From positions 124,001 to 188,000 of the forward strand of contig WHVA01000156.1 in the NCBI GenBank assembly GCA_015179125.1: DNA of 64,000 nt. The letters are read 5' to 3'. Source of the stretch: Gautieria morchelliformis. Its lineage: Eukaryota > Basidiomycota > Agaricomycetes > Gomphales > Gomphaceae. A program made the translations under genes and the position numbers. The notes below the pieces were generated by a model, which saw only the letters and a list, made by a program, of their open reading frames with translations, searched no databases and was not told where the DNA came from. This document shows positions 1-64,000 of this stretch, in pieces (within the stretch, counting starts at the first letter, position 1; every line of letters begins with the position of its first letter).

Positions 1-1461
1 CGCTGGTAGATGGGCTTGCTGTAGTAGTGCGATCATTCCTTCCATGAAGGTCCGATTCATCCGTTCTGAGATGCCGTTCTGCTGCGGTGTGCCCTTAGTA
101 GTATGTTCATGAAGTATACCCCGGTGCTGGAAATGTTGGTCCCACTTATGACCAGTATACTCCCCACCTTTGTCGTCCCTAAAACGCTTCACTCTCGAGT
201 TTAATTGATTTTCTGCCAGTGCTTCGAAGGCCTGGTAGGCATCAAATGCCTCATCCTTTGTCTTCAGGAGATAAACGGTCCTGTACCTCGTGCAGTCGTC
301 CGTGAAAGTAATCCAGTATCGGTGTCCTGATGGTGTGCAGACTGGGAGAGGCCCATGGACATCTGAGACAACAAGGTTGAGTGGGCTGGACACGCGGTTG
401 GTGCTTTTTGGGAAGGGGTTGCGGTGTTGCTTCGCAGCAATACATGGTTCGCAGATATGAGGAACAGTCCCATTTGAGTTTACCTGTATCCCGTCGACCA
501 TGTTATTTTCTAGGAGCTTCTCCAGCCGCGCCTGTCCAATGTGCACGAGTCTTCTGTGGAGTAATGGTCTGTCTACTATTTGCGAAGAGATGGCGAGTGC
601 GAGTTCTTGATTTGGGACTGTGTTCCCAGTCAAGAAACCCGTCCTGTTTCGTACGGCGGCACAGAAGCGCAATTTATTGCCTTGGATAAACAATATGTGG
701 TCCTTCACAATGCAGACGGTGAAACTGTGGTGTGTGGTAAGGTGGAGGACTGTGAGTAAGTTGTTCTGGAGTGCAGGCACGTGTAGAACTTTCAAGAACA
801 AAATGTCTTGTGTCGGCTTCCCGTCAATCATGGGGGAAAACAATACTTGCCCCCGCCCGGCTGAGTACACTACCTTGTTTGTTGCTAGTCTGATGGGTAC
901 TCTGTAGTACTCGTAATTCCGCAGCCAATGACGATGAGGAGTCATGTGGCTGGTCGCTCCTGTGTCTGTGTTCCAGCACAGATCGGCGTCTCCATTGATT
1001 GATGATGAAGGCGAAGGTCGTAGGTTCGCATTCCCAGCAAGTTCCTCTGTGATATCGCTTGATGCACTTTTCTTCTGTTTTCGTGGTGCGGATAGCCTTT
1101 CTGCAAGTGGTGCAAAGGATCCTCGTCGCTTCAGGTTTCTGTTTCCTGTAGCGATAGTATTTCCATCCAGATTCTTGCTTTTTAGCCTTTTCCACATTTC
1201 GATGGGATTTTCCATGGTGTTCTCGACGTGGACGTATTGTGTCGGAGTTAGGGATTCGAGTATGGTGCCGGCAGCCTCCTCCCTCTTCAGGATCCATTTT
1301 TCCGCTTCTCTCACGTCCATCGGTCTTTTGAGGTCTTCGATGACTATTCGCCATGCACCTATTTTCATGAGCTTCTCCTGCATTTCAGTTGCCCAGAGAT
1401 CATAATTCATGCCCATGAGTCTGACGCTTTTCGCGCGACCTTCAGCCTTTGATTTGGACAT
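1..1461 (-). CDS. copia K gag-pol polyprotein, 5' part, open to the window edge
   Basis: A reading frame starts at the ATG at 1459-1461 and stays open for 487 codons to the left edge. In order it shows a short gag start; a copia-type protease motif (DTGATSHMTPH) near residue 170; a gag-pre-integrase region with a histidine/cysteine cluster (HRRLVHIGQ ... CEPCIAAKQ); and the integrase core with SDVHGP, FRDDKGGEY and TPQQNGISERMNRT, which supply the D, D and E positions. The gag is unusually short and no CCHC zinc knuckle is visible between gag and protease, so part of gag has probably been deleted. I saw no in-frame stop, which makes this one of the better preserved coding segments here. The family call is firm. 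Whether the whole element is intact cannot be judged, because RT and RNase H lie outside. Confidence 0.85.
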   Translation of the reverse strand, partial: MSKSKAEGRAKSVRLMGMNYDLWATEMQEKLMKIGAWRIVIEDLKRPMDVREAEKWILKREEAAGTILESLTPTQYVHVENTMENPIEMWKRLKSKNLDGNTIATGNRNLKRRGSFAPLAERLSAPRKQKKSASSDITEELAGNANLRPSPSSSINGDADLCWNTDTGATSHMTPHRHWLRNYEYYRVPIRLATNKVVYSAGRGQVLFSPMIDGKPTQDILFLKVLHVPALQNNLLTVLHLTTHHSFTVCIVKDHILFIQGNKLRFCAAVRNRTGFLTGNTVPNQELALAISSQIVDRPLLHRRLVHIGQARLEKLLENNMVDGIQVNSNGTVPHICEPCIAAKQHRNPFPKSTNRVSSPLNLVVSDVHGPLPVCTPSGHRYWITFTDDCTRYRTVYLLKTKDEAFDAYQAFEALAENQLNSRVKRFRDDKGGEYTGHKWDQHFQHRGILHEHTTKGTPQQNGISERMNRTFMEGMIALLQQAHLPA

Positions 1462-1490
1462 GCTGAGTTCTTTTCCTTCAATTATAGCGC

Positions 1491-1503
1491 GGGGCCCATA
1501 ACC
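1491..1503 (-). promoter_or_regulatory. copia-type primer binding site of element K
   Basis: Read on the minus strand the sequence is GGTTATGGGCCCC, directly after an LTR end in GACA. This is the class of PBS known from Drosophila copia, which pairs with an internal anticodon-stem fragment of initiator tRNA-Met and not with a tRNA 3' end. The same motif recurs in elements F, G, E and the fragment at 30921. Confidence 0.65.
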
Positions 1504-1602
1504 TGTCACGCGCAGGACTGAGTTTGAAGGGAAAACTGATTATATTACTATCTACTTGGTGAGTACCTAGCATTACGCACCTGAGTTTGAAGGGAACACT
1601 GT

Positions 1603-2596
1603 GTAAGAACCCGGCCTGTGGCCGGTTACTTACTGGTAGAACCTTCATCCGAGCCCGAGCCTTGTGATATTCATTCCCGAGTACATATGATCCTTATCCG
1701 CGCCTGAGCCCGAGCCCGAGCTGGAGTTCATATCCGACCTTGATCCCATGCCCGTATCCCCTTAGTTACTGATTCTGCTCCATCACGCATCATTCGTATA
1801 TTACCTCACCCTGACCTCGGCCTCCTGACCTCGTCCTGACCTCCACTAATATGTTCGCCCCTGACTTGTACCCTCGCCCGTATATAACCCCCTTGTATGC
1901 ATTCCTACTCCTCAGTCTGAAAATCAACTATCGTACCCCTTCGATCATTAGCTAGTTTCTAAGCCTCGCCTCTTAAACCAAACCTCGCCTCTTATTCGTT
2001 TGCCTCCGAAGTTGGGACTCGTGCGTAGGGTCGGCGCAGCACATAAGCTGAAGCCAAGTCCCTCTCCGACTTCCCCATCCAAACCTCGCCCCGTAACCTC
2101 GGACCTTACCTCGGGCTTCACTCCCGACCTCGGTCAACCTTACGACGGATCGTATCGTAACACACTGATAGGGTTTCCCTTCGAACTCAGACTACCATAT
2201 TGGGTGACTGCATCACGTGATCTCGCGCAAGTAGCACGTGAGTAACAGTTGGTGGCCCCTGAGCTTCTCCTAGCCTTTGGCATCCTTCTGTCTTGTGTTC
2301 CATTTAGCTCCCTTCCTGTTCAGGCCCCTTCCGACATCATTCCTTCCTTATCTGTCCAGCCCTGTTATCGCTGGCATGATTGCTTATGTAACTTGGGCAT
2401 TCGGTGATTGGGATGGCATCCCCAAGTTTACTTATAGTTGTAGTTAGGTGGTGAATGGGTTCCTTAGAGTTTTCTCTTTGGATCCCCCTTCGCCAGGTAT
2501 GTCTGTGTCCTGTATATAGTTCTCGATCTTACTTTGGATCCCCCTTCGCCAGTTCGCCGCTTGAGTGTAGAGTGTCTGCCTAGGTTGCCCTTATAG
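1603..2596 (+). repeat. 5' LTR of gypsy element H
   Basis: The segment begins TGTAAGAACCCGG and ends CCCTTATA just before the leader of the H gag gene. Its last ~345 bases (from about 2250) match the solo LTR at 25952-26384, which has a clean 5-bp target duplication, so the right boundary is well supported. The left boundary is inferred only from the TGTAAG/CTTATA terminal symmetry. It sits inside the LTR remnant of copia K. Confidence 0.55.
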
Positions 2597-2713
2597 TAGA
2601 AAACTCTCACTAGAGCACCGGTTGCGAAATCGCCCGACTTCGAATTGAACACCCTTCGAAAGCAGCGATTTTAGCAATCCTTTCTCATACCCTGACACCC
2701 TCTAACACTTACC

Positions 2714-3439
2714 ATGGACAACTTGCCATCTGCTGCTGAAGTTTTGGACCGCTTGGCGGCAATAGAGCAAGAGTTGATGAGGGAGAGGCAGGAAAAACAA
2801 GATCTGGAGATGAGGTTGAACACACTGCAGGCTACGACCACCGGGCTGATGGCGGGACTCCCTAGTCGTGTTCACACCTCCTCAAAGCGAACAGCTGAGC
2901 CAGCAAAGCCCTCTGAGTACGATGGCGACCGTGCAAATGGTCGCAATTTTATCCAGTCGTGCAGCCTGTACCTGGGTGTGTGTGCAAGTGACTTCCCAGA
3001 TGAAAAGTCGCAGATCCTTTGGGCAATGTCCTTCATGAAAACTGGAAGGGCTGCAACTTTCACCACTTGTGCATTCACTCATGAAGCAAAGCATGGCGCA
3101 CCGCTCTATGCGACCTGGCAGGATTTTGTAGAGGCTTTTCGCCAGCAGTTCTACCCCCTGCACGAGGCCACTGATGCGATGAATCAACTGGAATCGTGCC
3201 AGTACCATCAGGGCAAGCGTTCAGTCGATGAATATATTGACGGGTTTGAAGAGCTGGTTGAGAAGGCTGAATACACGGATGGGCGATCGATTGTGATGAA
3301 GTTCCGTCAAGGTCTCGAACCTGCGATCCAGAGTCGCATTGCATTGATGTTGGATGGCAGGCCAAAGGACGATGACCCTTCTGCATGGTATGGAGCAGTG
3401 AGAACAGTTGCACTCACGTGTGCGGCCAACGAAGTGTTG
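2714..3439 (+). pseudogene. gypsy H gag, truncated
   Basis: The ATG at 2714 opens a frame that encodes a Ty3/gypsy Gag. It has an N-terminal coiled coil (LDRLAAIEQELMRERQEK, residues about 12-40) and a retrotransposon gag domain with conserved aromatic positions (WQDFVEAFRQQFYP and QGKRSVDEYIDGFEELV, residues about 135-190). At about 3439 the frame runs into foreign sequence beginning TGTCAAGATTGG, the start of another LTR, so the zinc knuckle and all of pol are missing. The 117 bases upstream (2597-2713) are the untranslated leader. Gag would form virus-like particles in the cytoplasm. This copy is a dead fragment produced by a later insertion. Confidence 0.8.
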
Positions 3440-4150
3440 TGTCAAGATTGGTTTTTAGGCGTTAATATCGTGTATTAGTGAACACAGCGAATGCCTGAAT
3501 AACTTGTGTGAAATAAGTATGCCGTTCAGCGAATAGGTGAACCAATAATTGTTCACAAGATAAGAGGGTTGCCCGAACGGGGCCCACCCTATCTACAGTC
3601 ATAGCGAAATAGCCCATGGCACTTGACGATGTAACATACAAGGTGTCACGGAAGGGTTGTCTAAGTAGCGACAATCCTTTCGCCGGTGAAGGTGCTCCTT
3701 CGGAGCCCTCTGCCGACAGCACAGATAACAGTTCAAAGGCTAAGGTAACGAAGATGAAGTATGAGAACTCACCAGTGATGCCTAAGTCCTCTTCTGGTCG
3801 AAGATAGGAATCTCCAGGAGAAGGCTCAAGACGATGATCACAGTGAGGTCAAGTTTGCACAAGATGGATGACATATGATAATTGAACTGAGGAATATACA
3901 TGCGAATGTAAACTACTTATATTGAATGCTCGTAAGGTATCAGTGAATAGGAAAGAGGCCGTTGTGAGTCAGGGTTGAATAGGGGTGCGCAGTCATGATA
4001 CTAAGTAGATGGAATAAACATACAATAGAGTGAGGGAAGAGTGCGAACATGAAACGACGGAGAGTAAAGGTGGCGAAGGCACTTATGTACGAAACCATAT
4101 CTTGGGACCTGCATGCATGCTATCCTGCACGGACTCTTCATCTACCGGGT
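3440..4150 (+). repeat. LTR-like fragment I, inserted in gag of H
   Basis: It starts TGTCAAGATTGGTTTTTAGG and shares its first ~70 bases almost exactly with the LTR at 31129, then diverges. This suggests two LTR subfamilies with a common 5' end. Its right end is not defined: it simply abuts the LTR of gypsy A at 4151. A 63-codon frame at 3616-3807 has no recognisable domain and I do not call it a gene. Confidence 0.5.
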
Positions 4151-4460
4151 TGTAAATAACCTGTGTATCTACATGTACAATAGTTATTACATAATCCCAG
4201 TGGGCCCCTTAGGGACCCACTGTATAGTTTATGCGTGGGAACCAGCCGGCGGTCTCCATCACATCTTACTCTTACCTGTCACTACGTAGCATTCAGAATA
4301 CCACTCATTGGTCAAGTTCTGTAGTGCCCTTGTGATACAAGGTCATAAGATCGACATCCTTTACACCTTTTTGAACTATCCTGCGGTTAATCACCACGCG
4401 ACCAACCGATAGTGGATTCGAAGCAATCTTGAAAAAGATCGCTGTGTCGATGACTAAACA
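4151..4460 (+). repeat. 5' LTR of gypsy A (310 bp)
   Basis: Begins TGTAAATAACCTGTG and ends GACTAAACA, so it has TG...CA ends. A 309-bp homologue lies in reverse at 37080-37388 and a broken one at 48894-49160. It contains an 11-bp inverted repeat (arms CAGTGGGCCCC / GGGACCCACTG, one mismatch) that is perfect in the 37317-37341 copy. Confidence 0.9.
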
Positions 4461-5469
4461 TCGTTGAGACCCTCCAGTAGACCCTCTACTGTCGGCTGCG
4501 AGCATGATGATTCCACGCAGTCGAAGACGGACACGAGCGACGAGCTCAAGGTCCACGCCCCAGGCGCAGCCCAGTGACACGACGGCTGACGCTACCCTGG
4601 ACCAAGAGTCCAGGACGATAGAAGACGGAGAGATCGTAGACCTCACCGCCCTCGTCCCCTCAGTAGAGGACGAGGAAAACCCCGACCACATCTCGTTGAG
4701 TGTGGCCGAGGAAGAGATGACGCTGGGCAATGAGCCGGCGCTGCCCCCCCATTCCTCTCTGCTCAGAGACAAAGGAAAGGGCAGAGAAGTCTCGCCGTCG
4801 TCAGACGGTAGAGCAACAACGTCGAGGCGGGCACAAAGCCACAACTCAAACCGACACTCATGAAGTAGAGTGACGTCGATCGTCCCTGAAGGAGGACGAC
4901 GGCAAAAAAGACGAGCCCCAGACGATGGTCAGGACTCGGAATACTCGAGCTCAAGTCGCAAGAGCTCGAGGGCTCACACCATCGACCACGAGACGGCAGA
5001 GGCCCTGAACAAACAGGTGCAGGCTGCGCTGCACCGAAGCACGCTGATGCGCCACAAGCATGATCAGCTGGCATCGCAGCTTGACAACGCCGCCGCCGCC
5101 CTAATGGCAATCGGCAAGGAACTCCACCAGGCGGAGGACAGCCAACGAGCGCAGTCGTGACGTGGAAGACCCGCGCTGAAAGGAGCGGGACAAGCAGCGA
5201 ATGCCGCCGCCAGCCGTCCCGGTTGAACAGGACGTAAGGTTCAGGAACGAACCTCAAGAGCAACTGGCTGCCCCAACGGACAGCCGTAAAACGATCTAAC
5301 AGATCGTTAGGGAGCAGGTCGCCTCAGAGCCTGACTCTGAAACGACGACCGAGAGCTTAGAGCTTGAGGTCGCACACTGGCAGCGTAAGGAAGCCGCAGC
5401 CGCGCGCCGCCACACATGGGCACTCGAGCTACTAGCGAAGAACGCTGAAGAGACAGTGGCCCACAGCCA

Positions 5470-6223
5470 TGATAAGAGATACTCCGTATATGTTTAGACT
5501 TTATGTGGGATTATAATTCAGACTTCGAGAGAAGCTGAATCGAGTAGAGTTCGATTTGTTGAGAGAATCGCGTGTACTATGGAAAGTGTATCTGACTGTG
5601 AGAACTATTTCAGTCTGGAATCTCGAGACGGTGGGGAGGATAAATTTCTGTTATTACTGCTAAAGAATCACATTTGTTGGTAACTATTTAACTACCGGGA
5701 AGAGGCTCGGCGTCGATACGATGCTCACGGTTCATAACACAGGAGTATAGGGGAAAGTGGTGTGGAGTCGAGAGCAAACCTTCGAGTGAATAGTACAAGG
5801 GATTACTAGGTAGTTGCTGTGTATGAGACGGTGATGTGATGGAGTATGTGGTTGATACATAGGAGAAACCTTGGACTTGCAGTCGAAGCCGCTCAGGGAC
5901 GATCGAATGCATATCATGTCTTGATTGGGATTGAATAGGTGCCTAAGCGGGGATCTACGCCTCGGGTCGGTCCCTCGATCGAGATTGATGTGATCAGTGT
6001 ATGTAATGTGATGACGACCGGCTTGGCATGCCCTGTACGCGTGTGTGGCTTTGTATTGGTCCGGCTTCGTGTATATGCGAGTCAGGGGGTTCGGGGATAT
6101 CTTTATGTGTCTGAGTGTGGACGTGGGCATGGGTTTTGGGAAGCGTGTGGTTCGGTTTCGTCAGCGTGTCTTAGATATAGATCTGGGTGATGTCATTACT
6201 ACCTTTACTTGATTATCACAACA
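5470..6223 (-). repeat. solo LTR in gypsy A gag (754 bp)
   Basis: The insertion is bounded by a perfect 5-bp duplication AGCCA (5465-5469 and 6224-6228), and the homologous gag in copy C is continuous across the site. Read on the minus strand it begins TGTTGTGATAATC and ends CTCTTATCA. The first 11 bases match the start of the 1.06 kb elements at 18767 and 19996, so these may be relatives. No internal coding region is left. Confidence 0.85.
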
Positions 6224-6593
6224 AGCCACACTGCTCAGCTGCCCGACGAGCAGCTCACGCAAGCCGTAAAGGACGCATGGCAGGCACGCACAGCCTACAA
6301 CAGCAGGCTGCGGATCTGCAACGTGGGATTGACCGGGGACACCAGGCACAAAACGCCCCCTGAACCGAGAGCACAAAATGCTCCCGATCCCGAGCCCGAT
6401 CTGGGCCCGGGGCCCGTTAGGGCATATGTTAGGGATCGTCCACAAAGTAGCTACCTATTTATGAACATTTACTAGGTAGTTAATTAGTTTCAAATGTCCT
6501 CAAGGAAGGTTGTATTAATATTTCTATGCTACACTCACATTGGGTCCACAAGATACAACAATCTCTTGATAGTTTAGCTAAGAATCCCCCACG

Positions 6594-6826
6594 GTCACAT
6601 GACTATCACATGACCTCAAAACAGCCCAAAGTCACCTGATCATCCACAGTCACCTGACAATCACCTGACCTCAAAGTCACCTGATTATCTACAGTCACCT
6701 GACAATCACCTGACCTCAAAGTCACTTGATTATCTACGGTCACCTGACAATCACATGACACAGTCACATGACCTCAATCCAGCATGAAGTCACATGACTT
6801 TCCTTCGTCACATGATAATCACATGA
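6594..6826 (+). promoter_or_regulatory. array of about 15 E-box-like sites inside the solo LTR
   Basis: Roughly fifteen CANNTG cores, nearly all in the symmetric context TCAC(A/C)TGA, occur in 233 bases, partly as imperfect tandem units with CAATCACCTGACCTCAAAG spacing. E-box (CANNTG) sites are classic bHLH protein targets. The array lies upstream of the LTR TATA box, which fits an enhancer role, but that role is inferred. Confidence 0.6.
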
Positions 6827-7027
6827 GCGTGGGAGTTTCTTACATACTCTTAGCTTTACTGTCACAGAGCTGTGACTTTAACCCAATATAGCAATAGAAC
6901 CTTCCACAGCCTTCCAATAGTTTCCAAACCTTTCCTGAAGCTTCTCTAAGCTTCCACAAGGTTCTTCACAGTAGTAGAAGCCTCTACAAGGTTCCTGGCA
7001 GTAGTTACATAAGCTAGATAGATGCAG

Positions 7028-7036
7028 TATAAATAG
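7028..7036 (+). promoter_or_regulatory. TATA box of the 1480-bp LTR
   Basis: TATAAATAG lies downstream of the E-box array and upstream of a CT/CA-rich stretch where LTR transcription would be expected to begin. Position relative to the array supports it; no start site can be read from sequence. Confidence 0.55.
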
Positions 7037-9784
7037 CCTGCAGTTTTAGCAGTGAAGCAATCAATTATCTTTCACCCAAACCACTCATACCTTGAGTAAC
7101 TGAAGTATGACTTCAACACAGCCTTGTACCGAAGTACTGGCTCACTGACTTGGCTACAGTCTAAGATTGCAGCAACTCTGATTGGCTCTGAGAAGTACAA
7201 GAGTGCTCTATTTTAATTGCAGCAGGCTCTGACTAATCGCGCTGCGAACAGCAACATTACTAAGAGTAACTGATTAGTAATCCTGTACCATTAGACGCCA
7301 CTCTGAGCAGTGATCTAATAGACTTGGTTATTAGTTATTCAATTCACGCAATAGATTATTAACTTAACTCTGAGTTAAGTGGGTTAATAGCCTTTTGAGT
7401 AATTGATCTTTCTTGATCAATCAACGCACTGCAGATATTAACCTAACTCAGGGTAAGTGAGTTAATATCCTACGTTTGTTGAGTTGGAAAACCAGAAAAG
7501 CCACAAGAATAGTGACATACTTGAACTGAGGAAGAGTTCAAGCGCAGAACTATCTTTTCATGTCTTGGGGATTATTGTTGTCTTTAATTCACTCGACCCG
7601 CGGTCCTAAGACTCTAGGTAGCTTTCCCCCTTAAAGTATCTGGAGCCTTGGACGCCTAATAACATTCTTTGACCTCACAAAGTATTGCACAATCTAAGAA
7701 CTACATGTGTTCAGTTAAATCTCTATTGCTACACTTCCTGTACCAATACTGATTCTGATTGTTCACCGGAGTATAATTTCTTAATTGGGTGCTCCGTTAA
7801 AATAGTTTCGAAGCTTGCGTGTGCTTGTAAAGTCAAATCTCTGATTGAACTTTAGAATTGTGTTTAACACCACAGTTTTACGTTTAGTTCAACGGGTTCC
7901 AAAACAGCATATAACAGCCCGCCCCGCATGGCATCACAACCGCGCGAGCGATCCATGGCCCCACCGGAAGGCCAGGGAATCCCTGACCAGGCCGACGTCG
8001 TACCAATGGAGCCATACGACGGGATCACACAGATGATCCGCGTGGCGTTAGCAGACGCCGTGGACACAGACCCGGAGAAATCTGTGCTAGCGAAAGCCGG
8101 CGTAAAATTGGCTCACCCCGAGCCATATACCGGGGGATCTGACCTCGAAGAGTTTGAAATCTTCGTGGCAGCCATCTTACGATGGCTGAAAATGAATTGC
8201 CTCCTAGGGCCAACCAGCATCGACATGCAGGTCGGCTACGTGGGCACTCGCCTCACCGGCGAAGCCCAGGAGTGGTTCCTTCGAAACGTTGAACGCTTCG
8301 ATCGCCAGGTCCACAGCTGGACGCTGGAAACTGTGATGCAAGGCCTTCAAAAAAGGTTCCTGTACACACTGACGTACCATCACACATCAAATAAGTTTGA
8401 CGTGGTCATGCAGGGCATGAAAACCGTTCAGGAAATGCTGAACAAGCTCATGAAATACGTGGCACGTATGATACAGCCGCCAGACGATTACACGTTCCGG
8501 AGACGGTTCGTATCGGCGCTGCGCAAAACGCTGTGCAATGAGGTCCTCAAAAAGGGCTATAATGCTGAGAGCAGCTCAATAGAGCAACTCTTCGAGATGG
8601 CCCGGATGATCGAGGAGGCATCCCGATACAACATGGGGATGTGCCGCGCAGAAAGCGCAGCAGCAACGGCAAGCACTGCCCGGCTCACAGGGAGCAAGCC
8701 GTTGACACAAACGGGCCTGACCAGGCCCAGCCTGTTCACAAGAAGCGGAACAGGACAACGGCTACCGCCCTCACGCCCAGCACAGGCTGGACGCCCACCT
8801 GAAGCTAAACAGCCTCAAGCGTCAGGGTTGTCCCCACGACCTGCCCCACCAACGAAAGCGTTGGGCCGGCCTAACAATCGACCCAGCGGCAACCAAAGCA
8901 ACACCACGTGCTTTGAATGCGGCCAACCTGGCCACAAAAAGGCAGAGTGCCCCCGGCTTAGATCCGGTATAAGGACAGCAGCCGCGAGGCATGACGATGA
9001 GGCCGAGGATCCGGAGATGGATCTCAGTCAAAATTCTCTTCAACAGATTGATGAAGAGGGGGAGGGTGATACCCAACCCAATGACACTCCAGACAACGGA
9101 GACACGCCCGCTGAAGAGTGGGACCCCGAACCGTCCCAATACTATGAATGGGATGAGGAGGTGGAAGACACCACCTACAGGTCCAGCGCGATCAGATTTG
9201 TGCCGGAGGATGAAACCGCCACGAAGGTCATGGCGGCACGCACGTCAGTCACGCCAGACAAGGTGGCCGAGCCGGTGTATCACCACCGAAGCAAACACAG
9301 GACGCGGCCAACGTGCCCGCGCAGTGAGAACCGTACCCTATTGGGGTACTGGGAAATAAACGGCGTAAAAGCCCACTGCCTGCTAGATAGCGGCAGCGAA
9401 GGGGTACTGCTATCCCCCAAATTCACGCGAGCTACAGGGATGAAGACATTCTCCCTGGAGCAACCAATCATGCTGCAGCTAGCCTGCATAGGCAGCCGTT
9501 CCACGATCAACTATGGAATGAACATGACCATCAAGTTTGGTCGCGGGACATATGACGAATACTTCGACGTAGCAAACGTCGAATATTACGACGCGATCTT
9601 AGGGACACCGTTCCTAAGGAGATTCAGCATAACCCTGGACTTCTCGAGCCCAGGGACGATCCACAAGGGGAACGAAGTGATCCCCACGGGCAAGGTATCG
9701 TTCGATGACGACGGATCGACGAACGAGGACAAGGGGCCACAGGTGAGCAAAATCACCCAGGCACCGAAGCCTAACCTGGCTCAT

Positions 9785-9822
9785 TGAAGCCAGGAGGATG
9801 AGTCGCGGGACAACTCGTCCTC
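9785..9822 (+). promoter_or_regulatory. in-frame UGA with downstream hairpin between gag-protease and RT (copy A)
   Basis: UGA at 9785-9787 is followed in the same frame by pol. After a 6-nt spacer (AGCCAG) comes a 12-bp quasi-perfect stem, arms 9794-9805 and 9811-9822, with a 5-nt loop. Further small hairpins follow, including CCCTAC/GTAGGG and TCACC/GGTGA. The same UGA, spacer and stem are present in B (UGA at 42918-42920, minus) and C (33909-33911, minus); in C the 12-bp stem is perfect. This is the layout of stop-codon readthrough signals in retroviral gag-pol, but use as readthrough is an inference because hairpins are everywhere in this element. Confidence 0.55.
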
Positions 9823-12800
9823 GAACTCACCCTACAACCGTAGGGAGAGGCGCTCTCACCTAACGGTGAAAGTGATGGGGAAGAGGAAAACAGTTCCGCG
9901 TGCCGCGGGACCTAATAGATGCACACAGCGCCTAATGGCTTCTAAGCCAAGCACCACCATCATCCTCACGGATGATGACCTTCCTCGCCTCCGCGAGGAA
10001 TGGATGGAACGAATCACTGACTTAGTCAGTGGAATTCCATTAGAACTCCCACCACTATGGGAGATCAACCATGAGATCAACCTCATTGATCCCAACAAGC
10101 ACATGCGGTATTGACTACCGAAATGCCCCGAACACTTCCGAGAGGAACTATCGGCTAAGATAGAATGATACACCACTGCAAAGTGGTCAATTCCGGCAGT
10201 CGTGCAGCAGGCAGTGCCCATGCTGTGTGTGCCGAAGAAGAACGGTACATTGCGAACCGTCTTCGATCTGCGCCAGCAGAACGAGAACACGGTGAAGGAC
10301 GTCACGCCCTTCCTGGATCAGGATATCATCCGCAGCGACATGGCTCGCTGTCGGTATCGAACAAAACTCGATATGTCAGAAGCATACAAGCAGATCTGGA
10401 TCCATCCGGATCACGTAGCAAAGACTGCCTTTGCCACGATCCTTGGCACATTCAGGAGCCAGGTGATACAGATGGGAGACTGTAACGCCCCATCAACATT
10501 CCAACGGCTGATGACAGCCATTTTCCGCGACTGCATAGGTCGCTTCGTCCATGTATACATGGACGACATCTTCATATTCTCGCTCTCAATACAAGAGCAT
10601 GAAGAGCACCTCTACATCGTCTTTGACAGACTGAGGAAGAATCACCTTTTTCTGAGCAAGAAAAAGGTGGACCTCTATTCCATCCGAATGGAGTGTCTCG
10701 GCCATATCATCGATGGCCGAGGGGTACATGCCGACGAGGACAAGATGCAACGCATCCGCGAGTGGCGCAGGCCACGGACGTTCAATGACGTCCAGCGTTT
10801 CCTCGGGCTGGTACAGTATCTGGCACACTACATGCCAGATGTTAGCGCATATACCACCCCACTATCGGGCTGTGCGCGTAATAACCATCCATTTGAATGG
10901 ACGCCACTACTAGACAAATGCTGGCAAAGCATTAAGGCATTGGCCTGTAAGGCCCCGACCCTGCATCCAGTAGACGCCAGGTGCCCAGAGCCGATCTGGG
11001 TGATCACAGACAGATCAAAAGCCGGTGTCGGTGCGGTCTACGGCCAAGGTCCGGACTGGAAAACTTGTCGACCTGCCGGCTTCTTGTCAAAGAAGTTCAG
11101 CGTTGCGCAGCAACACTACCGGACTCACGAGCACGAGACGATCGCGGTGCTCGAGGCTCTCATGAAATGGGAGGACAAACTGCTGGGACAAAGGTTCACC
11201 CTCGTCACAGACCACAAAGGGCTCGAGTACTTCGAGACCCAGAAGAGCCTATCTGACCGCCAGGTCAGATGGTGGGAGTTTCTCTCCCGGTTCAATTTCA
11301 ACACTATTCATGTTGACGGTGTAGAGAACAAGGTAGCGGACTGCCTGTCGCGCTACTACGAGAGCGACACGAGTGATGACAATCACCCGGACCACGTCTT
11401 AGTAAACGCGGATGCGCGTCTAGACCCGGAGGGTGAGTTATTGCCCACCAACCGGTATATCGAGCTGCGAACAGCGGCGACGAGATGTTCTAAACGCCTC
11501 GCTGAGAAGACAGAGGCGAGAGTAACGGAATCCGCCGCACTAAACGAGGGCTCACCAGAGCCCACGAACGTCGCCACGTCACGCGACGACGACGATGATG
11601 TCAGAGCCATCGCTGCAGGAAACAACAGCGCGCCCCTGCGCCGGGTCGTCGAGCAAGGCATAGACCTGTCTAAGGTCATACGAGACGCGTACCACAGGGA
11701 CACCATGTTCACAAAGATCATGGTGCACCCGGACACGCACCTGAGATTCGGGATCTGGGACGGGCTGATCTGGACCAAGAATCAGCTCAAAAGAGACGTC
11801 ACTGCCGTCCCCTGCTCTGTTCTTCAAGGGGGAAGGAAGCTGATCGAAATTATCATTGATCGGGCACATCAGATAGTCGGCCACTATGGCCATCTGAAGA
11901 CTTCGAACTACATTCAAAGAGCATATTGGTGGCCAGGCATGAGCCCAGACATAGAAGCGTTCTGCACATCATGCGCGAGGTGTCAGATGACGAAAACCGG
12001 ACCACAACGGCCCAAAGGCCTACTACACAGCCTACCCATTCCAGATAGGCCGTGGCAGTCGATTGGCATCGACTTCATGGGGCCCCTGCCCAAATCCAAT
12101 GACTGTGACTACCTGATGGTAGTCATCGACCGACTAACGTCGCTCGTACACCTCATACCAACAACAACGAGCGTGTCAGCCAAGGGAGTAGCCTGGCTGT
12201 TTCTGAAGGAGATCATTTGACTCCATGGGGTTCCCGACTCCATCGTCTCAGATAGAGACTCGAAGTTCACGTCGATCTTCTGGCGTGAACTACAGCGACT
12301 CATGGGGACTAAGCTCCTCATGTCAACTGCCTTCCATCCCCAAACGGATGGAGCCACCGAGCGGGCAAACCGCTCGATCGGCCAGATATTGCGCGCGATC
12401 GTCAGAGATGACCAGAAGGATTGGGCATTGAAATGCCCAATGGTTGAGGTCGCCCTCAACAGCAATGTCAGCGCAACCACAGGGTTCACACCGTTCAAGC
12501 TGAACCACGGCTATATGCCGCGGATAGACCTCCCCATAGCTGTGGACACCCCGTTCAAGGGGGTAGCCCGGTTCGCACATCAGGCAAAATGGAACCTGAT
12601 GGCGGCACACGATGCAATCATAGAGCATCGAGTGACGCAAACGTTTCATGCAAACAAGAAACGTATGGCGAGCGACAGGTACGCGGCCAACGACCGCATC
12701 TACCTTTCGACACAAAACCTAACTCTTCTGAAAGGAAGAGCCAGAAAACTAGTCCCGCGGTACATTGGACCGTACCGTGTTGTGGAGGCTCACAACGACG

Positions 12801-13150
12801 CCTCGACGGTGACCCTTGATCTTCCCGACGAGCTGAAAAGCCATCGCATTTCACCGGTCTTCCATTCAAGCCTCGTACGGCGATACAAGGCCAACAACGA
12901 CGAATTGTTTCCCCATCGTGAGGCCAAGTCATTTTATGACTTCGGAGCGAATGACGACGAGGAGTGGCTCGTCGACGAGATTATCGCACATCAATGGATA
13001 AACTCGACGGACCTGGAGTTCCAGGTCCGTTGGACCTTAGGCGACGTGACATGGGAACCCATGTCATCCTGCAAGGACCTTGAAGCCCTAGATAGCTATC
13101 TAGAGCTTAGGGGGGTGACTAAGCCATGCGACCTCCCCAGATGCCGCTAG
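9788..13150 (+). pseudogene. gypsy A pol: RT, RNase H, integrase, chromodomain
   Basis: One reading frame from the UGA to 13150. Domains in order: reverse transcriptase with VYMDDIF at about 10552-10572; RNase H (YRTHEHETIAVLEAL region near 11118); integrase with the HHCC zinc motif (about 11866-11987) and core residues GIDFMGP, SDRDSKF and the TERANRS segment; and a C-terminal chromodomain-like tail (FQVRWTLGDVTWEP) near 13020-13060. These enzymes copy the RNA and insert the cDNA in the nucleus; the chromodomain places it with the chromoviruses. Three TGA stops at 10112, 10166 and 12218 interrupt it, all at codons that are CGA or CAA in copies B/C or close relatives. There is no frameshift. 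It overlaps the inverted-repeat tiling described in findings. Confidence 0.88.
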
Positions 13151-13305
13151 ACGTGTCTGTCACGTGCAGACCACGTGATGCGCCGGCCACGGCGCGGTTA
13201 AATTTCACCTCGGATCTCTCCGAGGGCGCATCGCTTCTTGGAAGCTAACCACCATCATCCTCACAAAGATGATGCCCCCAAAGATGGGATGGACGTTGAT
13301 CTGTC

Positions 13306-13801
13306 TGTAGAGGACAGGAATTATAGGCAGTAGGAATGGACTTCTTGCTCGAAAGAATAGACTAGAAAACAATTCACTCTCTCAGTGAATTTAGTTGTCA
13401 CTGTAAATATATTATACACTACCTAGAAAACAATTCACTACAGAGGATTTCTAGGTTAATAAATCGAAAGAATACTAGACTAATTTACTTGCCTCTCTCA
13501 GTGAATTTAGTTGTCACTGAGAGAGGGGGAAACTGTTTCACTGCGCATGTACTACTACCGGCCCTTTAGCGCCCAAGAGCTCGCGCGTCGAAGTCATTTC
13601 AGACTCCGCTGGGTGCAGCCGCTTGTGAAAGTAGGAATAACAAGATGAAATGGAGAGATAGGGAGTGAGTGGAAAATTTCGAAAATAACCAGAGAAATGG
13701 ATGCATGATACAAGAACAACATGAGAAGAAATTGAGAAAGCACACAACAAATTGGATATATTATGCTTGATTTTGGTGCAGGAGCATCAATGCACCCAAC
13801 A
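13306..13801 (-). repeat. 3' LTR of copia E (496 bp)
   Basis: On the minus strand it begins TGTTGGGTGCATTG, directly after a purine-rich tract, and ends CCTCTACA. The D LTR (49161-49648) is a clear relative in its first ~250 bases. It contains a 12-bp perfect inverted repeat, arms CTCTCTCAGTGA and TCACTGAGAGAG, at 13493-13525. Confidence 0.85.
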
Positions 13802-13814
13802 CGCCCCCTCAAGC

Positions 13815-16800
13815 TTAATATATTCCGATTTGTTCGTTGAGGATCTTCACTCTAGGACTAGGAAGTCCTTTGGTGAGGATATCTGCCAACATTTGTTCGG
13901 TTGGCAAATAAACGAGCTTGGCTTGTTGATTTTTGATTATATCTCGAAGGAAATATAATCTGATGTCGAAATGTTTGGTTCTCGTGTGTTGTTGAGTGCC
14001 ATACGTGATGGCAATGGCTGATTGATTATCTGAATAAATTTTGATGGGTCTGTTCAGTGGTTGGAATATTTCAGAAATAAAATGGCGCATCCAAAGAGCC
14101 TCTTTGCCCGCATGGGTCAGGGCGACGAATTCGGCTTCAGTTGATGAGAGGGCTACTATCGACTGTTTCTGGCAACTCCATGAAACAGTGCCTCCATCAA
14201 TCTGAAATAAGTATGCCGAATACGAACGCCTATGACTCTGTGAACCCCAATCCGCATCTGAATACCCATCAGCCGTCTCGATTTCTTCCAAGTGTGAGCT
14301 TGTAATGCTTCGTGCCTTTCAAATATTTGAAGACACGTTTGACTGCATTCCAATGTGTGCCACCTGGATTTTCGAGGAATTGCGAAAGCAATGACACCGC
14401 AAATGCAATGTCAGGTCGAGTGGCTACAGCTGCCCACATCAGTGATCCTATGGCTTGCCTGTATGGAAACTTCGACATGGCTTTCTTGCCTCTCTCTGTA
14501 GAAGGACATGGTCTTTTGATAATTTAACAGCTGGATCAAGGGCGTAGCATAAGTCTTTGCATCTTCGAGATTGAATTTCTTGATGATCTTCTTGATGTAT
14601 GCGGTTGTGAAATTGCAATAGTTTTCTTCTGCCAGTCTCTTTCGATTTTGAGTTCAATAGCCAATGAATTCGCCTAGATCTTTCATACTGAAGACCTGAG
14701 CAAGATCTCGTTTGATTTCGTCCAGGACTGACTGATTCTCAGCTGTGATGGTGAGATCATCCACAGCTGTTGCAATGATCACATGCCCCTTTCCGCCACG
14801 TCTATAAAATACAGCCCCATCTGTGGCTGACGTAGTGAATCCTAATTGTGGAATTCACCACTTAGACGTTTGTACCATTCCCTTCCAGATTGTTTGAGGC
14901 ATAGAGTGCTTTCTTCAAAAGTAGCACTTCGTCTTTGTCTCTAGACTCATATCCATACGGCTGCTTCATGTAAATAGGTTCAGGTAGTGTAGCATTGAGG
15001 TATGCATAGTCCACGTCCATTTGATGGATAGGCCAGTCATTCCTAGCAGCAATGGCGCATATGATCCGTAGGGAAGGATAACCGAGCAACAGGTGAGTAT
15101 GTCTCATCATAGTCGACTCCAAACTTCTGTGTGAAGCCTTGGGCACCATTCTCGATTTAGGCTTATTGGTTTCCCTTCTGGATTACGCTTCCAAAGGTAG
15201 ACCCATTTATTACCGACAATATTGGCTCCAGGAGGTGGTTTGGCTCGTTCCCACACTCCCTTGTCATTAGGGCCTCATACTCTTTGTCCATTGATTTCTT
15301 CCATATAGGATTATTCAGAGCTTCGTCTGCATTGCTAGGTTCAATTGACTCCAATCCGGTGCCTTGTTATTGTTTGACCGTCGGTTGGAAATGCACTGAT
15401 GGCAACTCATAGCTACTGATGCCATCAATCTCGGAGGATAATTCTTGGTCGAATAAATTTCTTTACGGTCCTCAGGTCCTCGTAAGCTAGCGTAGTCATA
15501 TGTGTGCCAGCTTGTCTCTGGTTTGAGATCTTGTTACGGGACCTGATGGGGCCGCTGCACTTGTTGTTGACGGATCCTTTGCTTCTCCTTATCGGTTCAG
15601 CTTCTTTAGGTCTGTCATCAACTCCCTGAATAGGTTGCAGCTTTCAAGATATTCCTCTGGTGCACTTTCATCAATTTCTTCGATCTTTGCCTCTTCGCTG
15701 ACTAAGCGACCAGGCACAGGTGCTGATGCTGGAATGGCCTTCTTCTCCTCTCTAGACATAGGCAGCTGGATTCCTCAATAGAAATGATTGGGACTTTTCC
15801 CTTCTTCATCTCTGAGTCAAACACAATGTTCCGCTCGACAGAAACTTTGTGAGAGTCAGGCCAATAAACATAATGACCATGGCTCTGCACAGAAATTCCT
15901 ATCCACCGAGCTCTTTTGGCATGAGCTGCCAATTTATCTCCCTGATTGACCTTAACATAGACTTCAGCTCCCCATGTGTGAATGTCTTTGAGATTCGGTT
16001 TCTCACGGTGAATCATTTCATAAGGCGTTTTATCCGGTAGAGCTCTTGTATGCATCCTGTTCCTAAGATAATTGGCATGCTGTATCGCATAGCCCCATAA
16101 TATCTTAGGAAGACCTGATTTGAATAGCATGGCATGGGTTCTCTCAGTGAGAGTTCGGTTCAGACGTTCGGCAACACCATTAGACTCTGTGTCAACCGAT
16201 GCTTCGTGCCTTGTTTGGCCAGGTGCTGTTTGAATTCAGAGCTCGTATATTCGCCCCCTCGATCAGAAACAAGTGCCTTGATGTGCACATTTCTCTGTTG
16301 AAGCATTAGAGCCTCGTAGAGTTTGTATTTTGAGAATGCTTCCGATTTGTTCGCCATGAGATAGATCACTGATTCCCTTGAGTAATCATCGATAAAAGAG
16401 ACATAATATGACTTTTTATCGATTGTGAGGTGCCTTGCAGGTCCCCAGACATCAGAATAAATTCTGTCACCGAATTTTGATGTACGGTCTCTGGGTTCTC
16501 GAGGAAGAGGTTTGCATGCAATCTTGGCTTGAATGCACGCATCACAGACAATTCTATCGCCTGTGGAACTCAGTTCAATGCCCAATATCATGCCACGATT
16601 GAGTAGATGTTGTAGGGACTTCTGTGAGATGTGCCCCATTTTTTGATGAATTTCCATGGCAGACATACACATATGTGCTTGAGCACTTGGTGACTGGAGG
16701 TCTAGTCGATATAAGCCATTGATCTTCGGTGCTTGCATCAATATCTTTCCAGCAGCATTAGATATTGTGCATTTCTGGCCACCAAGTCGAATATCGTAGC

Positions 16801-18028
16801 CAGCATCATCGCACTGACCGATTGAGACGAGGGTACCAGCAATTTTTGGTGCATAGTATGTATCTTGCAACATGACTTCTACTGTTTTATCTCCAACCTT
16901 ATTGGATAATACGAGCAGTCCAGAGCTGAAGGCATCAAAAGTGCCTTTGTTGGCTGCTCGGATAGTCCTCGGCTGTGAGAATTGACAGTAGTTCCTCAAT
17001 AAATTTTTATGAGGAGTCATATGTGATGTCATTCCAGTGTCGAGTATGACTATAACTCCTGAGGATGTGCTCAGATTGAAATTAGAGCACTCGTCGAAAT
17101 TGGTGAAGGCAAGATGCCCATCATCACTTTCCTCAGAAGAGGTCTCTTCTTCGGCAACATTTGCTTTTGCTTTACCCTTCTTCTTCTTCTTGCCTTTGGC
17201 TTTTTTCTTCTGACATGGTCCTTGACCTTCTTTACCACCTCCTTTAGCCCAGCAATTTTCAATAGAATGTCCAGGCTTTTTGCAGTTACTGCATGTATGC
17301 GTCTTCTGCCCTTTCTGGTCCTTCTTGGTAGATGAACCAATAAACACCTGCACTTCTTGCGGGAGTGTTTTCTTCCTGTCATACTGAGCCTTTAGTACCC
17401 TAATAATGTCATCAGGGACTAAGGGTCTCCCGCATTCTTCAAGTGAAGTGGTAAGGGCATTCATGACAGCCTCATAGGATGGTGGAAGTGACACAAGGAT
17501 AATGTCCATAAATTCTTCTTCAGAAACTCTGGCTCCCATCTCATTAAGACGAGCATATAGGTCCTGGGCCTTGTCCAAATGAGCTCTCAAGTCTCCATCC
17601 TTAGGACATCTCATACTACGGAGTTGTCTCTGCAGGCTGGTGAGGACCATCTTGGGCTTCTTGGTCATTTCATTGACCAGTGCATCCCAAGTCTCTTTTC
17701 CTGTCTTTTGTTTCTGTAGCATCAGAGCTAGTGACTCTGACACTGAGACAATGATTTGGGTCTTGGCTTGTCCTTCTCTAGCAAGATATCTCTCCAGCTT
17801 CTCCTCAGCCTTATCCATCTGAGTTTCCTCAGCTTCTGTACGAATATGGCCTGGGGGCATGACTGGAGGATCAGGAGGTCGAGTGACTCTGCCTTCTACA
17901 TGCTTGAGTAGATTTTTGGACTTGAAATAGCTGATGAGAGTGGGTCGCCACAGTGGCCAATTACTTCCATCTGTAGCAAGCTTCTCAACACCCAAAAGCT
18001 TCTGTGAAGTGTCTCTGGGGCCCACAAC
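13815..18028 (-). pseudogene. copia E gag-pol, frameshifted
   Basis: A 5' portion of about 620 codons is open (16160-18028). It has a UBN2-type gag, a zinc knuckle (CSNCKKPGHSIENC near 17260), a protease motif altered to DTGMTSHMT (normally DTGATSHM), a gag-pre-integrase domain and the integrase core with SDVWGP and SDRGGEY. Downstream, at least five frame changes break the integrase end, the RT (AYLNATLPEPIYMKQPYG near 14985, VDDLTI region near 14750) and RNase H (YSDNQSAIAI near 14010). The intact homologue D shows where each break lies. The extra N-terminal residues of the open frame come from the solo LTR inserted at 18029. Confidence 0.85.
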
Positions 18029-18518
18029 TGTAAGGGCAACCCTGGCTAGTTGTGGAGACCACACTACCACACAACTGACAAGGGGAAATCCAAAGTATGT
18101 ATAAATGAACAGAGTATACAAGAGAGGGGATTCTCACCTGACAAGGGGAAATCCAAAGAGAAAAGTCTAAGGACCCCCAATGTCAGCGAGCCCGTATTAT
18201 ACTACGCTGCGCAGCCAGGGACAACATTTGGCACCCGCCATCAACCCTGCATCTCCTTGACCACCCTGACCCTTGATCGACCCTTGATGCCACCTATTAC
18301 GCGAGTCGCTTGATTTCCGACACTGTTCCGAGAGTGGAAGTCGGAAATTGGAGTGGAACTGGCAAGGTGAACAGAACTGATGGAAGTTCTCCCAGAAGCG
18401 GAATCAGTTCCGAAAGCGGAGGCGGAGATGGAATCGGAACCGGAAGCGGAGTCGGAAATGGAGTCGGAACTGGGTGCGGTGTCGGAACTGGAAATGGAAA
18501 ACAGGGTGTCCCCTGACA
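18029..18518 (+). repeat. solo LTR (family TGTAAGGG), copy 1, in the PBS of copia E
   Basis: Starts TGTAAGGGCAACCCTGG and ends GGTGTCCCCTGACA, 490 bp, with the same boundaries as three further copies at 27123, 27648 and 28173. Flanks ACAAC (18024-18028) and ATAAC (18519-18523) are a 5-bp duplication with one change. Removing the LTR reconstitutes a copia-type PBS of element E (GGTTATGGGCCCC on the minus strand). Confidence 0.85.
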
Positions 18519-18525
18519 ATAACCC

Positions 18526-18696
18526 TGTAGAGGACAGGAATTATAGGCAGTAGGACTGAACTTGGTGCTCAAAAGAAGACTAGAAATCAATTCACTCTCT
18601 CAGTGACAACCAAATTCACTGAGAGAGTGAATCGATTTCTAGTCTTCTTTTGAGCACCAAGTCAAGTCCTACTGCCTATAATTCCAGTCCTCTACA
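18526..18696. repeat. 171-bp near-perfect palindrome made from the copia E LTR end
   Basis: The left arm (about 18526-18608) is the terminal ~85 bases of the E LTR (TGTAGAGGACAGGAATTATA onward, as in the 3' LTR at 13306). The right arm (about 18612-18696) is its inverse with a few substitutions, ending CCTCTACA. The rest of the 5' LTR is missing. It joins directly to the interrupted integrase of copia F. Confidence 0.8.
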
Positions 18697-18766
18697 GTGT
18701 TGGGCCCTCAGTGTTCGCCTGCCCCTAAACATCAGAGATGGACAAGTCGCCTACATGGGCAATGAT

Positions 18767-19823
18767 TGTTGTGATAAACGCAACTATCTCATTTCAAATC
18801 ATTTATATATAAAAGAAACTAATAAAGAAAGAAAAAAAGAAAAATATCAAAAAGAAACAGAAATGACATTTATGATAGACGTCGGTGCAGATGACGATCA
18901 CACGAATTTACGACATGCGATATTACCGATAGATCGGGTAATGTACAGAAGTTTGAGCATCGACCACGTGCGGTCGATCAGGGACGGTGCGCCTATCGAG
19001 TGATGGCATCGGCCATGACGTCGACAGGCGCCAGGCCATAGGCACCGAGGGGTGCGGGCACCAAACGCCACAGAGGACAATAGACTGTGCAGGAATATAG
19101 GGTGCTGTGGAGTGACCTGAGAATGTCATCCGCAGTACACATACTCAATTAGCTGCCCCACAGAAAGGGCACAGAGACAGCGGCCCCATCTCCAAGCCCA
19201 GCATATATGCTGGGCAGGGTAAACTCAACTCCATTTTTCTATTTGAACCCCATGACACGTCTGACTGATTACTATCTTAACATCATGTGGACAGGGGCTT
19301 TGTATACTAGGTACAGATCTCTATTCCAAAGCCCAGACAATCCTGACACCATCCCCATCACCCCATGACTTTATGACTATAAATTAGTCACCCCTTAGCT
19401 ACAAACAGTTTTTCGACCCATCTGTCTAATATCTTGAACACTAGTAGTTACTATCAATATAGTATAAATAGCTAGTACAAATGTATGAACGAAATCATCC
19501 AGAATCGATTATTCTGCCTCCTGAAATTGCTGTAGTCTTGTTTGATAGCTACAGAGCTCAGATCTTGATAGTTTATTCCAAATCTTCGTCGAGGGTCTAC
19601 TGTTTACACTATACTACCTTAAAAGCGAACGCTTTTGATTTGGTTATCCCTTGGATCGACACCGTTCTTCTGTCGACACGGTCACGTGACTCTCATTCAT
19701 CAGTGCTGGACGCGCCTCGAAAGGCTTAGTCAGCACACAGAAGAAGGGCGAACACAGTGGTTCCAGTCACTGAGCAATAGAGTCTATTCGTTGAAAGGCA
19801 CTAATTAACATCTTAATCCAAAA
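18767..19823 (+). repeat. 1.06 kb LTR-like element, left copy
   Basis: Begins TGTTGTGATAAACGC and ends TTAATCCAAAA, with perfect 5-bp duplications ATGAT at 18762-18766 and 19824-19828, inserted in the F integrase. It contains a TATA box (19463-19470) and a short ORF at 19481-19729 (MYERN...) that is conserved in the right copy. No RT, transposase or gag domain is recognised, so it may be a large solo LTR or a non-autonomous LTR-type element. Confidence 0.75.
19481..19729 (+). CDS. short ORF of the 1.06 kb element (82 aa), unknown function
   Basis: Starts with ATG 11 nt downstream of the TATA box motif TATAAATA, which is too close for a normal leader, so real translation is doubtful. The protein begins MYERNHPESIILPPEIAVV and has no recognised domain. 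The right copy (20078-20344, minus) keeps the same frame; the only length difference inside it before the C-terminus is a 6-nt in-frame insertion, which hints at coding constraint. Near the end one extra A changes the last residues. I give no function. Confidence 0.35.
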   Translation: MYERNHPESIILPPEIAVVLFDSYRAQILIVYSKSSSRVYCLHYTTLKANAFDLVIPWIDTVLLSTRSRDSHSSVLDAPRKA

Positions 19824-19995
19824 ATGATGTCCTCCGAACATTTGGGGAACGGGTCCACATGCTGCTTGCCCTGTTGGATAGCGGCACTTCGGCACACTTA
19901 TGCAACCCGATGACACGTGCAAGGACAAAGGATATAGGAGAACAAGGAGGGCAGCAAAGTACAAAATGCGCTTTGTACTTTGCAAAGACAAAAGG

Positions 19996-21065
19996 TTTTG
20001 GATTAAGGTATCAATTAGTGCCTTTAACAAGTAGAATCTATTGCTCAGTGATTGAAACCACTGTGTTCGCCCTTCTTCTATGTGCTGACTAAGCCTTTTC
20101 GAGGCGCGTCCAGCACTGATGAATGAGGGTCACGTGACCGCGTCGACAGAAGAACGGTGTCGATCCAAGGGATAGTCAAATCAAAAGTGTTCGCTTTTAA
20201 GGTAGTATAGAGTAAACAGTAATAGTAGACCCTTGACGAAGATTTAGAATAAACTATCAAGATCTGAGCTCTGTAGCTATCAAACAAGACTACAGCAATT
20301 TCAGGGGGCAGAATAATCGATTCTGGACAATTTCGTTCATACATTTGTACTAGCTATTTATACTATATTGATAGTAACTACTAGTGTTCAAGATATTGGA
20401 TGGATGGGTCGAAAAACTACTTTGTAACTAAGGGATGACTAATTTATAGTCATAAAGTCATGGGGTGATGGGGATGGTGTCAGGATTGTCTGGGCTTTGG
20501 AATAGAGATCTGTACCTAGTATACAAAGCCCCTGTCCACATGATGTTAAGATAGTAATCAGTCAGACATGTCATGGGGTTCAAATAGAAAAATGGAGTTG
20601 AGTCTACCCTGCCCAGCATATATGCTGGTCTTGGAGATGGGGCCGCTGTCTCTGTGCCCTTTCTGTGGGGCAGCTGATTGAATATGTATACTGCAGGTGA
20701 CTTTCTCAGGTCACTCCACAGCATGCTATACCCCTGCGCAGTCTTTTGTTCTCTGCGGCGTTTGGTGCCCGCACCCCTCAGTGCCTATGGCCTGGCGCCT
20801 GTCGACGTCATGGCCGATGCCATCACTCGATAGGCGCGCCATCCCTGATTGACCGCACGTGGTCGATGCTCGAACTCCTGTATATTACCCGATCTATGAG
20901 TAATATAGCATGTCATAAATTCGTGTGATCGTCGTCTGCGCCGACGTCTGTCATGAATATAATTTCTGTTTCTTTTGATTTTTCTTTTGTTTTTCTTTCT
21001 TTCTTTATTAGTTTCTTTTTATATATAAACGATTTGAAGTGAAAATAATTGCGTTTATCACAACA
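19996..21065 (-). repeat. 1.07 kb LTR-like element, right copy, inserted in the 5' LTR of G
   Basis: Inverted relative to the copy at 18767, about 90 percent similar by eye, bounded by the perfect duplication AAAGG (19991-19995 and 21066-21070). Removing it restores a 5' LTR of G of exactly the same length as the 3' LTR. It includes the conserved short ORF at 20078-20344 on the minus strand. Confidence 0.85.
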
Positions 21066-21187
21066 AAAGGATTCAACTATAATTAGAATAGTGTTTATGT
21101 ATTTAAGTCAGCGATCTGAACTGTTATAGAGCATCGAATCTACCACCAACTATTACTACTATATTTTGTGAGCACCTTCGACCTATA

Positions 21188-21199
21188 GGTTATGGGCCC
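21188..21199 (+). promoter_or_regulatory. copia-type primer binding site of element G
   Basis: GGTTATGGGCCC directly follows the 5' LTR end (CCTATA). It is the same PBS type as in elements K, F and E, of the internal initiator-tRNA-Met class known from Drosophila copia. Confidence 0.7.
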
Positions 21200-21269
21200 T
21201 GGCCGTAACTAATCACACATCTAATCTTATCTATCACACTTCCATATCAGTAAAAATCGACCTTCAATA

Positions 21270-24200
21270 TCTATTGCCAACACCAACAATACATACAAAA
21301 TTAACCCACTCAATGGGGACAATTACGCTGCTTGGCACCGCTGCCTCGAATGGATCTTGGATGACCAAGATCTCTGGGAAGTCACCATCGGCAGCAAGGC
21401 AGTACCTGAACCAGCAGACCCAAGAAACGTAACAGTGGCAGAGGGACAGGCAATCACAGATTGGAAGAAGAAGGACAAGAAGGCGAGAAAGGAAATATGC
21501 TTGCGCATTTCTGATGAGCATTTGGTCTATATTGACCAGTCAATGACAAGTAAGGACATCTGGACTAGGCTACAAGGAATCTTCTAATCTAAAGGTGCAG
21601 TCGGCATCATTAACCTTCGATGAGATTTCTTCCGTACCTTTGCCGAGGACGGAGCCAAAATGGAAGAACATATTCGAAAACTCCGAGGACTCGGGCAGGA
21701 GCTAAATGTGCATGGCCAAATAATCACAGATGTCGACTTCTCCAATACATTGCTCACCTCGCTTCTGGATTCTTGGTCCTCATTCATTACCGCGGTCAAC
21801 GCCGGCAGAGTTGCAGTCTCGTCGGAAGTCCTGATAGCCAGGATCCTGGATGAAGATCGAGCACGGCAAGCAGGATCGGCTCGTCAAACAGCGCTTAGAA
21901 CACAGGATGATTCCGGCGCCACAAAAGGAAAATGCCGGAACTGTGGAAAAAAGAGGCACTATGTAAAAGATTGCTGGGCAAAAGGGGGTGGCAAAGAAGG
22001 CCAGGCACCCACTTGGTACAAGTTGAAGGACAATGACACTGCTAAGCAATCCGATGAACCGGAATTCACATTTATAGCTGACAATGACAAAGCACTAGTC
22101 TCACTATCAGCCTCGGATTGGCTTGCAGATTCAGCTGCAAGCACACACATAACCCGCTGCTGACAAGATTTCTCGACGTATATGGAAGACCCATCTGAAA
22201 TTGATGGGATTACTCCTGGCGCCACGCTCAAAACGCATGGACGAGGCACAGTACCCCTTGAATTCAAAATCGGCAACAGGGTATTCATGATAAAGTTAAC
22301 CGATGTAAAATATGCACCTGAGGTGCCCAATAACCTCATTAGCATAGGGCGCCTCACGGACATCGGGCACTCAGCCACGTTCTCATCAACCGGTGTTCAA
22401 TTCAAAGCGGCCAAAACCGGCATTATCTTTGGTGAAGGAAAGAAGATTGGGCAGATATATCGTGTCAGGTGTGGAGGAGCCAAGAACAGAAAAGATTTTG
22501 TGGCCATAGCAGGAGCATGTACCTTGGACAAATGGCATCGTATCCTCGGACATGTGAACTATTGGACTATCAAAACCATAAAGGGTAATGACCTAGTCAA
22601 GGGCCTAATCATTGACGAGTCACAGGCACCAACCCAATGCACTGCTTGTATTCAAGGCAAACACCATGTCAACCCTTTCCCGAAAAACGCTGAGGACATT
22701 GCCAAGCAACCAGGTGATCTGGTTGTGTCCGATGTGTGGGGTCCTGCCCAAATTGAGGGTCCAGCCTGCGAGCGCTATTTCTACTCATTCACTGATGCCA
22801 AGACTAGGTACACAATGGTCTATTTTGGGAGCACAAAAGACGAGGCATTAAAAAACTTTGAAATGTTCAAAGAAATGCTCGAGACACAAACAGGTCACAA
22901 AATCAAGATTTTTCGATCAGATAATGGTGGAGAATATGTCAATAAACCCTTCAAGGATTATTGTGCCAAGAATGGGATTATCATGGAAACGATGGCACCA
23001 TACTCACCCACCCAAAATGGCATCACTGAACGGCTCAATAGGACATTATTGGAGCATGCCCGAGCCATGTTTTTTGCAAAAGACTTACCTAAAATCTTAT
23101 GGCCGGAGGCGGTGAACTATGCTTGTTACATCAAAAATAGATCACCGACACGGGCGCTCGGCACACAGATCACACCATATCAGGCTTTCCTCGGCAAGAA
23201 ACCTGATGTCTCCAGACTTGAAGAATTTGGGACGCGTTGCTGGGTAATGGTGCCAGATCAACGTCGCACCAAACTCGACCCAAAGGCGGAAGAGCACCTC
23301 TTAATTGGTGTCGCTGAGCATGCCAAAGCATGGAAATATTACAATAAAAAATCTAGGCATGTTCAAATATCCCAAAATATCTCATTCGATGAAAACGACA
23401 CTAAACTATTCCCCATACCCAATGAAGAGGAATCCGCTGTGCTCGAGGGGGAGATAGAAGCACGTGAGCAACAGTCAGGGGGAGCGGAAGCTAATGAGGT
23501 AACAGAAGCCGGGGCAGAAGCAACAACCCCAGATACATCCACGGCAACTACATCAGTAATACCACCGGTCAAGAACCAAGTACCAGCAGCAGGCACCAGA
23601 AGGAGTAGCCGGATTACCAATAGACCTGACTATTGACAGGTCAATGACCCAGACCAGGCGTATGTCAGCAATGAAGTCACCACAGAACCTCACAGCTATG
23701 CTGAGGCCATCAATTGGCCGGATTCACCGATTTGGTAAAAAGCGATGGAGACCGAAATAGAGTAGCACCAGGAGATAGGAACCTGGGAACTGGTGCAACT
23801 GCCATGGGACCGCAACGTCATCGGATCCCGATGGGTCTACGCAGTAAAAACATGACCTGATGGGGAATTAGAGAAAGGAAAGGTGCGAGTTGTGGCTCAA
23901 GGATTCACACAAAGGCCAGGAATGGATTATTATGAAATAACCTCCCCAGTTGTCAAATCCGACTCACTACGTCTATTATTAGCGATTGCAAACAGTCTCA
24001 ATTGGGAGATTGAGATGATGGACGTAAAAGGAGCATATCTCAATTCTGAATTAGAAGAAGAGATTTATATGAAGCAACCGGAGGGGTTTAATGATGGATC
24101 AGGGCGGGTACTAAAATTACAACGCGCTATCTATGGCCTCAAACAATCTGGACGGGCTTGGCACCAGCGACTCCATAACACATTACTCGGCCTGGGATAC

Positions 24201-25231
24201 ACTCAAAGCACAGCCGATGAGTGTATCTATCTCAGGAAATATGGATCCGACATTGAAATTATTTCAGTGTATGTTGACGACCTAGGACTTTTTACAAACA
24301 CAAGTACAGGGATGACTAGGGTTAAGGGGGAGCTCAATGGGAAATTCACAATGACGGACTTGGGAGAGATGAAGAAAATTTTAGGGATAAGGGTGGAAAG
24401 GAATAGGTTGGAGGGCACCTTGAAGATTTCACAAAGAACGTACATCGACACGATGCTGGTGCATTTCCAGATGCAAGACGCAAACCCTGTATCAACTCCA
24501 CTGAATATTTCGGTTAAACTCGACTTATCCGTGGAATCCAAAAAGGTACCTGAGATCAACGCTCCTTACGCTCAGGCCATCGGTTCGCTCATGTATGCCG
24601 CGCTCGGCACTCAACCGGATATAGCTTTTGTGGTCCAGCATCTTAGTCAATTCACCAATTCTTATGGCCCGGAACATTGGACCACAATCAAACATGTACT
24701 TCGATATCTTAAAGGCACACGCGATGGTGGAATTATCTTTAGGCGAGATATGGGTATCGATCTCCAATTGTTTGTGGATGCAGATTATGCAAACCGTGCA
24801 GATGCGCTATCTATTGGTGGATATATAGCCATGCTTGGAGGAGGATCTATCACATGGAGTGCCAAAAAACAACGGACCGTCTCACTCTCAACCACTGAAG
24901 CCGTGTATATTGCACTTACTGAGGGCACCAAGCAGTTAATCTGGCTCAGGCGCGCACTTCAGGAACTCGGCATTAACCAAAACAACCCAACCTCTATACA
25001 ATGAGATAACCTCGGAGCTATTACCCTTTCCCACAACGCTACTTATCACGCTTGGACAAAACACATCAATGTTGCCTACCATTTCATCCATGAGAAAGTG
25101 GCCTCTTGCGAGGCTTCACTTACTTACATCAGGTCGAAGGAAAATCCAGCGGATCTAATGACAAAGGGATTAGAGTTGAGTCAATGCAAATATTTGAGAG
25201 GAAAGTTAGGTTTCACCGAAGTGAGGGGGAG
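21270..25231 (+). pseudogene. copia G gag-pol, one frame with about eight stop codons
   Basis: All domains lie in a single frame. Gag (NPLNGDNYAAWHR near 21303 onward); zinc knuckle CRNCGKKRHYVKDC near 21937, with the usual glycine replaced by arginine; protease with DSAASTHIT near 22128; gag-pre-integrase; integrase core (SDVWGP near 22728, FRSDNGGEY near 22910, TERLNRT near 23027); RT (AYLNSELEEEIYMKQPEG near 24034, YVDDLGLF near 24269); RNase H (DADYANRADALSIGG near 24777, TKHINVAYHF near 25057). In-frame stops occur at about 21585, 21618, 22161, 23634, 23736, 23766, 23853 and 25002. At least four fit C-to-T change (CGA to TGA, CAA to TAA, CAG to TAG). No frameshift was found. The first codon of gag is not certain. 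Confidence 0.88.
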
Positions 25232-25442
25232 TGTTGGATAGCGGCACTTCGGCACACTTACGCAACCCGATGACGCGTGCAAGGACAAAGGCTATAGGAG
25301 AACAAGGAGTGCAGCAAAGTACAAAGTGCGCTTTGTACTTTGCTGCGAAGGAAAATCCAACGGATCTAATGACAAAGGGATTAGAGTTGAGTCAACACAA
25401 ATATTTGAGAGGAAAGTTAGGTTTCACCGAAGTGAGGGGGAA
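25232..25442 (+). repeat. tandem duplication at the 3' end of copia G
   Basis: A partial LTR (25232 to about 25343) is followed by a second copy of the pol end and polypurine tract (about 25344-25442), then the complete 3' LTR. The repeated pol end (ENPADLMTKGLELSQ-like) is nearly identical to 25139-25231. Period is 211 bp. Confidence 0.8.
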
Positions 25443-25683
25443 TGTTGGATAGCGGCACTTCGGCACACTTACGCAACCTGATGACGCGTGCAAGGACAAA
25501 GGATATAGGAGAGCAAGGAGCACAGCAAAGTACAAAGCGCGCTTTGTACTTTGCAAAGACAAAAGGATTCAACTATAATTAGAATAGTGTTTATGTATTT
25601 AAGTCAGCGATCTGAACTGTTATAGAGCATCGAATCTACCACCAACTATTACTACTATATTTTGTGAGCACCTTCAACCTATA
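25443..25683 (+). repeat. 3' LTR of copia G (241 bp)
   Basis: TGTTGGATAGCGGC to CAACCTATA. It differs from the reassembled 5' LTR at only a few positions, so the insertion is fairly young. A TATA-like stretch and a palindromic AAAGTACAAAGCGCGCTTTG/TACTTTG segment are visible. Confidence 0.85.
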
Positions 25684-25951
25684 TGCCCTGGATGCAAGCA
25701 GCACACTGTGTGACCAGCGCAGATGTGTCTACCTCCATCCCGGTGACCAGGTCATGCGATTTCATGGTTTTGATCGTGCTGACACTCACATGTTCGAGGA
25801 TCTGATGCCAGGTATCCCAGGACTTTGGCTTAGCCACAGCGGCGAAGTCTGTCTGGATACCAGGACAGATCCAGGCACGCATGAGGTAAACACGGCCTAC
25901 TTTGCGCCCCTCAGCGAAGATGGTTCCAGACTGGGAATGGAACTTCACGCC

Positions 25952-26384
25952 TGTCAGGGGAACACCAATCACACACTGCTTTATCACAATGTGCTTTATC
26001 GCAGTGTGCATTATCGCATGCTTTATCGCAGCGTGTCGTTGGTGGCCCCGGAGCTCCTCCTAGCCTTTGGCATCCTTCTGTCTTGTGTTCCATTTATTTC
26101 CCTTCCTGTTCCAGCCCCTTACGACATCATTCCTTCCTTATCTGTCCAGCCCTGTTATCACTGGCGTGATTGATTATGTAACTCGGGCATTTGGTGATCG
26201 GGCTAGCATGCCTGAGTTTACTTATAGTCGTAGTTAGGTGGCGAAGGGGTTCCTTAGAGTTTTCTCTTTGGATCCCCCTTCGCAGGTATGTCTGTGTCCT
26301 GTATATGGTTCTCTATCTTACTTTGGATCCCCCTTCACCAGTTCACCGCTTGAGTGTAGAGCGTCTGCCTAGGTTGCCCTTATA
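25952..26384 (+). repeat. solo LTR of the gypsy H family in copia F
   Basis: Begins TGTCAGGGGAACACC, ends GGTTGCCCTTATA, flanked by the perfect duplication ACGCC (25947-25951 and 26385-26389). The last ~345 bases match the H LTR at 2250-2596. The F reading frame resumes on both sides. The 5' third contains repeated CTTTATCGCA-like units (25980-26035) absent from the H LTR. Confidence 0.88.
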
Positions 26385-27122
26385 ACGCCCTTGTTAGTAA
26401 ACAGGGCGACGTGCTCCATGTCCGTGAGCCATCCCATGCTGAGTATATTGTTTGGCGCATTGGGGGCGTGCTTCATGTCTGTGAGTCTCACCGTGAATGT
26501 GCGATTACCGGCGCAGAACTCCATTTGAACAACCCCATGCCCTAGGGTTTTCAACGGGCTCCCAGGTGTGATACCATCGATCCCAGACGGTTCCGCCTTA
26601 AAGTTGACAAAATGGTCCCTGCTCCGGGCTATATGAGTCGTCGACCCCATGTCTGCCAGCCAGTCAGATGCGGAAAAGATGCGGAAATGTCAGCACAGTA
26701 GGTCAGGTCTTCAGCAAGGGATGAATGGTCGTCGTTGTCAACGGACTCTATGGCGGCAAAAGCGAATTTGTCAGCAGCGCTGTTATTTTCGGTAGCCTGC
26801 TTAGCGGAATTCTTAGGTTTGTTGCCTTTCCACCATTTAGGTGCGTCCCCCTCCTTGCCACCACCCTTAGCCCAACAATCCTTAACCCAGTGACCCTTCT
26901 TTCCACAGTTGTTGCATTTACCCTTTGTAGCACCATCACCACGTCCATTCCGGCCTTTTCTGTGGGTTCTATCCTGGATCCGCAGGGCCATCTCGGTACT
27001 CTGAGTAGATTGCCGAGTACTGTCCTCCTCCAGGATATGTATGATCAGGGTGTCAGAGGTGAGCATGGGAACAGCAGGGTTGATGGCAGTGAGGAAGGTG
27101 GACCAGGAACCGGGTAAGGAGG

Positions 27123-27612
27123 TGTAAGGGCAACCCTGGCTAGTTGTGGAGATCACACTACCACACAACTGACAAGGGGAAATCCAAAGTATGTATAAAT
27201 GAACAGAGTATACAAGAGAGGGGATTCTCACCTGACAAGGGGAAATCCAAAGAGAAAAGTCTAAGGACCCCCAATGTCAGCGAGCCCGTATTATACTACG
27301 CTGCACAGCCAGGGACAACATTTGGCACCCGCCATCAACCCTGCATCTCCTTGACCACCCTGACCCTTGATCGACCCTTGATGCCACCTATTACGCGAGT
27401 CGCTTGATTTCCGACACTGTTCCGAGAGTGGAAGTCGGAAATTGGAGTGGAACTGGCAAGGCGAACAGAACTGGTGGAAGTTCTCCCAGAAGCGGAATCA
27501 TTTCCGAAAGCGGAGGCGGAGATGGAATCGGAACTGGAAGTGGAGTCAGAAATGGAGTCGGAACTGGGTGCGGTGTCGGAACTGGAAATGGAAAACAGGG
27601 TGTCCCCTGACA
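27123..27612 (+). repeat. solo LTR (family TGTAAGGG), copy 2
   Basis: 490 bp, same ends as copy 1, flanked on both sides by GGAGG (27118-27122, 27613-27617). It sits in the gag of copia F. Confidence 0.9.
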
Positions 27613-27647
27613 GGAGGTGAGTAGTGCGTTGCAGAATTCGTGGTCGC

Positions 27648-28137
27648 TGTAAGGGCAACCCTGGCTGGTTGTGGAGATCACACTACCACACAACTGACAA
27701 GGGGAAATCCAAAGTATGTATAAATGAACAGAGTACACAAGAGAGGGGATTCTCACCTGACAAGGGGAAATCCAAAGAGAAAAGTCTAAGGACCCCCAAT
27801 GTCAGCGAGCCCGTATTATACTACGCTGCGCAGCCAGGGACAACATTTGGCACCCGCCATCAACCCTGCATCTCCTTGACCACCCTGACCCTTGATCGAC
27901 CCTTGATTCCACCTATTACGCGAGTCGCTTGATTTCCGACACTGTTCCGAGAGTGGAAGTCGGAAATTGGAGTGGAACTGGCAAGGCGAACAGAACTGGT
28001 GGAAGTTCTCCCAGAAGCGGAATCATTTCTGAAAGCGGAGGCGGAGATGGAATCGGAACCGGAAGCGGAGTCGGAAATGGAGTCGGAACTGGGTGCGGTG
28101 TCGGAACTGGAAATGGAAAACAGGGTGTCCCCTGACA
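27648..28137 (+). repeat. solo LTR (family TGTAAGGG), copy 3, with mismatched flanks
   Basis: 490 bp. Its left flank is GTCGC (27643-27647) but its right flank is GGAGG (28138-28142), so it cannot be a simple insertion. The 35-bp F segment on its left (27613-27647) is repeated exactly on its right (28138-28172). It is best read as the product of unequal crossing-over between copies 2 and 4. Confidence 0.9.
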
Positions 28138-28172
28138 GGAGGTGAGTAGTGCGTTGCAGAATTCGTGGTCGC

Positions 28173-28644
28173 TGTAAGGGCAACCCTGGCTGGTTGTGGA
28201 GATCACACTACCACACAACTGACAAGGGGAAATCCAAAGTATGTATAAATGAACAGAGTATACAAGAGAGGGGATTCTCACCTGACAAGGGGAAATCCAA
28301 AGAGAAAAGTCTAAGGACCCCCCATGTCAGCGAGCCCGTATTATACTACACTGCGCAGCCAGGGACAACACTTGGCACCCACCATCAACCCTGCATCCCC
28401 CTGACCTCCCTGACCCTTTATCTACCCTTGATGCCACCTATTACCCGAGTCGCTTGATTTCCGACACTGTTCCGAGAGCAGAAGTCGGAAATTGGAGTGC
28501 AACTGGCAAAGCGAACAGAACTGGTGGAAGTTCTCCCAGAAGCAGAATCATTTCCGAAAGCGGAGGCGGAGATGGAATGGGAACTGGAAGCGGAGTCGGA
28601 AATGGAGTCAGAACTGGGAATGGAAAACAGGGTGTCCCCTGACA
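28173..28644 (+). repeat. solo LTR (family TGTAAGGG), copy 4
   Basis: 472 bp with an 18-bp internal deletion, flanked by GTCGC on both sides (28168-28172 and 28645-28649). It sits 35 bp from the GGAGG site in the uninterrupted F gag. Confidence 0.9.
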
Positions 28645-29164
28645 GTCGCTGACCAGATCGCCAAGTGCATGCAGTTGCTTTTGGAGGCTGCGGAGATTTT
28701 GGATATGCTCCTCCAGGTTGCCGCCCTCTGCTGCGAAGGTATGGAAAAAATCCCTATGCACATTGATTATGCCCAACGGCCCTCTTGCCTCAAAAATCGT
28801 AAGCAGGGCTTGCCATACCTCATGTGCCGTTGAGGCACCATATGTATATACCAGGTATTCATCACTAATATGAAGGCTGATTGCCCTGAACGTTTGTTGA
28901 TCTTTTTTAGTCCAGTCTGTGATCGCTTACCTTTCAGGGTCGGTGACGTTTTTATCGTCAGCCGGCACTGGCTTCGTCGTCTGTCCCGCTGTGTGGTCCT
29001 ACAGATCTTGCTCTAGCAAGATCCATCACATTTTCTCCTTCCATGCAGGGTAGTTATCCCCAGTAAGCGGCTCGATTCGGGATAGTGAACTTGGCTGTAT
29101 GAGGGCAGACATATCGGCGATTGTTACAGAACTTTTACTTGACTTTCGGGCTATGGTTTAGAGC

Positions 29165-29179
29165 GCGGGGCTCATAACC
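29165..29179 (-). promoter_or_regulatory. copia-type primer binding site of element F
   Basis: Minus strand GGTTATGAGCCCCGC immediately after the LTR end TCTCAACA. One base differs from the PBS of K and G. Confidence 0.65.
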
Positions 29180-29350
29180 TGTTGAGAGTAGTGATAGTAA
29201 AAGGACAAGATTGTTATTCCTCAATTCGTGAGGTCTCAGAAAAATATACAGTGACTAGCTACTGTAACTATGGGATTCGAGAGGCGCTTGAACTAGTGGA
29301 ACCATGAGTGACCATAGATGAGTAATGGTTGAGCGATGGATACTTCAACA
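29180..29350 (-). repeat. 5' LTR of copia F (171 bp)
   Basis: Minus strand TGTTGAAGTATCC to TACTCTCAACA, with matching terminal TGTTGA/TCAACA. The bases just upstream on the minus strand (29351-29363) are G-rich, like a polypurine tract, which may mean this LTR is also the 3' LTR of a lost neighbour; that is only a possibility. Confidence 0.65.
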
Positions 29351-29757
29351 CTCACTGCCCCCCAAACTATGAAATAGTAAACAACTTATGTTGTAGTGTG
29401 TACGTCAACCGCGTGTCAGGAGGCAAAGGTGTGTTACATGAGCCCTATTGCTGCCAGGTGTACTAGGGGCTATGGAATCGTGCAGAACTAGAGAAAGGAT
29501 TTTTGTTTGTACACCTGGTCTGTGGGGAGAATGCTCAGAATTCAAACCGCTATTTAGTATAAACCTTTCCACTATATGTCCATTAGTGGATGAATTTTCG
29601 ATGCAAGGTATATTCTAATTCCCCACCGATTGTCAGATTTCAGTATGGCAATATATCTGTATACATGTTTTAATTAACAGCTGTCCAATGTTCACCTCTC
29701 TTCAGCTTTCTGCCTGCAAAAAGCTGACGTTCCTTCTTTCGAGATGAACAGGTACAA
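29351..29757. other. intergenic stretch, no gene seen
   Basis: About 400 bases between the F LTR and the 3' end of the RlpA-like pseudogene. No ORF with a recognisable domain, no terminal repeats and no clear RNA gene. It would include the 3' untranslated region of the minus-strand gene. Confidence 0.5.
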
Positions 29758-30305
29758 TCAAACACCGACACTGGCTGACAGTAAGTGCCATGTGATGCCA
29801 TGAAGTCATCCCACACTTTCATCGGCTAATTGGTCGAATGCGGCTGGCGACATGTCGAGGTCAAACTGAGTGCAACTCGCGCACTTGTCTTCAACAGAAA
29901 CGGTGACAGTTTTGCCACCAGCTGTGAGAAAGGAGAACTCAGAGTATTGCCAAATATGAGAAGGTGACTACTAACGAGCTGTGGCTTGGACCTTCCGACC
30001 ACACACCAGGTTTCCATTCATTTGTGGACCACTGAGAAAGAAGGTATTACAGTCAGTACTATATCGCTGACACATAGTAATTGTGCTCACAAGCTGTTAA
30101 AAAACTCAAATGATACCGCGACCATTAGATCTGATGCAACATTGATTTTTCCACAGGCTCCCAGGCTGGGCGGGAAGAAGGTCAGGTCATCAGAGTGGGT
30201 TAACGCGAGTCGCATTAACCCACTCTGGTGACCTGACCTTGCGACGGGGGCCGAGTTAGCGAGCACGATAAATGCAAGAAAGGCAGCAACAATGAATGTG
30301 AACAT
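29758..30305 (-). pseudogene. secreted RlpA-like double-psi beta-barrel protein, one nonsense codon
   Basis: Three exons on the minus strand: 30305-30091, 30031-29976 and 29921-29758, with GT-AG introns of 59 and 54 nt. They join to 145 codons in frame. The product starts with a signal peptide (MFTFIVAAFLAFIVLANSAP) and continues with family hallmarks: DLTFFPPSLGACGKIN, a VCGRKV segment, the VEDKCASC motif and LDMSPAAFDQLADESVG. Fungal members of this expansin-like/RlpA family are small secreted proteins. A TGA at 29806-29808 falls where relatives read arginine before the last beta-strand (GITWHLL), a CGA-to-TGA type change, so the terminal 15 codons are cut off. Codons between about 24 and 44 are replaced by or contain a 63-bp hairpin (30178-30240). 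A product could still be made, lacking the last strand. Confidence 0.82.
30178..30240. repeat. 63-bp in-frame hairpin inside exon 1 of the RlpA-like gene
   Basis: Arms 30178-30203 and 30215-30240 are 26 bp each with one mismatch, separated by 11 bases. The total of 63 bp equals 21 codons and keeps the frame. It lies just after the signal peptide, where relatives have only a few residues. Confidence 0.8.
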
Positions 30306-30380
30306 GATGTACGATGGGGGAATGTAGATGAGGTCTGTGGAGAGGAGGATTGACGACTGAGGGTAATAATGACCAGACAG

Positions 30381-30540
30381 CTAGTGATGGGCAGGGCCCA
30401 GCTCAGCCCCAAAGCCCGGGCTTGGGCCCGGCCTGCTCGGGCTTGGGCTTCCCAAATCCTGAGCCAGGCCATTGCCAGCAGGCCCGGCTTGGCTCGGGCT
30501 AAGCCCGGCTTGGGCCGCGGCCTGTTGGTGGGGAACTAGA
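30381..30540 (+). mobile_element. hAT terminal fragment
   Basis: Starts CTAGTGATGGGCAGGGCC and is filled with GGGCTTGGGC/GGCCTG motifs, ending CCTGTTGGTGGGGAAC. The same ~160-bp arrangement occurs at 55226-55378 beside a hAT transposase gene. No partner end or 8-bp duplication is visible, so it is a stray end. Confidence 0.6.
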
Positions 30541-30824
30541 CATGTATGTTGCACCTCCAACAACAGCACCACCACCTGCCACCACCACTGGTGCGGACAC
30601 ACCAGCACCCATTCCCCTGCACACCTGCAGCCCCATACACACGTGCACACGCAGCTGCAGGTGCACACCCACCCCCATGCAGATGCCCACACGCACCCGC
30701 ACACACAGTCGCAGTCGGAGGAGCAAGGTGTTGGAGTTGCAAGCATGACCTACACCCATACACAACTCCGCTCAGATGCATGTCGAAGTTCACTCCCTTT
30801 CCTCAGTCTATCACACATACACCT
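30541..30824 (+). repeat. low-complexity CA/ACC-rich tract
   Basis: Runs of CAACAGCACCACCACC- and CACACACCC-like units. Frames can be opened in most phases on both strands, giving Thr/Pro/His-rich or Cys/Val-rich translations. I regard these as simple-sequence artefacts and not genes. Confidence 0.6.
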
Positions 30825-31128
30825 GTGAGACTGAGGTAATGTGATCTCACCATGATACTGTTTCACACATGTATTGATACAGCTGTACCTAGATCTGACC
30901 TACCGGTACAGATTCCTACAGGTTATGGGCCTACCATCCCCGCTTTAGTCACACTACTACGCGTGGAAGATTACTCTCGTCTACATATCGCTTAGCCAAT
31001 CGAATCTAGATGTACTTTTCAGACACATATATCCACTCTATTCCCACACACGCCACCGCATCATCACTATCACAATGGTTCTCGATTATAACGTCAGAAT
31101 AAAGGATGTTGAGAAACTGAAGGAGGTA
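30825..31128 (+). mobile_element. copia 5' fragment: LTR end, PBS and first codons of gag
   Basis: A short LTR remnant ends at CCTACA and is followed by the copia-type PBS GGTTATGGGCC (30921-30931), a ~145-base leader and an ATG at about 31076 that opens MVLDYNVRIKDVEKLKEVL. At 31129 it is cut by the LTR of element J. It represents another copia family from which only the first 300 bases remain. Confidence 0.65.
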
Positions 31129-31886
31129 CTGTCAAGATTGGTTTTTAGGCGTTAATATCGTGTATTAGTGAACACAGCGAATGCCTGAATAACTTGTGCG
31201 AAGAGGTATGCTGTTCGGCTGTTACGTATCGAGATTTCCACTAAGTCGGAACTGGAAAGGACAGCGGCTTCAACTTATAGGTTGCGCCCCCAATGAACTA
31301 TCGTCCTAAGTATTTTGGAACTGAGTCGGAAGTCGGAAAGTACTGAACCAAAGGTTGGTCGGAACTTGAGTCGGAACTGAGGCGGAAGGTGGGAGACGGA
31401 AGGCGGAGAGAGAGACTGAGATCTTGCTACACTCGCTGTACTAAGAACAGGAGATGGAGCGAAGGAAATCAAGTATCGAAGGCGATTATCTGATTGCAGA
31501 ATAAGAGACATACATGACAGGTTTTTATACAACGAGCTGAGACAACAGGTAATGATATGGTAGTAAGCAAATTCCAGGGGAAGCGGAAGTCGAGTAGACA
31601 ATGTGTGGGAACTAACTAATTGGGAACAATGGGAGTACAAGGGGGGTTCAGGGTAAGGTAGAACAATGACAAAGAACAAGGGGTCGGGAAAACATATCTG
31701 ACAACGAACTACAAGGGTGACCGGACATATGGTCTTGATGAACGGTGAGGTGGGTCCGGTGGGTCCAAGTAATAGAGTCGAAAGAACAAGGGAAATGTAC
31801 AAGGGGCGGAATGTCGGAAATATCGGAGGGGCGGAAGGTGTTGCGGAACTGAGGGTCGGAAGTCGGAAATGAACGGTCGTAACAGT
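31129..31886 (+). repeat. 5' LTR of element J
   Basis: Begins TGTCAAGATTGGTTTTTAGG (shared with fragment I at 3440) and probably ends at GGTCGTAACA near 31886, just before GTATCTCCCTTCTAAGG. It is rich in GTCGGAACTGAG-like short repeats (31235-31400 and 31840-31880). The right boundary is inferred from a TAACA end and position upstream of the gag ORF. Confidence 0.55.
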
Positions 31887-32004
31887 ATCTCCCTTCTAAG
31901 GTCGATCCCCGCGAGACCACAAGTCGGATCACGTGACCTGTGAACAAACACGTCGGAGTTTGAAAGATAGGCGGGAAACAAACGCATCTTCGTCTTTGTC
32001 CATC

Positions 32005-32659
32005 ATGAGCACTCCAGTAGATTTCTCCAAAATGACCAGTGCCGAGATGAAGCAGCACTTTGCTGACATGCTTGCGCAGAAGGAACTGGCCGAAAAGTGC
32101 GAGGCTGAGGAAGCCGCGCGGAAAGAGAGGGAGCGGAAGGAGCAGGAGCGGAAGGAGCAGGAGCGGAAGGAGCAGGAGCGGAAGGAGCAGGAGCGGAGCG
32201 GAAGGGCAGGAGCGGAAGGAGCAGGAGCGGAAGGAGCAGGAGCGGAAGGAGCAGGAGCGGAAGGAGCAGGAGCGGAAGGAGCAGGAGCGGAAGGAGCAGG
32301 AGCGGAAGGAGAGGGAAGAAAAGGACCATAAACGCCGTGAGGAAGAGTCGCGCCTCCGCGAGGAGCAGCGGAAACGGGACGCGGCGAAAAAAGCTGCGGA
32401 AGACAAGGCCGGGGCGGAGCTTCTTCAGCAACTCTCAGAAGCCCTTAAGAAGTTTCATCTTGGCAAATGGGAGCTCAAGGAAGTGACGGTGCATTTTACG
32501 GGCCAAAGATCGACATTAAAATTCGGGATGCTCTTTGACATTCATCCCAATGTGCAACGATTCAGTTGGATTTCCCGCTTCCTGTCAAGTTCCAAACTTA
32601 AGTACGCAGTGCCGAGGACCACGATGCAGTGGATCGCCCTCCTAATTGCCCTGTTATAA
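32005..32659 (+). pseudogene. element J gag-like coiled-coil ORF with a frame-shifting minisatellite
   Basis: ATG at 32005 opens MSTPVDFSKMTSAEMKQHFA, then a strongly charged helix built from an ERKEQ repeat (15-bp unit GAGCGGAAGGAGCAG, about 11 units, 32131-32312). One unit (about 32191-32209) has four extra bases, so the start frame switches to a Gly/Ala reading and stops at 32331. The next frame carries on as a Glu/Arg helix and then QLSEALKKFHLGKWELKEV and a tail ending at 32659. The layout (LTR, leader, coiled coil) suits an LTR-retrotransposon gag, but no gag or zinc-knuckle domain is identified. The element is cut at about 32730 by gypsy C. Confidence 0.6.
32131..32312 (+). repeat. 15-bp coding minisatellite (ERKEQ)
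   Basis: Tandem GAGCGGAAGGAGCAG units with one 19-bp variant. The antisense strand gives long Leu-rich frames that are artefacts of this repeat. Confidence 0.85.
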
Positions 32660-32730
32660 TTCATCGCACAATACTTGGTAGTTTGGAGCATTTCGTTGGT
32701 ATTGTGACAGAGCATTTTTTTCGGGCAAGT

Positions 32731-33908
32731 GGACGCAGGATTGGGGCCTTACAGGCCAACGCCTTAATGCTTTGCCAGCATTTGTCGAGCAGAGGCGTCC
32801 ATTGAATGGACGGTTATTACGCGCACAGCCCGATAGCGGGGTGGTATATGCTCTGACATCGGCATGTAGTGTGCCAGATACTGTACGAGCCCGAGGAAGC
32901 GCTGGACGTCGTTGAACGTCCGTGGCCTGCACCACTCGCGGATGCGTTGCATCTTATCCTCATCGGCATGTACTCCTCGGCCATCGATTATATGGCCGAG
33001 GCACTCCATTCTGATGGAGTAGAGGTCCACCTTTTTCTTGCTCAGAAAGAGGTGGTTCTTCCTCAGTCTGTCAAAGACGATGTAGAGGTGCTCTTCATGC
33101 TCTTGTATTGAGAGCGAGAATATGAAGATGTCGTCCATGTATACATGGATGAAGCGACCTATGCAGTCGCGGAAGATGGCTGTCATCAGCCGTTGGAATG
33201 TTGATGGGGCGTTACAGTCCCCCATCTGTATCACCTGGCTCCTGAAGGTGCCGAGGATCGTAGCAAAGGCTGTCTTTGCTATGTGATCCGGATGGATCCG
33301 GATCTGCTCATATGCTTCTGACATATCGAGTTTAGTTCGATATCGGCCGCGAGCCATGTCGCTGCGTATGATATCTTGATCCGGGAAGGGCGTGACGTCC
33401 TTCACCGTGTTCTCGTTCTGCTGGCGCAGATCGAAGACGGTTCTCAACGTACCGTTCTTCTTCGGCACACACAGCATGGGCACTGCCTGCTGCGCTACTG
33501 CCGGAATCCACCACTTTGCAGTGGTGTATCGTTCTATCTTGGCCGACAGTTCCTCTCGGAAGTGTTCGGGGCATTTCGGTAGTCGATACCGCATGTGCTT
33601 GTTGGGATCAATGAGGTTGATCTCATGGTTGATCTCCCGCAATGGCGGGAGTTCTAATGGAATTCCACTGACTAGGTCAGTGATTCTTTCCATCCATTCC
33701 TCACGGAGGTGAGGAAGGTCATCATCCATGAGGATGATGGTAACGGTTGGCTTAGAAGCCGTTAGACGCTGTTGGCGTCTATTAGGTCCCGCGGCGCACG
33801 GGCCCGCTTCCTCTGTCCCATCGTTCTCACCGTCAGGTGAGAGCGTCTCTCCCTACGACTGTAGGGTGAGGTTGAGGACGAGTCGTTCCGCGACTCGTCC
33901 TCCTGGCT
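32731..33908 (-). pseudogene. gypsy C pol fragment (RT)
   Basis: After the UGA at 33909-33911 the sequence continues into the pre-RT linker; a 1-bp deletion near 33785 shifts the frame relative to A. From about 33729 to 32764 the RT is open, including VYMDDIF near 33143. A second 1-bp loss near 32810 (in the CGTCCATT stem) shifts the frame in RNase H. Integrase and everything after are absent. Confidence 0.85.
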
Positions 33909-33911
33909 TCA
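33880..33911 (-). promoter_or_regulatory. UGA with perfect 12-bp hairpin downstream (copy C)
   Basis: UGA at 33909-33911 (minus), spacer AGCCAG, then a stem with arms GAGGACGAGTCG and CGACTCGTCCTC and loop CGGAA. Compared with A (GAGGATGAGTCG) and B, base changes in one arm are matched or tolerated in the other. Confidence 0.55.
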
Positions 33912-36900
33912 ATGAGCCGGGTTCGGCGTCGGTGCTTGGGTGATCCTGCTCACCCGTGGCTCTTTGTCCTCGTTCTTCGAGTCGTCGTCGTTGAACGAGA
34001 CCTTGCCCGTAGGGATCACTTCGTTTCCCTTGCGGATCGTCCCTGGGCTTGAGAAGTCCAGGGTTATGCCAAATCTCCTTAGGAACGGTGTCCCTAAGAT
34101 CGCGTCGAAATATTCGACGTTTGCCACGTCGAAGTATTCGTCGTATGTCCCGCGACCAAACTTGATGGTCGTGTTCGTTCCATAGTTGATCGTGGAATGG
34201 CTGCCTATGCAGGCTAGCTGCAGCGCGATTGGTTGCTCCAGGGAGAATGTCTTCATCCCTGTAGCTCGCGTGAATTCGGGGGACAGCAGTACCCCTTCGC
34301 TGCCGCTATCTAGCAGGCAGTGGGCTTTTACGCCATTTATTTCCCAGTACCCCGATAGGGTACGGTTCTCACTACGCGGACGTGTTGGCCATGTTCTGTG
34401 CTTACTTCGGTGGTGATACACCGGCTCGGCCGCCTTGTCTGGCGTGACCGATGTGTGAGCCACCATGACCTTCGTGGCGGTTTCGTCTTCCAGCGCAAAT
34501 CTGATCGCGCTGGACCTATAGGTGGTATCTTCCACCTCTTCGTCCCATTCATAGTATTGGGACGGCTCGGGGTCCCACTCTTCAGCGGGCGTGTCTCCGT
34601 TATCCGGAGTGTCGTTGGGTTGGGGATCACCCTCCCCCTCTTCATCGATTTGTTGAAGAGAGTTTTGATCGGGATCCGTCTCCGGATCCTCGGCCTCACC
34701 ATCGTGCCTCACGGCCACTGTCCTTATACCGGACCTAAGCCAGGGGCATTCAGCCTTCTTGTGGCCAGGTTGGCCGCACTCAAAGCATGTGGCGTTGCTT
34801 TGGCTGCGCTGGGCCTGTCATTGGGCCAGCCCGACGTTTTCGTCGGTGGGGCAGGTCGCGGGGACGATCCTGGCGCTTGAGGCTGTTGAGCCTCAGGCGG
34901 GCGTCCAGTTTGTGTTGGGCGTGAGGGCGATATCCGTTGTCCTGTTCCGCTTCTTGCGAACAGGCTGGGCCTGGTCAGGCCCATTTGTGTCAACGGCTTG
35001 CTCCCTGTGAGCCGGGCGGCGCTTGCCGTTGCCGCTGCGCTTTCCGCGCGGCGCATCCCCATGTTGTATCGGGATGCCTCCTCGATCATTTGGGCCGTCT
35101 TGAAGAGCTGCTCTATTGAGCTGCTCTCAGCATTATAGCCCTTTTTGAGGACTTCGTTGCGCAGTGTTTCGCGTAGCGCCGATACAAACCGTCTCCGGAA
35201 CGTGTATTCGTCTGGCGGCTGTATCATACGTGCCGCGTATTTCGTGAGCTCGTTCAGCATCTCCTGAATGGTTTTCATGCCCTTCATGACCACGTCGAAT
35301 TTATTCGATGCGTTATGGTATGTCAGTGTGTGCAGGAACCTCTTTTGGAGGCCTTGCATCACCGACTCCAGCGTCCAGCTGTGGACCTGGCAATCGAAGC
35401 GTTCAACGTTCCGAAAGAACCACTCCTGGGCTTCGCCGGTGAGGCGAGTGCCCACATAGCCGACCTGCGTGTCTATGCTGGTTGGCCCTAGGAGGCAATT
35501 CATTTTCAACCATCGTGGGATGGCTGCCACGAAGACTTCAAATTCTTCGAGGTCCGATCCCCCTGCATATGGCTCGGGGTGGGCCAGTTTTACGCCGGCC
35601 TTCGCTAGCACAGACTTCTCCGGGTCTGTGTCCGCGGCGTCTGCTAACACCACGCGAATCATCCGTGTGATCCCATCGTACGGTTCTATCGGTACGACGT
35701 CGGCCTGGTCAGGGATTCCCTGGCCTTCCGTTGGGGCCATGGATCGTTCGCGCGGTTGTGACGCTGTGTGGGGCAGGCTGTTATATGTCCTGATGGGCCC
35801 CGGGCCCGGGTTGGGCTCGGGATCGGGAGCATTTAGTGCTCTCGGTTCCGGGGGCATTTTGTGCCTTGTGTCCCTGGTCAGTCCCGCATTGCGGATCCGT
35901 AGCCTGCTGTTGTAGGCTGCGCGCGCTTGCCATGCGTCTTGTATGGCTTGCGTGAGCTGCTCGTCTGGTAGCTGCGCGGTGTGGCTGTGGGCCACCGTTT
36001 CTTCAGCGTTCTTCGCTAGTAGCTCGAGTGCCTGTGTGTGGCGGCGTGCGGCTGCAGCTTCTTTATGCTGCCAGTGTGCGACTTCGAGCTCTAAGCTCTC
36101 GGTCGTGGTTTCAGAGTCAGGCTCTGAGGCAACCTGATCCCTAACGATCTGTTGGATCGTTTTATGGCTGTCCGTTGGGGCAGCCGGTTGTTCCTGAGGC
36201 TCGTTTCCGAACCTTACGTCCTGTTCGACCGGGACGGCTGGCGGCGGCATTCGCTGCTTGTCTTGCTCCTTTTGGCTCGCGTCGCGACTGCGTTCGTTAG
36301 CTGCGGACTGTCGCGAGCTCGGACGCGTTGCGTCGCGTTCCCCACATGGGCGGAGTGCTTTCTGGACGTCCTCCAGCGTGGTTGCATCTTGCAGCCTGAT
36401 CTCCTCCGCTTGGTGGAGTTCCTTGCCGATTGCCATTAGGGCGGCGGCGGCGTTGTCAAGCTGCGAGGCCAGCTGATCGTGCTTGAGGCGCGTCAGCGTA
36501 CTTCGGTGCAGCGCAGCCTGCACCTGTTTGTTCAGGGCCTCTGCCGTCTCGTGGTCGATGGTGTGAGCCCTCGAGCTCTTGCGACTAGAGCTTGAGTATT
36601 CTGAGTCCTGACTGTCGTCTGGGGCTCATCTCTTATGCCGTCGTCCTCCTTCAGGGACAATCGTCGTCGCTCTACTTCGTGAGCGTCGGTTTGAGTCGCG
36701 GCTCTGTGCCCGCCTCGATGTTGTTGCTCTACCGTCTGACGACGGCGATACTTCTCTGCCCTTTCCTTTGTCTTTGGGCAGATAGAGGTGGGGGGGCGGC
36801 GCCGACTCGTTGCCCGGCATCGTCTCCTCTTCGGCCACGCTCAACGAGACGTGGTCGGGATTTTCCTCGTCCCCTGCTGAGGGGACGAGGGCGGTGAGAT

Positions 36901-37036
36901 CAACGATCTCTCCGTCTTCTATTGTCCTGGTCTCTTGGTCCAGGGTAGCGTCAGCCATCGTGTCGCTGGGCTGCGCCTGGGGCGTGGACCTCGAGCTCGT
37001 CGCTCGTGTCCGTCTTCGACTGTGTGGAATCATCAT
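33909..37036 (-). pseudogene. gypsy C gag-protease, frameshifted near the start and at the zinc knuckle
   Basis: Starts at ATG 37036. The N-terminal part is open to about 36626 and includes EIVDLTALVPS. After one frame change, a 599-codon frame (36523-34724) covers the coiled coil and gag domain. A loss of bases just before the zinc knuckle (near 34800) puts the CCHC motif out of frame. The protease frame (34718-33909) is open and has CLLDSGSEG. It ends at the conserved UGA. This is the best preserved gag of the three copies. Confidence 0.87.
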
Positions 37037-37079
37037 GCTCGCAGCCGACAGTAGAAGGTCTACTGGAGGGTCTCAACGA

Positions 37080-37388
37080 TGTTTAGTCGTCGACGCAGCG
37101 ATCTTTTTCAAGATTGCTTCGAATCCACTATCGGTTGGTCGCGTGGCGATCAACCGCAGGATAGTTCAAAAAGGTGTAAAGATGTCGATCTTAGGACCTT
37201 GTATCACAAGGGCACTGCAGAACTTGACCAATGAGTGGTATTCTGAATGCTACGTAGTGACAGGTAAGAGTAAGATGCGATGGGAACCGCTGGCCGGTTC
37301 CCACGCATAAACTATACAGTGGGTCCCTAAGGGACCCACTGGGATTATGTAATAACTATTGTACATGTAGATACACAGGTTATTTACA
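37080..37388 (-). repeat. gypsy LTR shared by copies B (3') and C (5')
   Basis: 309 bp, minus strand TGTAAATAACCTGTG to GTTTAGTC's complement (GACTAAACA). The stop codon of the B post-pol ORF overlaps its first bases, and the C gag begins 43 bases beyond its end. Contains the perfect 11-bp stem 37317-37341 and a 7-8-bp stem GGGAACCG/CGGTTCCC. Confidence 0.9.
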
Positions 37389-39312
37389 CAATGACATCAT
37401 CGTATGAGGCTGGTAGAGCACACGACTCCTCCGGAGGCACCTCCGCATCCACGGGGGTGGTTGGGTGAGGCGGTTCTACCTCACCACTGGTGGGGGATTC
37501 CGCTTGGTTGACGAGGCCGGTGTCCTCGCGGAGCATGGCCTCGATGGCCAAGTCCTCGGCCTGGGGAGGATGCCGGAAGTGCGCCAGCTCTTGATCGAGC
37601 TGAGCATGTCGTGGTTCCGCGGCCCCCACGTGGCTGGTCTTGAGGACCTTTTGTTGGCCCTCCCGTGCGGCGGCACTGAATGCCGCACCGGTGAGGCTGC
37701 GTTGAACGTAATGTTAGATGCATGCCACTTGAGTGACGCTGGCGTAGCGGGCCAGCCATTGCACGATCTCGGCGAGCGGGATGTCGGGGCCAGCTCGTCC
37801 TCCCACGGGATATGGGCCCGTGATGGATAGCCGCAGGCTGGGGCTCTGCGGTGTCAGGCATTCCCTGGCATCGACGAGGCTCGACCATTGGTTGGTCAAG
37901 CCGAACAAGTCGAGGAGTCTCAACTTGAGAGGTGATGCGAACCCCTTAACTTGGGGTGTGAGGGCCTTCAACCACATCTAGACGTCCATGTCGTCTAGGT
38001 TGAAGGATCCATCTGCATTGTTGCAGATGGCAGAAGGGATTCCTTCGGGGTTGTGTATCCAACCCCTTAGGATGGCAGCGATGTCGTGCAGGGTACCGCT
38101 CGCTATCACGAGACAATCCCATTTGGGATTGCGAGCGCGCTGTTTGCGCTCGATGTGCTTGAACACGCCGATCATATCGCGTGTGCGCAAGGATTGCGGC
38201 GTGTCTTTTGTGCACGCTAGGAGCTCAACGAATTGTGTGTCATTGAGCGGGCAGACATCGTACCATTGCGTACGACGCTGTTGTGCCTTTCCTACCGGTT
38301 GTGGTAGGAGGCCCATTCCGGAGATCGGCGGGTCTCCGAGTGGCATGATCACTCCCTCCTCCAGGTAGGGAGGTGAACTGTCCCCACCGGTGGCGGGAGG
38401 TCCACGTGAGGTTATGTGAACTCTCCTAAGGAATAAACCCCATGGGATAATGTGCATTTTTTTCGTAAACTCAGTTTCCGTCTCTATGTTATTTTCTGTT
38501 GAAGTAGAAGATTACATATTAAATAAATACCATTTTTTCATCTATAGGTACTAGTTTTTTTTGTTTAAAAAAGAATCCTAACTCCTTCTATATATCCCCC
38601 CCCTGTGACAGTGATGCCACCAGGTATGCGCTGATCGCATTTTCCCTCGCAATGGCTAGACCATTGATGGTGTTGGGGGTGCCGCGCAATTTCTTGCGCT
38701 TCTTTTTTGGCTGCTCAGGTATACGCTGAGCGCTGTCCGGATTGTACGTCTTCCAGATGGAGGAGTCGGACTCCCATCCTTCTGGGATGCTGTACACTGG
38801 GTCGGATGGCCCGCTCCACCCCTCTGTCGACATTGGGGTGGGCACCGATATTTGGGAAGCCAGTCCCGAGGCTGCACATGCTGGAAAGGGCGCCGTCGTG
38901 TGAGGTGATGAGGGCCCGGCCACTGGGTCTGTGGCCAGGTCATGGCGCGGCCTTTTTGAGGCTACATGTGCGAGCTTGAGTTGGAGCTGGAGCGCACTCA
39001 GCTGCTCCTTGAGCTCTTTTACTTTGGTGCACTCGGTTTCGAGCGCGTTGTCGCGGTCTTCGACTGCACGTTCCAAGTCCTTGACCTCCTTTTTGAGGTC
39101 GTGGATGTCCCGCAGGGGCTCCACTCGCATGTCACGCGCGATTCCCTCAGGAGCCATCCCCAGGCCACGTCGACGGCGTCGCTGATGTCTTCATCCTGCA
39201 GTTTTACCTTGTGGGTGCCCATGGTGGCCCTTAAGTGTGTGGCGTAAGCCGCGCAGGTGTCACAATCGTCCGGGTGGACGATTGCCAAAGCGTCTTCCCA
39301 TTCTACAATCAT
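37384..39312 (-). pseudogene. post-pol ORF of gypsy B (coiled coil, NLS), unknown function
   Basis: Between the pol stop at 39550 and the 3' LTR. Part 1 (39312-38588, one frame change near 39155) has a CxxC motif (DDCDTCAAY) near its start, a heptad coiled coil (EVKDLERAVEDRDNALE ... LKEQLSALQLQLK), a Ser/Pro linker, and a basic NLS-like PKKKRKK. Part 2 (38457-37384) is one frame of about 358 codons with two stops (TAG at 37978-37980, TAA at 37714-37716) and a compact C-terminal region (DVCPLNDTQFVELLA ... WLKALTPQVKGF). A 130-bp AT-rich piece separates the parts. There is no signal peptide or membrane segment, so it is not env-like. It shares the hairpin tiling of pol, so it belongs to the element. 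No family is recognised. Confidence 0.7.
38458..38587. other. AT-rich spacer inside the post-pol ORF of gypsy B
   Basis: About 130 bases of strongly AT-rich sequence with T- and A-runs, ending near a C7 tract, unlike the GC-rich element around it. It could be an intron, a small insertion or a decayed end; no clean duplication or splice pair could be fixed. Confidence 0.4.
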
Positions 39313-39549
39313 CCAGTTTTCCTGGTCGACTGGGGCTCATAGGATGTCTGCAGCCCCTTGTCTCTGGGCCGTTGCATGTGTCACAGATGTTGACGGATCA
39401 ACGTCCATCCCATCTTTGGGGGGCATCATCTTGTGGGGAGATGATGGTGGTTTGCTTCCAAGAAGCGATGTGCCTTTGGAAAGATCCAAGGCGAAGCTTT
39501 AACCATGCCAAGGCCGGCACGTCACATGGTGTGCACATGACAGGCGTGT

Positions 39550-42500
39550 CTAATGGCGCCTGGGGAGGTTGTGTTGCTTGCCCACCCCCTGGAGCTCTAG
39601 ATAGCTATCTAGGGCTTCAAGATCCTTGCACGACGACATGGGTTCCCATGTCACGTCGCCTAGGGTCCAGCGGACCTGGAACTCCAGGTCCATTGAGTTT
39701 ATCCATCGATGTGTGATAATCTCATCAACGAGCCACTCCTCATCATCATTCGCTCCAAAGTCATAAAATGACTTGGCCTCAGGATGAGGGAACAATTCGT
39801 TGTTGTTTGCCTCGTATCGTTGTATGAGGCTTGAATGGAAGACCGGTGATATGCGACAGCTTTTCAGCTCGTCGGGAAGCTCAAGGGTCACCGTCGAGGC
39901 ATCGTTATGCGCCTCGACGATGCGGTATGGTCCGATGTACTGCGGGACGAGTTTTCTGGCTCTTCCTTTTGGTAGAGTTAGGTTTTGGGTCGAGAGGTAG
40001 ACGCGGTCGTTGGCCGCATACCTGTCACTCGCTGTACGTTTCTTGTTTTCATGAAATGTTTGCGTCACTCGATGCTCAATGATTGCATTGTGTGCCGCCA
40101 TCAGGTTCCATCTGGCCTGATGTGCAAATCGGGCTACCCCCTTAAACAGGGTGTCCGCGGCTATGGGGAGATCTATCCGCGGCATATAGCCGTGGTTCAG
40201 CTTGAAGGGTGTGAACCCTGTGGTGCACTGACGTTGCTGTTGAGGGCGACCTCAACCATTGGACATTTCAACACCCAATCCTTCTGATTGTCCCTGACGA
40301 CTGCGTGCAGTATCTGTCCGATCGAGCGGTTTGCACGCTCGGTCGCTCCATCCATTTGGGGATGGAAGGCAGTCAACATGAGGAGCTTAGTTCCCATGAG
40401 TTGCTGTAGTTCACGCCAGAAGATCGATGTGAACTTCAACTCTCTATCCGAGACGATGGAGTCAGGAACCCCATGGAGTTGAACGATTTCTTTCAGAAAC
40501 AGCCAGGCTACTCCCTTGGCTGACACGCTCGTCGTGGTTGGAACAAGGTGGACGTGCGACGTTAGTCGATTGATGACTACCATCAGGTAGTCACAGTCAT
40601 TAAATTTGGGCAGGGGCCCCATGAAGTCGATGCCAATCGACTGCCATGGCCTATCCGGAATGGGTAGGGTGTGTAGTAAGCCTTTGGGCCATTGTGGCCT
40701 GGTTTTTGTCATCTGGCACTTCATTCACAATGTGCAGAATGACTCAATGTCTGGGCTCATGCCCGGCCACCAGTATGACCTTCGAACGTAGTTCGATGTC
40801 TTCAGATGGCCGTAGTGACCGACTATCTTGTGTGCTCGATCTATGATTATTTCAATCAGCCTCTTCGCCCCTGAAGAACAGATTGGGGGACGGCGATGAC
40901 GTCTCGTTTGAGCTGATTCTTTGTCCAAATCAGCCTGTCCTGGATTCCGAATCTCGGGTGTGCGTCCGAGTGCTCCATGATCTTTGAGAACATGGCGTCC
41001 CTATGGTACGCATCTTGTAAGACCTTGGACAGGTCTACGCCTTGTTCAATGCTCCGGTGCAGGGGCGCGCCATCGTTACCTGCGGCGATGACTCTGAGTT
41101 CATCGTCGTTGTCGTCGCATGATGCGGCACCATTCGCGGGCTTTTGTGAGCCCTCGTTTAATGTGGCGGATTCCATTATCCGCGCCTCTGTCTTCTCTGC
41201 AAGGCGTTTAGACCGTCTCGTTGCTGCTGTTCGCAGCTCAATATACCGGTCGGTGGGCAGTAGTTCACCTTCCAGGTCTAAACGTGCGTCTGCATTTACG
41301 AAGACGTGGTCCGGGTGATTGTCATCACTCGTGTCACTCTCATAGTAGTGCGACAGGCAGTCCGCTACCTTGTTCTCTACACCGTCAATATGTGCGGTGT
41401 TGAAGTTGAACCAGGATAGAAACTCCCACCATCTGACCTGTCGGTCAGATAGGCTCTTCTGGGTCTCGAAGTATTTGAGCCCTTTGTGGTCTGTGACGAG
41501 GGTGAACCTTCGTCCCAGTAGTTTATCCTCCCATTTCATGAGAGCCTCGAGCACCGCGAATGTCTCATGCTCGTGAGTCCGGTAGTGTTGCTGAGCAACA
41601 CTGAACTTCTTTGACAAGAAGCTGGCTGGCCGACAGGTTTTCCAGTCGGGGCCTTGGCCGTAGACCGCACCGATGCTGGATTTTGACCCGTCGGTGATCA
41701 CCCAGATTGGCTCTGGGCACCATGCGTCTATTGGACGCAGGATCGGGGCCTTACAGGCCATCGCCTTAATGCTTTGCCAGCATTTGTCCAGTAGTCGGGT
41801 CCATTCGAATGGACGATTGTTACGCATGCAGCCTGATAGTGGGGTCGTGTACGCGCTAACATCTGGCATGTAATGTGCCAGGTATTGTACTAGCCCGAGG
41901 AAGCGCTGGACATCGTTGAGCGTCTGCGGCCTACGCCACTTGCGGATGCGTTGCATCTTCATCTTATCCTCGTCGGCATGTACCCCTTGGCCATCAATGA
42001 TGTGGCTGAGGCACTCCATTCGGATGGAATAGAGGTCAACCTTTTTCTTGCTCAGAAAAAGGTGGTTCTTCCTCAGCCTGTCAAAGACAATATAGAGGTG
42101 CTCCTCGTGCTCTCGTATCGAGAGTGAGACTATGAAGATGTCATCCATGTAGACATGGATGAAGCGACCTATGCAGTTGCCGAAAATGGCTGTCATCAGC
42201 CTTGGAACGTCAATGGGGTGTTGCAGTCTCCATCTGTATCACTTGGCTCCTAAATGTGCCAAGGATCGTGGCAAAGGCAGTCTTTGCTACATGATCCGGA
42301 TGAATCCGGATCTGCTTGTATGCTTCAGACATATCGAGTTTCATGCAATATTGACAGCGAGCCATGTCACTGCAGATGATATCCTGATCCGGGAAGGGTG
42401 TGACATCCTTCACTGTGTTCTCGTTCTGCTGGTGCAGATCAAAGACGGTCCGTAGTGTACCGTTCTTCTTCGGCACACACAGCATGGGTACGGCCTGCTG

Positions 42501-42917
42501 TGCGACTGCCGGAATCCACCACTTTTCAGTGGTGTATCGTTGTATCTTTGCTGACAGTTTCTCTCGGAAATGTTCAGGGCACTTCGATAGTCGATACTGC
42601 ATGTGTTTGTTGGGATTGATGAGATTGATCTCGTGGTTGATCTCCCGCAGCGGCGGGAGTTCTAATGGAATCCCACTGACTAGGTCAGTGATCCTTTCCA
42701 TCCATTCCTTGTGGAGGCGAGGAAGGTCGTCATCCGTGAGGATGACGGTGGTGGTTGGCTTAGAAGCCATTAGGTGCTGTGTGCGTCTATTAGGACCCAC
42801 GGCGTGTGGAACCGCTTTTCTTTTTCCCATCGCTTTCACCGTTAGGTGAGAGCGCCTCTCCCTACGATTGTAGGGCAAGCTCAAGGATGAGTCATTTCGC
42901 GACTCATCCTCCTGGCT
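39550..42917 (-). pseudogene. gypsy B pol: RT to chromodomain, several frameshifts
   Basis: Homologous to A pol throughout. Open segments: 42884-42210 (linker and RT start), 42196-40856 (RT palm with VYMDDIF near 42150, RNase H), 40724-40197 (integrase), 40185-39550 (integrase end and chromodomain-like tail ending LPRRH). A deletion of bases near 42205 removes part of GDCNAPSTFQ, and frame changes occur near 40870 and 40230. No premature stops other than those caused by the shifts were noted. Confidence 0.87.
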
Positions 42918-44488
42918 TCAATGAGCCAGTTTGGCTTCGGTGCTGGGGTGACCCTACTCACCCTTGGCCCCTTGCCCTTGTTCGTTGATTCATTATCGTC
43001 GAACGAGACCTTGCCCGTGGGGATTATTTCGTTCCCCTTACGGATCGCCCCTGGGCTTGAGAAGTCCAGGGAGATTCCAAATCTCCTTAGGAACAGTGTC
43101 CCTAAGATTGTGTCGTAATATTCGATGTATGTTTCACGACCAAATTTAATGGTCGTGTTCGTTCTATAATTAATTGTGGAAAAAATTGATCGTGGAATTG
43201 CTACCTATGCAGGCTAGCTGCAACGCGATTGGTTGTTCCAGGGTGAATGTTTTCATCCCTGTAGCTCACGTGAATTCAGGGGATAGTAGTACCCCTTCGC
43301 TCCCGCTATCCAGCAGGCAGTGGGCTTTTACGCCGTTTATTTCCCAGTACCCGGAGAGGGTACGGTTTTCACTGCACGGGTGCGTTGGCCATGTCCTATG
43401 CTTACTTCGGTGGTGATACACTGGTTCGGCCGCCTTGTCTGGCGTAACTGATGTGCGAGCCACCATGACTTTCGCGGCGTCGTCTTCCGGCATTATTCTG
43501 ATCGCACTGGACCTGTAGGAGGTATCTTCTGCCTCCTCATCCCATTCGTAGTATTGGGACGGCTCCGGATCTCACTCTTCAGCGGGCGCGTCTCCATTGT
43601 CCAGAGATTCATTGGGTTGGGGATCACCCTCCCCTTCTTCATCAATCTGTTGAAGAGAATTTTGACCGAGATCCGTCTCTGGATCCTCGGTCTCATCGTC
43701 ATGCCTCGCGGCCACTGTCCTGATACCGGACCTAAGCCAGGGGCACTCCGCTTTCTTGTGGCCAGGTTGGCCGCATTCAAAGCACGTGGAGCTGCTTTGG
43801 CCACTGCTGGGCCGATTGTTAGGCCGGCCCAGCACTTTCGTTGGTGGGGCAGGTGGCGGGGATGACCCTGACGCTTGAGGCTGTTTAGCTTCAGGCAGGC
43901 GTCCAGCTTGTGCTGGGCGTGGGGGCAGTGGTCGCTGTGATGCTCCACTTCTGGAGAACAGGCTGGGCCTGGTCAGGCCCGTCTGTGTCACTGGCTTGCT
44001 TCCTGTAAGCCGGGCAGCGCTTACAGTTGCCACTGCGCTTTCTGCGCGGTGCATCCCCATATTGTATCGGGATGCTTCCTCTATCATTCGGGTGGTCTCG
44101 AAGAGTTGCTCTATCGAGCTGCTCTCGGCGTTATAGCCCTTTTTGAGGACCTTGTTGCACGGCGTCTCGCGCAGCGCCGACACGAACCATCTCCGGAACA
44201 TGTAGTCGTCTGGCGGCTGTATCATACACGCCGTGTATTTCCTGAGCTCGTTCAGCATCTCCTGAACGGTCTTCATGCCTTGCATGACCGCGTCGAATTT
44301 ATTCGATGCGTGGTGTATGTCAGTGTGTGCAGGAACCTCTTTTGAAGGCCCTGCATCACTGTTTCCAGAGCCCAACTGCGGACCTGGCGATCGAAGTGTT
44401 CTATGTTTCAAAGGAACCATTCCTGGGCTTTGCCAGTCAGGCGAGTGCCCACGTAGCCGACCTGCATGTCTATGCTGGTTGGCTCTAG

Positions 44489-44887
44489 CACTGGAGGCAT
44501 ATAAAAATTTTATGGTCTGAAAAACTGTTCAAAAAACTGTAAATATATTCCAAATTTTTTTAGTGTTTTTAATGTAAAAAAAACTTTAACAAAATTTTGT
44601 GTTTTGTTAGAATTTGTTGAGTAAGAAAATTGTAAAAAAGTTTAAAGTTTTTTGCGGGGTTTTTTATGTCTTTTTATAAGTTTCTTTGTGAAAACACAAA
44701 GAAACCCATAAAAAACCCTGAAAAAAACTTTGAATTTCTTTACAATTTTCTTGCTCAACAAATTCTTATAAAAACACAAAATTTTAATATAGTTTTTCTT
44801 TACATAAAAAACACTAAAAAATTTGGAAAATATTTACAGTGTTTTCAACAGTTTTTCAGACAAGAAAACTTCTATATGCTTGCAGTG
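44489..44887. mobile_element. palindromic MITE with CACTG ends and 3-bp duplication
   Basis: 399 bp, AT-rich, ends CACTGGAGGCATATA and (inverse) CACTGCAAGCATATA. The two halves are inverted copies of each other almost to the centre (near 44685-44700). The flanks are TAG on both sides (44486-44488, 44888-44890), and copies A and C have a single TAG at the homologous site. CACT(A/G) ends with a 3-bp duplication match the CACTA/EnSpm (CMC) superfamily. No coding capacity. Confidence 0.85.
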
Positions 44888-46959
44888 TAGGAGGCAGTTC
44901 ATTTTCAGCCATCTTAAGATGGCTGCGACGAAGATTTCAAACTCTTTGAGGTCAGATCCCCTGGTGTATGGCTCGAGGTGAGCCAGCTTCACGCTAGCTT
45001 TTGCAAGCACAGACTTCTCTGGGTCTGTGTCCACGGCGTCTGCCAACGCCACATGGATCATCCGTGTGATCCCGTCGTACGGCTCCAGCAGTACGACGTC
45101 AGCCTGATCCGGTATGCCTTGGCCCTCTGTTGGGGCCATGGATCGTTCACGCAGTTGTGATGCCGCGCGGGGCAGGCTGTTGTATGCCCTGATGGGCCCC
45201 GGGCCTGGGTCGGGCTTGGGATCGGGAGCATTTTGTGCTCTCGAGTCCGGGGGCATCTTGTGCCTGGTGTCCCCGGTCAGTCCGGCATTGCAGATCTGCA
45301 GCCTGCTGTTGGAGGCTGCGCGCGCTTGTTGTGCGTCTTGCACGGCTCGCGTGAGCTGTTCGTCGGGCTGCTGAGCGGTGTGGCTTTGGGCCACTGCTTC
45401 CTCAGCGTTCTTCGCCAGCAGCTCAAGGGCCTGCATATGGCGGCATGTGGCTGCGGCCTCTTTTCACTGCCAGTGCTCGACTTCGAGCTCTAAGCTCTCA
45501 GTCATGGTTTCAGAGTCAGACTCTGAGGCGACTTGTTCTCTAATGATCTGCTGGATCGTCTTGCAGCTGTCCATTGGGGCAGCCGGTGTCTCTTGGGGTT
45601 TATTTCTGAACCGCACGTCCTGTTCAACTGGGACGGCTGGCAGCGGCATTCGCTGCCTGTCCAGTTCCTTTCGTCGCAGGTCTTCTGTGTCGTGACCGCG
45701 TTCATTAGCTGCGGACTGTCACGAGCTTTGACGTGGCGCGTCGTGTTCCCCACATGGGCAGAAGGCCATCTGGACGTTCTCCAGCATGGCCGCATCTTGC
45801 AGCCTGATCTCCTTGGCTTGGTGGAGTTCCTTGCTGATCTCTATGATGGCGGCGGCAATGTTGTCAAGCTGCAAAGCTAGCTAATCGTGCTTGTGGCGGG
45901 TGAGGGCGCTCTGGTGCAGCGCATCCTGCACCTGCTTGTTCAGTGCCTCTGCCGTCTCATTGTTGATGGCGTGAGTTCTCGAGCTCTTGCAACTTGAGCT
46001 CGAGTATTCTGAGCCCTGACCATTGTCTGGGGCTCGCCTTTTTTGCCTTCGTCCTCCTTCGGGGATGATCATCATCGCTCTACTTCGTGAGCGGCGGTTC
46101 GAGTCGTGGCTTTGTGTCCGTCTCGGTGTTGATGCTCTGCCGTCTGACAACGGCGAGACCTCTCTGCCTTTTACCTTGTCTCTGGGCAGAGGGGATTGGG
46201 GGGGTGGCGCTGGCTTGTTGCCCAGCAACGCCTCATCCTTAACCACACTCGGCGAGACATGGTCGGGGCTTTCCTCATCCTCTATTGGGGGGACGAGGGT
46301 GGTGAGATCTACAATCTCTCGGTCTTCTGGTGTCCTGGACTCTTGGTCCAAGGTAGTGTCAGCTGTCGTGCCACTGGGGCCAGCTAGTGTTCTGTGGGCT
46401 CGGGCTGGGCTCAAAATCCCAGGCTTGGGCTCGGCCTGGAGGGGCTCGGGCTTGTCAAATTCTGAGCCCGGCCGGGTTCGGGCCAGGCCTGGGCCAAATC
46501 CCAGGCCTGCGGGTGGGCAGTCGTCGAACGTCGAAGGGGATGCCACAGCAACCACAGCGCAATATACACAAAAAATGATGATGCGCAAGACCACAAAGAG
46601 TGAGATTTGAAGTCTGTTTTCTTTAGTCCGTCGGAAAAACCGCCAATGATGGCACAGGATGTGGATGATGCAGACTTTGAGGACGGTTAGCGAAGTTTTA
46701 CAGCGAGAATCTACTTACCATCAAAGATGAGAGTAGCGGTCAAGATGGTGATCAGTACCAGAGAAAACTGGAGAGGCGGTCAACTGTCTCGCTTGCATAG
46801 TGTATATGATAGAAAGGGCTCACAAAATGGCACCCAGAAATAAATAAAAAAAAAAAAACAATAAAAACTCGTCTGCACCTGCGGCATGTCTGTCTGAAAG
46901 TCAAATGACTTATGGTTAGAGAAGACGTTGCCATAGAACAAATGAGATGTTTACTGGAC

Positions 46960-47663
46960 TAAGAGCTGGCAACGAGAATGTGAGTAAAGACAAGTAAGGT
47001 GCCCACAGAAGCTGTTGTGGTTAAGAAATGTCCCCTAAAAAGCCATTCCAGATCAGGCAAATGATATCTACCGTAGCTCTCATCCATCGAATTTGTCCAG
47101 GGGTGAGAGGCCCATGGGTGGCAGCTCTGATATCCAACCACAGCTATGTATGTCTGAATTACGTACTCGCAATGATGATAAAAAAATACAGCTACCTGAA
47201 CAATCAATGCGCACATAGCAGTGTCTGCCATCACCTGAGCTCCGGAGACCAGTGCTGCCTGAGCCAAGCACTCCCGGTCGGAGTGAATGAATGGAAGAGG
47301 AGTGAAAGTTATGCTGGCTGGACCCAAATGGTATAGTCTGCCATAGCCCATGGTACAGTGCTATGACCCGAAATGCAACCATTCTGGACTCACCCGATAG
47401 AGAAAGCTATGCTGGAAAATATCCACATGAAGCAAAATTAAGAAATATAAGATTCCGTGGTGCCTTTTTGTGGAAAGATGGAGAAAAGGAGGAGGACGGG
47501 AAGTCCAATGTGACCGCCAATTATCTCTAGCGCAAGGTATATGGCCTTCTGTTGCCTCAGCTCTGTAAAAGATCCGAACTAATCGGACGAAGAGGGCAGT
47601 AACTGTAATCAATGAATTTCACATACCTTCATCTTGTCGATTCAGGCTGTCCAGGAAAGTCGA
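46960..47663 (-). pseudogene. 7TM-like membrane protein fragment inside the hAT-like element
   Basis: Exons on the minus strand: an ATG-AAG start near 47629 with a short intron; then a hydrophobic segment (AIYLALEIIGGHIGLPVLLL near 47560); FCFMWIFSSIAFSIG near 47420; an exon with CLAQAALVSGAQVMADTAM near 47245; and, after a ~50-nt intron, LWLDIRAATHGPLTPGQ. The pattern resembles a common Agaricomycete family of GPCR-like integral membrane proteins; this is recognition from memory of the family's look, not a named domain. Stop codons (near 47597 and 47443) and lack of the later helices make it a pseudogene. Confidence 0.5.
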
Positions 47664-48666
47664 GGCAGTCGGTGTGAGCAGGAGTTGCACGTTGTCAGCA
47701 CTGTGTCCATCAAAATGGCACAAGGCTATTTGGGCACAGCTACATGTCAGATGCTTTTGCAAAGTGGCAATTTGTGACTGACGACATTACCGTTCAGATC
47801 ATGTTGGATCTGTGCCGTCAACTCCGAGTCGCCTGCGCCAGAATTCCCGCACAACAATTCAATTGCAACACCTTGGATTTCATTGTTTGACAGCAGCCAC
47901 GAGTTCCAAGACAAAGGCCAAAGGATGATGGCTTTGGTTGGCACTTCTTTGATGGCTCGTACTTCAATCAAGTTTCCACAGCGAGTAAACAGTTCACCTG
48001 TAACACCATCGTGCCGTTGGGAAGAGGGGCAGACAATGGAATGTAATTTATACTGGCTGAACGCAGACAAAGTTCTCTGTGCAAGACTCGACTTGATTAT
48101 TGTACTTACTATTTGAACATGTGGCAACAGAGATGAAGAGGCGAGCACAGAGAGAAAGATTCAAGTAGACGAATGAGGGATGATTGACTTGCGCCTGAAC
48201 TGCAGAGGGTTCGGTTATATAAGAGTGCTCAGTGGAATGATCAATTACCCCAATTAAGGTCAGTGGCTATGTATACACATCAGTTTGGTGAAATGGTTAC
48301 AAGTTATCGGCAGGGATACGTGATGCTAAGCTTTCTTCCTCCTAGGCTCCTCTGATTCCCCCAGCCTCCTGGTGCCGTGAGGCTGCCCTGCGTTACTCGG
48401 ATCGAGCAGCGCCGGGCTCAGCTTCAGTACACGGCCCGAACTGCTTTTAAATGGCAGAGGGGCGATTTCCTCGATTTCCTCTTTGGAGCTGTCGATGACC
48501 ACGCTCGGCATTGGGATTTAGGGTGTGGGGATGGGTGGAGGGATGAAAAAACAGTTGACAAATTTTTCATCTATTCCATAACTTTTTTTGGAACTACAGT
48601 TACACTTTTTGGGACTTCGCAAACGACAATCCACACTGGCACCGGCGATTTAGTTTCCCACCCAAA
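47664..48666. other. captured sequence upstream of the 7TM-like fragment, no certain gene
   Basis: Includes a 133-codon minus-strand frame (48148-47747) without recognisable domain and a plausible promoter (TATATAA near 48211-48217). Part may be 5' UTR and introns of the captured gene. A second small frame (48511-48326) is also unassigned. Confidence 0.35.
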
Positions 48667-48893
48667 AGCCCGGGCTTAAGGGCCAGGCTCAGGGCTTCCG
48701 AAAACGAAGCCGAGCCCTCCTCTTGGGCTTTTGGGAGCCTGGGCTCGGCTTGGGTCGGGCTTGAGCCTGAGCCTGCAGAACACTAGCTGCACCTGTGGCG
48801 TGGACTGCGAGCTCGATGCTCGTGTCCATCTTCGACTGCGTGGAATCATCACGCTTGCAGCTGACAGTAGAGGGTCTGGTGGAGGGTATCAAT

Positions 48894-49160
48894 GATGATC
48901 TTTTTCAAGATTGCTTCGAGTCCACAATCGGTTGGTCGCGTGGCGATCAACCGCAGGATAGTTCAAAAAGGTGTAAAGATGTTGATCTTAATACCTTGTA
49001 TCACAAGGGCACAGCAGAACTTGACCAATGAGTGGTATTCTGAATGCTACGTAGTGACAGGTAAGAGTAAGATACGATGGGGACCGCTGGCCGGTTCCCA
49101 CGCATAAACTATACAGTGGGTCCCTAAGGGGCCCACTGGGATTATGTAATAACTAGTATA
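48894..49160 (-). repeat. 5' LTR of gypsy B, broken at both ends
   Basis: Matches the 37080-37388 LTR but lacks about 20 bases at the gag-proximal end and about 40 bases at the start, where copia D is inserted (49161). Confidence 0.85.
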
Positions 49161-49648
49161 TGTTAGCAACACGGGGCTATGGCAGGGAAGGTTCGGTAGA
49201 GTTCTTAGAAAGCTAGAATCAAATACACTCTCTCAGTGAATTTATTGTCACTGAGGTATTAATACAATACCTAGAATCAAATACACTACATGATTTTCAG
49301 TCAACATGCTATATAAATATGAAGAATACTACTCGCTCTCTCAGTGAATTTATTGTCACTGAGAGAGGAGTGTAATCCTGTCTCAGAAGGCATATACTTG
49401 CACCCGGCCCTTTAGCGCCCAAGGGCTCGCGCGTCGAAGTCATTTCAAACTCCGCTGGGTGCAGCCGCCTGTGAAAGTAGAAATAACAGAATGAAATGGA
49501 GAGATAGAGAGTGACTAGAAAATTTCGAAAATAAGCAGAGAAATGGATGCATGGTACAAGAACAATGTGAGAAACAATTGGAAACACCACACAATAAATT
49601 GAACATATTATGCTTGATTTTGGTGCAGGAGCATAAATGCACCCAACA
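49161..49648 (-). repeat. 3' LTR of copia D (488 bp)
   Basis: Minus strand TGTTGGGTGCATTTATG to GTGTTGCTAACA. It contains two inverted repeats of the type CTCTCTCAGTGA / TCACTGAGAGAG (near 49230 and 49335), as in the E LTR. Confidence 0.88.
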
Positions 49649-49661
49649 CGCCCCCTCAAGC

Positions 49662-52600
49662 TTAATATATTCCGATTTTCTCGTTGAGGATTCTCACTCT
49701 AGGACTAGGAAGTCCTTTAGTGAGAAGATCGGCTAGCATGTGTTCCGTTGGTAGGTACACAAGCTTGATTTCTTCATCTTCGACTATATCTCGGATGAAA
49801 TATAATCTAATGTCGAAATGCTTGGTCCTCGTGTGTTGTTGAGTGCCATAGACAATGGCAATGGCTGATTGATTGTCTGAATAAAGTTTGATGGGACAAT
49901 TCAGCGGTTGGAACACTTCAGAAATAAAGTGGCGCATCCATAAGGCTTCTTTGCTCGCATGAGTCAGGGCAACGAATTCGGCTTCAGTTGATGATAGGGC
50001 TACAATGGATTGTTTTTGACAACTCCATGATACTGTCCCTCCATCAATCTGAAAAATATAAGCCGAGTATGAGTGCCTGTGCTCTTGAGAAGCCCAATCC
50101 GCATCTGAATACCCAATGAGGCCGTCTCGATTCTTCCCAAGTGTCAATTTGTAGTCCATCGTGCCTTTTAGATATTTAAAGACACGTTTGACTGCATGCC
50201 AATGTGTTGGACCTGGGTTTTCGAGGAATTGAGAAAGTAATGACACTGCGAATGCAATGTCTGGTCGAGTGGCTACTGCTGCCCACATCAATGATCCTAT
50301 CGCTTGTCTGTATGGAATTCTTGACATCTTCTGTTTGTCTTCATCTGTAGAAGGGCATTGGTCTCTGGATAATTTAACGGCTGGGTCGAGAGGCGTTGAA
50401 AATGTTTTGGCATCATCCAGATTGAATTTTTTGATGATTTTTTGGATGTATGCGGCTTGTGATATTGCAATCGATTTGTTATTCCAATCTCTTTCGATTT
50501 TGAGGTTCAAAAGCCAGTGAATCTCGCCTAGGTCTTTCATACTAAAAACCTGGGCAAGGTCATGCTTTACCTCATCGAGGATTGGTTGACTCTCAGCTGT
50601 GATAGTGAGGTCGTCTACCGCCGTTGCAATAATCGCATGCCCTCTCGGTCCACGTCTGCAAAATACAGCTCCATCCGAAGCTGATTTAGTGAATCCTAAC
50701 TTGAGAAATTCACCACTCAGACATTTGTACCATTCCCTTCCAGACTGTTTGAGGCCGTAAAGTGCGTTCTTCAGCAGGAGGACATCATCTTTGTCTCCGG
50801 TCTCATATCCATACGGCTGTCTCATGTAAATAGGTTCTGGCAGTGTAGCATTCAAATACGCACTGTCCACATCCATTTGGTGAATAGGCCAGTTGTTCCT
50901 GGCAGCAATGGCACATATAATCCGTAAGGAAGTCATCCGAGCAACAGGTGCATAGGTTTCATTGTAGTCGACTCCAAAACTTTGTGTAAAGCCTTGGGCG
51001 ACCATCCTCGATCTAGGTGTAATGGGTTCACCTTCTGGATTGCGTTTCCAGAGGAATACCCATCTATTTCCGACAATATTTGCCCCAGGAGGTGGTTTAA
51101 CCACTTCCCATACACCTTTGTCGAGTAGCACCTTATACTCTTTATCCATCGATGCTTTCCACATAGGATCATTTAAGGCTTCATCTGCATTGCTAGGCTC
51201 GGTCTGATTCAAATCCGGCAGCACATTATCTTTGTTTTGATCGGAGGTCGAAAGTGTACTGATGGCAAGGTTATAATCACTGATGCCGTCAGTGACAGAG
51301 GATAAATCTTGTTCGAATAATTTGTCTTGATGGTCCTCAACGTCCTCGTAAGCTAGTGTAGTGATATCTGCACCAGCATGTCTCTTAGCTTGAGATCTTG
51401 TTACGGGACCACTTGGGGCCGGCTGCACCTGCTGCTGACGGATCCTCTCGCTTCTCCTTGTTGGAGCAGCTTCTTTAGGTCTGACATCAACAGTCTGACT
51501 GGGTTGCAGCTCTTTCAGACGTTCCTCTGGTTCATCATCATCAATTTCCTCGATCTTTGCCTCTTCGCTGACTAAGCGACTAGGCATAGGTGCTGGCGCC
51601 GAGATGGCCTGTATCATTTTTCTGGACGTAGGTAGCTGTGACTCTTCAATAGAAATGATTGGAGCTTTGCCCCCCTTCATCTCTGAGTCAAATATAACAT
51701 TCCGCTCGACAGAAACCTTCTGAGAGTCAGGCCAGTAGATGCAGTGACCATGGCTCTGTCCAGAGATTCCTATCCATCGAGCTCTTTTGGCACGGGCTGC
51801 TAGTTTGTTTCCCTCTTTGACTTTAACGTAGACTTCCATTCCCCACACGTTATGTCTTTCAGGTTCGGTTTCTCGTGATGGATCATTTCAAAAGGGGTTT
51901 TGTCTGGCAAAGCTCTTGTGTGTGTCCGATTCCTAAGATAGTTGGCATGCAAAATTGCATGCCCCCATAGAGTCTTAGGAAGACTTGATTCCAATAGCAT
52001 GGCACGAGCTCTTTCAACTAGAGTTCGGTTTAAACGTTCAGCAACACCATTTGACTCTGGGGTGTCGTGCACGGTTAACCGATGCTTCGTGCCTTGCTTG
52101 GCTAAATGCTGTTCAAATTCTGAGCTTGTGTATTCGCCCCCTCTGTCGGAAACAAGTGCTTTGATGTGCACATTCCTCTGTCGAAGCATCAAGGCCTCGT
52201 AGAGTTTGTATTTTGAAAATGCTTCCGATTTGTTTGCCATCAAATAGATAACCGATTCCCTTGAGTAGTCGTCGATGAAAGACACATAATAGAATTTCTT
52301 GTCAATTGTGGAGTGTCTCGCTGGTCCCCAGACATCAGAATAAATTCTGTCACCAAATTTTGATGATCGGCTTCTGGGTTCCTGAGGAAGTGATTTACGT
52401 GCAATATTCGCTTGAATGCACGCATCGCAAACAACCTTGTCACCTTTTGAGCTCAATTCAATGCCTAATATCATGCCACGGTTGAGCAAGTGCTGTAGGG
52501 ACTTTTGTGAAATGTGCCCCATTTTCTGATGTATCTCCATGGCTGATGCGCATATATGTGCTTCGGCACTTGTGTGTTGTAAATCAAATCGATATAAGCC

Positions 52601-53852
52601 ATTCAGCTTCGGTGCTTGCATCAATATCCTGCCTTTACGATTGGATATTGTGCATTTCTGATCAGCTATTTGTGTGTTATAGCCTGCATCATCGCACCGG
52701 CCGATTGAGATCAGGGTAACAGCCATTTTGGGCGCGTAGAACGTATCCTTCAATGTAATGTTCACAGTCTTATCTCCAACCTTGTTAGATAGCACGAGTG
52801 AGCCTGAACCGAAGGCATCAAAAGTGCCTTTGTTGGCTGCACGAATTGTGCGCGGCTGTGAGAATGGACTGTAATCCCTCAATAAATTCTTGTGAGGGGT
52901 CATATGTGCGGTCGTTCCAGTGTCGAGGATAACAACAGTGTCCAGAGATAAACTACTCAAATTAGAGCAGTCGAAGTTGGCGAAAGCGGCTGGACTGCCA
53001 CTCTCATCCTCCTCAGAGGACACTTCTTCGGCAACATTCGCCTTGGCTTTGCCCTTCTTCTTTTTGGCTTTCGCTTTCTTCTTCTGACGTGGCCCCTGGC
53101 CTTCTTTACCACCTCCTTTAGCCCAGAAACTCTCTATAGCATGTCCAGGCTTGTGGCAATTAGTGCATGTAGACACCTTCGGGTCTTTCTGGCCCTTCTG
53201 CCCTTTCGTAGATGAACCAATAAATGCCTGCTCTTCTTGTGAAATATTGAGGGTCTTTCTCCTGTCGTATTGAGCCTTTAGTACTCTGATAATATCATCA
53301 GGCACTAAGGGCATTCCACATTCTTCGAGCGACGTGGTAAGGGCATTCATAACTGCCTCATAGGAGGGTGGAAGTGATGCAAGGATGATGTCGGTGAACT
53401 CTCCTTCAGAAATTCTGGCTCCCATCTCATTGAGACGAGCATAGAGGTCTTGGGCTTTGTCCAAGTGATCTCTCAAGTCTCCATCCTCAGGACACCTCAT
53501 ACTGCGAAGCTGTCTCTGTAGGTTGGTGAGGACCATCTTGGGCTTTTTGGTCATCTCATTGACCAATGCATCCCAGACTTCTTTTGCTGTATGTCTCTTC
53601 TGTAGCATCAGGGCTAGTGACTCTGACACTGAGACGATTATTTGGGTTTTTGCCTGTCCTTCTCTGGCAAGATATTTCTCCAGCTTCTCCTCAGCCTTCT
53701 CTATCTGAGTTTCCTCAGCTTCTGTGAGAATATGGCCTGGGGGCATGACTGGAGGATCAGGAGGTCGAATGGCTCTCCCTTCTATATGCCTGAGTAGATT
53801 TTTGGACTCAAAATAACTTGTGAGAGTAGCTCGCCACAGAGGCCAATTACTT
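49662..53852 (-). pseudogene. copia D gag-pol with a single frameshift
   Basis: Two long frames. 53852-51800 holds gag (starting inside SNWPLWRATLTSYF, so its first ~25 codons are missing), a zinc knuckle altered to CTNCHKPGHAIESF (last Cys lost), protease DTGTTAHMTPH near 52890, pre-integrase, and integrase core (SDVWGP near 52330, SDRGGEY near 52150, PESNGVAERLNRT near 52060). 51848-49662 holds the integrase end, RT (NATLPEPIYMRQPYGYE near 50840, AVDDLTI near 50620) and RNase H (YSDNQSAIAI near 49880) and runs to the polypurine tract. One base is missing near 51848. The lost zinc-knuckle cysteine and the frameshift suggest it was recently inactivated. Confidence 0.88.
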
Positions 53853-54407
53853 CAATGCTTGGCTAACGTGCTAGGTGCAGCCGTGAAACTTGAGTTCGGC
53901 TCGGCTACACAGAGTTTGCGGAGGGTGCTAGTCTCACCTAAATTTCTGGAGAATGACCCCGTCAAGGTGTACGTGATTGCATGTCGATATGGACTGGACG
54001 AGGAGGCCAATATTGCATCTGGTCACACTCTAAGTGTCAACATCCTAGACGACCCACTCTCGGAAGACTTGAAGTTTATCACAGGCTACGATTATCGCCA
54101 GCTCTTAGACCTCCATCTGTTGCGTGGCAAGGCATCACAGCGCATACTTGAAAACCTCCCCACTATCCGCTGCCCTGGATGCAACATATTGTACCTGCAC
54201 CCGCCTGAGTGGTGGATTGACTGGTAAACGCGGGCGAAGGAGGAGTTGCGGAGGAAACCTACCACAGACGTCTTCTCGCTCGCCTTCATTGCACAGTCGC
54301 CAAGACTACAATGTCAGCATTGCGGGGCCAACATTCTTGAGTGGCCGTCCTTGCTAGCTATGAAGAAACGCCTTGACGAGCCCACAACGATTCACGTCAT
54401 GACATGA
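53853..54407 (+). pseudogene. BTB/POZ-type protein, C-terminal part
   Basis: The frame reads CLANVLGAAVKLEFGSATQS, VLVSPKFLENDPVKVYVIAC, YGLDEEANIASGHTLSVNIL, PLSEDLKFITGYDYRQLLDL, a CPGCNILYLHPPEWWIDW segment, then a TAA at 54225-54227, then TRAKEELRRKPTTDV and CQHCGANILEW to a stop at 54405-54407. This succession is typical of the large Agaricomycete family of BTB-domain proteins (after the BTB fold: a helical region and two CxxC pairs). The BTB fold itself is missing because the left end joins truncated copia D at 53852. The internal TAA and the missing N-terminus make it a pseudogene. Confidence 0.75.
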
Positions 54408-54470
54408 CCTCAAACATCATAAATTCTATGGAGTAGCCTAGCTTGCCGGAAATATTTTCAACCAAGGACT

Positions 54471-54639
54471 GCAATTGTCATAGTTTTGTACCGCACACAC
54501 ATGTCTCGCAAGGCTTTTTATCATGCAATTGTCATAGTTTTGTACCACACACACATGTCTCGCGAGGCTTTTTATCATGCAATTGTCATAGTTTTGTACG
54601 CACACATGCATCATGACTCATGAGGCTTTTTATCATGAG
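54471..54639 (+). repeat. three tandem 54-bp repeats
   Basis: Units start at 54471, 54525 and 54579 with GCAATTGTCATAGTTTTGTA and end GGCTTTTTATCAT. The third is slightly longer and more diverged. They lie just 3' of the BTB pseudogene. Confidence 0.85.
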
Positions 54640-55225
54640 AATGTCTGATGGCCAAAAGATTTAGGAAAAGTAAATAAATAACAAAAGCCGTCAGTGAGGA
54701 CCGTCTGGACAACAAAGATGTCAGAATATAGGTGACTTTGCAAAGTAACAACGGGACCACTGGGACCTCTTCTACCACCACCGATCCGCGCACCCCAAGA
54801 AGTATCTGATAGTCATAGACGCTACAAGGGTTTTGTAGAGCATGAGGGAGGATATAAGGACGAGACACTTCAGAATACCCATACGCGTACTGTGCCCGGG
54901 ACCGTCGGCGCAGGCAGGGTCAGTCAGATCTTTCATTTTCGGGAAATTCTTGCCTGAGCAGCGGTGTGCTCTACACGTACTGCAGACATACGAGAAGCAT
55001 GCCTCGCGCGCTTCAAGCTGTTCGTACCTCCTTTTTTTTGGTTTCTGCGGGGCTGCTCACCTCCAGATCGCCCCACTGCGCTGCATCTGGTAAGTACCGC
55101 GCGCCCGTCTTGCATGCTGTATTCTAGGCTCCCGTGATTTGGTTCGCACGTCGTCATATGAAGTGTGGCAGCCCCTCTGGCCTGATGTCACCTCTGGTCT
55201 TTTATCCCGCTTCCGAGTCGTAGTG
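54640..55225. other. no gene recognised
   Basis: Open frames of 70-85 codons exist on both strands (for example 54842-55093 plus, 54933-55157 minus), but none shows a domain, and coding on one strand is not favoured. A possible splice donor follows 55090 (CTGGTAAGTACC). Confidence 0.35.
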
Positions 55226-55378
55226 ATGGGCATGGCCTGGCTTGGCCTGAAAGCCGTGGCTTTGGCCTGGTTAGCGCTGGCTTTGGCCTGCAAAATCCTG
55301 AGCCAGGCCGTGGGCACTTGGCCTGGCTCGGTTCCAGCTTGGCCTTGGCTTGGGCCAGGGCCTGTTGGTGGGGGAATG
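55226..55378 (+). mobile_element. hAT terminal sequence next to the transposase
   Basis: AGTGATGGGCATGGCCTGGC followed by GGCTTTGGCCTGG-type repeats and ending CCTGTTGGTGGGGGAA, the same order as at 30381-30540. It lies just beyond the 3' end of the minus-strand transposase gene, as expected for one terminus. The other terminus was not found. Confidence 0.65.
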
Positions 55379-55438
55379 GATTGTAGACAACAGATATCAT
55401 TTTTATGTATGTAGCGCAAAAGACATTAAAATTCTTCC

Positions 55439-56240
55439 TTAAGAATCTTCCTCATCGTCGATCATGTCATCGCAATCACTATCCAACTCGAAGCCTGAGT
55501 CAGGCTTGTCCTCGCTGGTTGATCCCTCCATGCCCTCCTCTTCACGTAACAGCTCTATCTCTACCTTCGAACTCAGGCTAAGAATGTCATTGCGCAGGGC
55601 GCATTTGACTACTTGAAGTGCCTCCACCACATCGCCTCTCAAGCGGTTACGGCGTTTTGTAATGGTGATTCCCGAGCTAGAAAATGTGCGTTCGGAGGAT
55701 ACAGATGACGCCATTATAGCCAGGTAGTCGAAGGCCAATGATTCCCAAATGGGGTATCGCCACCCGTTGGCCTTTTTTGTAGTTAGCTCATGTGTATCCT
55801 GTGTTCAAAGGCCATAGGACTTACCCCCCACCACTGCATCAATGTCATTCCTTGCGATATACGGTCAGGTGACCGAAGGAAGATGTTGAAGTCATCCTTC
55901 CAACCCTCATCGACATTTAGGGTTGGACTGGAGGGGCTCGACGCTGGGTTAGCTGCAACACTTTCCTCGTCTCCACTCAGTTCCTCCATAAGCGTCTGGG
56001 CACGCCACTTCTTAGGAACGGAGATCGCAGATGTGTCAAGTGCCCCTGCCGCTTTCAAAGTCTCGCAGCGTGCCTTATACTTCATATATTATTGTGAGTG
56101 ACTAGGGTAACATAAGATGCTGTCCACTTACAATATGCTCAACTGTCATTCTAACCTTGTCACTGAGCTCTTCACCCCAATTGGTGGTGAAATAATCAGG
56201 CAATAAAGCTGAAACTATGAAATCCTACCTTATGAGCAAG
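55439..56240 (-). pseudogene. hAT transposase, C-terminal part
   Basis: Minus-strand exons: about 56240-56130 (LPDYFTTNWGEELSDKVRMT), a GT-AG intron, about 56080-55830 (YKARCETLKAAGALDTSAIS ... MTLMQWWG), an intron starting GTAAGTCC, and about 55770-55439 (ANGWRYPIWESLAFDYLAIM, then ASSVSSERTFSSSG and TKRRNRLRGDVVEALQVVKC, with an acidic tail). The WW...RYP...LA.DYL and ASSV.SER.FS motifs define the hAT dimerisation domain. The BED zinc finger and catalytic core are absent upstream, where an AT-rich sequence begins, so it is a 5'-truncated copy. Confidence 0.8.
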
Positions 56241-57000
56241 GGGATTTTGATTAATTGCTTTTCTATTGGATTTTTTTTTCTCCATCCGATTCCACTCCTG
56301 CGCCACCGATAATCCCAAAAATACGATGGCAATACGATGAAAATACCATTCAACATTCGCATCGAAGTAACCTATGAATTCACTGGGAATCCAACGCAAG
56401 AATTCACACATTTCGACTCGATACAAATCCAAAATCAATCCAATGGAGTTGCAATGGAAATCCACATCGTTAATTATGTCAATCCAGTATAACCACGATT
56501 CAAGAATCGGCTCTATATCCAATCTATTCTAGGTCACTTTGGGGCACTTCCGAGGTACCTATATCAGTGAATCAATCGCCTGTGATCATTTTTAGCTCAT
56601 CAGGATCATTTTCGGGCTCGGGCAGTGCCAGGCACTCACCGTGTGCAATTCCCGCTAGGCTCCCACGGCCTTGTGGCCCCGTACTCCAGCCCCTCGACCT
56701 CTTGACCCCCTGATACCACGCTTGCCTCCACCACAGCCATGAGATGCCGATAATGATGTGCGGGCCACACGTTCTCTGTTCATGTCAAAGGTTCAACATA
56801 AAAGTCACGGTTCAGTGGACATACTGTTCGGCGATCGCGGCCTTCTCAGACAGCATGCGAGGTCTACAAAAGCTCGTTGGCCACTATGTCTTCAGCAGCC
56901 GTTGCACGTACCTCTTGCCACGCCCTTGCGGTTCTTTTGTTTGAGTCACCCTGAGTGAGCCGTCACCATTGTATCATACTCACCCTATTTCAAAAGGGGC
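56241..57000. other. no gene recognised
   Basis: 56241-56560 is AT-rich with repeated CCAATCCA/AAATCCAA words and a single 108-codon frame that I do not trust. 56560-57000 has short frames only; a minus-strand piece near 56880-56960 could be an upstream or downstream exon of an unknown gene. Confidence 0.35.
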
Positions 57001-58940
57001 TCACTCCTTATCCACGCAAGTTTTGCGTTTGGCCTGACCTTTACTAGGGCCAGGGAGTTCGTGCTGAAGGTCAGCGGCCGAAGCGCCGGCACTTGGGCTT
57101 GTTGCTCGACAGGTACTCCTCCCCGGGAGTGGCGTTTCTGGTTCATGCAGTGAGTGTGGTTCCTCGACATGATCCTGTCTAGAACTCTGATTATCCTCTG
57201 ACGTGTGTCCCACAGTTGCTTCTGTTTGGGCCTCGAGGGTATTTGGTGGTGGGATCTCATGATATTGCGCGGCTTGGGTAACCATGTAAGTGGTTCTCAA
57301 GTTGGAACCCGATGTTTCAGTTGGCAGTTTCTGCATTTGTCCGTCGGCGGGTCTGATCAGTGTTTCAGAACAACAGGAGTCAACTGGTAAATGACAGGTA
57401 TGACTTACATTGCGTGTCCTGGGATTTCAGTTTCGTACTCAGGGATTTCTTCGATCTCAGTGCTGGGAGTGAATGCAAACTGATGGATCTCATCAAAAGG
57501 ATCTTGATGTTCAATGATATGGAGGTAAAGAAGTTGGCGATGTGCACCTAGCATATCACTCGGCTTCTTGAAGGTGATGTTTTGGGGCAAGCGGTTGGGG
57601 TGTACAAATTGATCAGGGGAACTCGCGACCTTGGTCCAGGGAATGGGTGGCACGGTGGGAGCACCCACGGCTGTGTGTGCAAAGCCTGTGTGACAAAGGC
57701 ATGTCACTCACACGGCGCCCTTGGGGAGGTGATGATACTTACCCCAGGCATGTGCCAGGTACTCTGCCAAAAGCTGTGTGAACTGCGCATTGGAGAGCTC
57801 TTCAGTGTCTAGATCAGGCATGACTGGCATTCCGTTAGGTTGAACAGTGACACCATCAACGTAAGGTGTGGTGACCGCTGACAAGCTTGGTTAAATTGGA
57901 ATCCAGGTACCCGCTGGGAAGCACTTACGACTCAGTACATGATGGGCCCAGTCGACAAAGGGGCGGCTCAAGTGAGTGTCATATTCACCATAATATGACT
58001 CGAGCTCTTCTGCTCCTGGTGGCCCGACGCAGCAGCTAGACCACATTGGTGCACAGTGATGGGCAGACAGTGGCCACATACCTGAAAATTTGGATCACGT
58101 CACCTTGTCCCAGCATTGCCCCCTGTAAATGAAAAACGGCCTCCCCAATCTGATTTGGCTCTCGGCCGAGCAGATGTTGGAGAACCTTCTGAAGAGTGGC
58201 GGGCGCCAGCTGCTGATTGCTGTGAACAGGGATAAACCAAGATGTGCGTAGGATGAATATTATCACGAACCTGTCAATTTCTGCAGCAGATGCTTCGCCG
58301 GAAACCTGGTTATTTTGCTGTTCGGCCTGACGGTACCATTCAGCTTGTTCTTCAGGGGTCTCTGCATCCCAGAGCTCGTTCAAGGCTTCATACCAAAAAG
58401 CGAGATTGTTCTGTGTCGGCAGCTCAAGGGCGCGCACTTTCGTGTTCATACGGTTCTTGAGCTCGCTGGAATGCGCCCGAGCGAAGACAGATTTGGCATC
58501 GGTCTTCTTGGTCAGTGGGGCAAACGAGATCAGCGATGGGGCGATTTTGGTATTCTTTGCACGGTGAGCCTTTGCATTGTTAAGGAACCACCGTGTAATC
58601 GCCTGTCTTGGCACAAACAAGTATTAGACAAATTGCTTGTCAAAGTGAGGAAGCAAAAGGAATTGACCTCTTGCAGTGCACCAGCCGTGGCTGGACCCGT
58701 GCGAAGCGACAGGCCTTCTAGGGGATCGTGCGTGCAACCATCATCCTCGCGCTGTAAGCCAAGACAAAAGTGTTCAATAAATTCAGTTGCCTTGCGCTGA
58801 GAATATCCGGCTCGGGTTCCACGTTTCATGTCGAGGTTGAGGTACTCGGGCATTTGGCCTCGAAGCCATTCCACTGCAGGGCCACGAAGCAAAACAATTT
58901 CCTGTAGATTAAGGGTGGGAGATGGTGTCGATGGGGGCAT
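57001..58940 (-). CDS. hypothetical spliced protein, Agaricomycete type
   Basis: ATG at 58940 (MPPSTPSPTLNLQEIVLL). Exons follow one another on the minus strand with short GT-AG introns: the first ends near 58671 (GALQE); the second has AITRWFLNNAKAHRAKNTK and ELWDAETPEEQAEWYRQAEQ, an HMG-box-like pattern; the third has NQQLAPATLQKVLQHLLGRE; then CCVGPPGAEELESYYGEYDT, VMPDLDTEELSNAQFTQLLA, IPWTKVASSPDQFVHPNRLP, and a Ser/Pro/Gln-rich last exon ending with a basic tail (GQAKRKTCVDKE) at 57001. At least seven exons. The mix of a W/L-rich tetrad and a basic tail suggests a nuclear protein, but I recognise no named family. No inactivating lesion was seen, although some exon borders are uncertain. 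Confidence 0.6.
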
Positions 58941-59445
58941 GACTGCGTAGAGGTAGGTGTCTGGGGAGGGGTGATCAGTGGACTGGAAGACTGGAAGGTT
59001 GGGAGAAGTTTTGGGAGAGCGATAGAGGTGGATGTGCGTGTGATTGTGTGGAATTAACTGGCCAGGGCTGCAAGTGGTATAGGAATTACATAACGGGTGG
59101 TGGAGTGTAAGGTCCACCCAAAAAAAAAAAGGAAAATTTTCACGGTTCTCACTGCACATTGGTCCAGTACAATTGTCATTCTTCACTCTATAATTAATTG
59201 CAACAATGCAAAGTTTGGTTACGTACACAGACAGGATTTGCAGCCGAACAGAGTCGTCAGACCCTGGGGCGCCCACTGATGGAAAGACAGCAGGAGTGGC
59301 ATCTAATGAGATTTGCTTCCATCATTTTGTGTACTACATGAAATTGGCTATGTATACTCATTGTGACCAAGCTAATCATCAATCACAATGACGTCTGCTT
59401 GAGATCTGCCGCTGCACGGGGGAGAGGGAGCGGCAGTCTGAAACT
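58941..59445. other. intergenic region upstream of the 57001-58940 gene
   Basis: About 500 bases with no supported exon. Includes an A11 tract near 59120. A promoter for the minus-strand gene is expected here, but no clear TATA box was picked. Confidence 0.4.
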
Positions 59446-59448
59446 CCA

Positions 59449-60618
59449 TCAGAAAGGACACGGGAGTCGATATTTGGCCACACATACTCTCTTTGGTCGC
59501 TTGGACATGGGTCCATCGCTTGGGGGCCCAGGGGACAGGTGGCCTTTCCTTTTTGGCAGGTGCGTGTCAGAGTCCGGGTGGCCACCTGGCGAACTGTTAG
59601 AATTTCCTGAGGAGGGTGAGAGCGGGCAGGTGGATTTATCTCCTGAAGGTGAAGGGGAAGACGGCCAAGAGGAGCCACCAGAGTCCATTCGGCCAAGAGG
59701 AAACTTTGGGCCTGAGGGCTCACCAAAAAGAGGGCCGCCGTCGTGACGCATCTCTTTGAGAACGCATATCTGCTCTATGAGGCCTGGACATTCACCTGGG
59801 TGCAGTCCCACAGCCCAATAAAGGAGTATATCGCCTGGGAGCACAGGGCGGACTAGGGAAATAGTGTGCTCAGCCCAAGTGAGACTACGCGGGTGATACG
59901 ACTCCAGACGTGGTGTGGCCTCAAGGCAGCTCATTATCTGACCATGATCCCGCAGCACGAAGTGGCCACTGGCGCGTGCCACACATTCGAAGTCGAAGGG
60001 CTCCATGTGAGACTGGACGATGTATGAATCAAGAATGAGGAGGGCACAGGTGGAAACCATACCTGCAACCAAATAATAGCAGTGATGGCGTGAGCTGTCA
60101 TCGCAAGGGCTCCCTGGATTCTCTGATCGCGCCCCACTCTGGGCCCGATCGCCTGGGGGGTTTGGGCTGATGCGACAGTAGCTGGGGTTGAGGGCGGGTC
60201 ATCCACCGCATCCTTACGGTTGCGGCAGATGGGCTGGATAGCACGCAAAATGGAGAGTTGCTCGAGGATGCCAGCAGCTTGAAGTTCTCGCTGTGGAATA
60301 GCCGGTGTGACCCACTGAAAGAAGGTACAGGTGTTGCACTGGCACAGGGGGTGTCAGTTCAACACTTCATGGAAATAGACATGGGAACACGCACACGTTG
60401 CAGCCATTGCCCGACATTTTGGGGTTCCTGGTTCGTAATTCCAAAGCACAAGTCCAAATAGCAGGCATGGACATGAGCCTCTGGAGTGATGTTCGGTTTC
60501 TATGGGGCCACTTTATTGACAAGCTCCCGCAGGTAGGCAATGATCTCTTGGCGGAAGGCCGCAGTGCCATTGGGGCGCCGTTTAGGGAGACTCTGTGGGG
60601 TGTTAGCCATAGCCATGG
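59449..60618 (-). CDS. hypothetical spliced protein, possible pseudogene
   Basis: ATG near 60618 (MAMANTPQSLPKRRPNGTAA). A TAG near 60530 interrupts the first exon unless it is removed by an unrecognised intron; the frame continues KPNITPEAHVHACYLDLCFG. After an intron ending in TTTCAG, the next exon has WVTPAIPQRELQAAGILEQL and RAIQPICRNRKDAVDDPPST. After a 50-nt intron (GTATGG...CCAG, near 60040) the last exon begins SHMEPFDFECVARASGHFVL, has a Ser/Pro-rich region and a basic NLS-like end (MSKRPKRVCVAKYRLPCPF) at 59449. No domain recognised. It may be functionally linked to the neighbouring gene only by proximity. Confidence 0.5.
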
Positions 60619-60660
60619 CCTCAGTGTCATGGATAACACAAAGGGCAGGGGCCACAAATT

Positions 60661-60899
60661 AAGGACATATATAGGTACGTACGCATGGTTGTGGCACGGA
60701 TTCTTTTCGAGCGGAGTGCACGGATTGGGGTAGGCCTGGGCGTATGTTTCCATTGTATCAGTTAGTGGACCGATTGCGTGATTAAGGACATATTTATAGG
60801 TACGTACGCATGGCTGTGGCAAGACACCACGGAATCATTTCGAGCGGAGTGCCCGGATTGGTGGGCCCATTGTATCAGTTAGTGTTCCCATTGCGTGCC
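60661..60899. promoter_or_regulatory. duplicated ~120-bp module between two divergent genes
   Basis: Two imperfect tandem copies (about 60661-60778 and 60779-60899). Each has AAGGACATAT, GGTACGTACGCATGG, TTTCGAGCGGAGTG, and CATTGTATCAGTTAGTG. The pair lies between the minus-strand start at 60618 and the plus-strand start at 60982, so it is a candidate bidirectional promoter. Confidence 0.55.
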
Positions 60900-60981
60900 A
60901 CTCCCTCCTGTGGACCCGTGAAGGTGCCCTTTCAACTTTAAAAGGCTCAAATCTCACAGGTTCAAGGTCCCAGCTGCGGGA

Positions 60982-61402
60982 ATGCCTCCCATTCCAAGGA
61001 GATTGCTGTTCAAGCCATCTCAACTCGTATGGCTGACGAGCCAGCGAGAGTCTTGGTATGACACACATCCAAACGAACCCCCTCAACCTCAATACATACA
61101 TCACCTTACGCGCATGTACATGCTCTTTTTCAACATGGAGTGCCTCTCCAGGACTCAACAATATGTCCTTGAAAGCGTGAGTACACGCAGACACCCATCA
61201 TGTGCGAATTTACTTACCCTCAGCCCAGATGATTGACCTCTGGTGGCACTTCTCTCCGCCTGGCCAGCCACCGCGCCCTCTCTTTGCAATTGATGAGCTG
61301 GAATTGATTGACTTGACACAAGATCTTCCAGAGGGCGGAGATCTGAATGAGCGCGTGGTCATTGACCTCACCGTGGAATCGGACCACGAGGACTCAGCGT
61401 AA
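60982..61402 (+). CDS. small protein with two SUMO-interaction-like motifs
   Basis: Exon 1 60982-61176 (65 codons) and exon 2 61229-61402 (58 codons with stop), joined by a 52-nt GT-AG intron (61177-61228, using the second AG of CTCAGCCCAG) in phase 0. The 122-residue product starts MPPIPRRLLFKPSQLVWLTS and ends with an acidic tail bearing LIDLTQD and VVIDLTVESDHED, both matching the hydrophobic-D-L-T-acidic pattern of SUMO-interacting motifs. No other domain is seen. Lesion-free, with a good splice site pair, so I think it is a real gene, though unsupported by homology. Confidence 0.6.
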
Positions 61403-61563
61403 ATTGTACAATTATAGAAGTAGTCTCGCATGTCTCGCCTCTCATCATGCATCCATGCATGATAATAGTAGGCCACAGTGGCACGATATCACGTGACCCA
61501 CTCTCACGAGACCCAGTCTTGCAATACTAAAAATGTATGCAAAGTAAGCTGTTGAAACCTAAA
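61403..61563. other. short intergenic spacer
   Basis: About 160 bases between convergent genes, containing a CATGCATGATAATAG stretch and TCACGTGA. Nothing else supported. Confidence 0.4.
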
Positions 61564-62747
61564 CTAGGCAGCCACGATACCTTGTACGTCCAGTCCCGCC
61601 GTCTTGCCAACAGAAGCGGCCTGCAGCCGGTCCAAGTAGGCTAGGCGTCCTCGGCAGCAGCGGTGATCTCGACTTCGTTCGCGTCCCCAGAAAGCACGGG
61701 CGCGACAATACTGAGCGCATAGTTGACCATGCTGGCATTTCCTCAGTTCACGGTCACACATTCAACGGGATGGAGTCGTACTTCTCGATTGCCAAGATCA
61801 CCGATGAATATCCCGTTGTAGAATTAGGCCTGTAGATCACCATGAAGTTCGGATCTAGGAAGGGCCAGAGGATCAGGGAAGGATGGATGGAAACAGATGA
61901 GGTATTACAGCCATGTACAGCCGTGTTGTTGTACGCGCAGGGCCTCCCCGCCGACTCCAACGATCGTTCAGCCATCAGAGGTCCCAATCCATTATTTGTC
62001 TGGAACCCCGTCGCCATGATAATCACATCTGCGGGGTACGTCCATAGCCGTACGGATCCCTGTTGGCAGAATTTCGATGATAGGTTCTTTAGTCAGATGG
62101 AGATTCGGAGCATGGAGCGACTTGAGATACGCTGAATCCGAGTCCACAACTTGCCGCTGGAATCAAAAAAAAGTCACTCGTGATATATAGCCCATGCCGG
62201 TCGCTCTGCACACCTTGCATGCAATCTCCCGAACTAAAATATCATGATACTTCTTTGGCGCAACCCGAAGTATGAACTCTTTGGACTGGTTCTCAGCAGC
62301 ACGGCGCAGGCGCGCGCCGGTCGCGTCCCCGGGGAACATCCTCCAGATTGTATTTCTTGACGACGCCGTCCAGATAGCGCCGGATCTCATCGTGAGGGGG
62401 TAATAACCGCGACCAGTTCACATTCGGCTCGAAGGAGTAAGAGTAGAAAACGGCAGGGACGTCGCTGCGATGATGATAAGAGTAGTTAGGATTATCTTCG
62501 CCGTTATCTTCACCGCAGGAAGACTAGTGCCTACCAGGCGCAACCTAATCCCAAATCATTAATACGCACAAGCGCTCATGTGTGCACTTACCTGGGTAAC
62601 GATTGATGTACCACGTCCCGAATGAGACACATTCCTTTCGTAGAAGTGGACGTCCGTGAACTGGTACTTCCGCTGCAGCTGCACACCCAAACACACACCC
62701 GACAAGCCCACGCCAATGCACAGAACCTCGGTATACTTCACAGACAT
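61564..62747 (-). pseudogene. Baeyer-Villiger/flavin monooxygenase-like, several lesions
   Basis: ATG at 62747. The N-terminus has the FAD Rossmann motif (VLCIGVGLSGVCLGVQL). Then, in another frame, comes SFGTWYINRYPG just before an intron. The next exon has DVPAVFYSYSFEPNVNWSRL and EIRRYLDGVVKKYNLED. A large block is then missing (central FAD/NADPH part). It resumes with VVDSDYLKSLHAPNLHL, and in a further frame YPADVIIMATGFQTNN, AYNNTAVHG, an intron, NSTTGYSSVILAIE, and VNYALSIVAPVLSGDANEVE. These are hallmarks of fungal BVMO-like flavoproteins, which oxidise ketones or side chains using FAD and NADPH. At least three frame changes, a stop after EDA, and the central deletion make it a pseudogene. 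Confidence 0.75.
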
Positions 62748-62801
62748 TCCTTTCAACCCCTCCAGCTCCCGTGGAGTGTCTTACATAGGAGGCGAGGTGA
62801 C

Positions 62802-63275
62802 AAGGTGGGACAATCTCTTATCATCTGGAGACTCGCCTGATTATTACTTCGATGATCAGGGAGAACCGGAATCGGAGGGGCGGTAGTGTAAGCCTGGGAC
62901 GAATATGGAGGATCGACTGGCTTGGGTCGAGATTCTACTGTAAAGGCATAACTAAGGATAAGGCGGGACAATCTCTTATCATCTGGAGACTCGCCTGATT
63001 ATTACTTCGATGATCAGGGCAAACCGGAATCGGAGGGGCGGTAGTGTAAGCCTGGGACGAATATGAAGGATCGACTGGCTTGGGTCGAGATTCTACTGTA
63101 AAGGCATAACTAAGGATAAGGTGGGACAATCTCTTATCATCTGGAGACTCGCCTGATTATTACTTCGATGATCAGGGCAAACCGGAATCGGAGGGGCGGT
63201 AGTGTAAGCCTGGGACGAATATGAAGGATCGACTGGCTTGGGTCGAGATTCTACTGTAAAGGCATAACTAAGGAT
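62802..63275 (+). repeat. three tandem 158-bp repeats
   Basis: Units start at 62802, 62960 and 63118 with AAGGTGGGACAATCTCTTAT and end CATAACTAAGGAT. Copies 2 and 3 are nearly identical; copy 1 has several substitutions. They lie upstream of the monooxygenase pseudogene. Confidence 0.9.
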
Positions 63276-63412
63276 CTGGACGATATTCTCAATGTACGTA
63301 CCTCGACGAACTTTCACGAACATTGTTGTTATTCCCATTTTGAGACTTGTGAACGGAGTCGTGGGCTGAGGCGGGGAGAGCCGCGCCCGCGGAATCAAAG
63401 CATCTTCCCAAG
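63276..63412. other. short unassigned stretch
   Basis: About 140 bases with no clear feature, including a possible splice donor or acceptor set for the following gene. Confidence 0.3.
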
Positions 63413-64000
63413 TTGAGAACCACACACAGTCACCCCAAAACCACAGGCATCCGCCAGTTCCATCCAGGACCCATGAAGACTCCCCAAAGCTTTCCCGCTG
63501 CTCCACGTGGATCGACGTTGGCCGCCACCCGCAATTGCGAGGCCTCGTCCTCCCAGCCCCAGGGGATGGAAAGCCGCATCAGATGGCATGCGGACCCTCA
63601 CCAGTCCGTTGTCACTCATATGACCTTGCCCTTTGATTCATCGACCCGCCCGTCCGTGAAGCAGTTTGCCGTCAACTCCAGTCGGCCTCCCAAACGCACC
63701 GAACGCCATACGGCCATTCCTGACACACACTCACCGCCAGTGGACATGCCTCGATACCAGGTAGGCATGTGCTTTACCTCTACCACCCAAACCAAGCTTG
63801 ACCATGGTGCCACCCCCACTTCAGGGTGCCTCAGGATTCATGCACTCTTTCATCCAAAGAATCCCTGAGCTGCTCGAAGGGATGTTCGAGCATGAGGTTC
63901 CCACTCCCCAATCCTTCGCATGCCGCTGTGGACAAGCAGGGCTTTTGCGATGCCTAGAATGTTGGAAATCCCCACGCTTCTGTGCGTCCTGCATAGTGGA
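63413..64000 (+). CDS. KDZ-type CxC zinc-domain protein, 5' part, running off the right edge
   Basis: First exon (open from at least 63413) ends SPPVDMPRYQ at 63760. A GT-AG intron (63761-63824, 64 nt) follows in phase 0, then GASGFMHSFIQRIPELLEGM and CRCGQAGLLRCLECW, with SPRFCASCIV at the edge. The CxC...LRC.ECW...FC..C arrangement matches the CxC1/CxC2-type zinc-binding N-terminal domain of Kyakuja-Dileera-Zisupton (KDZ) transposases, common in Agaricomycetes. The remainder, including any transposase core, lies outside the window. The true first ATG is not certain; the frame may begin further upstream. Confidence 0.6.

What the first reader, a model, noticed from the sequence alone, without database searches (positions are those of the whole stretch)
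4504..13305. Gypsy coding sequence tiled with short perfect inverted repeats
Seen directly in copy A. Perfect stems of 8-11 bp with short loops occur at 4944-4970, 8169-8188, 9563-9583, 9958-9977, 9981-10000, 10546-10565 (a 20-bp palindrome over the YMDD codons), 10643-10669 (11-bp stem), 10697-10721, 10818-10840, 11251-11270, 12106-12125, 12420-12441, 13007-13030 (11-bp stem), 13047-13066 and 13088-13103. Stems of 6-7 bp fill much of the space between. For random sequence, a perfect stem of 8 or more bp with loop 0-15 has chance about 16/4^8 per position, so about one or two are expected in this much coding DNA; I count 15. The copia elements G, D and E beside it do not show this by eye. Such pervasive hairpins through gag, pol and LTRs of one retrotransposon family are, as far as I know, not described.
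Basis: partly seen in the sequence, partly recalled or inferred. Interest (0 to 1): 0.92.

Follow-up and report, generated by a model that had tools for sequence, protein, structure and literature searches.

The report
Retrotransposon genome packed with hairpins
One family of Ty3-type jumping genes in a fungus carries short perfect hairpins along almost its whole length and is predicted to fold about as tightly as RNA phage genomes, while two other Ty3-type families tested in the same fungus do not; why it does so is not yet known.

Summary
All 15 stems exist; 4504-13305 holds 22 perfect stems of 8 bp or more, against 1.7 in shuffles of copy A. Synonymous shuffles do not remove it: 30 in Gypsy ORFs against 3.1, but 1 against 1.0 in copia ORFs. 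Copies B and C, 41 further genomic copies and a subfamily only 75% identical share it. Two other Ty3 families in the genome, two stretches each, do not. Predicted folding excess is 19.7-29.3%, against 29.5-31.4% in RNA phages MS2 and Qbeta. Synonymous variants shared by many copies spare the fold; synonymous variants private to one copy do not. At 75% identity 51% of stems persist, against 23% of chance stems. Best reading: a genome-scale ordered structure kept by selection while the element was active, most likely in its genomic RNA. Strand and function stay open, and reverse transcription that itself perfects hairpins is not excluded. My searches found no report of this for an LTR retrotransposon.

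The parts
4151..5469 (+). Gypsy copy A, 5' part: LTR about 4151-4366, leader and start of gag
   Evidence: LTR bounds from L049, whose ends at 140-354 and 8349-8563 are 98.6% identical and match A positions 1-216; 3 stems of 8 bp or more v 0.20 expected
6223..6427 (+). Gypsy copy A, short gag stretch between two insertions
   Evidence: matches B 35783-35986 and C 45183-45386
7908..13305 (+). Gypsy copy A, rest of gag, protease, RT, RNase H, integrase; ends at 13305 beside copia D
   Evidence: Pfam RVT_1, RT_RNaseH, Integrase_H2C2, SH3_Tf2-1 and zf-CCHC above cut-off; Ty3_capsid, gag and protease hits below their curated cut-offs; no integrase core hit in these broken frames; 7868-13150 has 16 stems of 8 bp or more v 1.04
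10545..10566 (+). 11-bp perfect palindrome over the YMDD codons of RT
   Evidence: two-sided compensatory change against copy C and against L050 at 75% identity
10643..10669 (+). 11-bp stem, 5-nt loop
   Evidence: 10-bp stem at the same place in copy C, one A-C break in copy B
13007..13030 (+). 11-bp stem, 2-nt loop in integrase C-terminal coding
   Evidence: 9 bp kept in copy C
32730..37388 (-). Gypsy copy B, 3' end missing, hairpin-rich
   Evidence: 14 stems of 8 bp or more v 0.89; folding excess 29.3%, 13 of 13 windows z below -2
37174..37389 (-). LTR that appears to serve as 3' end of copy C and 5' end of copy B
   Evidence: matches the L049 3' LTR 8348-8563 at 97%
37390..39391 (-). 3' region of copy C behind integrase, with open frames and no domain above cut-off, hairpin-rich
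   Evidence: folding excess 21.7%, 4 of 5 windows z below -2; only weak Pfam hits
39392..46378 (-). Gypsy copy C body, interrupted at 44489-44887
   Evidence: 24 stems of 8 bp or more v 1.04, insertion included
48786..49163 (-). Gypsy copy C, 5' LTR and leader, separated from the body by an insertion 46379-48785
   Evidence: 87% to A 4171-4570
5470..6222 (.). insertion in copy A without hairpin excess (internal negative control)
   Evidence: 2 stems of 6 bp or more v 1.97; mean z 0.01 and 0.49 on the two strands
13362..18027 (-). copia D, comparison element
   Evidence: folding excess 11.0%
49213..53856 (-). copia E, comparison element
   Evidence: Pfam RVT_2, Retrotran_gag_2, rve; folding excess 12.6%

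Best explanation
The element is an ordinary Ty3/Gypsy LTR retrotransposon (8.4 kb with 215-bp LTRs in copy L049) of what is probably an agaricomycete fungus. Its nucleic acid is predicted to fold along its whole length into a dense row of short local hairpins: a genome-scale ordered structure, most likely of the genomic RNA, kept by selection on folding as such while the element was active. Shown by computation: the excess, its restriction to this lineage among the three Ty3 families tested, its accommodation through synonymous codons, its spread over LTR, gag, pol and 3' region, and sparing of the predicted fold by inherited but not by private synonymous variants. Inferred: that the folded molecule is the genomic RNA, that selection and not conversion keeps it, and what folding is for. 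I think the likeliest use is shielding: stems of 6-12 bp are too short for Dicer but hide the RNA from Argonaute or RNA-dependent RNA polymerase, and they slow annealing of sense with antisense transcripts, which are to be expected where copies lie in both orientations (as A against B and C here). Compact packing into Gag particles is the alternative use.
For: Excess over dinucleotide shuffles and synonymous shuffles. Sense z of -2.63, -3.05, -2.24 in 150-nt windows, close to RNA phages MS2 -2.83, Qbeta -3.13, PP7 -3.03. Excess of 19.7-29.3% in 350-nt windows and 23 of 24 windows z below -2 in whole element L049. Amino acids under stems as conserved as elsewhere: match at strongly conserved columns 0.906 (n 96) v 0.911 (n 461), against the 120 listed of 1144 homologues. 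Among 43 RT copies, synonymous variants in one copy hit structure like matched random sites (difference +0.02 kcal/mol, p 0.57), those in 3-5 copies less (-0.27, p 0.03), those in 6 or more least (-0.45, p 0.001); other segments: +0.09 (p 0.74) for one copy, -0.80 (p 0.002) for 6 or more. Substitutions between A and three subfamily members spare the fold in 6 of 6 settings, all intervals below zero on both strands. At 75% identity 50.6% of stems of 6 bp or more are kept v 23.3% of chance stems, and 26 two-sided changes keep pairing v 10 that do not (chance stems 82 v 82, Fisher p 0.017). Two other Ty3 families in the genome lack the excess.
Against: No preference for G-U over A-C in the sense strand: helices with one mismatch A-C 62 (11x), G-T 18 (6.3x); changes between A and L050 keep A-C (0.80 of chance rate) more than G-T (0.52), opposite to MS2/fr (0.61, 0.91), though no single test is significant. 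Sense and antisense folding are about equally strong and about equally spared across subfamilies (5 of 6 differences include zero). Shared synonymous variants are not significantly rarer in stems (odds ratio 0.77, p 0.31). In one search shared nonsynonymous variants do not spare the fold (6 or more copies -0.12, p 0.27), while private nonsynonymous ones do slightly (-0.17, p 0.04; antisense -0.21, p 0.02), which the simple reading does not predict. In one search synonymous variants in 2 or in 3-5 copies were not significant on the sense strand (p 0.54, 0.14). Compensatory changes are weak: 0.060 of changes v 0.054 in chance stems among copies; not significant for A/L051 (p 0.40) or for A/L050 when stems of 5 bp are included (p 0.12), and weaker than in MS2/fr. 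Copies and pairs share descent, so p-values are optimistic. No expression, probing or small-RNA data exist here.
Confidence: 0.62

Rival explanations
1. Mutational origin: this family's reverse transcription folds the nascent strand back on itself and corrects one arm of an imperfect hairpin against the other (quasipalindrome correction, intra-hairpin conversion). Hairpins are a by-product and purifying selection on the protein only filters them.
For: Watson-Crick pairing without G-U preference. Enrichment mainly at loops up to about 10 nt. Codon registers are flat, 47/41/45 of 133 stems. Restricted to one lineage with its own RT. Arms co-vary in places.
Against: Clusters of substitutions are not enriched at arms: A-C 12 v 17.3 expected, A-B 6 v 5.6, B-C 18 v 15.7. 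Amino acids in stems are not disturbed. RNA phages also show A-C and G-U one-mismatch helices about equally, in small numbers (MS2 5 and 7, Qbeta 6 and 7). Inherited synonymous variants are between mildly destabilising and neutral for folding, not strongly stabilising (0.38 and -0.05 kcal/mol).
Confidence: 0.2
2. The selected molecule is DNA or the complementary strand: hairpins form in the single-stranded minus-strand cDNA (or an antisense RNA) and serve reverse transcription or its protection.
For: A-C in the sense strand, which is G-T in the minus strand, is kept more often than G-T. Antisense folding is as strong as sense folding.
Against: Sense folding is spared at least as much as antisense in most comparisons: RT variants in 6 or more copies -0.45 v -0.22, A base in L053 -0.74 v -0.53. 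The A-C against G-T tests are not significant one by one, and the T-poor sense strand (A 27, C 29, G 27, T 17%) may bias them.
Confidence: 0.13
3. Artefact of base composition, codon usage, host mutation bias or of assembly.
For: The copias and a few other window stretches show a mild excess.
Against: Dinucleotide and synonymous shuffles; the insertion 5470-6222 and the flanks in L046 and L047 drop to background; two Ty3 families of similar composition in the same genome show nothing.
Confidence: 0.02

Closest known systems
[quoted passage not shown]
   Same: Excess folding over shuffled controls spread along the whole coding genome as many consecutive stem-loops; pairings partly turn over between relatives. 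Abstract and passages of PMC7642675 seen: HCV 7.5-10.7%, human pegivirus 12.5%, SARS-CoV-2 about 15%, highest vertebrate RNA virus recorded there 23.4%.
   Different: Here the carrier is an LTR retrotransposon; the value is 19.7-29.3% (similar, not identical procedure); the structure is made mainly of short perfect hairpins with loops up to about 10 nt.
RNA phage genomes (MS2, Qbeta, PP7, fr)
   Same: Measured here: similar z-scores, similar strength of both strands, similar persistence of stems between relatives at 75-77% identity.
   Different: MS2 and Qbeta have a smaller excess of long perfect stems (8 bp or more: 6.0x and 8.6x v 24x) and MS2/fr tend to keep G-U and compensate more. No common descent is implied.
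Yeast Ty3 and Ty1 genomic RNA
   Same: Ty3 is of the same superfamily; stable structured regions are up to 30% of the RNA (PMC11381356, passages seen).
   Different: Described there as a mosaic of structured and dynamic regions; the passages that I saw mention no uniform hairpin tiling. I did not measure yeast Ty3 here.
miRNA-like secondary structures in maize transposable elements
   Same: Hairpins in transposable elements linked to host small RNAs (PMC10760457, abstract and part of the introduction seen).
   Different: Those are miRNA-precursor-like regions that correlate with small-RNA mapping, common in most superfamilies; no whole-element fold of one family is stated in the part seen.

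Membership tests
Ty3/Gypsy LTR retrotransposon | gag, protease, RT, RNase H, integrase in Ty3 order | tested here: met
   Pfam hits in order at 7868-13150; gag and protease hits weak, below curated cut-offs
Ty3/Gypsy LTR retrotransposon | flanking LTRs | tested here: met
   215-bp LTRs, 98.6% identical, in copy L049, one of four long stretches fetched; copy A itself has no 3' LTR
Ty3/Gypsy chromovirus | chromodomain behind integrase | tested here: not met
   no PF00385 in 12221-13147 or 39553-40251; present in the comparison family L057
Genome-scale ordered RNA structure | folding energy well beyond dinucleotide-preserving shuffles over the whole genome | tested here: met
Genome-scale ordered RNA structure | structure compatible with coding through synonymous choice | tested here: met
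Genome-scale ordered RNA structure | fold spared by inherited sequence change | tested here: met
   synonymous; 6 or more copies; the direct test of variant density in stems was not significant
Genome-scale ordered RNA structure | acts as sense RNA (G-U tolerance, sense above antisense) | tested here: inconclusive
Genome-scale ordered RNA structure | structure forms in the cell | not testable with these tools
   needs chemical probing
Template-switch (quasipalindrome) mutation products | clustered substitutions in one arm that copy the other | tested here: not met
   no enrichment of clusters at arms, although one site near 9618 has three such changes in copy C

The most novel reading that the evidence does not exclude
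A reverse transcriptase lineage that writes hairpins: during reverse transcription this family's enzyme repeatedly aligns hairpin arms with each other, so that the element's genome is driven toward perfect short palindromes in all regions, coding included, and the arms evolve in concert. The fold would be a heritable signature of the polymerase, later perhaps used as protection.
Probability: 0.18. Interest if true: 0.9.

Novelty: new variant of a known kind. Interest (0 to 1): 0.74.

Why it matters
Genome-scale RNA folding has, as far as I know, been discussed almost only for RNA viruses, where its purpose is debated. Here it appears in a cellular parasite with many copies, next to Ty3 families in the same genome that lack it. 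That is a natural contrast: inherited and decayed variation can be compared, and fungal RNA silencing, packaging and reverse transcription can each be tested as the cause. It would also explain an otherwise strange constraint on synonymous sites of a retrotransposon.

Tried and rejected
G-U test as proof against RNA: at first the lack of G-U looked like evidence against a sense-RNA fold. MS2 and Qbeta show the same near-equality of A-C and G-U in static helices, so I withdrew that argument. The comparison of changes between relatives still leans the other way, not significantly.

17 of the 30 copies were in the wrong orientation. The stem counts stand, because perfect stems are strand-symmetric; the pair table and the stop counts of that call are invalid and were redone.

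Covariation among close copies was too weak to decide; the subfamilies gave more distance. Template-switch clusters were not found. Relatives in viral contigs and genome contigs: none. The PP7 stem count failed on an ambiguous base and that script stopped there; PP7 z-scores leave out windows with N. Pfam gave no name above cut-off for the 3' open frames. Literature searches on retrotransposon folding, palindromes and hairpins gave nothing on tiling (listings and abstract starts only; passages or abstract of three papers).

Dropped rows: one search kept 15, 24 and 24 of 30 copies for its three segments (6, 19 and 13 of them ungapped contexts); one search used 43 copies (34 ungapped contexts) and kept 1113 variants, those with at least 6 matched control sites; one search leaves out changes within 46 nt of the ends and those with too few control sites; one search skipped copies with more than 30 gaps as reference. 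Searches used mononucleotide shuffles within 100-nt blocks, not dinucleotide shuffles.
Full report
What was claimed and what is there. Against 100 dinucleotide-preserving shuffles of 4151-13305 the excess grows with stem length: 4.4-fold at 6 bp or more, 13-fold at 8, about 50-fold at 10; B and C body behave alike. The excess follows the Gypsy intervals and is low in the insertions 5470-6222 and 46379-48785 and in the copias; insertion 6428-7907 and 18028-21066 have some of their own. By loop length, stems of 6 bp or more are in 5.5-fold excess at loops 0-10, 1.8-fold at 11-20 and 1.2-fold at 21-100, with the highest values at 4-5 nt. In one search copy C, taken with its self-complementary insertion 44489-44887, also shows a 1.6-2.2-fold excess at loops of 51-200.

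It is not a by-product of coding. With protein and codon usage kept, nine Gypsy ORF stretches have 133 stems of 6 bp or more (loop up to 10) against 30.6 expected (maximum 44 of 60 shuffles) and 30 of 8 bp or more against 3.1; five copia ORF stretches have 26 against 18.8 and 1 against 1.0. Residues under the stems of four RT or integrase stretches agree with 120 pol homologues (the 120 listed of 1144 found) as well as residues elsewhere do (0.906 v 0.911 at columns conserved at 90% or more). So synonymous choice carries most of it.

How strong it is. In 150-nt windows the mean sense z is -2.63, -3.05 and -2.24 for A, B and C, and -2.55, -3.06 and -2.45 on the other strand; 54-64 kb of the window is at zero. 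As a yardstick I measured RNA phages: MS2 -2.83, Qbeta -3.13, PP7 -3.03, other strand -2.70, -3.33, -2.71. In 350-nt windows, the size used in virology, the excess is 22.9% (A), 29.3% (B), 19.7% (C), 21.7% (C 3' region), 23.9% for whole element L049 with 23 of 24 windows at z below -2; copia D 11.0, E 12.6, G 6.1; 1-4150 5.5; 54-64 kb 1.8; MS2 29.5, Qbeta 31.4. Published values seen in passages of PMC7642675 are 7.5-10.7% for HCV, 12.5% for human pegivirus, about 15% for SARS-CoV-2 and 23.4% as the highest vertebrate RNA virus. Shuffling procedures are similar but not identical.

Anatomy. In L049, one of four long stretches fetched, the element is 8.4 kb with 215-bp LTRs that are 98.6% identical, so that insertion is young. 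LTR, leader, gag, pol and 3' region are all structured (the LTR of copy A alone is weakest, 18.8%, z -2.0). Copies C and B stand in tandem and appear to share an LTR near 37174-37389; A ends at 13305 beside copia D.

Spread and specificity. The protein search of the own genome found 67 matches. I examined 29 loci besides copy A and 12 more divergent ones. In the RT segment the 30 loci including A each have 19-28 stems of 6 bp or more against 2.7-5.7, and on average 6.1 of 8 bp or more against 0.28 (lowest 2 against 0.5 in L028); the 12 others have 3 to 9 of 8 bp or more against 0 to 0.6. More distant subfamily members at 75, 84 and 87% nucleotide identity (L050, L051, L053) have 12, 10 and 10 against 0.75, 0.57 and 0.57. 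In contrast four stretches of 5 kb from two other Ty3 families of the same genome have 0, 1, 0 and 0 against 0.8-1.25 and a folding excess of 2.5-6.1%. Three of these four were scanned with Pfam: L054 has gag, RT, RNase H and integrase domains, L056 gag, L057 RT, RNase H, integrase and chromodomain; L055 was taken by its gag match only. The trait therefore belongs to one Ty3 lineage and not to the host genome or to Ty3 elements in general.

Signs of selection. I asked what sequence differences do to the predicted fold, with control sites matched for base change, codon position and CpG. Bases differing between A, B and C disturb folding less than controls in 6 of 6 settings on the sense strand (5 at p below 0.001, one at 0.09) and in 6 of 6 on the antisense strand (4 at p below 0.001, the others 0.16 and 0.21). 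Among 43 RT copies, synonymous variants in a single copy act like random ones (difference +0.02 kcal/mol, p 0.57), those in 2 copies likewise (-0.11, p 0.30), those in 3-5 copies less (-0.27, p 0.03), those in 6 or more much less (-0.45, p 0.001; antisense -0.22, p 0.07). Nonsynonymous variants do not follow this: private ones spare the fold slightly (-0.17, p 0.04), shared ones not significantly (-0.09 and -0.12). Other segments repeat the two ends of the synonymous series: +0.09 (p 0.74) for single copies, -0.80 (p 0.002; antisense -0.68, p 0.005) for 6 or more; the synonymous classes between were not significant on the sense strand (p 0.54, 0.14), and there nonsynonymous variants in 2 copies spared the fold (-0.57, p 0.001). 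On the whole, decay after insertion ignores the fold while evolution in the active lineage respects it. Between A and three subfamily members all 6 settings show sparing with intervals that exclude zero on both strands; MS2 against fr, the phage yardstick, is weaker, with one of two excluding zero.

Conservation and compensation. At 75% identity (A and L050) 50.6% of stems of 6 bp or more keep all but at most one pair, against 23.3% of chance stems with long loops; MS2 against fr at 77% gives 60.0% and 31.0%. When both sides of a pair changed, 26 kept pairing and 10 did not, against 82 and 82 in chance stems (p 0.017); the pooled comparisons of L050 with L051 and L053 give p 0.0011. A/L051 is not significant (p 0.40), and with stems of 5 bp included A/L050 gives p 0.12; the phages show more compensation. 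If the synonymous codons of L050 are resampled, 3.5 of 40 A stems survive on average (maximum 8 of 200 runs) where 20 are observed; this null also removes plain homology, so the chance-stem control is the fairer one. The 11-bp palindrome over YMDD is an example: G-C in A, A-T in C and in L050, A-C in B. Against this, shared synonymous variants are not significantly rarer in stems (p 0.31), and close copies show little compensation.

Which molecule. The sense strand does not favour G-U: one-mismatch helices are A-C 62 (11x), A-A 27 (10.4x), G-T 18 (6.3x). MS2 and Qbeta show A-C and G-T about equally in the same count, so this alone proves nothing. In changes between relatives, phages tend to keep G-U (0.91 of chance, A-C 0.61) and the element tends to keep A-C (0.80, G-U 0.52), none significant singly. 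Energies lean to the sense strand or are equal. I leave the strand open, with genomic RNA the most likely.

Mechanism. I favour a fold of the genomic RNA kept by selection for folding as such, as proposed for GORS viruses. The shielding function, stems short of Dicer's reach that hide the RNA and hinder annealing with antisense transcripts, is inference from known silencing pathways and was tested by nothing here. The main rival is a reverse transcriptase that perfects hairpins. It explains Watson-Crick pairing without G-U preference, short loops and lineage restriction. It predicts clustered changes at arms, which were not found, but single-base corrections would leave no clusters, so it stands at about 0.2.

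Novelty. Structured genomic RNA is known for yeast Ty1 and Ty3 as a mosaic (PMC11381356, passages) and miRNA-like regions are known in maize elements (PMC10760457, abstract and part of the introduction). No title or abstract start in the listings describes an LTR retrotransposon tiled with hairpins. Most subscription papers are outside that library.

Noticed in passing
window 2696-3478: Gag of a second Ty3 family. One search lists 150 matches in the genome, about 40 of them at 39-41% identity from a third family; the two stretches examined of each family show no hairpin tiling.
   Followed up: yes
window 37174-49163: Gypsy copies C and B lie in tandem on the minus strand and appear to share one LTR.
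   Followed up: partly
window 13362-18027 and 49213-53856: Copias D and E have a mild folding excess (11.0 and 12.6%), stronger in sense than antisense (z -1.34 v -0.56, -1.11 v -0.76): a weaker, sense-biased version of the trait. One search lists 60 matches of the E pol protein in the genome at 98-100% identity.
   Followed up: partly
window 37978-39190; L047 7987-9042, L048 1439-2887 minus, L049 7437-8309: Open frames behind integrase. The 3' region of copy C is 77-80% identical to L047-L049, against about 88% between C and A in pol; no Pfam family above cut-off. An unknown third gene or relic.
   Followed up: partly
window 6428-7907: 1.48-kb insertion in gag of copy A with its own folding excess (23.6% in 150-nt windows) and internal repeats; not in B or C, identity unknown.
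   Followed up: no
window 44489-44887: 399-bp insertion in copy C that is self-complementary over its length (83%), a foldback-like element.
   Followed up: no
window 18028-28645: Copia G region with three LTR-like units at 525-bp spacing (27123-28645) and an inverted duplication 18766-19823 / 19996-21066; 18028-21066 has 5 stems of 8 bp or more v 0.49.
   Followed up: no
window 4151-13305: Sense strand of the Gypsy family is poor in T (17%) against A 27, C 29, G 27%; an A-A mismatch recurs in its helices (27 v 2.6 expected over the three copies).
   Followed up: partly
window 62799-63275: Tandem repeat with 158-bp period, three copies, 97-98% identical.
   Followed up: no
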